The position numbers were made by a program, and so were the translations under genes. This document shows, in pieces, positions 1-29,249 of a stretch of DNA of 29,249 bases. The stretch spans positions 1-29,249 of IMG/VR virus record IMGVR_UViG_3300028428_000098; one strand, written 5' to 3'. Source of the stretch: a virus. How positions within the stretch are numbered: the first letter of the stretch is position 1; each line of letters starts with the position of its first letter. The notes below the pieces were generated by a model. That model ran no database searches. It had not been told where the DNA came from and saw only the letters and a program-made list of their open reading frames with translations.

Positions 1-102
1 CGTCGGCCCCAGCGTCAGACCGCCGTTGCACCCACCGATCACGGATGCCGCCCCAACGCTCAGGGCCAAGACGGTCAACCGGCAGAGGCTTGTTCGTTTC
101 AT
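1..102 (-). CDS. Predicted lipoprotein, possible outer spanin (partial)
   Basis: An ATG at 102 opens 34 codons that run off the left window edge. The product starts with a basic N-terminus (MKRT), a hydrophobic stretch and a lipobox-like VIGGC with Cys25, so a lipid-anchored envelope protein is predicted. Third codon positions are mostly G or C, which supports real coding. The gene lies inside another open frame (start at 193) in a different register, and directly downstream of a small membrane protein. A lipoprotein nested in a membrane-protein gene beside a holin candidate is the layout of Rz/Rz1 spanins, but the truncation prevents proof. It could also be an unrelated phage lipoprotein. 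Confidence 0.5.
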   Translation of the reverse strand, partial: MKRTSLCRLTVLALSVGAASVIGGCNGGLTLGPT

Positions 103-193
103 GGAAGGTCTCTTTTGCGGGCTTGTCGGTGCTGAAGATGCCGACGATGACCTTCAGGATCGAAGTCAGTGCGGCACCTACCCACGCGGGCAT
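1..193 (-). CDS. Small membrane-anchored protein, possible inner spanin (partial)
   Basis: The start codon overlaps the stop of the upstream gene (TGATG at 191-195), and the frame stays open to the window edge (64 codons). The product begins MPAWVGAALTSILKVIVGIF, one hydrophobic segment of about 17 residues, followed by a charged region rich in Lys, Glu and Arg. An N-terminal anchor with a soluble tail fits an inner-membrane spanin, and the lipoprotein frame embedded from 102 supports that reading. The second half has weaker third-position GC bias than the first, so the gene may be constrained by, or end within, the overlap. Function is inferred from layout only. Confidence 0.45.
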   Translation of the reverse strand, partial: MPAWVGAALTSILKVIVGIFSTDKPAKETFHETNKPLPVDRLGPERWGGIRDRWVQRRSDAGAD

Positions 194-390
194 CACTTGG
201 ACACCTGCTCCTCGGTGCTCACGCTCTTGTCGCGCGAGTTCCAGCCCAGGGCAATAACGGCGCAGGCGGCGACGATCGCCTCAATCGAGATGGTCGTCGC
301 CGGGTCATTGTCCAGCAGGTATCCGACCTGGGTGAAGATGATCGCAAGGCCCGCGACAATGCCCGAAACGGTGGTTTTCCAAGACTTCAT
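193..390 (-). CDS. Holin-like small membrane protein
   Basis: A 65-residue protein starting MKSWKTTVSG at 390. This start was chosen over an in-frame upstream one because AGGAG lies six bases before the ATG. Two hydrophobic segments are seen (about residues 8-26 and 34-49) with a short loop containing DNDP, then a polar, charged C-terminus. Size, two membrane spans and a charged tail are typical of class II holins or of small phage membrane proteins near the lysis genes. It overlaps the next membrane gene by its stop codon. No endolysin is adjacent in the window, so the holin role is an inference. Confidence 0.5.
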   Translation of the reverse strand: MKSWKTTVSGIVAGLAIIFTQVGYLLDNDPATTISIEAIVAACAVIALGWNSRDKSVSTEEQVSK

Positions 391-453
391 GGGATGCTCC
401 TGAGAGGGAAAGCCCCATCGCCCCATTTCTGGAGCGACGGAGGGAAGGAGATG

Positions 454-828
454 TCAGGCAGAGGTGACGACTTCGATGGCCGATGCGCCGTAGAAGTTCA
501 TCTTGTCTGTGGTGGTGTTGTGGATCAACAGACCCTTGAGTGCCGCGTTCCAGGCAGGGCGAGCCGCCGTGGTCAGTTTGGGCAACATCACGCCGCCACC
601 CTTGGCCAGAAGCCGAAGGTGAACGCTCGTTACAGCAGCGTCGTCGTTGCCGGCCTGGAGGTCAACGGCACGGTTTGCGCCCACCAGCGCCGCGCCGTTG
701 CCGTTGACTTGCAGGTAGTCACTCTTGTCATTGTCGAACCGACCCGTGGTGGGATTGATCGGCTTGATCGCTTCCACGTCGTTGGCGCGGAGGATGCCGG
801 ACGTATCCAAGAAACGGAGAATGGGCAT
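454..828 (-). CDS. Small fibre/tail-associated-like protein
   Basis: A 124-residue protein starting MPILRFLDTSGIL at 828. This start has GAGGAG six bases upstream and is preferred to the in-frame start at 846. The C-terminal part (GLLIHNTTTDKMNFYGASAIEVVTSA region, residues about 98-124) resembles the short beta-rich repeat often found near the end of phage tail-fibre or virion-surface proteins. It lies just downstream of the major capsid gene and a hairpin, before the lysis-like genes. It may be a head decoration, adaptor or fibre protein. Exact role unknown. Confidence 0.5.
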   Translation of the reverse strand: MPILRFLDTSGILRANDVEAIKPINPTTGRFDNDKSDYLQVNGNGAALVGANRAVDLQAGNDDAAVTSVHLRLLAKGGGVMLPKLTTAARPAWNAALKGLLIHNTTTDKMNFYGASAIEVVTSA

Positions 829-851
829 AAGAAACTCCTCAAACAAAGCCC

Positions 852-876
852 ACCCCGGGGAGGCCCGGGGCGGGGT
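852..876 (-). terminator. Hairpin after the major capsid gene
   Basis: ACCCCG (852-857) pairs with CGGGGT (871-876), with further C/G runs between. On the minus strand the hairpin is followed by a TGGGCTTTGTTT stretch. It sits between the capsid gene stop (925) and the next start (828). T7 has its main late terminator at the equivalent point after gene 10, but the poor T-run makes this only a candidate. Confidence 0.35.
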
Positions 877-924
877 ATGAACAGGTGAAGGGATGGGACG
901 TGCTTGTATCTGCCGGAGCAGAGA

Positions 925-1959
925 TCAATAGAGCGCGACGCTCAGGGCCTTCCAAGGCTGATGGATGCCCATGCCCCACCGCTTGCGGTGCTTGACCAGC
1001 GTGGTCTCGTTGTCCTCGTTGAACACGGCCTTCGCCCACTCGCCCTTGCGCATGATGGCGACAGGACCCTCGTCCTCGCTGTCCTTGCACGCGCCGACCA
1101 TGATCGGCCTGCCGGTCGTGATCGAGCCGCCGGAGAAGTCGCCGTTGTACTTCGTCAGGTCGGTCGTTACGTTCGAGTTGGGCAGGTGCTTGGTGAAGAC
1201 GATGTTCCAGCCCATGAAGTTCTCGACCTTGCGGTTGACGATCGGGCTGTCGCCGACGGGGATGAAGTCCTTGCTCGTCACCCGCGTACCGGCAAGCAAG
1301 ATCGTCTTGACCGACGGGTCGGCGAACATATAACGACAGTTTGGGTCGGTCGGCCAGTTCATTCGGTCGGCCTGCTCAGACGCATCAGAGAGGTAGCCGA
1401 TGAGCGTCTCAGCCGAGGTGTTGTTGCGCGGCCAGTTGACCGTGTCGGTCAGGTCAACGGAAGCCACGTCGCGGGTCAACTGGATACCGCCGGAGTGGAC
1501 CCCAGCGATGGCAGGCGCACGCGACGCCAGTACCAGCACCCTGAACCCCACGTAGTCCTCGTACTCGGCGTGCTGCCGGGCGAGGTCTTTGGCGCGGGGC
1601 TTGATCGCATCCCACGGCACATCCTCTTCGTCCTCGACCGCCACGCGGCGGGCAAGGTTGATCGGATCGTCGATCGTCAGGTCCGTGTAGTCCTGAACGT
1701 CGGCCTGGGCCTCGATCAACTGGCCAGGGCCACGGCGCGGGGGCACGCCGTTGTAAGCGAGGCTGGCCCCGCCGAAGAAGGGCATGCGCTTACTGAGCAG
1801 CCCCTTCTCGTTGCTGATCTCGTTGATGATGCCGGAGGCGACCAGAAGGTTCGCGTCGCGGTACTGCTCGGCCATGTAGGTTTCGAGCTGGGTAAAACTC
1901 AGGGCGCGCTCGTTGCCACGGGCAAGCGCTGCGCGCGATAGGACAATGGGATCGGCCAT
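925..1959 (-). CDS. Major capsid protein, T7-like
   Basis: A 344-residue protein, about the length of T7-group major capsid proteins. It would adopt the HK97 fold and form the icosahedral shell around the scaffold. GGGAG lies seven bases before the ATG at 1959. The identification rests mainly on position: portal, scaffold, a small gene, then this gene, the T7 order. It is supported by sequence features seen in this group, such as the early ERALSFTQLETYMAEQYRD segment, the internal DLTIDDPINLARRVAVEDEE segment and a conserved-looking KRWGMGIHQPWKALSV C-terminus. A 224-base non-coding leader precedes it. It is unrelated at first sight to the second capsid-like gene at 19465-20628. Confidence 0.7.
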   Translation of the reverse strand: MADPIVLSRAALARGNERALSFTQLETYMAEQYRDANLLVASGIINEISNEKGLLSKRMPFFGGASLAYNGVPPRRGPGQLIEAQADVQDYTDLTIDDPINLARRVAVEDEEDVPWDAIKPRAKDLARQHAEYEDYVGFRVLVLASRAPAIAGVHSGGIQLTRDVASVDLTDTVNWPRNNTSAETLIGYLSDASEQADRMNWPTDPNCRYMFADPSVKTILLAGTRVTSKDFIPVGDSPIVNRKVENFMGWNIVFTKHLPNSNVTTDLTKYNGDFSGGSITTGRPIMVGACKDSEDEGPVAIMRKGEWAKAVFNEDNETTLVKHRKRWGMGIHQPWKALSVALY

Positions 1960-2183
1960 GGGAAAACTCCCGGTGTGGTGCGAATGACAAAGACGCTGCT
2001 TTGCCGGTCGCCTCAGTCGCGGAGTTGTCCACAGCGTCGCGGCCCCTGACGGGGTTGTCGCTCAGCGTGCAGGCTCGTGCCTGGGCTTGACGGACTGGCG
2101 GTCTGGGCACGGATGCACCCTGGGGTGGTCGTGCTCAGACTACCGAAACCGGCCACCGCACTGTCGCGCGGGGGCCAGAGTGT
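1960..2183 (-). other. Non-coding leader of the capsid gene
   Basis: No convincing frame crosses this 224-base gap. It holds several short GC-rich inverted repeats and ends in the capsid ribosome binding site. A late promoter for the phage RNA polymerase could lie here, as strong capsid expression would need, but I could not find a repeated promoter sequence shared with other leaders. Confidence 0.4.
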
Positions 2184-2237
2184 TTACTTGTTTGCGTTGG
2201 CCTTTGCCTTTTTGGCAGCCTTCTTGGCACTGCTCTT
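2184..2237 (-). other. In-frame Lys/Ala-rich extension after a stop codon
   Basis: Directly after the TAA stop of the upstream gene (2238-2240) the same frame continues for 17 codons and ends at a TAA (2184-2186). The codons would encode KSSAKKAAKKAKANANK. Codon choice (AAG, GCC, AAC) looks like real coding. This is either stop-codon readthrough, a recent nonsense mutation, a sequencing error or chance. The extension is strongly basic while the protein it would extend ends in an acidic stretch. Confidence 0.4.
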
Positions 2238-2624
2238 TTACTGAGGAGCGTCCTCGGTAGCGTCCTCCTCATCATCGCCACCATCACCCGTAACAGCCGC
2301 GCGGATGATCGCAATCTGCGCGGTGAGGTTCTTCACCTCGTCCTGGAGGTCCTCGGCGAACTTCTTGAGGTCTTCGTACTGCTTGGCAGTTACGGGCGCA
2401 TTCGGGTTCTTCGACGGCGCAGACTCGCCCTTCTTGCTCAGGATCAGCGCGATCGCTTCCTGTAGGGCAATCTCCTGTGATTCTCCCTTTGCTTCCCCGA
2501 GCAAGTTGCCCGCGGCGTCGGTGATATGGCACATCGTGCCGTTGTCTGTGTGGAAGAACCGGATGTCGGCCTTCCAGGTGCGAGTCAACTCTCGAATCTG
2601 CTCGTTGTTCAGGTGCGTCTGCAT
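2238..2624 (-). CDS. Virion-block protein with acidic tail, unknown function
   Basis: A 128-residue protein between scaffold and major capsid. An AGAGGTAA ribosome binding site overlaps the end of the scaffold gene. The N-terminal half is mixed alpha/beta, the middle (about residues 80-110) contains a likely coiled coil (YEDLKKFAEDLQDEVKNLTAQIAIIRAAV), and the C-terminus is very acidic (GGDDEEDATEDAPQ). No family recognised. The position suggests a minor head protein or a capsid assembly factor. An in-frame basic tail follows the stop codon. Confidence 0.6.
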   Translation of the reverse strand: MQTHLNNEQIRELTRTWKADIRFFHTDNGTMCHITDAAGNLLGEAKGESQEIALQEAIALILSKKGESAPSKNPNAPVTAKQYEDLKKFAEDLQDEVKNLTAQIAIIRAAVTGDGGDDEEDATEDAPQ

Positions 2625-2630
2625 CGTCGT

Positions 2631-3557
2631 TTACCTCTTTCGTGGTGGGGGAGTCGTTCGCCATTGACGGGGGGAAGCCTCGACGCGCTGGCGCAGGGCG
2701 TCGTCTTTGTACCAGTTGCCTTTGCCGTGGACCTTGTCGGCCTCCCAGATCGCCTCCCACATCAGCGTGGAGTCGCCGAACGGGGTGGCACTGTCGCCAC
2801 CAGCGGCGACGGACTGCTGGACCAGAGGTTTAGCACCGCTGACCTCCTGGTTGTAATCGAACAGCAGGGCCTTGATGGTCGGCAGGGCCTTCTTTGTGTC
2901 GGCCAGCGCGGCGTTGATCTCGGCGTGCTGATCGGGCGGGATTTTGGACGTTGCCCACGTCAAGAGCGTGCCGAGCTGCTGCTCGCCGCCAGCGATCTTG
3001 ATGGCCTCGGCGCGGGTCTGTGCGGCCTGGGCCTTCATCTCCGTCTCGCGGGCGCGGTAGGCGACCAAATCCGCCTGGGCCGTCTGGGCGATGAGTTTCT
3101 TGGGGAAGCCGTACTTCTTGTGGATCGCGTCGATCTGCTCGTCGGTAAGTTTGCCGTCTTTGAGCAGTTGGGCCTTGATCTCCTCTTGCTTGAGGCCAGC
3201 GCCAGTGATGATCCCCGTGAAGTCCTCGGGTTCGGCACCGGGCGGCGGGGGCGCGGCGAGTTTGAGCGTCGCGTCGGCTTCGGGTGCATCAGCACCGGGC
3301 GCTGGCGTCGCTGGCTTGTCGGCCTTGCCACCGCCGATCTTGGCCTGTGCCTCCCTGTAGGACTGGCTGAGGGCTTTGAGAGATTCCTCGGGCGTTGCTC
3401 GGATGAACTTCTTGTCCACATCGGCGTGCCACGCCGGGGGCGTTTCGGGGGCCTTGCCGTCCCCGGTGTCGGGCGGCGGCGACTCCGCGGGGGTCTTGTC
3501 CGCTGGTGTGGTGCCGCTGGCTGGGGGGGCGTCGGTCGCGCTGTTGGTCTCGGGCAT
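2631..3557 (-). CDS. Capsid scaffolding protein, T7 gp9-like
   Basis: A 308-residue, highly charged protein with a Pro/Ala-rich acidic N-terminal third (residues about 1-45 and 75-110) and a helical middle. The segment AGGEQQLGTLLTWATSKIPP (about residues 195-215) resembles the conserved 'GGE..y..L..WA...L' stretch of T7-group capsid assembly proteins. The C-terminus is basic (PPPRKR), as expected for a scaffold that docks on the inner capsid surface. It starts nine bases after the portal stop and precedes the capsid genes, the standard T7 order. It would guide procapsid assembly and then leave. Confidence 0.8.
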   Translation of the reverse strand: MPETNSATDAPPASGTTPADKTPAESPPPDTGDGKAPETPPAWHADVDKKFIRATPEESLKALSQSYREAQAKIGGGKADKPATPAPGADAPEADATLKLAAPPPPGAEPEDFTGIITGAGLKQEEIKAQLLKDGKLTDEQIDAIHKKYGFPKKLIAQTAQADLVAYRARETEMKAQAAQTRAEAIKIAGGEQQLGTLLTWATSKIPPDQHAEINAALADTKKALPTIKALLFDYNQEVSGAKPLVQQSVAAGGDSATPFGDSTLMWEAIWEADKVHGKGNWYKDDALRQRVEASPRQWRTTPPPRKR

Positions 3558-3566
3558 TGGGGGCCT

Positions 3567-5159
3567 TTACTGGGCGAGGGAGTTGTTCTGTGTTGCGGCT
3601 GCCTGCGCCACGTTGCCGGCCACGTCGATGGCCTTGTTGACGGCGGCGCCGCGTGCGGCTTGGGCCTCGTACTCGGCTCGCTCTTGCTCCAGCATCGCCC
3701 GGCTCTTGACCAAGCCCGGCTCGTCGATGTTGGAGGACCGTGCCAGCACGTCCACAAGCACGCCAGTGTCAATCTTGCTCATCGCGGTCTCGCCGAGTTG
3801 GGCGACAGCCGCTGCGAAACTGAGCGTCTCGCGGCCTTTGGACATCTTCGACAGCGACGACACGCCCGTGAGCAGTTCGAGCCGGGTGGCCTTGGGAGTC
3901 AGCGGGGGGGTCAGGCGTTGCTTCTCGGCCAGGAACGCCACGCGGGCGATAATCCCGCCCTGCAAACGCTCGGCGATGGGGCCGTAGAACCCGCCCAGGA
4001 TGCCCTCGACCTCGGCGGCGACCTGCTGCCATGAGACGCTCGACCGCATGGCGTCCCCGGACTGGCTCAGGTTGGCAGTCGTCAGCATGTTCTTGGAGAG
4101 GCGATCACTCACCCGCGCGATGGCCGACTCGACGATCGAGAAGTCGGCAAGGCGGTTGAGTTGCACCGCGGCGAAGTCTTGCACCTGACCACCAACGACC
4201 TTGGCACGGATTCGTGAGCCGGATGGTTTGGCAAGGTCTGTGTCCTTGATTGCGCTGGTGTAGTCTGTGGCCCACAGGAACTTGCTCGCGGCGTCGGCAA
4301 AGTCCAGCACCTTCATCGACAGCACGTCCAGCGAGAGCAGGTCGCCCCGCAGCGCGTCGATAAACGCCCGTCCGTAATGCTCGCCGGTGACTTCCTCGAA
4401 GGGGACGGAGACCATCGGCGTGATGCGCTCGTCGCTCTCGGCCACGGTCCACCCGTTGACCTCGATGGTCTGGACCCACACCTTCGACCACGGCTGCCAC
4501 TCGATGTGCGTGAACTGGTCGATCCGCCGGTCCCGGGCCGACTTCTTCTTGAGAACCTCGGGCTTGAGTTTGGCCGTCTTGAGTTGCTTCTCGGTTAGCG
4601 TCATCGCGTCGATGGACTCTTTGACCGTGTGGGAGATCACATCGAACGACTCGTCCCGCTCGGTTACGTAGCGGTCGCGGCGGTGGACCTTGAGGCGGAA
4701 GTCATCAACGACCTGCACCAGCGTGTCGCCGGTGATGAGCAGGTGGCTGATGGCCGTGCGGACGCGGGAGTTGAACCCGTAGGCCCGGCGGTTGTTCTCG
4801 TCGCTCAGGTTGGCCGACTGGAGCAGCGACAGCAGCAGCACGTCCCGCCAGAACAGGCGGTCGGCCATGTCCTGCTTCATCGTCGGATCGACTTCGGGAT
4901 TGGTCTGAATCTCAGGCGCAAGCGCGGTTGTGAACCACGGCTGGGGGGGGAACATGGCCACCAGGATGCGGCCCTCGATGTTCGACATGCCCATCGCCCC
5001 GTCGCTCTGGTAGTTCTGGGGGAGTTTGGAGTCCTTGTTGTGGCCCTCCGCCGGTAGAACCCAGGGCTTCGTCAGCCGGGCGTTCTCGCGCGCTTCGTTG
5101 AGGCTGGTGGTCCGCGAGTTGTGCGCGGCCGACCAGTGCGCGGCGATGTTGGACTTCAT
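3567..5159 (-). CDS. Portal (head-tail connector) protein, T7 gp8-like
   Basis: A 530-residue protein, matching the length of T7-group connectors. It would form the twelve-subunit ring at one capsid vertex through which DNA is packaged. The N-terminal part has the typical LPAEGHNKDSKLPQNYQSDGAMGMSN region (rough residues 36-60) and the C-terminal half has GILGGFYGPIAERLQGGIIARV and an Ala/Gln-rich tail. The ATG overlaps the stop of the upstream small gene (ATGA), and the scaffold gene follows after nine bases. Identification is from family resemblance plus gene order. Confidence 0.85.
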   Translation of the reverse strand: MKSNIAAHWSAAHNSRTTSLNEARENARLTKPWVLPAEGHNKDSKLPQNYQSDGAMGMSNIEGRILVAMFPPQPWFTTALAPEIQTNPEVDPTMKQDMADRLFWRDVLLLSLLQSANLSDENNRRAYGFNSRVRTAISHLLITGDTLVQVVDDFRLKVHRRDRYVTERDESFDVISHTVKESIDAMTLTEKQLKTAKLKPEVLKKKSARDRRIDQFTHIEWQPWSKVWVQTIEVNGWTVAESDERITPMVSVPFEEVTGEHYGRAFIDALRGDLLSLDVLSMKVLDFADAASKFLWATDYTSAIKDTDLAKPSGSRIRAKVVGGQVQDFAAVQLNRLADFSIVESAIARVSDRLSKNMLTTANLSQSGDAMRSSVSWQQVAAEVEGILGGFYGPIAERLQGGIIARVAFLAEKQRLTPPLTPKATRLELLTGVSSLSKMSKGRETLSFAAAVAQLGETAMSKIDTGVLVDVLARSSNIDEPGLVKSRAMLEQERAEYEAQAARGAAVNKAIDVAGNVAQAAATQNNSLAQ

Positions 5160-5359
5160 GGCAGGCGTATCCCCTGGCCCACTGGCGTGGTGGTGTTGAT
5201 GGCGGGGTCGATCACGACCGACTCACGCCCCTTGCGCTGGCGCTGCATGGCCCGGCGGGCGGCGGCGATGGACTTGGCGTCGATGTTCGGCTGTGCCGAT
5301 GGGCGCTCGGTCGGGCCGGGGTCCGGTGCCGGAGCGTCCGGGGTGCCAATGTCACTCAT
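5156..5359 (-). CDS. Small unknown protein upstream of portal
   Basis: A 67-residue protein starting MSDIGTPDAPAPDPGP. The ATG at 5359 overlaps the end of the upstream gene by eight bases and its stop overlaps the portal start by four, so it is translationally coupled to both. The N-terminus is Pro/Asp-rich and probably disordered. Residues 29-47 form a basic helix (AKSIAAARRAMQRQRKGRE). No family recognised. T7-like phages often carry a small host-range or head-tail gene directly before the portal, and this may be its counterpart. Confidence 0.6.
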   Translation of the reverse strand: MSDIGTPDAPAPDPGPTERPSAQPNIDAKSIAAARRAMQRQRKGRESVVIDPAINTTTPVGQGIRLP

Positions 5360-5594
5360 CGTCGTCCTCCTCGTCTGGGCCAAGACTCTCCCGGCGCGCG
5401 GCCTTCGCGGCGGCATGGGCTTGGCAGACGGCCTCGTAGACCGAGTGCTGCCCGGCGGCGTAGACCAGCGCGTACCTGTCGTCCTCGCGTGCCAGTTGTG
5501 AGGGGTGCTGCACGACCGCAGGGAGGTACATCCCGTCCATCGCCTTGCGGAGTGCCCCGAGCGTCTCCAGCGGGAGTTCAGTGAAGCCAGGCAT
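5352..5594 (-). CDS. Small unknown protein
   Basis: An 80-residue protein starting MPGFTELPLETLGALRKAMDG, with an AAGGAA ribosome binding site. It is largely helical with an acidic C-terminal tail (GPDEEDDDE). It overlaps the upstream gene by 17 bases and the downstream gene by eight. No recognised domain. Belongs to the block between RNA polymerase and portal. Confidence 0.55.
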   Translation of the reverse strand: MPGFTELPLETLGALRKAMDGMYLPAVVQHPSQLAREDDRYALVYAAGQHSVYEAVCQAHAAAKAARRESLGPDEEDDDE

Positions 5595-6015
5595 GGGGGT
5601 AGTTCCTTGTCAGCAGGCGGTGGGCTAGGCGGTGGGGGGTCAGTGCCCACGGCAGGTCAACCCCACCCGTGCGGGCGGCTGCCCTTGTCGCGGCCACACA
5701 GTCGCCCCAGCCAGCGGACCACAGTCCGATCGGTGGCCAACCCGCCAGGCTGGCCAGGTCGGGCGGGCGTGGGCAGGGAACCTCGATGGCCAGCCCGAGG
5801 CCGGGGAAGTTCTGGGCATAGTCCAACAGGGGCCACAGCCGGGTGCCAGCCGGGCCAGTTTCCAGCACGATCGACCCGTCCGAGAGCGCAACGTGGGTGA
5901 ACCGCACGCGGCGGTCGAGCATCTGGATGCCCAGCACAATCGCCCGATGACAGTGCGATCTGAACGCCCCGCTTCCATCAGAGAACAAAACAAGTGCCCT
6001 GATGGGTGCAGCCAT
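5578..6015 (-). CDS. Putative permuted papain-like (NlpC/P60/YiiX-type) hydrolase
   Basis: A 145-residue protein starting MAAPIRALVLFSDGS. His41 lies in FTHVAL, Glu52 in IVLETGPAG, and Cys106 in a WGDCVAATRAAARTGG helix, followed by LTPHRLAHRLL. An N-terminal histidine strand and a C-terminal catalytic cysteine helix is the order of permuted papain-like amidases. These cut amide or peptide bonds, some in cell walls. It lies directly downstream of the RNA polymerase gene. It could be a cell-wall or lipid-linked hydrolase or a virion enzyme. No good ribosome binding site is seen before this ATG, so the start is less certain. Confidence 0.5.
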   Translation of the reverse strand: MAAPIRALVLFSDGSGAFRSHCHRAIVLGIQMLDRRVRFTHVALSDGSIVLETGPAGTRLWPLLDYAQNFPGLGLAIEVPCPRPPDLASLAGWPPIGLWSAGWGDCVAATRAAARTGGVDLPWALTPHRLAHRLLTRNYPHAWLH

Positions 6016-6059
6016 ATTTGTTCGCCGATGGCTAACGCACTGAATGGGTAATCGTGTGG

Positions 6060-8624
6060 TTACTGAAAGGCATAAGACTCTTGCTCGATTCCGAGGACGC
6101 GCGTGATGTCCAGCGTCCCGTGCTTTGGCGGCGGCGGAAGAACGACCTCGGGGTACAACGCCGCCCACTCCGCAGCCAGTTCGGCAAGGATGTCGCGCGT
6201 GTAGAGCATGACAAGTTGCTCTAGGACGATCTGCCTGCCGCGCTTGGAGTTGCCCGCGTGGAACCAGAAGTTGTCATGCACCAGCATCATCTCGATGTGC
6301 TCGGCACGGCACGCCACCCCGACCATGTGCGCGTGCGTCGAGTCGAGGCTGTGGATGAAGTTGGCCGCGATCCCGTTGACGTGCTTCTTGACGCGCACCG
6401 GGGCCTTCTCGTCCTCGTAGTCGATGTAGGAGATCTCCTGGAGGACGGTCTTGATTTTCTTGTAGGTGTTCTTGCGGTAGCCCTGGATCACCGGGAACCC
6501 GAGCGGGGTTGTCCAGCGAACCAGATGCCCAGCCGTGGCGATCCGCAGGGCGCACGCCCGCAGCCAGGCCATGATCTTCGCCGCCACGTAACTGACCTTG
6601 GCCAAGCACTTCATCGTGATCTTGGCGAGGTACGCAGACCCGCGTGTTACCTCGTCTTGCGTGAGGCCATGCTCGACAATCTCGTCGCGGATTTGCTGCC
6701 TGGCACCTGACTCGGTTACGCCGTAGGTATCAGCGAGAACCGTGGTTTTGAGCGTCTTGCGCTGGATGCACCGCTCGACGACACGCGCGATCGGGACAAA
6801 CTCCTCGTTGGTCTCAGCCATGACTTCCCGCAGGACCATCTCGGAGATGATCGTGTAGGGGTCGTGGATTACTCCGGTCGGCAGCAGGTTGACCGCAGCA
6901 GCGCCGATGGGGTCGCGCCCGAGCATGGCGTAGTGCTGGAGTCCGTTGCACGCCCCATCCCACTGGCATGGCACAAAGCGCCCGATGCCGTCGGGGTCGG
7001 CCACGCCACGGCACGCCGCGACAAACTGCCAGGGGTTCTCCGCTTGCAGCGCCAGCCCGGACGGCTCGTCGGCCTTGGCGATTCGCTTGATCTCAGGCAG
7101 GTTGCTGTCCACCCAGGCCACGCGCTCGTGGTACAACTGCTTGTCCACGGGCTTGCCGAACATATTGGCCGCGTGAATCTTGAGGTACCGCAGGCCGTCC
7201 GGCCCGGGCCTGATGCCGTTCTTGAACAGCAGCAGCCCGCGCGAGATATCGTCGCCCTGGTGGTTCAGTTGGGCGGGGATGGCGTACTGCCGGAACCGGA
7301 AGTCACCCTGGCAGGGGAACCACATCGGCAGCGCGGCGAACCGCTCGGCCACCGTGATCTTGTCGAGGTAGCACCTGCGGTCGGCTGTGCGGCGCCGGTT
7401 CTCGGTGGCGTTGACCCGCACCTTGGCCTTCCAGTCTTTGAGGTCATCGGGCAGCACCCGCTTCCACCGCTGCCCGCGCGGGGCCGTCTTGCGGTAGCCG
7501 TTGGGCTTCGGCACCGGGGGCAGGTTGTCGGCGTGCGGGACGCCCGCGTGGTTGCCGCCCTGTTTGTAGATCGCCTTCATGTCGTCGAGGGCCTTGGTGT
7601 TCACCGCCAGCGGTGTCGATTGGAGGCACCAGTGGGCAAAGTGCAGTTCGTCCAGGCGACCATCGCGCGTGCGTGCCGCCAGTTCCCGGCGGAGTTCGGG
7701 GCTGGGCTTGGAGACCAGCGGCGTCCTGATGCGGATGTAACCCCCCGGCGTGTCCCGTGTCGCGGGCATCGGCTCAACGACCATCGGCTGGTACTGCGGG
7801 CGCATGAGTTCCCGCGCCGCGTGGCCCTCGGCGACCAGTTCGATCGCCTCGTCGGTCAACTCAACCATCCCGACGCGGTACTTCTTGCCGGGCACCTTGA
7901 TCTTCTGGCGACGGAAGGCGGGCTGGAAGGGCTTGTCGTACCCGTCGGTCGTACACCACTCGATGCACGACCAGAGCAACCGCTCGCCCAGCATGATGCA
8001 CGCGCGCCGGTGGTCGCTCGCGTCCGAGAGGTTGCGGCGTGCCCACCAGTTGATCTTCTTGGGCTGGCTCGCGCGGAACCGCTCGACGATCAGGTTCAAC
8101 AGTTCGTTCTCGTCGGGCATGCGCACCTTCGGGTCTGGCCGCTTGCCGCTGGCGATCTCCTCCTTCATCCGGTTGCGGTACCTGCGCCGGGCGTACTTGT
8201 CGTGGTCCTTCATCTCGGCGAACAGCAGCTCGGCCAGCACCGCGCGGCCGATCGCGTGGGTGAGCCGAGCCACGGTGATCCCGTCGGTGTCGGTCAGGCA
8301 CATGCCGAGGGACTGGTTGAGTGCGATCACCGCCAGCACGTCGGGGTGAATCTCGTTGAGCACCGGCCTGATGACGGTCGAGTTGTGAATCTTTGCGCCC
8401 GCCGCGATCGAGCGTTTGAGTTTGCTGATGTCGGCGGAGACGGCGCGGAACCAGTGCCCGACCAGACGCTCGCCCGGCTTGAGGTTTGCGCCGTTGCCCT
8501 TGTCGGTCTCCTTCTGGGCGAGTTCGCGGTAACGCTTCACGCCGTCCTCGACTGCGCTGCGCTCCAACTCAAACTCGATGTCGATGAGGCTGCCCGCTAT
8601 CAACCGCTCGGTGGCTTGGTGCAT
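6060..8624 (-). CDS. T7-type single-subunit DNA-directed RNA polymerase
   Basis: An 854-residue protein (T7 enzyme: 883) that transcribes phage genes from its own promoters. Motif A is WDGACNGLQHY with catalytic Asp556. Motif B is RKTLKTTVLADTYG, with Arg622, Lys626 and Tyr634 spaced exactly as Arg627, Lys631 and Tyr639 of T7. Motif C is LVHDNF with catalytic Asp784, and FIHSLDSTH (from 756) matches the T7 FVHSQDGSH region. The C-terminal foot is YAFQ instead of FAFA. The specificity-loop region (about 704-735) differs strongly from T7, so a different promoter is expected. It lies downstream of the replication block and upstream of the portal. Confidence 0.96.
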   Translation of the reverse strand: MHQATERLIAGSLIDIEFELERSAVEDGVKRYRELAQKETDKGNGANLKPGERLVGHWFRAVSADISKLKRSIAAGAKIHNSTVIRPVLNEIHPDVLAVIALNQSLGMCLTDTDGITVARLTHAIGRAVLAELLFAEMKDHDKYARRRYRNRMKEEIASGKRPDPKVRMPDENELLNLIVERFRASQPKKINWWARRNLSDASDHRRACIMLGERLLWSCIEWCTTDGYDKPFQPAFRRQKIKVPGKKYRVGMVELTDEAIELVAEGHAARELMRPQYQPMVVEPMPATRDTPGGYIRIRTPLVSKPSPELRRELAARTRDGRLDELHFAHWCLQSTPLAVNTKALDDMKAIYKQGGNHAGVPHADNLPPVPKPNGYRKTAPRGQRWKRVLPDDLKDWKAKVRVNATENRRRTADRRCYLDKITVAERFAALPMWFPCQGDFRFRQYAIPAQLNHQGDDISRGLLLFKNGIRPGPDGLRYLKIHAANMFGKPVDKQLYHERVAWVDSNLPEIKRIAKADEPSGLALQAENPWQFVAACRGVADPDGIGRFVPCQWDGACNGLQHYAMLGRDPIGAAAVNLLPTGVIHDPYTIISEMVLREVMAETNEEFVPIARVVERCIQRKTLKTTVLADTYGVTESGARQQIRDEIVEHGLTQDEVTRGSAYLAKITMKCLAKVSYVAAKIMAWLRACALRIATAGHLVRWTTPLGFPVIQGYRKNTYKKIKTVLQEISYIDYEDEKAPVRVKKHVNGIAANFIHSLDSTHAHMVGVACRAEHIEMMLVHDNFWFHAGNSKRGRQIVLEQLVMLYTRDILAELAAEWAALYPEVVLPPPPKHGTLDITRVLGIEQESYAFQ

Positions 8625-8685
8625 TTGTCGTCCGTGACGTGAGGGAATCCACTGCCGGCGCGTTGGCGCGGGGGAGTGGGGATGG

Positions 8686-8895
8686 TCATTGGGTAACGGT
8701 CTTTTGCTGCTGCCTCGCCCACGCGACGGCCTTCCACGCCGCCACGACCGGGCAGGGGTCGAGGTGGGCCATGCACACCCGACCCCCTTGATGGATCACC
8801 CAATACTGGTTGGGCGTGATCCCGTGCGGGCCTGTGTTGCCCATCGGGTAGGTGCCCGGCTCGTCGGGCCACTTGATGCGGTTGGGGAGGGTCAT
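8686..8895 (-). CDS. Small unknown protein
   Basis: A 69-residue protein starting MTLPNRIKWPDEPGTYPMGN, coupled to the upstream gene through an ATGA overlap. Trp-, His- and Pro-rich, with two cysteines (CMAHLDPC). No family recognised. It precedes the RNA polymerase gene by 61 bases that contain a GCGCG inverted repeat. Confidence 0.55.
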   Translation of the reverse strand: MTLPNRIKWPDEPGTYPMGNTGPHGITPNQYWVIHQGGRVCMAHLDPCPVVAAWKAVAWARQQQKTVTQ

Positions 8896-9188
8896 GGGTA
8901 CTTTTTGGGATTGCAGACTTCCTTGATAATCGCTTCAAGATGTTCGCACACGCCCCGCCCGAGTGGCGTACGCGCCGACTGTGCTGACTTGTGCCACCGA
9001 CACAGGATGCGAACGCACCGATTGCGTTCCTTCAGCACACCCGCATTTGCCGCGCGCTTCTGAGAGCAGTCAATCTGGTTGGCCTCTTTGCGGCTGTTGG
9101 GGTCTAGCCGCACCTCACGCACGGTCTGGCTTTTCCACCGGGCTATGTGCCTCTCCCCCGCCGTCGCTTTCTTCGCCTTCTTCTTCAT
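8892..9188 (-). CDS. Small basic protein, unknown
   Basis: A 98-residue protein with a lysine-rich start (MKKKAKKATAGERH) and GGAG six bases before the ATG. It has five cysteines (in DCSQK, RCVRIL, LCRWH, VCEHL and VCNPK) and several histidines that might bind a metal. High positive charge suggests nucleic-acid binding. No family recognised. Confidence 0.5.
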   Translation of the reverse strand: MKKKAKKATAGERHIARWKSQTVREVRLDPNSRKEANQIDCSQKRAANAGVLKERNRCVRILCRWHKSAQSARTPLGRGVCEHLEAIIKEVCNPKKYP

Positions 9189-9206
9189 CCGTTTCTCCTT
9201 GAATCT

Positions 9207-9231
9207 GGCCCCGCGCTGTGGGCGGGGGGCC
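9207..9231 (-). terminator. Intercistronic GC hairpin
   Basis: GGCCCCGC is followed by an imperfect complementary GCGGGG-GG-CC just after the stop of the gene ending at 9236. No T-run follows, so this may be an RNA-stability or processing hairpin and not a true terminator. Confidence 0.3.
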
Positions 9232-9235
9232 GGGG

Positions 9236-9526
9236 TTAGCCTTGCTTGTTTGCTAGCAAGGATCGGTCGTACTCAAACTCACGTGTGCTTGCGGGCCACG
9301 AGATCGTGATGCCCTCCAGCCCAAGCCGACTCGCCGCTTCCTTCAACACCTGTTCTGCGGTGAGTAACGACACATCCACGTTCCCATCGAAACTCACTTT
9401 GTTGTGGTCGATGCGAAGATGACCAACAAAGGATGGGCTGGGGTGGATGCAGTCGCCATCTCGCGGGCCTTTGTATAGACCCTCGAACAGTTCTTGCGCA
9501 TTTTCGACTCGGTAGATCGTTTTCAC
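9236..9526 (-). CDS. Unknown protein
   Basis: A 96-residue protein if the GTG at 9526 is used (start of VKTIYRVENAQELFEG). This avoids the 32-base overlap caused by the other GTG at 9565, which has no visible ribosome binding site. The protein is mildly acidic, with mixed strands and helices. No domain recognised. It is one of several small genes between the sigma-like gene and the RNA polymerase gene. Confidence 0.5.
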   Translation of the reverse strand: MKTIYRVENAQELFEGLYKGPRDGDCIHPSPSFVGHLRIDHNKVSFDGNVDVSLLTAEQVLKEAASRLGLEGITISWPASTREFEYDRSLLANKQG

Positions 9527-9533
9527 TTCTATC

Positions 9534-9953
9534 TCACTTTCTGCCCTCTCGGGCGTGTCCGCCACGCGGCGGGGTTATTGGGGGGCGGGGGGGTTTCGGT
9601 GCCTTCTTCCTCTTTGCAGCAACCCGGTCGGATGCAGGGGGCACCATGTCTGAACACCAGATGTCGAAGCGGTCCTCAAACTCGTGCCGATCCACTACGT
9701 AAAACAGGGGGCTGTCATGGATCACCCAGTCCCCTATTTCCGCGACATCTCCGATATCCGTTACAACAATCACCTGGGTTTTGGCGTTGAATCTCTGAAA
9801 GTAGTTTGGTCGTGGGTGGGTCTTTGTCGGGTACTCCCCCATGAACGAGGTGCTTGCCTCCACTCCGCCGTGGCACCATGCCGCAACGGCAACCGCCGAT
9901 GCTTCGGTTACTTGGTGTGCAACGAGATGGCGCACCTTTGGGGTAACGATCAC
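9534..9953 (-). CDS. Unknown protein with basic Pro-rich tail
   Basis: A 139-residue protein starting at GTG 9953, which overlaps the upstream stop (GTGA) and has AAGGAGA upstream. The first 110 residues look folded, with a beta-rich QVIVVTDIGDVAEIGDWVIHD segment. The tail (about residues 114-139) is a basic, proline-rich run (AAKRKKAPKPPRPPITPPRG). The longer open frame that continues upstream inside the neighbour is not used. No family recognised. Confidence 0.5.
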   Translation of the reverse strand: MIVTPKVRHLVAHQVTEASAVAVAAWCHGGVEASTSFMGEYPTKTHPRPNYFQRFNAKTQVIVVTDIGDVAEIGDWVIHDSPLFYVVDRHEFEDRFDIWCSDMVPPASDRVAAKRKKAPKPPRPPITPPRGGHAREGRK

Positions 9954-10261
9954 GCCCCGTTCTCCTTTGTGTTTGATGGCTTCGCTTCCCCCACCCTCCC
10001 CCTCGCCGCATCCAGCGCAGCGCGTGCGGTGGGGTTTGCCATCACCTCGTCGCTGGCGCAGCACAGCATCTGACCGGCTATGCCCTGGTGCATCGTGAAA
10101 CCGGCCAAGTTCTTTGCCAACACGCCCACCGCCTCCCGCGCCTCGGCGAGTTCGGCGCGGAGGCGGGTGATCTCGGCGGCGGAATCCTGCATGATCTTTC
10201 GCCAGGGATACTGCGCATCGCCTTTGAGACGTTCGAGAATGTCGATCTCTTGCTCGGTCAT
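9950..10261 (-). CDS. Unknown coiled-coil protein
   Basis: A 103-residue protein starting MTEQEIDILERLKGDAQYPW, coupled by ATGA to the gene before and by GTGA to the gene after. Residues about 22-48 (AAEITRLRAELAEAREAVGV) form a probable coiled coil. Small proteins of this sort are common in accessory regions of phages. No function can be assigned. Confidence 0.5.
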   Translation of the reverse strand: MTEQEIDILERLKGDAQYPWRKIMQDSAAEITRLRAELAEAREAVGVLAKNLAGFTMHQGIAGQMLCCASDEVMANPTARAALDAARGRVGEAKPSNTKENGA

Positions 10262-10479
10262 GTTCTTGGCATCCTCTTGTAATCCCACGGCGAGAAATAC
10301 TCATCCTCCGTTGTGCCGCAATACTTGCAGATATCCGAGCCTGTCAGGGCCGCGTGAAACTCGTGGTAGCAAACCACGCCCTCCCCACGCTGGACCTTCT
10401 GCCTTCTGAACACGTTGTCAATCTCGAACACAACCTGCATCGCGGCTTCCTTCAACTCGGCTAACTCTTTGTCAGTCAT
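10258..10479 (-). CDS. Small protein with possible zinc site
   Basis: A 73-residue protein starting MTDKELAELKEAAMQVVFEI, coupled by ATGA to the sigma-like gene. A C-Y-H...H and a C-K-Y-C-G group (VVCYHEFHAALTGSDICKYC) could bind zinc. It may be a small DNA- or protein-binding partner of its neighbours. No family recognised. Confidence 0.5.
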   Translation of the reverse strand: MTDKELAELKEAAMQVVFEIDNVFRRQKVQRGEGVVCYHEFHAALTGSDICKYCGTTEDEYFSPWDYKRMPRT

Positions 10480-11357
10480 GTTGCCCTCCCCTTGCCCGCC
10501 ACGCCCATGCTGTGAAGATGATCCGCCAACCGCTTGGCGGCGCGTGAGACCATCTTGCTCGCGGTCGAGTGTGTAACCCCGAGCATCTTGCCGACCTCCC
10601 ACATCCGCAGCCCACGATCTACCCGCAGGCGCATCGCCTCCAACACCCGCGCGTCCACACCGATGGACTTGTGGCCGTCAGGATCGTCAAGGATCAGCCG
10701 CACTACGCGCGCCTGGCGGATCATCGCCTCGGCGTCTTCGTTGGCCCACACTTGCGACTGGACGCCAGCCGACTGCCCGCCCTGGGCGCGGGCACCGTCG
10801 ATTGCCCGGACGCGCTTGCGTTCAACCCGGCGAATCTCAGCCCCGTTGTTTATCAGTACCCACTTGGCGTATGTGCTGAACCTCGCGGCACGTTGAGCGT
10901 CGAACGACCAGACCGCACGCATCAGGGCGATCATCGCCTCGGCCCTGCCGGTGTCGCCTTTGCCGAGGTGCCAGGCGTGCTTGTGCGCGATCCCGGCATA
11001 CGTCGCCACGATGATCGACTCGAACCGTCTAGACATGACCAGCCAGACATCCGCTTCCTCTGGCCTTGCGAGCCGAGTGTCTTGCCCCATCCCGGCGCGG
11101 ACGTAGCACAAGTTCATGGCGACAAACAGAGCGTTCTCCTGCAACCTCGTCAGCGTGCGATGGGCGCGCTTGGGGTACGTCGTCAGCGTGTGGTACCTGA
11201 TGACGTCCTCGGCTCGACCGAGCACAAGGCTGTCTACTCCCTGGTCGTTCTGCTCGATGCTCGGGTGCATCACCGGCTTGGGCCGGGCGGTGATGCAGAT
11301 GACGCCGCGCATCAACCGGCTCGGCGAGACGGGCTTCTCGGCTGGTGTCGTGCTCAC
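10476..11357 (-). CDS. Sigma70-family RNA polymerase sigma factor-like protein
   Basis: A 293-residue protein from GTG 11357, chosen because it overlaps the previous stop (GTGTGA). Residues about 136-180 read as sigma region 2: AEAMIALMRAVWSFDAQRAARFSTYAKWVLIN.., with the typical 'L..A...FD..R..RFSTYA.W.I' pattern. Residues about 234-282 (RMWEVGKMLGVTHSTASKMVSRAAKRL) read as a region 4-like helix-turn-helix. A 100-residue N-terminal part has no recognised domain. It would bind host core RNA polymerase and redirect it to phage promoters. It sits just downstream of dnaB. Phages with a T7-type polymerase normally do not need one, which makes it unusual. Confidence 0.75.
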   Translation of the reverse strand: MSTTPAEKPVSPSRLMRGVICITARPKPVMHPSIEQNDQGVDSLVLGRAEDVIRYHTLTTYPKRAHRTLTRLQENALFVAMNLCYVRAGMGQDTRLARPEEADVWLVMSRRFESIIVATYAGIAHKHAWHLGKGDTGRAEAMIALMRAVWSFDAQRAARFSTYAKWVLINNGAEIRRVERKRVRAIDGARAQGGQSAGVQSQVWANEDAEAMIRQARVVRLILDDPDGHKSIGVDARVLEAMRLRVDRGLRMWEVGKMLGVTHSTASKMVSRAAKRLADHLHSMGVAGKGRAT

Positions 11358-11647
11358 ACGCCACCCCCCGGATGTGCCAATGTCAAGAGCGGAACAACCT
11401 CCCAAGACTCCTTCGGGTCCGTGCCAGAGTGCAAGCCCAGGATGCCACAGAATCCATCGGCGTACCTGACCGACGCGACCACCCACAGGCCCGGCGTGCG
11501 GTGCAGCATCTCGATCTTGCTGAACCGTGCGTGCTCGTTGTAGTGATCGCCCCGGTCGATGGTGTCGCCGATGCGGTACTCGGTTCCGGTCGGTGTGTGC
11601 TTCGCCATCTTGAGCCGGGTCCAGTTCTGGGGGATGGTGTTGGTCAA
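11354..11647 (-). CDS. Unknown protein, TTG start
   Basis: A 97-residue protein. The TTG at 11647 is chosen because it overlaps the upstream stop (TTGA) and has a strong AAGGGAGGTG seven bases before it; an internal ATG 39 bases later is the alternative. Beta-rich sequence (TEYRIGDTIDRGDHYNE, then RFSKIEMLHRTPGLWVVASVRYADGF). No family recognised. Confidence 0.55.
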   Translation of the reverse strand: MTNTIPQNWTRLKMAKHTPTGTEYRIGDTIDRGDHYNEHARFSKIEMLHRTPGLWVVASVRYADGFCGILGLHSGTDPKESWEVVPLLTLAHPGGGV

Positions 11648-11937
11648 GCCCCACCTCCCTTGCCATGCTCGTTGCACTTCGCCGCGATCACGCGCTTGAG
11701 TTCGTCCAGCGGGTACATCGCGCTCTTGCCGACCTGCGCCGTCCTGATCCCGTACTTGACCACCATCCGGCGGAGTGCCCGCTTTCTGTCCCTGGTCTTG
11801 GTCTTGTCGATCCGCAAGTAGCAGATCGACTCCTCGTCCGTCAGCAACGACGAACACGGGCGCGGTGGGTTCGTCGGCAGGATGTTGGTCGGGTCGCACG
11901 CAAACACGGTGATCTGGGCGGGTGGTTCAGAAGCCAT
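11644..11937 (-). CDS. Excisionase/MerR-like helix-turn-helix protein
   Basis: A 97-residue protein starting MASEPPAQITVF. The ATG lies inside the last codons of dnaB (11-base overlap). Residues about 35-88 (LLTDEESICYLRI..KRALRRMVVKYGI.TAQVGKSAMYPLDELKRVI) follow the pattern of small winged-helix excisionase-type domains: a T-x-x-E-x-x-x-x-L start, an R-x-L-x-x-x-V turn, and a final 'y...dL...i' strand-helix. It could be an excisionase or a regulator. It is far from the integrase, so a regulatory role in replication or transcription is also possible. Confidence 0.5.
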   Translation of the reverse strand: MASEPPAQITVFACDPTNILPTNPPRPCSSLLTDEESICYLRIDKTKTRDRKRALRRMVVKYGIRTAQVGKSAMYPLDELKRVIAAKCNEHGKGGGA

Positions 11938-13318
11938 AGGTTTTCCTCTCGTAGTTCTTGAATCGCGTCTGCGCTGCAACGAACGTCAACTTCGCAGTGC
12001 CGCACTCGCCGTTGCGGTTCTTGGCGACGATCACCTCGGCCAGACCCACCTTGTCGTGGTGCGTCGATGCCCAGTTCTCGTCGTCGCGGTGGTAATACTC
12101 CTCGCGGTGCAGCAGCATCACCGTGTCCGCGTCCTGCTCCAGCGAACCGCTGTCGCGCAGGTCCGACAGTTTGGGCTTGTTGTTGTCCCGGTTCTCGGCG
12201 TTGCGGTTGAGCTGGGCCAGGGCCAGCACGGGCACCTGGAGTTCACCGGCCAGAGCCTTGAGGTCGCCGCTGATCTCGGTGATCTGCTCGTAGCGTGGCA
12301 CCTTGCCGCCCCGGCCCGCGTGCTGGATCAGCCCGAGGTAGTCGATGACGACGAACGCGGCGCCGTGCTGGCGGATCGCACGCCGAGCGCGGGCGCGGAT
12401 GCCGCCCATCGCCAGACGCGGGGTGTCGTCGATCAGCACCCGCACGTCGGTCAGGTCTTGGGCAGCCGCCAGCAGTTTCTCCCACTCGGCACTCTCCAAG
12501 TCGCCGCGGCGGATGCGGTTGCTGGGGATCGCAGCCGTCCCAGAGAGAAGCCGCTGGGCCAGTTCCATCCGGCTCATCTCCAGCGAGAAGAACAACACAT
12601 GCCGGCCCGTGGACTCCGAGACTTTGCGGGCGATATCCAGGGCCAGGGCAGACTTGCCCATGCTCGGGCGCGCCGCCAGCAGGATCAGTTGCCCCGGCAT
12701 CATGCCCGCCACCACAGCGTCGAGGTTCGCAAAGCCCGTGGCCAGCCCGACCGTCGTGCCCGGCTCGCGCTCGAACAGCCGCTTGGCCTCGCCGAAGACG
12801 ATCTCGCCGACGGTGTTCATGCCCCCGACGGTGCGGGGCTTGTTGACGGCCAGCACGCTCGCCTCGCAGCGGTCGATGATCGCGTCGGTCTCCTCGCCCG
12901 TGCCGGCGGTGTAGACCTCGTAGAGCGTGCTGGCGCAGGCCGTCGCCAACTGCCGGAGCCGGTGCTTGTCGGCCACGATCTTGGCGTAGTAGACGGCGTT
13001 GACTGCTGACGGCACAGACTCCAGCAGGTCGTTGAGGTACGCGGCCCCGCCCACCGACTCCAGCACCCCGTCGTCGCGGAGTTTGTTGAACAGCGTCATC
13101 ACGTCGGCGCTGCTGGTGCCGTCGAGTTTGACGATGCCCGCGTAGATCGCCTGGTGTTCCGGCTTGGTGAACGCATCCGAGGACAGCATCGGGGACACCT
13201 CGGCGATCACGCCCGGCGCAAGCAGCATCGCCCCCAGCACGCACCGCTCGGCCTCGACCGACGCGGGCGGTTGCCGCTCGAAGAGTTTGTCGAGTTGGAC
13301 GGGCGGGGGTTGCTTCAT
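11927..13318 (-). CDS. dnaB: Replicative DNA helicase, DnaB-like
   Basis: A 463-residue protein, the full length of bacterial DnaB. The N-terminal domain (about residues 10-110: PPASVEAERCVLGAMLLAP...) is followed by the RecA-fold motor. Walker A is ARPSMGKSALAL with Lys222, Walker B is FVVIDYLGL with Asp326, and the later LAQLNR and SGSLEQDAD motifs are intact. The hexamer would unwind DNA at the replication fork and recruit host primase and polymerase. It is coupled by ATGA to the initiator-like gene upstream, the arrangement of lambda O/P-type or initiator/helicase modules. Confidence 0.93.
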   Translation of the reverse strand: MKQPPPVQLDKLFERQPPASVEAERCVLGAMLLAPGVIAEVSPMLSSDAFTKPEHQAIYAGIVKLDGTSSADVMTLFNKLRDDGVLESVGGAAYLNDLLESVPSAVNAVYYAKIVADKHRLRQLATACASTLYEVYTAGTGEETDAIIDRCEASVLAVNKPRTVGGMNTVGEIVFGEAKRLFEREPGTTVGLATGFANLDAVVAGMMPGQLILLAARPSMGKSALALDIARKVSESTGRHVLFFSLEMSRMELAQRLLSGTAAIPSNRIRRGDLESAEWEKLLAAAQDLTDVRVLIDDTPRLAMGGIRARARRAIRQHGAAFVVIDYLGLIQHAGRGGKVPRYEQITEISGDLKALAGELQVPVLALAQLNRNAENRDNNKPKLSDLRDSGSLEQDADTVMLLHREEYYHRDDENWASTHHDKVGLAEVIVAKNRNGECGTAKLTFVAAQTRFKNYERKTYGF

Positions 13319-14301
13319 GGCACAGCCCCCGTCTGAATAGCCAGCCACTCCTCCGCAAACTCGGCGAAGTGCGAGTCGGCGCAGAGGGCCTCGATGTTCT
13401 CGGGTTCCATCTGGCCACCGCTGACAAGGGCCATCCGCTTACTCAGGTCTGCCATCACGCGAGACTTGGGTGCGTTCCTGATGCGCTCGTAAACCCACTC
13501 GAACAAGTCGTCATTGCCGCGCATGCCACGGTCGAGCAGCCGCTTGGACAACGAAGGCGGCTTCAATGCCAGCGTCTCTTCCGCTGGCTGGTAGACCTCC
13601 CACCTCCGCTGGTTCAGCCACGTTGCGGGCAACGGCACCCACTGCCCGTCGTCCTTCGTCGCGTCCCGGCTGGTGGCGTACTGCTTCACCCCGGCGATGA
13701 CGGCGGAAGATATCTTCCCGAGATGCTTGGACTTCCAGATGGACGCGCACCCATCTCGGTTGACCTTCCGCTTGCTCTTGGGGTATGCACTCCAGAACTC
13801 GTCGAATCCTGTTAGGTCGATGTTTGTTGTTGAGTGAACCTGCTCAACACTGTCTTTATTCTTCTCTTCTCTTCTCTTCTCTGGTCCGCATTTTGTCCGC
13901 ACGACCTCGGAACTTTTGCGGACACTTTGCGGACAAAATGCGGACACATCTTGTTCGGGAGATATGCGGGCCAGCGACTTGCGGCCGTTGTCCACCGCCC
14001 GACGCTTCGCGGCCTTGCCGTGGTGAGCGTCAAAGTTGGGCATGATGCAGACATCGTTCTCGATCTTGAGCCATTCCACCGCGATCATGGCCTCTGCCAG
14101 TCCGGGCAGCCCGACCATCTTGTCGAGCGTTTCACCATCAAGCCCGAGGTTGCCGTTCGTACTGTGTTCGTCAGCGAGCGACCACACAACATACAGCGCA
14201 CCGACCACTTCCCACGCCTGGCGCGAGAGTGCTACACCCATGCGCACCACCTTCGGGTGGTGGTGTAAGTGCAGTCTCATCTTGATCCAATCAGCACTCA
14301 T
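13315..14301 (-). CDS. Phage replication initiator / helicase-recruitment protein
   Basis: A 328-residue protein starting MSADWIKMRLHLHHHPKVV; GAGGTG lies six bases before this ATG, so it is preferred to the in-frame start at 14340. Residues about 1-85 look like the N-terminal winged-helix domain of phage replisome organisers ('W.K....l..hPK...l......vGal..lW'). The charged middle is followed by a second small domain (about 160-235) with FDEFWSAYPKSKRKVNRDGC, common in phage O-like and DnaD-like proteins. It directly precedes dnaB with ATGA coupling. Iterons lie inside the coding region (13883-13946) and just upstream, as expected for an origin-binding initiator. Confidence 0.7.
   Translation of the reverse strand: MSADWIKMRLHLHHHPKVVRMGVALSRQAWEVVGALYVVWSLADEHSTNGNLGLDGETLDKMVGLPGLAEAMIAVEWLKIENDVCIMPNFDAHHGKAAKRRAVDNGRKSLARISPEQDVSAFCPQSVRKSSEVVRTKCGPEKRREEKNKDSVEQVHSTTNIDLTGFDEFWSAYPKSKRKVNRDGCASIWKSKHLGKISSAVIAGVKQYATSRDATKDDGQWVPLPATWLNQRRWEVYQPAEETLALKPPSLSKRLLDRGMRGNDDLFEWVYERIRNAPKSRVMADLSKRMALVSGGQMEPENIEALCADSHFAEFAEEWLAIQTGAVP
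13815..13882 (+). other. Candidate duplex-unwinding region beside the iterons
   Basis: Within the initiator gene, next to the first iteron cluster, lies a stretch with lower GC than its surroundings (TTTGTTGTTGAG..., TGTCTTTATTC) followed by a run of about five CTTCT-type pentanucleotides (13859-13882), a strict polypyrimidine tract. An inverted repeat GTTGAG/CTCAAC spans 13829-13848. Lambda ori has the same plan of iterons followed by an easily melted, strand-biased tract inside gene O. Role inferred. Confidence 0.45.
13883..13946 (+). repeat. Iteron cluster inside the initiator gene
   Basis: Three copies of TGCGGACA start at 13917, 13928 and 13939, exactly 11 bp apart. Two copies in the opposite orientation (GTCCGCA, ending at 13890 and 13901) are also 11 bp apart. 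The block at 13904-13944 matches 14308-14348 at 37 of 41 positions. Helically phased repeats beside an initiator gene are typical origin-binding sites. Confidence 0.7.
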
Positions 14302-14320
14302 GCGAACACCTCGGAAATCG

Positions 14321-14408
14321 TGCGGACACTTTGCGGACAAAATGCGGAAGGTTTGCGGACAAACTGCGGAACAAATGCGGACACTTTGCGGACAGAATGC
14401 GCCGCACC
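14321..14408 (+). repeat. Tandem 11-bp iterons upstream of the initiator gene
   Basis: TGCGGA-type units start at 14321, 14332, 14343, 14354, 14365, 14376, 14387 and 14398 (the last degenerate), a perfect 11-bp period. Common forms are TGCGGACACTT and TGCGGACAAAA. They fill the gap between the RusA stop and the initiator start, so binding could both start replication and repress the initiator's own transcription. Confidence 0.75.
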
Positions 14409-14409
14409 G

Positions 14410-14835
14410 TTAGGTATTCTCTAGGTGTATCGTGACCCGTGCGCCGGGGGGTGCGCCGATGGCCCGGTAGAACTTCCGAACGTGCAGGTCATACACCTGG
14501 CAGTCGTCCTTCCACCACCCGCCGTCGTCGGTCAGCGCGTCGAGGATTGCCTTCACCAAGTTGTCGGCGTCGGGCTTGATCGCCAGGGGCACCGCATCGG
14601 GTGAACTCTTCCGGGTCAGCAGGCGCTTGGGCCGGTCGAGTGCCAGGTCAACGACCATCCGCACCGGACCTTCGTGCCGCTGTGGTGGGCGGTGTGGCAT
14701 TGCCGCCGATCGGACCAGCACCTTCCACCCGTCTGCCGTCTTGGGCGTATACATGCGGGTGAACCCGTTGATGGAACTGGCCTTGGCTCGGGGTGTGGCC
14801 TTCGGCTCGCCTTGTACGTCGAATGTGATCTGCAT
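14410..14835 (-). CDS. rusA: RusA-family Holliday junction resolvase
   Basis: A 141-residue protein starting MQITFDVQGEPKATPRAK, the usual RusA N-terminus; a GTG at 14877 would add 14 residues. The family signature KPDADNLVKAILDAL is present with Asp89, Asp91 and Lys95, followed by WWKDDCQV with Asp110/Asp111, matching the acidic residues and lysine that bind metal and cut. The dimer would resolve four-way junctions or branched DNA made during phage replication and before packaging. It lies between the recombination genes and the origin. Confidence 0.88.
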   Translation of the reverse strand: MQITFDVQGEPKATPRAKASSINGFTRMYTPKTADGWKVLVRSAAMPHRPPQRHEGPVRMVVDLALDRPKRLLTRKSSPDAVPLAIKPDADNLVKAILDALTDDGGWWKDDCQVYDLHVRKFYRAIGAPPGARVTIHLENT

Positions 14836-14873
14836 AAAACACCACCCGAGCGTCAGCCCGGGCGGCGTGTAGT

Positions 14874-15326
14874 TCACTCTGCTGCCGGAGCCGGGGCCTT
14901 GTCGGCGGCGTCCTCGGCCTTCTGCTCGAACAGGTCGGTGCCGTCCCGAACCGAGTCCACCAGATCGAACAGCGTGCTGATCGTGCTCTTGTACCGTTCC
15001 TTCGCAGCCTTGGCGTGGGTGTCGGCGTCCTCGGCCTTGGCCTCGAAGCGGGCGACGTCAGAGTCCAGCCCCGTGAGTTTCTTGCGCAGGTCTGCGGGCG
15101 TGAGTTCCAGGTCCTTGATCGCGCTGCTGATCTCGGTGCGTGCCTCGTCCGCGGCAGATGCGTTGGTCTTGCGGGTCTCCTTGTACTCCTTGAAGTCCTG
15201 CTCTGCCTGCCGGGCTTCGTTGACCAGGGCGATGAGCCGGTCGCGGGTGGACTGCGAGAGCGGGCGGTTGTCGGGCGGGGATGGGGACTTGGACGGGGGC
15301 TTCTTCTTGGACTTCTTCTTTGCCAT
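14874..15326 (-). CDS. Coiled-coil protein with lysine-rich start
   Basis: A 150-residue protein with AAAGGAG before the ATG. A very basic N-terminus (MAKKKSKKKPPSKSPSPP) is followed by long helices with heptad-like spacing (about residues 28-135). No enzyme motif. The basic end may contact DNA, and the coiled coil suggests a dimer. It lies between the ERF annealing protein and the RusA resolvase, so it may aid recombination or bind single-stranded DNA, but no family is recognised. Confidence 0.6.
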   Translation of the reverse strand: MAKKKSKKKPPSKSPSPPDNRPLSQSTRDRLIALVNEARQAEQDFKEYKETRKTNASAADEARTEISSAIKDLELTPADLRKKLTGLDSDVARFEAKAEDADTHAKAAKERYKSTISTLFDLVDSVRDGTDLFEQKAEDAADKAPAPAAE

Positions 15327-15351
15327 GGTGATCTCCTTTGAGGGAATGACT

Positions 15352-15373
15352 GGCGCGGGCTTTCACCCGCGCC
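15352..15373 (-). terminator. Perfect 8-bp GC hairpin after the ERF gene
   Basis: GGCGCGGG (15352-15359) and CCCGCGCC (15366-15373) enclose a six-base loop, directly after the ERF stop. There is no T-run on the minus strand, so partial termination or mRNA stabilisation are both possible. Confidence 0.4.
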
Positions 15374-15391
15374 GGGTCAGGCGTCGCGCCA

Positions 15392-16156
15392 CTAGATTTT
15401 CATCCAGTCAACACCAGCCTCGATCTGCTGGCTGATCCACGCCGCCACCTTGCCGTACTGCTCGGGGGTGTAGGAGGCACCCTCGGCCAGTTTGGGCAGG
15501 CCCGCACGATCCGCCGACTTCCTGAGCATGGAGCCGATCTCGGCGGTCTCTATGGCTTTGAGGCCCGTCCACTGGCGGACCAGAGTGATGCACTGAGTCC
15601 TGCCTGGGTTGGCCGGGGTTGCGGGTGGTGTGTGCCGCTGGGTCTGGGTCGCCGGCTGGGCAACACCCGCGCCGTCGTCCTCCTCGTCGCTGGTGATGCC
15701 GATCATCGACGACAGGCCGTACCGCCGGGCGTAGGTGATCGCCGCGCCCATGCGCTGAATCGGCATGGTTTTTTCGTTGGCCTTCTCGTAGCCAGCACCA
15801 CCGCTTTTGACAGCGAAGATCGCAGATACCCACTGACCGGACGAGTGAGCCAGGATCGTCTTGATTTTGATGCTCTCCCCGTCGCTCATCACAGGCTGGA
15901 ACACAGCCAGCCCGTTCTTGCTCAGAGGCCCGCGGCACGCATCCCATATCGCAGCTAGGTCGGCGTACATCACGCCCAGGTGCGGGTTGCGGGCGTCCTT
16001 GATTGCAGAGCGGATCTCCCCCTGCGCTACCGCCAATGCACCTGCAAGTTTGCCGATGTCTGCGGTCTGCTCATACTGCCCGACCACCACGGTCAGGGGT
16101 GCGGGCGCGGCATCGGGCGCGGGACGGGTGTCTGCGGTGGGGCCTTCATTGGGCAT
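15392..16156 (-). CDS. erf: ERF-family single-strand DNA annealing protein
   Basis: A 254-residue protein starting MPNEGPTADTRP, overlapping the nuclease gene by 11 bases. Residues about 35-150 match the ERF recombinase pattern: LAGALAVAQGEI, NPHLGVMYADLAAIWDACRGPLSKNGLAVFQP, and the MGAAITYARRYGLSSMIGI hallmark, followed by an acidic EEDDGAGV linker. Such proteins anneal complementary single strands and, with a nuclease, circularise or repair phage DNA. The Cas4-like nuclease next door is the likely partner, making a Red-type pair. Confidence 0.9.
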   Translation of the reverse strand: MPNEGPTADTRPAPDAAPAPLTVVVGQYEQTADIGKLAGALAVAQGEIRSAIKDARNPHLGVMYADLAAIWDACRGPLSKNGLAVFQPVMSDGESIKIKTILAHSSGQWVSAIFAVKSGGAGYEKANEKTMPIQRMGAAITYARRYGLSSMIGITSDEEDDGAGVAQPATQTQRHTPPATPANPGRTQCITLVRQWTGLKAIETAEIGSMLRKSADRAGLPKLAEGASYTPEQYGKVAAWISQQIEAGVDWMKI

Positions 16157-17063
16157 TGGTTGACTCCATTTCGTAGTGCTTGCAGAACGTGCGGCTATCG
16201 CACAGGTGGCATCCAGTGGTGTTCGGGTTCGTCGGGTGCAGACCGGCACGGTCCATCCGCACCATCTCGCGCAGGTCTTCGATCACCGCGTCGGTGTTGT
16301 TGATGAGAACGTCCCGCACCACCGCGTTGTGTGGGCGGGTGTCCCCCTTCTTGTATTGCACGACCTTCCCCGTTTCGTCCTTGACCGACTGGGCCTTCTT
16401 GAACGGCATCAGATTGCGGACCTGCACCCACTCCACAATCGGGGCGTCGCCGAACTCGACCCACTCCTTCGAGACCAGGGCGCCGAGATCGTCGAACGTC
16501 GGCACCTCCACCCGGCCACGCTCGAAGCACAAGTGATACAGCCCGAGCTGCTTGTTGCGGCGCAGGTAGTCTCGGGTTGGCGAGTCCTCCACCGTCTTCC
16601 AATCCCAGACGTACACGAAGTCGCCGACGTAAAACGCCAGGTCGATGTGGCTGGCGAACTCCGCCGGCACGCCGTCAACGTCGAGCGTCAGGCGGACGGG
16701 CAACTCGCACCCGATCAGCCGGGCCGACGCGAAGTAGTCGGCAAACCGGACCTGATACGCCTCGATCCACTCGCAGACCTCGGCGAGCAACTCAGGCTCG
16801 GCCTCGATGACGGCGTGAGACTTGGGCCTGCCCTCGTCTAGCACGCGGGCCGAGACGATCTTGCCCGCCTTGGTGGCGATCGACCGGATCGAGTCGCGGT
16901 CCCACAGGTTCATGGTGTGGACCATCGTCGCGGCCTCGTGGAAGACCAGACCCAGGTACAAAGCCGTCGTCGTCTGCCCGATGATCTTCCCCTCGTGCCG
17001 CAGTTGCACCGCCCGACGGCAGGGGTTGATGAGATCACTGGTGTGGTACTCAGAGAGCGGCAC
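16146..17063 (-). CDS. Cas4/RecB-like PD-(D/E)XK nuclease with Fe-S cluster motif
   Basis: A 305-residue protein starting at GTG 17063 with AGGAG upstream. Nuclease residues are His43 (FHEA), Asp141 (HIDLAF), Asp154 and Lys156 (WDWKT) and Gln172 (KQLGLY), the usual order in RecB-family nucleases. Cys15 plus Cys285, Cys288 and Cys294 follow the C...C-x2-C-x5-C arrangement that holds a 4Fe-4S cluster in Cas4 and AddB. It would resect DNA ends. No CRISPR array or other cas gene is present, so the role is phage recombination with the ERF protein. Confidence 0.85.
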   Translation of the reverse strand: MPLSEYHTSDLINPCRRAVQLRHEGKIIGQTTTALYLGLVFHEAATMVHTMNLWDRDSIRSIATKAGKIVSARVLDEGRPKSHAVIEAEPELLAEVCEWIEAYQVRFADYFASARLIGCELPVRLTLDVDGVPAEFASHIDLAFYVGDFVYVWDWKTVEDSPTRDYLRRNKQLGLYHLCFERGRVEVPTFDDLGALVSKEWVEFGDAPIVEWVQVRNLMPFKKAQSVKDETGKVVQYKKGDTRPHNAVVRDVLINNTDAVIEDLREMVRMDRAGLHPTNPNTTGCHLCDSRTFCKHYEMESTNAQ

Positions 17064-17141
17064 TGTTATCTCCTAAAACGCGCGCCGGGCCTACACAGCC
17101 AGGCGTGCGCGTCGTCGTGGTTCCCTCACCTATTGACCGAC

Positions 17142-17169
17142 GGCCTGGCCCTGCGTGCAGGGCTTGGCC
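17142..17169 (-). terminator. Intercistronic hairpin
   Basis: GCCCTGC (17148-17154) and GCAGGGC (17157-17163) pair across two bases, extended by outer GGCC/GGCC. It lies just downstream of the gene ending at 17175. It lacks a T-run on the minus strand. Confidence 0.35.
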
Positions 17170-17174
17170 GGGGA

Positions 17175-17780
17175 TCAGCGGATAGCCAGCGTCGTCTCTG
17201 TTACGTCAGACCAGCCGCAGTTACTGCACGCCCGCCCCTGCACCCGGTAGCGGTGGATACCCAGCGGGATGGAGTCGTCGCCTTCGGTATCGACGTGGTC
17301 AACCGGATCAACCACAGACGCACAGACCGGGCATGCCTCTCCGCTCTTGGGGCAGCCAGCAGCGGCCCAAGACACAATCGCCTGCTCGATGAAGGCCAAC
17401 TCCTCTGCACCCGTAAGGATGGGCTTCTCCCTCTTGTGCCCAGACCTCATGCAGTACTCAGCCAGGTCGATGATGCTGGCGGATTGGGTGATGATCTTGA
17501 TGCAGCCAGCGTGCAGTTTGATCTGACGCTGGCGGACCATGAGCGGCATATCGCCGGCGCAAATGAAGATGGCCTTCTGTGCGAACGACGTGGCCGCAAG
17601 CAACAACCGTGGCCGGGCCGACGGCATGGTGAACAGCGGGTCGTACTCGACGTTCACCGGGACTGGCTGGGGCTGGTCGTTTTCGGGAAGGCCACCCAAC
17701 TCCTGCTCGATGCGGGGCTGCGTGGGCGGAAGAACGGACAGGTTATGGGGCGGGTCAATCGGTGCGGGTGTATCTGCCAC
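17175..17780 (-). CDS. Unknown protein with C-terminal zinc-binding motif
   Basis: A 201-residue protein if the GTG at 17780 is used: AGGAG lies six bases before it, while the ATG at 17786 abuts the AGGAG. The N-terminus (about 50 residues) is Pro-rich and likely disordered. The middle is helical, and the C-terminal part has CPVC and CSNC pairs (about residues 148-151 and 184-187) that could bind one zinc. It is an early gene of the leftward lytic operon, before the nuclease. No family recognised. Confidence 0.6.
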   Translation of the reverse strand: MADTPAPIDPPHNLSVLPPTQPRIEQELGGLPENDQPQPVPVNVEYDPLFTMPSARPRLLLAATSFAQKAIFICAGDMPLMVRQRQIKLHAGCIKIITQSASIIDLAEYCMRSGHKREKPILTGAEELAFIEQAIVSWAAAGCPKSGEACPVCASVVDPVDHVDTEGDDSIPLGIHRYRVQGRACSNCGWSDVTETTLAIR

Positions 17781-17812
17781 GGGCATCTCCTGTGTGGGGT
17801 GAGGGTCGGGGG

Positions 17813-18067
17813 TCAGTTCTTGACGCTTGATTGCGGGCGGCTTTTGCGTGCCACGGGCTTGCGGTACTTGGTGGCCGTCCCGTCGCCGGTGCTCTGGAGC
17901 AACTCACCGATCGCTGCCGGCTCCATCTCGGTGAGGTGCGAAACAGCCGCGTCGATCAGTCGGGTGTGAGACACGCCGTAGACCAGCCGAAGCCGGGCGA
18001 GGCCGACGTGCGCCTCCTTGCTGATCTGGATGCAGGTGCGGGCGATGGACTTGAGACTCTTTGCCAT
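17813..18067 (-). CDS. Small DNA-binding protein candidate, first gene of the lytic operon
   Basis: An 84-residue protein starting MAKSLKSIARTCIQISKEAH at ATG 18067; an in-frame TTG at 18073 is less likely. The region ISKEAHVGLARLRLVYGVSHTRLIDAAVSHLTEM has the strand-helix-helix pattern of ribbon-helix-helix proteins ('is...h..L..l....g.s...li..Av..l'), and the C-terminus is basic. Divergent from the repressor across a shared operator region, it holds the position of a Cro-type early regulator. Function is inferred. Confidence 0.55.
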   Translation of the reverse strand: MAKSLKSIARTCIQISKEAHVGLARLRLVYGVSHTRLIDAAVSHLTEMEPAAIGELLQSTGDGTATKYRKPVARKSRPQSSVKN

Positions 18068-18206
18068 GTCCAAAGCCTACCCGTACAGTCCTATAGAAAT
18101 CAAGTAGACTTGTATAGATTTTTATACAAATCTACGGAAGCACTGAAAATACAGATAAAATGTGATAAATGTTTGGATTTGACGTGAGTGTGGATAAACT
18201 GTTTGC
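18068..18206. promoter_or_regulatory. Divergent control region of the lysogeny switch
   Basis: This 139-base gap between the divergent repressor and first lytic gene is clearly more AT-rich than the rest of the window. It contains the inverted repeat described separately and several TATA-like stretches (CTATAG, TGTATAG, TTTATAC, GATAAA), so promoters for both directions are expected here. I could not choose single -35/-10 pairs with confidence. Confidence 0.65.
18104..18135. promoter_or_regulatory. Operator-like inverted repeat
   Basis: GTAGACTTGTATA (18104-18116) and TATACAAATCTAC (18123-18135) are complementary at 12 of 13 positions, with a six-base spacer. It lies about 70 bases before the repressor start and about 37 bases before the divergent gene. 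It is the best candidate for the repressor binding site. Confidence 0.65.
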
Positions 18207-18869
18207 ATGGCTACCGCAGCAGAAGTCGTTCGCCGGTTGAGGGAGGAGCGCGGTCTCACCCAGGCCGAACTTGCAGAGCGATTCAAGAAGACTCCGCAGT
18301 GGATATTCAGCGTTGAAACCAGCCGCATCAAACTCAGAGAACCCCTCCGCGCCAAGTTTGCCAACGCCTTCGGGATCACGCTGGCCGACTTCGACCGCAT
18401 GTGGCAGCACTCCACCATGCCCCTGCAAACAGCCGAGAACAAGGGCATCCCGATCATCAACAAGACCCCGGCGGGTGAGGCCCTGAACTACCAGGAGTAC
18501 GGCGTCAGCAGCAGGCACGGGCACGCCTACTTACCCCGCGATGAGGACACCCGCAGCGAGGAACTCTTTGCTGTCCAGGTGGTCGGGGATTCGATGCTTC
18601 CTCGAATCCGAGAGGGGGATCACGCGATCCTCTGGCCGATCCCCGAGGGCTACCCCGAGGAGCAGCTCGACGGGCGTGTGGTGTTCGTTCACTTCCAGGC
18701 CGACGACACCTGCCAGATAGCCCGTCTGCACTGGATGGATGACACCGACAAGGAACTGGGCCGGCGGGTGGAACTTCGCAAGGACAACCCCAAATTCAAG
18801 GGGCGGAAGGTCTGGTTCAGCGAACTCGACCAGCTCGCCGTCGTCGTGCAGATCAGGGGCAAGCCATGA
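18207..18869 (+). CDS. Phage repressor: XRE helix-turn-helix plus S24 (LexA/CI-like) domain
   Basis: A 220-residue protein that would hold the phage in lysogeny. Residues about 4-58 form an XRE-type helix-turn-helix (VVRRLREERGLTQAELAERF). The S24 domain keeps a putative cleavage bond Ala89-Gly90 (TPAGEAL) and the nucleophile Ser129 in VVGDSM. Aligned to LexA 'EVTVKRL', the strand reads TCQIARL, so the catalytic lysine position seems to be Ala172. Self-cleavage may therefore be absent or altered. It is transcribed divergently from the lytic operon and is coupled by ATGA to a lipoprotein gene. Confidence 0.85.
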   Translation: MATAAEVVRRLREERGLTQAELAERFKKTPQWIFSVETSRIKLREPLRAKFANAFGITLADFDRMWQHSTMPLQTAENKGIPIINKTPAGEALNYQEYGVSSRHGHAYLPRDEDTRSEELFAVQVVGDSMLPRIREGDHAILWPIPEGYPEEQLDGRVVFVHFQADDTCQIARLHWMDDTDKELGRRVELRKDNPKFKGRKVWFSELDQLAVVVQIRGKP

Positions 18870-19183
18870 GGCCGGCGCTCTTGGTTGTGCTGGTCGTTCT
18901 GGGCGGGTGCGGGCCGTCGCGCGTGGCAGTCGTGCCCGACCCACCTGCCGGGCCTGCGATCAGCCCCGAGCGCCAGCAGGCCGTCTACGCCGCGGCTGCC
19001 AAGGTCGTGGTGTTGACGCCGGAAGATTCGCTCGAAGACTGGCGTGCGATCCAGACCACGGCGGCAATACCCGGCGAGGGTGTTAGGTATCTCAGGCTCT
19101 GGGCGTTCGGGCTTGGTGCGGAGGCGGTGCTGGTCGAGCGGGTGGATGGCGAACTCGTCGGCACAGCCATGCGTCGCCCGTGA
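18866..19183 (+). CDS. Lipoprotein co-transcribed with the repressor
   Basis: A 105-residue protein whose ATG overlaps the repressor stop. The first 15 residues (MRPALLVVLVVLGGC) form a short signal with lipobox LGGC, lipidation at Cys15. The mature part has a Pro-rich linker then a small, mostly helical and beta domain. Coupled to the repressor, it should be made in the lysogen, so a superinfection-exclusion or host-surface role is plausible. No family recognised; function inferred from position only. Confidence 0.7.
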   Translation: MRPALLVVLVVLGGCGPSRVAVVPDPPAGPAISPERQQAVYAAAAKVVVLTPEDSLEDWRAIQTTAAIPGEGVRYLRLWAFGLGAEAVLVERVDGELVGTAMRRP

Positions 19184-19318
19184 TTGGGGCAGATTTTGGG
19201 GGAACTCCAACGGCGTTCCAGCAGAGTCCGTGCGGACTACCAGTGGCGACGGTCAGGGGTTGTGTTGTCAGGCAAAGGTCAGGCACCAGCAGTTGAGCGG
19301 ACGCGCCGTGTCGGGCGT

Positions 19319-19365
19319 AAGACGGATTTGCAATCCGCCCCATTAGACCACTCTGGCACGCGGCC
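19319..19365 (-). tRNA. tRNA-Cys 5' half (not a functional gene), probable att core
   Basis: On the minus strand the sequence starts with GGCCGCG (acceptor 5' strand), then a D-arm (CCAG...ATGG) and a complete anticodon arm GCGGA-TTGCAAA-TCCGT with anticodon GCA (Cys). After TCCGTCTT no T-arm and no CGCGGCC acceptor partner are found. The match ends just after the anticodon arm, as expected for identity with a host tRNA gene used for integration. Confidence 0.7.
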
Positions 19366-19397
19366 GACGCCGAAATATAGCCCTGGCACAACAGAAA

Positions 19398-19434
19398 CGC
19401 GGGGTCCGACGGTTAGGATCCGACGAACCCCGCG
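19398..19434 (-). terminator. Terminator of the orphan capsid gene
   Basis: CGCGGGG (19398-19404) pairs with CCCCGCG (19428-19434), plus a T-A pair. The loop is 21 bases and contains an inner TCCGA repeat. Read leftward, the hairpin is followed by GTTTCTGTT. It lies 30 bases after the stop of the gene ending at 19465. Confidence 0.5.
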
Positions 19435-19464
19435 CGTTTGGGGCAAAGTTGGGGCAAAAGACCA

Positions 19465-20628
19465 TCAGGTCAGGCCGCGTATCACGCCGTGCGCCGCCTC
19501 ATTGCGGACCTCCAGCGTGTACTCGCCAACTACCAGACCGTTGTGCTGGCCGTTGATACAAGGCAGATTCTTGTAAGCAAAACTTCTACCTAACAGCGGA
19601 AGCACCGATAGGCGAGTGCTGTCCAGGAGCAGCACCGCATCCATCGGTACCCACCGGCTCAGCACAATCTTGCACGGACCGAAGTCGCTCTCGTACACAT
19701 TGATCGCGTCTCGGTATCGAGTGCCGCTCATGTCCACGTCGGCTAGTGATGATCTAAAGGCGTTGATCCTTCGCTTCATCGTGCCGCCCACCACGATCGT
19801 GTTGACAAGCACACTTCTTCCATCCCAGATTTGTTTTGCCGCGGCGTTGAGCATGGCCTCGCTCAGTTCTGTGCCGCCACCATCCCCCCTGGGAATACCC
19901 CCGGCACCAGGAGTCATCACGTTCGTGGTCAACTGCGGGATGATCCCGCTCATCGCATGGCGAAGCACCGTCCCGAGGTACTGCGTCGAGGCCGACACCC
20001 CGTTGATGACGCAGCTTTCAAGATCACGGAGTAACTGACGCAGGCGAGTATGCTTCTGATAGTCCATCTCGTCGCTGATTGATATACCGCGATCCTTCGC
20101 CAACTGCTCCGAAGCACTCACGTTTGCAGAGAAGACCTGCGCGTAATTGCTCTTCGCCACTCGGTTGATGAACCGAGACTGCGATTCACCGGCGCACCCC
20201 TCTATAGATGGGTTGCCGATAATCAGCAGCCGCTGCCCACTGCTCAACGCAGAACCCTTCGACGCACCGTATCGGCGGGACACCCTGACGACGCCGTCGG
20301 TGATGTCCAGGACCAGCATCACTTCACTTGAACCATTGGGTCGCAGCAAGTCTCCAACTCGCAGGCGCGACGGCTTGATTGTCGTAAGCACCGTCGCGTC
20401 TGTCGCGTTCGGGGTGAACGTCGTCTGCTTGATCGTGTCGAAGTTCGGTAGCAGGTCATCGTCAAACCAACTGTGCAGGCCACTCATCGCCACCCGACCA
20501 GGATCACCAAGGTGGTCCAGCAGCGGGGCCTCGCTGGGTGAGATGATCCCCACCAACGTGGCAAGGTCTTCGGCGTTCTCGATCTGGTTTTCGGGTATGT
20601 CCATCAAGCATTTTCCAGTAAACGGCAT
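19465..20628 (-). CDS. Orphan SU10-type (DUF5309-like) major capsid protein
   Basis: A 387-residue protein starting MPFTGKCLMDIPENQIENAEDL, eight bases after AAGGAG. It follows the SU10 major capsid pattern: 'MxFTGK', DLATLVGIISPSEAPLLDHLGDPGR, HSWFDDDLLPN, a middle with LRQLLRDLESCVINGVSAS, later YRDAINVYESDFGPCKIVLSRW, and an EYTLEVRNEAAHGVIRGL end. These are HK97-fold shell proteins. It stands alone between attP and integrase, far from the head block, which has its own T7-like capsid gene. It has its own candidate promoter and terminator, and its codons use more A/T at third positions than neighbours, suggesting recent transfer. Role unknown. Confidence 0.75.
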   Translation of the reverse strand: MPFTGKCLMDIPENQIENAEDLATLVGIISPSEAPLLDHLGDPGRVAMSGLHSWFDDDLLPNFDTIKQTTFTPNATDATVLTTIKPSRLRVGDLLRPNGSSEVMLVLDITDGVVRVSRRYGASKGSALSSGQRLLIIGNPSIEGCAGESQSRFINRVAKSNYAQVFSANVSASEQLAKDRGISISDEMDYQKHTRLRQLLRDLESCVINGVSASTQYLGTVLRHAMSGIIPQLTTNVMTPGAGGIPRGDGGGTELSEAMLNAAAKQIWDGRSVLVNTIVVGGTMKRRINAFRSSLADVDMSGTRYRDAINVYESDFGPCKIVLSRWVPMDAVLLLDSTRLSVLPLLGRSFAYKNLPCINGQHNGLVVGEYTLEVRNEAAHGVIRGLT

Positions 20629-20654
20629 GTGCATTTCTCCTTTGTTATGTCAAG

Positions 20655-20684
20655 TGCATAGTTCTGATACGAAGACACGATCAA
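20655..20684 (-). promoter_or_regulatory. Possible promoter for the orphan capsid gene
   Basis: On the minus strand TTGATC (-35 like, 20684-20679) and TATGCA (-10 like, 20660-20655) are 18 bases apart, just before the AAGGAG of the capsid-like gene. The -35 overlaps the integrase stop codon. Weak match, but the location fits an independent transcription unit. Confidence 0.35.
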
Positions 20685-21832
20685 CTAAGAGCCGCATCGG
20701 TCGCCGGCTCACCCCTCAGCGCCCGCAGTTGGGCCTCCAGCCTGCGAATCTGTGCGCCCTTGTCCACCCCGGCGATCGACTCAATCTGTTCGGGTGTGGG
20801 CCGGACGTAGTGGTTCTGCATCACCTCGGGCGAGTGGCCCAGCCAGTACGCCACGGTGGGCACGGGGAACGCCTGCACCCAGTCCGTCTCCAGGCTCTTG
20901 CGTAGGGTGTGTAGGGGCTTGCCATAGGTCGCCACCCCTGCCCGCTTGCGGATGGCCTGCGCCACCCGGCTGGCCTCTTGCGGGGTGGTCGGTGCCCCAT
21001 CGCACGGGCCGGCAGCGCACGCACCCGACTCGAACACCTCCAGCAGCACCGCCCGCAACTCGGGGCTGATGGGCACCTCGCGCTGGTCGTGCTTGGTGTC
21101 GGCCTCCGCTGCCCGGCCACCCCGATCGGGGATGCGGACGATCAGTTGGGCCGGGTGGTCGAAGCGGATGTCCTGCCAGGTCAATGCCCGGGCCTCGTTG
21201 AACCGCAGCCCGGCCATGCGTGCGAGCGCGAAGATGGCCCGCCAGCCAGGCCCCGGCGCGGCGTCCATGATCTTCCGCACGTCGGCGATGGGGACGTAGG
21301 CCCAGGTGCCCATGATCTTGGGCACGCTGGACCGCTCGCCCTTGAACGGGTTGATCCGCACGCCGGTGTCGCGCGGGTGCCGCATGGCGTGGGCGAAGAG
21401 GGTCTTGGCGTTGCGCATGTGCTTTCGCACCGTCGCCACGCTGATCGGCCTGCCCTTGATCTGTCGCTTCTCCAGCCACAGGCGGAAGTCGGCGGCGTGT
21501 GCCGGGGTGATGTCGGCCACCTTCCGCCCTTCGCCCAGGTGGTTGGTCAGCAGGTCGATGGTGCTGCGGAGTTCCCGCGCCGACGCCGGGGCCAGGTCGG
21601 TGCGGAGTGTGAAGAACCTCGCCACCCACGCGGCGAGTGTCATGTCGCCGGTCGCTTCCAGCAGGCTCGGGTCCGCCGTGAGTTCCGCGGCGAGTTCCCG
21701 CCGTCGGCGTTCGGCCTCACGCCTTGGCACGTCGGCGATCGCGCCGGCGGATCGGCTGACCCGCTTGCCCTGGTGGGTGTAGACCAGTTTCCAGTAGTCG
21801 CCGTTGCGTTCGATGCGTACGTCGATGGTCAT
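20681..21832 (-). CDS. int: Tyrosine recombinase integrase
   Basis: A 383-residue protein that would insert the phage at a host tRNA-Cys gene. Residues about 1-50 form an arm-type DNA-binding region, about 62-155 the core-binding domain, and the rest the catalytic domain. Catalytic residues are all visible: Arg210 (MAGLRFNEAR), Lys247 (TKHDQREVPI), His308 and Arg311 (HTLRKS), His333 (YWLGHS) and Tyr342 (NHYVRP). The ATG overlaps the stop of the upstream small gene (ATGA). The C-terminus ends in a short coiled-coil-like tail. The orphan capsid gene lies between it and attP, an unusual separation. Confidence 0.95.
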   Translation of the reverse strand: MTIDVRIERNGDYWKLVYTHQGKRVSRSAGAIADVPRREAERRRRELAAELTADPSLLEATGDMTLAAWVARFFTLRTDLAPASARELRSTIDLLTNHLGEGRKVADITPAHAADFRLWLEKRQIKGRPISVATVRKHMRNAKTLFAHAMRHPRDTGVRINPFKGERSSVPKIMGTWAYVPIADVRKIMDAAPGPGWRAIFALARMAGLRFNEARALTWQDIRFDHPAQLIVRIPDRGGRAAEADTKHDQREVPISPELRAVLLEVFESGACAAGPCDGAPTTPQEASRVAQAIRKRAGVATYGKPLHTLRKSLETDWVQAFPVPTVAYWLGHSPEVMQNHYVRPTPEQIESIAGVDKGAQIRRLEAQLRALRGEPATDAALS

Positions 21833-22029
21833 GGCGCACCACCCCCGCCGGCCCCGGTAGCCAGTGCCGCGTCGTTCGTGCGTGCCTTGATCGCCTCCTC
21901 CAGCGCGACGCGGATGGAGTCGGAGCGCAGCCACTTCCCCCCCCGCTCGGCTTTGAGCAACGCGGCGAGTTGGTCGGCGAGCGCGGGGATGTTGTCCTCG
22001 GCTCGGGTGTTGATGTATTGCCAGGTCAT
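21829..22029 (-). CDS. Small protein coupled to integrase
   Basis: A 66-residue protein starting MTWQYINTRAEDNIPALADQ at ATG 22029, chosen because GGAG lies six bases upstream; a start at 22062 lacks this. The part LAALLKAERGGKWLRSDSIRVALEEAIKAR is helix-rich and could be a small DNA-binding fold. The tail is Gly/Ala-rich. ATGA coupling to the integrase makes it a candidate directionality factor, but no family is recognised. Confidence 0.5.
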   Translation of the reverse strand: MTWQYINTRAEDNIPALADQLAALLKAERGGKWLRSDSIRVALEEAIKARTNDAALATGAGGGGAP

Positions 22030-22086
22030 GTGTTCTCCAGTGAGGGAAGCCGGCGCGGCCACGGTGGTGGGCGCGCGGGTGGTTGG

Positions 22087-22449
22087 TCAGTCGTCGTCGG
22101 GCGGGAGTGGTCGTGGGTTCCCAAGTTCGGCGTCGCGTAACTGGGTCGCCGTCTCATACTCGGGCGTGCCCACCTCGATGCGCCGGAAGGTGTAACTGAT
22201 GCAGTCGTCTATCACGATGACCTTCCAGATAGCCATTCGCTCGGGGTTGTCGGCGAACCAATACAACTTCGATCCGCTGTGATGGTTTATGTAGAACAGT
22301 TGACCGTTGGCAAAGCCGGCGATCTTCTCCGATGCGATCCACCCATCCAAGTTCTTGTGCATCGTCCGCATGACACGGAGGACGTTCTCGTGGATAGCAC
22401 GCACGTGCAAACTCTCGTCGGCGTGTATCTGGAGTGGAGTGAACTTCAC
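22087..22449 (-). CDS. Unknown protein
   Basis: A 120-residue protein from GTG 22449, which overlaps the stop of the upstream gene (GTGA). Starts MKFTPLQIHADESLHVRAIH, helical first half, then a beta-rich part (GQLFYINHHSGSKLYWFADN, WKVIVIDDCISYTFRRIEV) and an acidic end (PPDDD). No family recognised. Part of the early accessory operon before integrase. Confidence 0.55.
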   Translation of the reverse strand: MKFTPLQIHADESLHVRAIHENVLRVMRTMHKNLDGWIASEKIAGFANGQLFYINHHSGSKLYWFADNPERMAIWKVIVIDDCISYTFRRIEVGTPEYETATQLRDAELGNPRPLPPDDD

Positions 22450-22820
22450 GATGCACCCCCGCTCTTGAGTGTGTTCATCGCCACCCACGCCGCCCGGCAC
22501 TGCTCGATCGTGAAGTGCCCGAAGTGCGTCTCGTGTGGCGGGATGCCCATTGCCTTGGATAGCCACGCATACGCGCGGAGTCTGCGGTTCCGCTTCCCGC
22601 CCGGCGTGCCCAGGAACGGACTGCCCGTGCCGTTCAACCAGAGCGGGTCAAACCGTGCATGGCACATCTTGCGGGCCTTGCGGGTGAGCGCGTCGGCTGG
22701 TGTGGCGGTGTCGCCGGACCAGCACGCAACGTCGCAGCCAGGGTGCGGGCATTGCCAACGCTTGCCCCATCGGGTGTCGGCGCTGACCATCTGCCGTTTG
22801 TGGGTCGGGCAAACCTTCAC
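22446..22820 (-). CDS. DUF3268-like zinc-finger protein
   Basis: A 124-residue protein from GTG 22820 (GTGA overlap, GGTGGGGAG upstream). An N-terminal zinc-finger-like part has CPTH and CPHPGCDVAC. The rest follows the DUF3268 pattern: RKARKMCHARFDPLW, then RLRAYAWLSKAMGI and HFGHFTIEQCRAAW. These proteins are common in phages and mobile elements. Nucleic-acid binding is suspected but not shown. Confidence 0.7.
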   Translation of the reverse strand: MKVCPTHKRQMVSADTRWGKRWQCPHPGCDVACWSGDTATPADALTRKARKMCHARFDPLWLNGTGSPFLGTPGGKRNRRLRAYAWLSKAMGIPPHETHFGHFTIEQCRAAWVAMNTLKSGGAS

Positions 22821-23149
22821 TCCCCACCCCCTTTCGCGCCGGTGGCCTTGGCGATGGCGGCGAGGGCTAGGCGGTGATTGAATTCGTTCTGCGCCCTTAG
22901 TTCTGGCCCTTCCGCATCGACGAATGTCCTGTCGCGGATAGCCTCCAGCGCGGCCAGCAGGTCGGGCGCGGCATAGATCAGGCGGTAGTTTGCCTCCGCT
23001 TCGGGCGTATCTGAGTCTCCATTCGAGTCCATGATCGGCCAGATTTGACGGCCCTCGTGGTCGATGATGGTGTCGCGTAGGGAGCGTGCGAACCCACGCT
23101 TTGTATCCTCAATCGGCCTAGCCCATGATGTTTGCGTGTGCTGGTTCAA
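22817..23149 (-). CDS. Unknown protein, TTG start
   Basis: A 110-residue protein. The TTG at 23149 overlaps the upstream stop (TTGA), which supports it as the start. The segment NYRLIYAAPDLLAALEAIRD is common in small phage proteins of unknown role. The C-terminus is Ala/Gly-rich. No function assigned. Confidence 0.5.
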   Translation of the reverse strand: MNQHTQTSWARPIEDTKRGFARSLRDTIIDHEGRQIWPIMDSNGDSDTPEAEANYRLIYAAPDLLAALEAIRDRTFVDAEGPELRAQNEFNHRLALAAIAKATGAKGGGE

Positions 23150-23781
23150 TCCGCACCCCCTTCCGCGCCACGGGCGCGGGCGATGGCGGCACGCACATCA
23201 AAACTCCACTTTCCGCACTGGCACTCGCCGGAGAGTTTGGACAGCATGATGCGGCACTCGCGCACGCTCCAGCGTGATGAGCAAGCCGGACAGGTTGCGG
23301 GGCAGTCGTGGTCGGTAAGGTTCTCACTGTCCAGCAATGAATCTGCGAGCAGGGCAACGGCTTCACACGCCACCGCCAGTTCATCCCGCTGCTTCCTCAA
23401 CTCCGCGACCTCCTTCTCGGGGTCAGTCATGCCGGTGCAGGCGTTGACACAGGCGACGGCGCGATACAGGTCTGCCCGTTGCTGGGGCCACGACTCCGGA
23501 CGCAGACGGTTCAGGTGGATATTTGGCGCAAACAAAACCACTGTTTCGCCATTGAGTCTTGCCGTAACGTTGTGCGGGCATCCGTCGTTTGCTTCGCCTG
23601 CGTTCCACGGCTCTGGTGTGTGTCCGCCAGCCCCGCCCGCTCGAACCGCCCCGATCTCCGTCTGCGTGAGGTCCGCCGCCAGCCTCCGCGTGCCGGCGCA
23701 GGTGGTTGGTCGGCCAAGTTCACGCGCTACACGCTGGGCCGCTTGGATCGAATCGGGGGACGGGGTAGTATTCTTCCGCAT
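23146..23781 (-). CDS. Unknown phage protein with cysteine-rich C-terminus
   Basis: A 211-residue protein with AGGAGACCACC before the ATG. Residues about 101-125 (RADLYRAVACVNACTGMTDPEKEVAEL) match a recurring motif of phage proteins of unknown function ('..A..IVACVNA.AG....'). The C-terminal part has CPATCPACSSRW and CQCGKW groups that could bind zinc. First gene after a strong intergenic hairpin. Confidence 0.6.
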   Translation of the reverse strand: MRKNTTPSPDSIQAAQRVARELGRPTTCAGTRRLAADLTQTEIGAVRAGGAGGHTPEPWNAGEANDGCPHNVTARLNGETVVLFAPNIHLNRLRPESWPQQRADLYRAVACVNACTGMTDPEKEVAELRKQRDELAVACEAVALLADSLLDSENLTDHDCPATCPACSSRWSVRECRIMLSKLSGECQCGKWSFDVRAAIARARGAEGGAD

Positions 23782-23807
23782 GGTGGTCTCCTAAACCGCT
23801 GTGCCTT

Positions 23808-23833
23808 GGCCCCGGGATGACAGTCCCGGGGCC
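23808..23833. terminator. Perfect 10-bp hairpin
   Basis: GGCCCCGGGA (23808-23817) and TCCCGGGGCC (23824-23833) pair around a six-base loop. On the plus strand TTCTTGTT follows, but genes run on the minus strand, where no T-run follows. It may act as a processing or stability hairpin between transcripts. Confidence 0.45.
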
Positions 23834-23863
23834 TTCTTGTTCCCGCCCGACACTCGGGAGGGT

Positions 23864-23900
23864 GAAGCCCGCGCCAGCCCTTTGGGGTGGGCGCGGGTGG
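23864..23900. repeat. Intergenic hairpin repeat, copy 1
   Basis: This 37-base element matches 24430-24466 at 33 of 37 positions. CCCGCGCC (23868-23875) pairs with GGCGCGGG (23890-23897). Both copies lie a few bases beyond the stop of a leftward gene. Confidence 0.6.
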
Positions 23901-23906
23901 GGTGGG

Positions 23907-24128
23907 CTAGGTGGACTTCTTCGCCAACCTTGCGGCGCGTTTAGCAGCCCGCTTCGTGGCGTAGGTTTTCTGATATCGCGCGATCCTCCTGCGTTCCTTC
24001 ATCGCGTCCGCCTTCGTCTTGCACGGCGCGTAGGACTTCCAGAAGCCCCGCTTGTCGAACGTGATGCAAAGCCAGCCGTCCGTAGAGTGGTGGCAGATGC
24101 CGATGAAGTGTCCTAGGGCGGTCGTCAT
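23907..24128 (-). CDS. Small basic protein, unknown
   Basis: A 73-residue protein starting MTTALGHFIGICHHSTDGWL, with GGAAGG upstream. The C-terminal half is very basic (MKERRRIARYQKTYATKRAA.., ..ARLAKKST), as in nucleic-acid-binding proteins. No family recognised. Confidence 0.5.
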   Translation of the reverse strand: MTTALGHFIGICHHSTDGWLCITFDKRGFWKSYAPCKTKADAMKERRRIARYQKTYATKRAAKRAARLAKKST

Positions 24129-24146
24129 GCTGGGGCCTTCCGTGTG

Positions 24147-24389
24147 CTAGATGGCGTTTTCTGCTGCACGTTTTGCGCGGTTCTCGTGGTTGCTGCCGTG
24201 GATTGTGCCGTGTGCGTAGTGCGAGTGGCTATCCCACGAGTAGCACGACCACTCAGAAAAGCCCTCTCGTGTATCGACCGTTGCAAACCTGCGCATGGTC
24301 GGGTGGTCGGCATGGGTGATGCCCATGTAGGGCTTTGACCAGTTGAGTTCGGGTACGACACCCGCGCCAGCCTTGCTTACCTTGTTCAT
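24147..24389 (-). CDS. Small unknown protein
   Basis: An 80-residue protein starting MNKVSKAGAGVVPELNWSKP, with AGGAGTAGGAACG before the ATG. Rich in His, Ser and Trp (EWSCYSWDSHSHYAHGTIHG). The longer frame upstream of this ATG is not used. No family recognised. Confidence 0.5.
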   Translation of the reverse strand: MNKVSKAGAGVVPELNWSKPYMGITHADHPTMRRFATVDTREGFSEWSCYSWDSHSHYAHGTIHGSNHENRAKRAAENAI

Positions 24390-24429
24390 CGTTCCTACTC
24401 CTGGTATCCTCGTGCGGCATTGCACGCGG

Positions 24430-24466
24430 GAAGCCTGCGCCAGCCCGGTAGGGTGGGCGCGGGTGG
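24430..24466. repeat. Intergenic hairpin repeat, copy 2
   Basis: Second copy of the 37-base element at 23864-23900. CCTGCGCC (24434-24441) pairs with GGCGCGGG (24456-24463), including one T-G pair. It lies nine bases beyond the stop of the gene ending at 24475. Confidence 0.6.
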
Positions 24467-24474
24467 TTAGTCGG

Positions 24475-25197
24475 CTAGGCCAGCGCGTGCAGCACGTCGG
24501 CACCCTTCACCCGGCGCACGGCCCCGGCGCGGTAAGCCTCAGAGAGTGCCTCAGACCACGTAGCACGATCGACCCCGACGGCCAACAGCGCGGCCTTGTT
24601 CGCGGGCTTGCCGATCCGGGCCAGCCCAGCAACCAGCGCGGCAGCGGGTGCCGAGAGTGTGTGGGCCTTGGCGGCTGGAGGACGGCCCGTCGATGGGGCG
24701 TGGACCGTCGGGGCGGGTGCCGGGTTGGCCGGGGCGGCAACGGGCGCGGGCTTGGCGTGGGCCTTTGCTAGTGCTGCGCGCACCGGGGCGGGAGCCTTGA
24801 TCGGCGGGGCTACAGGCTCCGGGCTGGCTTTGCCCGCGTCATAGTCAGCGGTTGGGAAGGTAAACAAGCGGTACTCCGCGCGCTTAAACCTCAGCGCGAC
24901 CATATCGCCCTCCACACCGATGGTGGTAGTTTCGTCGCCGTGGTGGGCGTTGATGATCCGGCGCAACCGACCAGCAAACGTAACGGCAACGCCAGCCCCC
25001 CGAGCGTCTACCTCTTGTACCTCGCGCGACTTGCCCCGGTACTCGACCTTCATCCATCCGCCCGAGACGCCGCGGCCCCAAGACACTCTTACTGCATTCT
25101 CACGAAGGTCGGTCAAGTCTTTTCCGTCTGTGGTGGTAACGGACAGTTCACGCATGGCCCGCGCCAGACCTTCAAGATTCACAATCACGCTAGACAT
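24475..25197 (-). CDS. Protein with sliding-clamp-like N-terminal domain
   Basis: A 240-residue protein starting MSSVIVNLEGLARAMREL. Residues about 60-120 (VDARGAGVAVTFAGRLRRIINAHHG.., TTTIGVEGDMVALRFKRAEYRLFTFPTADYD) resemble one domain of the DNA polymerase III beta clamp: a 'v.V....L..ii' helix, a 'v.i....n.l.l..g...y.l.t.p..d' strand set. A Pro/Ala-rich linker (about 123-175) leads to a small helical C-terminal domain (KAALLAVGVDRATWSEALSEAYRAGAVRRV) that may be a winged helix. A full clamp has three such domains per chain, so this would be a one-domain version. Resemblance is by eye only. The start lies after an SD-bearing hairpin. Confidence 0.4.
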   Translation of the reverse strand: MSSVIVNLEGLARAMRELSVTTTDGKDLTDLRENAVRVSWGRGVSGGWMKVEYRGKSREVQEVDARGAGVAVTFAGRLRRIINAHHGDETTTIGVEGDMVALRFKRAEYRLFTFPTADYDAGKASPEPVAPPIKAPAPVRAALAKAHAKPAPVAAPANPAPAPTVHAPSTGRPPAAKAHTLSAPAAALVAGLARIGKPANKAALLAVGVDRATWSEALSEAYRAGAVRRVKGADVLHALA

Positions 25198-25200
25198 TGT

Positions 25201-25219
25201 TTGCACTCCTAATGCAAAG
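25201..25219 (-). promoter_or_regulatory. SD-presenting leader hairpin, copy 1
   Basis: The 19-base sequence TTGCACTCCTAATGCAAAG (plus strand) is identical at 25651-25669. On the minus strand it reads TTGCA-TTAGGAG-TGCAA: a five-bp stem with the AGGAG ribosome binding site in the loop, just before the start codon at 25197. Repetition in two neighbouring leaders suggests shared translational control. Confidence 0.55.
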
Positions 25220-25253
25220 TGTGCCAGCCCCACAACGGGGCCGGTGAATATCG

Positions 25254-25275
25254 GGCGCGGCGGTTACACCGCGCC
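25254..25275 (-). terminator. Intercistronic hairpin
   Basis: GGCGCGG (25254-25260) and CCGCGCC (25269-25275) enclose an eight-base loop, nine bases after the gene ending at 25284. A second small stem GCCCC/GGGGC lies at 25227-25241. No T-run. Confidence 0.35.
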
Positions 25276-25283
25276 GGACTGGG

Positions 25284-25649
25284 TTAGTCGATCTCGACGA
25301 CGATCATCCGATCGGTGAGGGTGTCTGGGTCCGCACCCTTCGGGATCATGTCGGGCCAGTAAAGCCGAACCGCCGGCCCGCGCGGGTCGCCGCCGAAGTG
25401 TGCCAACGCGCCGAAGTCTCTGGCCAAGGCCACAACCAGATCACGCGCGGTCTGCGCCGCCTTAGTCTCACGCTCGGATACCTGCCGGTTGCATAGGTTC
25501 TCGTTGTGCTTGTCCAGCCGCTTGGCAAGGGTGCGGAATCGGGACGCTGCCAGAGCCGAGAGCCAGGCACGCTTGGGGCCTCGTTGTGCCAGCGTCGCCG
25601 CCAGAAAGAGCCGCCGCGCGTTCCGTTCCGTTGCTTTCGTAAAGGCCAT
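25284..25649 (-). CDS. Unknown early phage protein
   Basis: A 121-residue protein starting MAFTKATERNARRLFLAATL, first gene after the strong leftward promoter. The second half (HNENLCNRQVSERETKAAQTARDLV.., HFGGDPRGPAVRLYWPDM) follows a pattern seen in small phage and prophage proteins of unknown function with a 'GDPRG..v.l' motif. Basic at the N-terminus. Its SD lies in the loop of a hairpin identical to that of the next gene. Confidence 0.55.
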   Translation of the reverse strand: MAFTKATERNARRLFLAATLAQRGPKRAWLSALAASRFRTLAKRLDKHNENLCNRQVSERETKAAQTARDLVVALARDFGALAHFGGDPRGPAVRLYWPDMIPKGADPDTLTDRMIVVEID

Positions 25650-25650
25650 C

Positions 25651-25669
25651 TTGCACTCCTAATGCAAAG
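25651..25669 (-). promoter_or_regulatory. SD-presenting leader hairpin, copy 2
   Basis: Identical 19-base copy of the element at 25201-25219, directly before the ATG at 25649. The AGGAG is in the loop of the TTGCA/TGCAA stem. Confidence 0.55.
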
Positions 25670-25716
25670 GGTTTGCGCTGGGCGGTTGATGACAGTCAAC
25701 CACACCCAGCACCTAC

Positions 25717-25745
25717 AGCATACACCACGATCGGCACCCTGTCAA
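25717..25745 (-). promoter_or_regulatory. Near-consensus sigma70 promoter, leftward
   Basis: On the minus strand TTGACA (25745-25740) is followed after exactly 17 bases by TATGCT (25722-25717). The bases upstream of the -35 are AT-rich, like an UP element. It would drive the early accessory operon ending in integrase through host RNA polymerase. Confidence 0.8.
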
Positions 25746-26322
25746 TAGAAAGTACAAAGAAAATCCAAAGATTCTATAAATGCCCATAGACAGACGCGCA
25801 AAAAGGGGATATACACCCAGCAAGCACGCGCCCTACCTGCGATCCTCCCTCACGCCCTATCACGCCTTGGCTCGCCTCTAGGGATGCGTCTACCAGGGAA
25901 GCGTCCGACGATCCACCCGACCCGCAGCACCCCCCAACGCTCCGAACGCCCCAGGGACGATCTACGCCGGTCCCCGACGATGCACGCCCGCCAGCACCCG
26001 AAGCACACCCAGACAGAAGCAACCGACCGAATGCGAAAAACATAGAGACGGGTGAGCACGCGCGGATGCACGAAACACACGCGCCCGCGCGCGTACGCAC
26101 GCCCGCGAGGCTCGCACTTGCCCCCGTCATGCTCGCCAGCACCCCCAGCACGGGCCGATCTACCCCAAAGACTGCCCCAAAGTGCAGTAAACCCCTATAA
26201 ACACAGCACTTTCGACCGGATCAGCAGTCCGATCAGCCCCCGCAGACCACCCAACGCGCCCGCGCGTGCGTGCCCAGGCCCGCGCCTACACCCGCGCGCG
26301 TGCGATGCGAACGGGGTGCCAT

Positions 26323-26346
26323 GGGGGGGAGGGTCGGGAGGGGGGG
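26323..26346 (+). other. G-quadruplex-type G-run cluster
   Basis: Four runs of seven, three, three and seven G are separated by one, two and one base. It lies 17 bases beyond the stop of the last gene in the packaging operon. The G-rich strand is the template for leftward transcription, so a folded structure could stall polymerase there. Confidence 0.55.
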
Positions 26347-26362
26347 CAATCAATCTCCTCTC

Positions 26363-26653
26363 TCAAGTTCCGGTTCCAAAACCCTTGGGCTTGTCTGGTT
26401 TGCACCACCCCCGGTGAGCGATGAGCGTCGCCGCCGTGGCAGGCACCGCATACGCCCCAATCGCCATCCACCACGGCGTGTCCCTCAGGACGGCGTTGGC
26501 TCCTGTCAGGACGAACACCACCCGCAGGACCGAGACGAGGGCGGTGGAGGCGGCTGAGTGCCAGTAGGACGCTCCTACGGCTGTCCGCATCTTGTAGAGC
26601 CATGCCAGTGCTTCGGTAACGCCAAGGAGGGCGAGGATGAGGATTGTGGCCAT
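26363..26653 (-). CDS. Small membrane protein downstream of terminase
   Basis: A 96-residue protein starting MATILILALLGVTEALAWLY; its ATG overlaps the terminase stop (TGATG). Three hydrophobic segments are visible (about residues 2-20, 34-52 and 62-80), with a polar, Lys-rich C-terminus. The pattern resembles the DUF5698-like family of small membrane proteins. It could be a second holin candidate or a membrane moron. No start-proximal signal cleavage site. Confidence 0.55.
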   Translation of the reverse strand: MATILILALLGVTEALAWLYKMRTAVGASYWHSAASTALVSVLRVVFVLTGANAVLRDTPWWMAIGAYAVPATAATLIAHRGWCKPDKPKGFGTGT

Positions 26654-28398
26654 CAGCGGTTCCTGTAGGTGATCCAGTTGGCGGGCCTGGGTGGGGTGTC
26701 GCTGTTGAGTTCGGCCTCGTCTTCTTCGATTTGCTGTCGGACCTGTGCGGCGTGGATGGACTGGTTGGTCGTGAGGTTGCCGGCGAGGACTTTGAGCAGG
26801 TTGGCGAAGGCGTCGATCTCGTCGTCTTGGCCTAGGCAGTTGCGCTCGAAGGTCAGGCGTGTGGTCTGGCGTTGCCATTCCTGGTTCTGGGCGACGCGGG
26901 GGTGGATGCAGACGCGGTGTGCGGTGAAGAGGGGGTCGCAGGTGGTGATGATGCGGGTTTCTTTCTGGCCCGAGGACCAGAGCGTCTCGACGGCGCAGTG
27001 CCAGGAGTCTGTGCCTTTGCCGTCGCGGGAGCGGGTCAGGGGTGCGGTGCGTGCGAGTGCGGCGATATCGCTGGTGAAGAGGTCGGCGAGGAACTGCCCG
27101 CCGCCGTTGGCCTCGACGACGAGTTGGCGGATGTCGTATTCGATGCATTTACGGAGGATCGCCATGCGGTTTTCGGTGCTGGCGCCGCCTTCGAGACCGC
27201 CGACCTCGAAGATGTAGAGTTGCGACCCCATGGAGCCGCCGGCGGCGAAGCCGAGTTTGTCCCGCCCGCCGGCGGAGGGGTCGATGACCATGGCCTTGAT
27301 GTGGTAAGGCTGGACCACGGAGGCATCGACGTACATGGGTGCGTAGAAACCGTCCTCGCCGAAGCCCAGGGAGGGAATGGGCAGGCGTGTGGAGTCTCCG
27401 CCGCGGAGTTTGCCGTAGGTAACGTCAAGGGGAGCGGATCGGTGGTCGCAGTCGTAGACGATCAGGTCTGCTAGGCGGAGGGGGTAGGTGTGGGCGGTGC
27501 CCACGTCGATGTAGAGCATGAACTCGCGCTCGAACTCCAGCCTGCCGACGGACTCTTTCTCGGCGACGGCGGACTGGGGGACGCGGTGGGCGAAGGAGAC
27601 CTGCCCGGGTCGGACGCGGCCGGAGGCCAGGCGTTCGGCCATGAGCGGGGAGAGGCCCAGGGTGCGCCGCCCCGGCTCGGGGTAGGCCATGGGGTAGGTG
27701 CGGAAGCGGTACCCCTGCTTCTCTTGCTTGACGTAGAGGGTGTCGTCGCACTTGATGGTGCCGAACTCGACGATTTCCAGAGGGTCGATCTGGGGCTGCT
27801 CGCCGACGATCTCGGTGTAGATGATGTTGCTGAACTCGCTGGTGAAGTGGTGCAGGCGCTCGCGGGCCTCGTGGGTCTGGGTGTTGCCCTTGGTCTCGAT
27901 GTCGTCGGGGAGGATGGAGTGGGCGCGGTTGCCTTCGAGCTGACCGTCGATGCCCAGGCTTTTGACGCTGGGCTGCTTGTCGCCGTCATGCCCGACAACG
28001 TTGAAGGCAGTGGCGGAGTCCTTCATCTCGCCGTGTGGTCTGAGGTGCTGGAGGAACCAGACCTTGCCGATCCAGTCGCGGTTCATCTCCAGCATCGACG
28101 CTGCCGACCCCCCGGACTTGCTGACAAAGAGGATTTTGCGGTTGGGGTCTCGGAGCAATCGGTAGCAGGAGAGGGGGACACTGAGCATCGTGGTCTTGCC
28201 GGCACCACGCCACTGGAGAACGCCCCGCTTCATGGGCACGTTGGAGCCGTGTCCGACGGCCCAGAGCCACGCCTCGATGTCCAGGTCGCCCAGGGGGTGT
28301 ACGCGGTCCTTGCCCAGTTCGCTCCAGAGGTTCTGGAGGAAGAAAACGGGGTCATCGCGGAGTTTCCGCGTGTAGGCGACGCCGTCGTATTTGCTCAT
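26653..28398 (-). CDS. terL: Large terminase subunit, T7 gp19-like
   Basis: A 581-residue protein, the length of T7-type large terminases. The N-terminal ATPase has Walker A-like LQWRGAGKTTM with Lys68 and Walker B ILPDDIE (about 162-168). The C-terminal nuclease has AMVIDPSAGGRDK with Asp373, VVEANGGGQ with Glu429 and GQDDEIDAF with Asp525/526 and Asp529. It would pump phage DNA into the head through the portal and cut it. It follows the probable small subunit by 11 bases. Confidence 0.92.
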   Translation of the reverse strand: MSKYDGVAYTRKLRDDPVFFLQNLWSELGKDRVHPLGDLDIEAWLWAVGHGSNVPMKRGVLQWRGAGKTTMLSVPLSCYRLLRDPNRKILFVSKSGGSAASMLEMNRDWIGKVWFLQHLRPHGEMKDSATAFNVVGHDGDKQPSVKSLGIDGQLEGNRAHSILPDDIETKGNTQTHEARERLHHFTSEFSNIIYTEIVGEQPQIDPLEIVEFGTIKCDDTLYVKQEKQGYRFRTYPMAYPEPGRRTLGLSPLMAERLASGRVRPGQVSFAHRVPQSAVAEKESVGRLEFEREFMLYIDVGTAHTYPLRLADLIVYDCDHRSAPLDVTYGKLRGGDSTRLPIPSLGFGEDGFYAPMYVDASVVQPYHIKAMVIDPSAGGRDKLGFAAGGSMGSQLYIFEVGGLEGGASTENRMAILRKCIEYDIRQLVVEANGGGQFLADLFTSDIAALARTAPLTRSRDGKGTDSWHCAVETLWSSGQKETRIITTCDPLFTAHRVCIHPRVAQNQEWQRQTTRLTFERNCLGQDDEIDAFANLLKVLAGNLTTNQSIHAAQVRQQIEEDEAELNSDTPPRPANWITYRNR

Positions 28399-28409
28399 GG
28401 GTGTGCTGC

Positions 28410-28760
28410 TTAGGCGCGGCGGGTGGCGGCGTCGTCGTCCTGGCTGAGAGGGGGCAGGGAGTGTGCGATGGGCTTGCCGTTGAACTTGATCTCGCCGGAC
28501 TTGATGCGCTCCTCGGCGTGGCGGGCGAGGGCCTCGGCGCCGGCGGACTCAATGACGCGGCCAACGACGCCGACCTGGCCGAGGCGCTTGAGCACCCGGT
28601 CCATCTCGCGGTCAGAGAGGGGGCGTCGGCCCTGCTCGCCCTGCTTGTTCTTGACCGGGTTCCCCTTGGCATCGACTATCGGCTTGCCGTTGATGAGCCA
28701 GTCGAGCAGGGTCAGGTCCGCCAGGTCGGCCATCTGGTTGTGAATGTTCTCACGTTGCAC
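28410..28760 (-). CDS. Probable small terminase subunit
   Basis: A 116-residue protein from GTG 28760 with AGGAGG six bases upstream. The sequence LADLTLLDWLINGKPIVDAKG..., PLSDREMDRVLKRLGQVGVV is helix-rich and sits directly before the large terminase. Size and place fit a small terminase that recognises the packaging site. Direct sequence similarity cannot be judged by eye. Confidence 0.55.
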   Translation of the reverse strand: MQRENIHNQMADLADLTLLDWLINGKPIVDAKGNPVKNKQGEQGRRPLSDREMDRVLKRLGQVGVVGRVIESAGAEALARHAEERIKSGEIKFNGKPIAHSLPPLSQDDDAATRRA

Positions 28761-28773
28761 GGTTGGCCTCCTG

Positions 28774-29022
28774 TCAGTTGATGAGCGGTTCGGTGTTGTC
28801 CACGGCGATGAGCAGCATGGAGCGTTGCCTCTGGGTCATTTTGATCTTGCCTCCACAGACCACCGGGCTGGGCGAGCCGATGACCGAGACCAGCAGCCCC
28901 CGCCGGGGTGTGGCCTTGGCGTCGGGTGAGGAAACCACGATGACGGTGCCCAGATGCTCACTGAGGATTGCAAGTGCAGCCCTGATCTGATGCGAAGCAT
29001 CGCCGTTTTGCTTATTGGCCAC
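28774..29022 (-). CDS. Small unknown protein
   Basis: An 82-residue protein from GTG 29022 (start MANKQNGDASHQIRAALAIL), after a G-rich stretch that may serve as ribosome binding site. An N-terminal helix is followed by beta-rich sequence (GTVIVVSSPDAK, RGLLVSVIGSPSP). No family recognised. Confidence 0.5.
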   Translation of the reverse strand: MANKQNGDASHQIRAALAILSEHLGTVIVVSSPDAKATPRRGLLVSVIGSPSPVVCGGKIKMTQRQRSMLLIAVDNTEPLIN

Positions 29023-29051
29023 ACATCATCCCCCCAATCTGTGGTGTTGAA

Positions 29052-29249
29052 TCACGCCGTCTGGAGTGTCGTGCCGGTACTCTGCGGGATCGAAAGCCGG
29101 ACATAGGTCTCCAGTTGCCCGGCCACAAGGTCCGCTCCAGACCCACCATAAAAAACAAACTCAAACTCGACCGGCGTTGGCGCAGAGCCAGCAACGATCA
29201 GCCCGTTCCTTGCAAGATTTTCGGGTGCCGTCGCGCTGTAGATGGTGAA
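29052..29249 (-). CDS. C-terminal part of a structural-type protein (partial)
   Basis: An open frame runs from the right window edge to TGA at 29052-29054, giving 65 residues that start FTIYSATAPENLARNGLIVA. The sequence is beta-rich with many Gly, Ser and Thr (VEFEFVFYGGSGADLVAGQL, VRLSIPQSTGTTLQTA), which is common in tail-fibre or virion-surface ends. It precedes the terminase genes, where tail genes are expected in T7-type order. Confidence 0.6.
   Translation of the reverse strand, partial: FTIYSATAPENLARNGLIVAGSAPTPVEFEFVFYGGSGADLVAGQLETYVRLSIPQSTGTTLQTA

Follow-up and report, generated by a model that had tools for sequence, protein, structure and literature searches.

A candidate attachment site carrying the 5' half of tRNA-Cys in the unintegrated form of a Phycisphaerae phage

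The viral DNA analysed here (29,249 nt, IMG/VR record IMGVR_UViG_3300028428_000098; hereafter the window) contains the 5' half of a tRNA-Cys(GCA) gene, flanked by an integrase gene and a SU10-type capsid gene on one side and by a CI/LexA-like repressor gene on the opposite side (Table 1). It is very probable that this region is the attP site of a temperate Phycisphaerae phage in its unintegrated form, and that the phage integrase recombines the anticodon arms of attP and the host tRNA-Cys gene. The first-pass annotation had proposed an attP candidate with the 5' half of tRNA-Cys, and the 44/44-nt match to a host gene, the flanking phage genes and an integrated counterpart in genome G038 support that proposal.

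Table 1. Features of the attP region and its neighbouring genes (window coordinates)
Feature	Position	Strand	Evidence or remark
CI/LexA-like repressor, HTH and peptidase S24	18207..18869	+	PF13560, PF00717, phrog_4
TTGGGGCA and a weaker copy, far side, candidate arm site	19184..19205	.	not significant vs control
Three GTCAGG copies, far side, candidate second repeat family	19252..19283	.	fourth copy at 19469
tRNA-Cys(GCA) 5' half, block common to attP and attB	19322..19365	-	identity to host tRNA-Cys; 44 nt
Anticodon arm, inferred core/crossover region	19322..19338	-	stems GCGGA/TCCGT, 7-nt loop TTGCAAA (19327-19333)
TATATT, -10-like hexamer, candidate phage-borne tRNA promoter	19374..19379	-	8 nt before G1; sequence reading
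Hairpin after the SU10-like gene, then T-rich tail; possible terminator	19395..19439	-	inverted repeat
Two TTGGGGCA copies, integrase side, candidate arm sites	19438..19456	.	not significant vs control
SU10-type major capsid protein gene, between integrase and attP	19465..20634	-	PF17236 E 2.4e-57
Tyrosine integrase ORF	20681..21934	-	PF00589 E 1.9e-11, PF13102, phrog_1 E 6.4e-42

On the minus strand, the 44 nt from 19365 to 19322 begin at G1 of tRNA-Cys(GCA) and end with the final base of the anticodon stem. Read as tRNA, they comprise the acceptor 5' strand, the D-arm and the complete anticodon arm, with the anticodon GCA in the loop at 19333-19327; beyond the anticodon stem the window departs from all host tRNA-Cys genes compared. 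Comparison with the host gene confirms that the match spans these parts and ends there, as first annotated. Of the limits originally given (19319-19365), the end at 19365 is correct but the other overruns by 3 nt, the exact end being 19322. No complete tRNA was detected within the window (outside which ~14 kb of the phage lies) by ARAGORN or at Rfam gathering cut-offs, and these searches rule out a whole or Sec-type tRNA at the attP position. A tRNA-Sec reading came from a lax Rfam match only (E 0.47) and is noise, and a closeness to the tRNA-Ser of BcepIL02 was dismissed, as the BcepIL02 gene is an ordinary tRNA-Ser(TGA).

The first-pass annotation had staked its reading on a matching host tRNA-Cys gene, and such a gene is present in the metagenome-assembled genome (MAG) of Phycisphaeraceae bacterium isolate 42896_E15 (G003), where an intact tRNA-Cys on contig C62 is identical to the phage block over 44/44 nt and differs at the next bases. 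A second, less similar tRNA-Cys lies on contig C83. An exact scan of genome contigs with the first 43 nt matched five MAGs (four titled Phycisphaerales or Phycisphaeraceae and one 'Isosphaera sp.'), so that chance is excluded as the source of the match; all five matching genes are complete tRNA-Cys genes according to ARAGORN. Within the family of G003, the presumed host family, 113 of 163 genomes matched a 481-nt attP query (E 1e-8). Among the matches listed, the aligned part is essentially the tRNA block alone (mostly query positions 115-159, some extending a few bases further), and the boundaries of the attP block recur in the matches to these 113 genomes. The attP flanks had no match past a few bases in the 163 family genomes. 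In a class-wide draw, the 35-nt core was found with at most two mismatches in 17 of 397 genomes, one copy each.

The same MAG also holds a 9326-nt contig that equals window positions 51-9376 at 100% identity; this binning ties the phage to the host, although the link is weak by itself. Other phage-like contigs in G003 are C18, C50 and C93. C50 (L089) is a contig of a related phage that matches window 8686-9580 at 90% identity, and no CRISPR-like repeats were seen in its first 1200 nt. The search suggested earlier, for a host tRNA-Cys with prophage junctions, found the gene, but no lysogen of the window phage was seen in the class draw or the family genomes searched. Integrase relatives occurred in 165 of the 397 class-draw genomes at E 1e-20, with identities of about 30-40% and at most 40%, and at E 1e-45 none of the 163 G003-family genomes matched in a search run without a positive control.

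An independent IMG/VR record (G404) overlaps both ends of the window, over 8832 nt at the start and 140 nt at the end, at 100% identity and in the right order, and by arithmetic the two close as a circle of ~43.4 kb, with ~14.1 kb outside the window. This circular map places attP inside phage DNA, and together with the phage genes on both sides it identifies the window as the unintegrated form, in agreement with the initial annotation. The phage gene set includes a T7-like RNA polymerase, portal, head-assembly, capsid and terminase genes, and a phage lambda-like recombination and replication set (Erf, exonuclease, RusA, replication initiator and DnaB). The genome is mosaic at window 6060-8624 and 13315-17063, where T7-like RNA polymerase and virion genes occur with lambda-like Erf, exonuclease, RusA, DnaB and a CI-like repressor. 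A sigma-factor-like ORF (window 10476-11666, minus strand) is found in this phage that has its own RNA polymerase.

The SU10-type gene is a second capsid gene, the other (phrog_267) lying at 925-1959. It is intact, and its protein is 62% identical to one on G003:C18, with dN 0.28 against dS 0.96, so that it is apparently under purifying selection. Cargo, a spare capsid and interference with another phage are candidate roles. No close relatives of the integrase or of the SU10-like capsid protein were found in IMG/VR.

We surveyed 71 integrase loci in the class of G002 (30 from the class search, 40 further loci taken mostly in list order, and L095). A complete tRNA or tmRNA gene was present at most 460 nt downstream of the integrase match in 54 of the 71 loci, and 17 had none. 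The 3' end of the tRNA or tmRNA faces the integrase gene in 53 of these 54 loci, and the 5' end does so in one (L042, in G038). These numbers, like the 3760 islands with a 3' fragment against 159 of 3919 with a 5' fragment in the Islander study (PMC4383910), bear out the earlier remark that phages more often carry the 3' part. The window attP, with 1316 nt and the SU10-like gene between the integrase stop and G1 of the tRNA half, differs from the 54 surveyed integrases that have a tRNA or tmRNA close downstream.

The exceptional locus is an integrated counterpart of the window layout in a distant relative. Its integrase is ~35% identical to that of the window and adjoins an intact tRNA-Met. 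At a distance of 20 kb from this gene there is a displaced 5' half, identical over 42/42 nt, that stops at the anticodon stem. Copies of a 20-bp direct repeat stand on both sides of the common block, 118 nt before it and 82 nt after it, a placement in the sequence that suggests arm sites. In this genome (G038:C10, L042 and L092), the integrase ORF continues through the entire rebuilt tRNA-Met; the tRNA is therefore probably inside the integrase transcript, and the C-terminus of the integrase would change upon integration.

Displaced fragments were sought in seven elements. Those of the 3' type were found in G203 (nt 31-72), G365 (nt 28-73 and 32-73), G059 (nt 38-72) and G304 (nt 28-74), with a short one in G303 (nt 30-49, 20 nt); none was found in 36 kb of G131. 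The 5'-type blocks of these related elements (nt 1-42 or 1-44) and the 3'-type blocks (from nt 28, 31 or 32 onward) overlap in the anticodon arm alone, which points to a crossover there, and the core in Table 1 was delimited from this overlap. One of the 3'-type elements (G304:C97, L083-L085) is a ~39.6-kb prophage in tRNA-Thr(TGT), with its displaced 3' half at 40059-40105 of the contig. This prophage from the same host class has a T7-like RNA polymerase, portal, TerL and integrase relatives in common with the window phage and its block also starts at the anticodon stem, but unlike the window it carries the 3' half of its tRNA (tRNA-Thr nt 28-74).

Could the half tRNA have an origin other than a functional attP? 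It might be the remnant of an att site used by an earlier integrase that has since been replaced, with integration now occurring elsewhere, as the distance to the present integrase gene and the intervening capsid gene would allow. Nevertheless, the block matches the host gene perfectly, 54 of the 71 surveyed loci of this integrase family adjoin a tRNA or tmRNA, and we regard such a remnant as very unlikely. A phage-borne tRNA gene that decayed by losing its 3' part, with no role in integration, is even less likely. Whole tRNA genes do occur in phages, and the 35-nt core is also present in four IMG/VR contigs that matched attP, in each as part of a complete tRNA-Cys; yet the 44 nt of the window are free of decay, they start precisely with nt 1 and stop precisely where the anticodon stem ends, and the related integrated element in G038 has the same truncation as an att duplication.

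A junction between host and phage, or a join made in assembly, is the least probable origin of the region. The window is a metagenomic contig and no second viral contig covering attP was found in IMG/VR, but phage genes lie on both sides, the circular map has the support of an independent record, and the attP flanks are without match in host genomes. We return to the reading of the region as attP. Features that mark tRNA-targeting att sites were found in it, namely a tyrosine integrase, a host-identical fragment that reaches the gene end and, in silico, a junction that restores the tRNA.

In the mechanism that we propose, the integrase would recombine two anticodon arms, one in attP and one in the host tRNA-Cys gene, and the block overlap would place strand exchange in the anticodon loop. 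When the two anticodon loops were crossed in silico, a complete tRNA-Cys formed at the integrase-side junction only; the far junction and attP contained none. Since nt 1-44 come from the phage, the junction on the integrase side would join the phage 5' half to the host 3' half as a perfect tRNA-Cys. The host promoter and the host 5' half would be moved to the far, repressor-side junction, and the rebuilt tRNA would then be expressed from phage DNA, through its own promoter or by read-through.

Several sequence elements near the tRNA half might take part in these steps. A consensus scan found no full sigma-70 site before the tRNA half, where TATATT is the candidate -10-like element. The predicted hairpin (-29.8 kcal/mol, z -4.1) stands between TATATT with the tRNA half and the SU10-like gene, and it is possible that it acts as a terminator shielding the tRNA half; a simple terminator scan did not call it. 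Copies of TTGGGGCA start at 19184, 19438 and 19449, and copies of GTCAGG at 19252, 19267, 19278 and 19469 (25 in the whole window). The repeats are thus present as first described, and they may be integrase arm sites, but a control does not support them as significant: some 8-mer occurs at least three times in 52 of 566 other 316-nt stretches, so that the window repeats are not clearly beyond chance. They are also weaker than the 20-bp repeat of G038.

The origin of the 5' polarity was examined with a tree of 70 integrases (69 loci and the window, with three fragments shorter than 300 aa dropped). The window and L042 were grouped in 0 of 200 bootstrap trees. L042 pairs instead with L095 of the same genome (support 100/100), and these sister integrases of G038 are opposite in polarity, L042 being of the tRNA-Met 5' type and L095 having the usual 3' orientation at a tRNA-Lys. 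The window sits on a long branch whose partner, the 3'-type L029, is itself long, and the exact placement of the window is unsure because of this pairing. The 5' type was accordingly found twice, on separate branches of the integrase tree, once as sister to a 3'-type integrase in the same genome, and it seems to have arisen on more than one occasion. That the anticodon arm is nearly symmetric may be the reason for this recurrence. A more tentative idea, which we consider possible though rather doubtful, is that att polarity is switchable: integrases of one family would use the nearly symmetric anticodon arm either way, the phage would carry whichever tRNA half lies between the core and the integrase gene, and in 5'-type lysogens the host tRNA-Cys would come under phage-borne transcription.

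By the Islander study (PMC4383910) and a review (PMC8371274), the 5' type is a known but uncommon kind. In PMC4383910, the 5'-fragment islands likewise carry the 5' part of the target tRNA and have ends marked by the intact gene and a displaced 5' fragment, and the site classes include anticodon-centred crossovers such as the one proposed for the window; those cases are integrated islands, whereas the window is a free phage attP in Planctomycetota. According to PMC8371274, bacterial recombinant tRNA genes retain their original promoter with very few exceptions, while for pTN3-like archaeal integrases, which resemble the window system in having the 5' half of a tRNA gene as attB, the recombinant tRNA is expressed from the integrase promoter. 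In that account the pTN3-like integrase gene is split by integration, whereas the window integrase gene does not span the att site, its stop being 1316 nt away; the G038 relative, unlike the window, has an integrase gene overlapping the tRNA. The window also resembles the tRNA-dependent lysogeny of mycobacteriophages (PMC10865867) in combining a tyrosine integrase with a tRNA gene that serves as attB. In those phages the core measures ~10 bp, no tRNA is rebuilt and a whole tRNA is provided by the phage, whereas the window has a 44-nt block rather than a short core and its tRNA-Cys is rebuilt in silico. Among the matches listed, our literature search returned no paper on a planctomycete tRNA attP, and 5'-type att sites only in the works cited here; the available text of PMC11476347 contains nothing on 5' halves.

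The present case adds a new member to this kind, a free phage attP of 5' polarity found in Planctomycetota for which the same class also provides an integrated counterpart. It offers a clean free-phage example of this polarity for which the host gene, the integrated counterpart and the 3'-type relatives all come from one bacterial class. The case makes it possible to test how the polarity of a tRNA att site is set, and whether transcription of a host tRNA gene passes to such a phage.

Follow-up and report, generated by a model that had tools for sequence, protein, structure and literature searches.

The window, meaning the whole stretch of 29,249 nucleotides analysed here, is a linear IMG/VR record (IMGVR_UViG_3300028428_000098) with an intact SU10-type major capsid gene at 19465..20628 on the minus strand. 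The gene starts with an ATG at position 20628, with GGAG 8 nt upstream, and codes for 387 aa at full length with neither stop nor frameshift. The start with this ribosome-binding site (RBS) is the one given in a preliminary description of the same DNA. The open reading frame matches the Pfam profile SU10_MCP (PF17236) over its full length (E 2.4e-57, residues 20-389, 195 bits against a cut-off of 24.1) and also the major head protein phrog_1328 (2.9e-44). An AlphaFold model built with 19 relatives (pLDDT 73.5, pTM 0.63) adopts the HK97 fold, and its top Foldseek matches are the VP1, Pa223 and SU10 capsids (E 1e-21 to 1e-13, the best being VP1 at 1e-21). Comparison of the model with the HK97 capsid (VIA) gives a Z of 18.6, and comparison with encapsulins a Z of ~18. 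Profile and fold thus confirm the earlier assignment of this gene as a full-length SU10-type capsid gene far from the head block. The GC content at third codon positions (GC3) of the orphan gene is 0.71, below the 0.86-0.90 of most core phage genes. The A/T-rich third positions noticed before are real relative to the core, but values as low (0.70-0.77) also occur in several accessory genes.

The orphan gene is flanked by the integration functions of the phage. A tyrosine integrase gene (20681..21934, minus strand; PF00589 1.9e-11, phrog_1 6e-42) lies upstream on the same strand, its stop separated from the capsid gene by 52 nt. On the other side, the segment at 19322..19366 (minus strand) corresponds to the 5' part of a tRNA-Cys(gca), comprising acceptor strand, D arm and anticodon arm, and matches the tRNA-Cys gene of one Phycisphaerales genome (G136) at 45/45 bp. 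Of 101 Phycisphaerales genomes, 19 contain a 38-bp pattern of this attP with 0-3 mismatches. This tRNA-Cys match makes a Phycisphaerales bacterium the very probable host of the phage, with the capsid gene lying at one end of the prophage. The gene is intact, outside the lytic modules and between integrase and attP, with no portal, scaffold or protease gene adjoining it; the position of a moron without head genes at its side, as first described, holds on both counts. The claim that the gene has its own promoter and terminator fared less evenly. A terminator-like hairpin does follow the gene (19400..19432, minus strand; -21.4 kcal/mol), weak at a z of -2.0, but a promoter scan of the same strand found no promoter-like site belonging to the gene, and the gap to the integrase is the said 52 nt. 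Upstream of the phage genes no shared promoter motif for the phage RNA polymerase is evident. Across attP, at 18207..18869 on the plus strand, lies a CI/LexA-like repressor gene (HTH and Peptidase_S24). A small lipoprotein-like ORF (MRPALLVVLVVLGGCGPS...; 18866-19183, plus strand) overlaps the end of the repressor gene beside attP at the other prophage end, and is a possible second lysogeny gene.

The phage has a head module of its own at 925-5159, as the preliminary description had recognized. On the minus strand it contains a T7-like major capsid gene (925..1959; phrog_267 major head protein, 2e-11; 100% in L002-L004), a head assembly/scaffold gene (2631..3557; phrog_1052 4e-11) and a portal gene for a T7-type head-tail connector (3567..5159; PF12236 9e-24, phrog_449 1e-66). 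The same strand also encodes a T7-like RNA polymerase (6060..8624; PF00940 2.8e-93) and a T7-like terminase large subunit (TerL) at 26653..28398 (PF22530 6e-22, phrog_38 4e-57). A second record, L003 (IMGVR_UViG_3300005527_000306), carries the phage's own capsid protein at 100% identity, bridges the window ends and continues into tail genes. From its overlap with both window ends and its tail region we derive a phage genome of ~43.4 kb. The bridge between position 1 and positions 29110-29249 is seen with L003, L005 and L006; the tail module is not part of the window. With its own RNA polymerase, TerL, portal and capsid, and with tail-region genes in L003, this genome does not have the incomplete phage gene set of a cf-PICI. 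Positions 13194-24125 are spanned by the window alone, with no second contig there. A near-identical contig from another sample (L002 1-584) diverges abruptly at window position ~9580, which suggests an accessory region that varies from one population of the phage to another.

Close relatives of the orphan capsid or of the integrase were not found in IMG/VR, where the RNA polymerase and TerL matched only ~100% copies from the same phage. Among the matches listed from GenBank phages and IMG/VR, SU10-type capsids are only ~20-35% identical to the orphan protein. The same gene, which was to be sought in other phages according to the preliminary description, did not turn up among the IMG/VR matches listed, and nor did a second phage with a captured copy. 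Bacterial genomes, by contrast, contain full-length relatives at 37-55% identity, and up to 62% in a wider sample, all of them in Planctomycetota. In the order Phycisphaerales, 132 of 251 genomes carry a relative, nearly always as a single copy; class-wide the count is 131 of 298. The chromosomal proteins of the host order are mostly 45-62% identical to the orphan protein, and the distance from the orphan copy to each chromosomal copy found is 38% or more. Two genomes, G124 (L155-L158) and G113 (L160), carry extra SU10-type capsids at ~27% besides the single conserved copy; these probably belong to ordinary prophages.

A tree built from 56 proteins places the phage gene as sister to the chromosomal copy of genome G349 (100/94, starred) and within starred sets of four and six rows (100/99 each) whose remaining members are all chromosomal, whereas every SU10-type capsid of phages falls outside the chromosomal clade. 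The end branch of the phage copy (0.70) is eight times longer than that of the G349 copy (0.087), and the GC3 of the latter (0.87) exceeds the 0.71 of the orphan gene. G136, the genome with the tRNA-Cys match to attP, belongs to the same six-row clade. This nesting, together with the attP match in the same clade, indicates that the phage captured the gene from its host lineage and kept it. By its position in the tree, then, the orphan gene is a copy taken from the chromosomal clade of the phage's own host lineage.

The ten closest chromosomal copies (10/10) adjoin the portal gene of a cluster that reads, in order, portal (SPP1_portal, 2.6e-14), a weak scaffold match, capsid, and the small genes F6, F13, F19, F4 and F8. 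The cluster is seen on L113, L104, L194 and L192. A search of the genes at this locus for tail and lysis functions gave a weak likeness of F6 to podovirus portal-tail adaptors, including that of SU10 (Z ~7), and no match for the others. The flanks are metabolic and housekeeping genes (phosphoglucomutase, pyridine-nucleotide oxidoreductase, amidohydrolases, DapB, aldehyde dehydrogenase, peptidase M16) common to related genomes, and 488 kb of sequence around 31 loci contained nothing related to the phage integrase. Terminase_6N and Terminase_3 profiles gave nothing above cut-off in 12 genomes, and one sub-threshold match led, in G252, to a diverged TerL (Terminase_6C above cut-off; phrog terL 1e-14) at L189 9634-11700, which is 24 kb away from the capsid gene. 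Further TerL loci are on L204 and L216. TerL homologues lie ~40, ~48 and ~53 kb from the capsid gene in G210, G273 and G015, respectively, and within the cluster in L112 and L124; none was found in ~100 kb around the locus of G063. Between its ATPase and nuclease domains, the terminase of G252 contains a long insertion rich in arginine and serine, and a homing-endonuclease-like gene comes next (L189 11976-12692). A second syntenic arrangement occurs in other Planctomycetota (L112, L114-L122, L125, L126, L129), with a weak portal match, a weak scaffold match, capsid, and then genes of 220, 436, 375 and 1060-1430 aa without Pfam matches.

Portal and capsid are thus clustered, TerL lies nearby in G252, G015, G210 and G273, and the locus persists at about one copy per genome with shared flanks in 132/251 and 131/298 genomes. 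From this gene content and pattern of inheritance alone, we read the Phycisphaerales cluster as a candidate gene transfer agent (GTA). It is apparently undescribed in Planctomycetota: the literature searched contained no GTA from this phylum, and no phage-borne orphan copy of a host GTA capsid.

The chromosomal capsid gene is itself a target of insertion. In at least four genomes (G184, G411, G345 and G376) it is split at codons 58-59 by elements of ~11 kb, and about twelve genomes of the 251-genome set show the same split. Such elements are located at L151 1251-12821, L193 1593-12705, L195, L197, L111 3-848 and, at codon ~326, L154; G222 carries a related element at codon ~326. The G184 element encodes a large serine recombinase, an AAA_25 ATPase, a protease-capsid fusion (Phage_capsid_4 3e-40; phrog_4523 5e-75), a sigma-like protein and a DNA methylase. 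Recombinase and capsid were found again in the elements of G411, G345 and G376, each with an ATPase match. These elements could be satellites of the host particle or regulated switches for it. The insertion site reads CACGAGTGGNTNGAGGAC and the phage copy reads CACAGTTGGTTTGACGATGAC, so that the site is missing from the phage copy, which may be a coincidence. Integration of the phage itself into the chromosomal capsid gene was considered and rejected, since its attP corresponds to tRNA-Cys.

Close pairs of chromosomal copies have dN/dS values of 0.05-0.2. On the phage branch, three-way distances give a dN/dS of ~0.33 (dN 0.24, dS 0.73), and the chromosomal branch of L097 gives 0.28. The phage copy differs at 24 of the 114 alignment columns in which 15 chromosomal copies are invariant, compared with 0-10 for those copies. 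The departures are concentrated in the N-terminal half (19/58 against 5/56; Fisher p 0.002), where they cluster in the N-arm, the base of the E-loop and the P-domain strands. In HK97-fold capsids, these are the parts that touch neighbouring subunits.

The fold, the origin in the chromosomal clade, the intact frame with its RBS, the overall constraint, the faster change of the N-terminal half and the match between attP and host are computed results. At a probability of about 0.5, we interpret the gene as an intact copy of the capsid gene of the host's candidate GTA, captured by a temperate T7-like phage and carried as lysogeny cargo that acts on the host particle. The T7-like phage would have taken the capsid gene from the virus-derived chromosomal locus of its own host lineage and carried it between integrase and attP. 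The prophage would then make the captured protein in the lysogen, where it may co-assemble with the host's own capsid subunits and either poison host particles or change their dimensions. Poisoning would spare the lysogen lysis for the sake of a particle without phage genes; reprogramming would make the host particle serve the prophage. Both outcomes fit. Because the locus from which the gene stems belongs to the lineage of the phage's host, the host's own particle is the obvious partner, and it is also the natural one in that the orphan protein is about as close to the host capsids as these are to each other between lineages. An action of the captured protein on the host particle has, in our estimate, roughly even odds. 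That the protein serves in lysogeny as a counterfeit GTA capsid, shutting down or commandeering the host GTA, we propose tentatively, at somewhat less than even odds. With the ~11 kb capsid-bearing elements inserted into the same chromosomal gene, this would amount to an arms race around the domesticated capsid.

The gene may instead be a passenger, acquired from the host chromosome through illegitimate recombination in the course of inexact excision or packaging and left beside the attachment site with no function as yet. Regions adjacent to attachment sites are known to gather host genes, the gene has no promoter of its own, and its long branch and lost invariant residues would suit a passenger. 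The reading frame, however, has stayed at full length with its RBS and free of stops and frameshifts after divergence to 62% identity, the neighbours from the host cluster were not carried along, and the phage-branch dN/dS, a value for a single branch only, is near that of one chromosomal branch (~0.33 and 0.28). We consider this explanation unlikely. An assembly chimera, in which a host capsid gene was joined to a phage contig, is the explanation to which we give the least credence. It draws on the coverage of 13194-24125 by one contig only, and is opposed by the divergence of at least 38% from all chromosomal copies found, by the tight spacing between integrase and attP with an RBS in place, and by the arrangement in the host genomes, in which the capsid gene follows scaffold and portal genes and not an integrase.

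Other functions have also been considered. The preliminary description had proposed a captured gene that acts on capsid assembly during lysogeny, and capture and cargo position agree with the data; the targets and forms that it named are not favoured. One of these was superinfection exclusion by poisoning the capsids of competing SU10-type phages. The moron position and the SU10-type HK97-fold protein would suit such a role, but the capsids of SU10-type phages among the matches listed are only 20-35% identical to the orphan protein, as against mostly 45-62% for those of the host order, which makes the host particle the likelier assembly partner. With a portal-scaffold-capsid(-terminase) locus of the host lineage as the source of the gene, exclusion of such phages appears very improbable. 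The other named form, an encapsulin-like shell made in lysogeny, finds some footing in the shared fold (Z ~18). No cargo enzyme or fusion was found among the neighbours in the window or among the host-cluster genes examined, and the relatives of the orphan gene belong to a portal/scaffold/terminase set, with which we know of no encapsulin. We dropped this reading for want of cargo and leave it only a slim chance. A capsid-fold protein encoded by a phage might also be an accessory part of the phage's own virion. This is hardly probable: the orphan protein and the phage's own capsid belong to different families, the orphan gene lies far from the head block with a GC3 lower than that of the head genes, and T7-like heads generally need one capsid protein.

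Action on the host particle, the reading that we prefer, can be compared with several known systems. The host locus described here resembles the GTAs of Rhodobacter capsulatus (RcGTA) and Caulobacter (CcGTA): it is virus-derived, single-copy and under purifying selection, occurs in about half of the genomes of its order, and codes for TerL, portal and capsid, some of its genes being scattered. The host locus differs from them in its SU10/podovirus-type capsid and its phylum, Planctomycetota, and is known from genes alone, among which none for tail, lysis or regulation was recognized. In alphaproteobacteria, the release of GTA particles kills the producing cell (PMC10883770, PMC13236601). Phage satellites that redirect or substitute capsids, such as SaPI/PICI (PMC12409344), PLE (PMC10945586) and cf-PICI, are mobile elements that disturb the capsid assembly of another element, as we propose here. 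In contrast to these satellites, the element considered here is a complete temperate phage, its proposed target is the domesticated particle of the host, and the interfering part would be a capsid homologue instead of a size-determination or scaffold protein. In roseophages, the GTA-like genes are reportedly genes of the phage's structural module. The nearest precedent in the literature searched is provided by the roseophages RDJLphi1 (PMC3070671) and DSS3phi8 (PMC4961962), which, as in the present case, have genes homologous to those of a GTA. The orphan gene described here differs in being an additional copy away from the head block, in a phage with another capsid type, and in being nested in a chromosomal clade. 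Encapsulins (PMC8346489) have the HK97 fold in common with the orphan protein, which differs in being without cargo and in having relatives that sit with portal, scaffold and terminase.

If the proposed reading is true, a phage carries a counterfeit of its host's domesticated particle, and conflict between phages and GTAs becomes directly testable. The chromosomal locus would constitute an apparently undescribed candidate GTA in roughly half of the sampled Phycisphaerales genomes, and the capsid-bearing elements within the same gene would make this locus a natural experiment on the control of a domesticated capsid.
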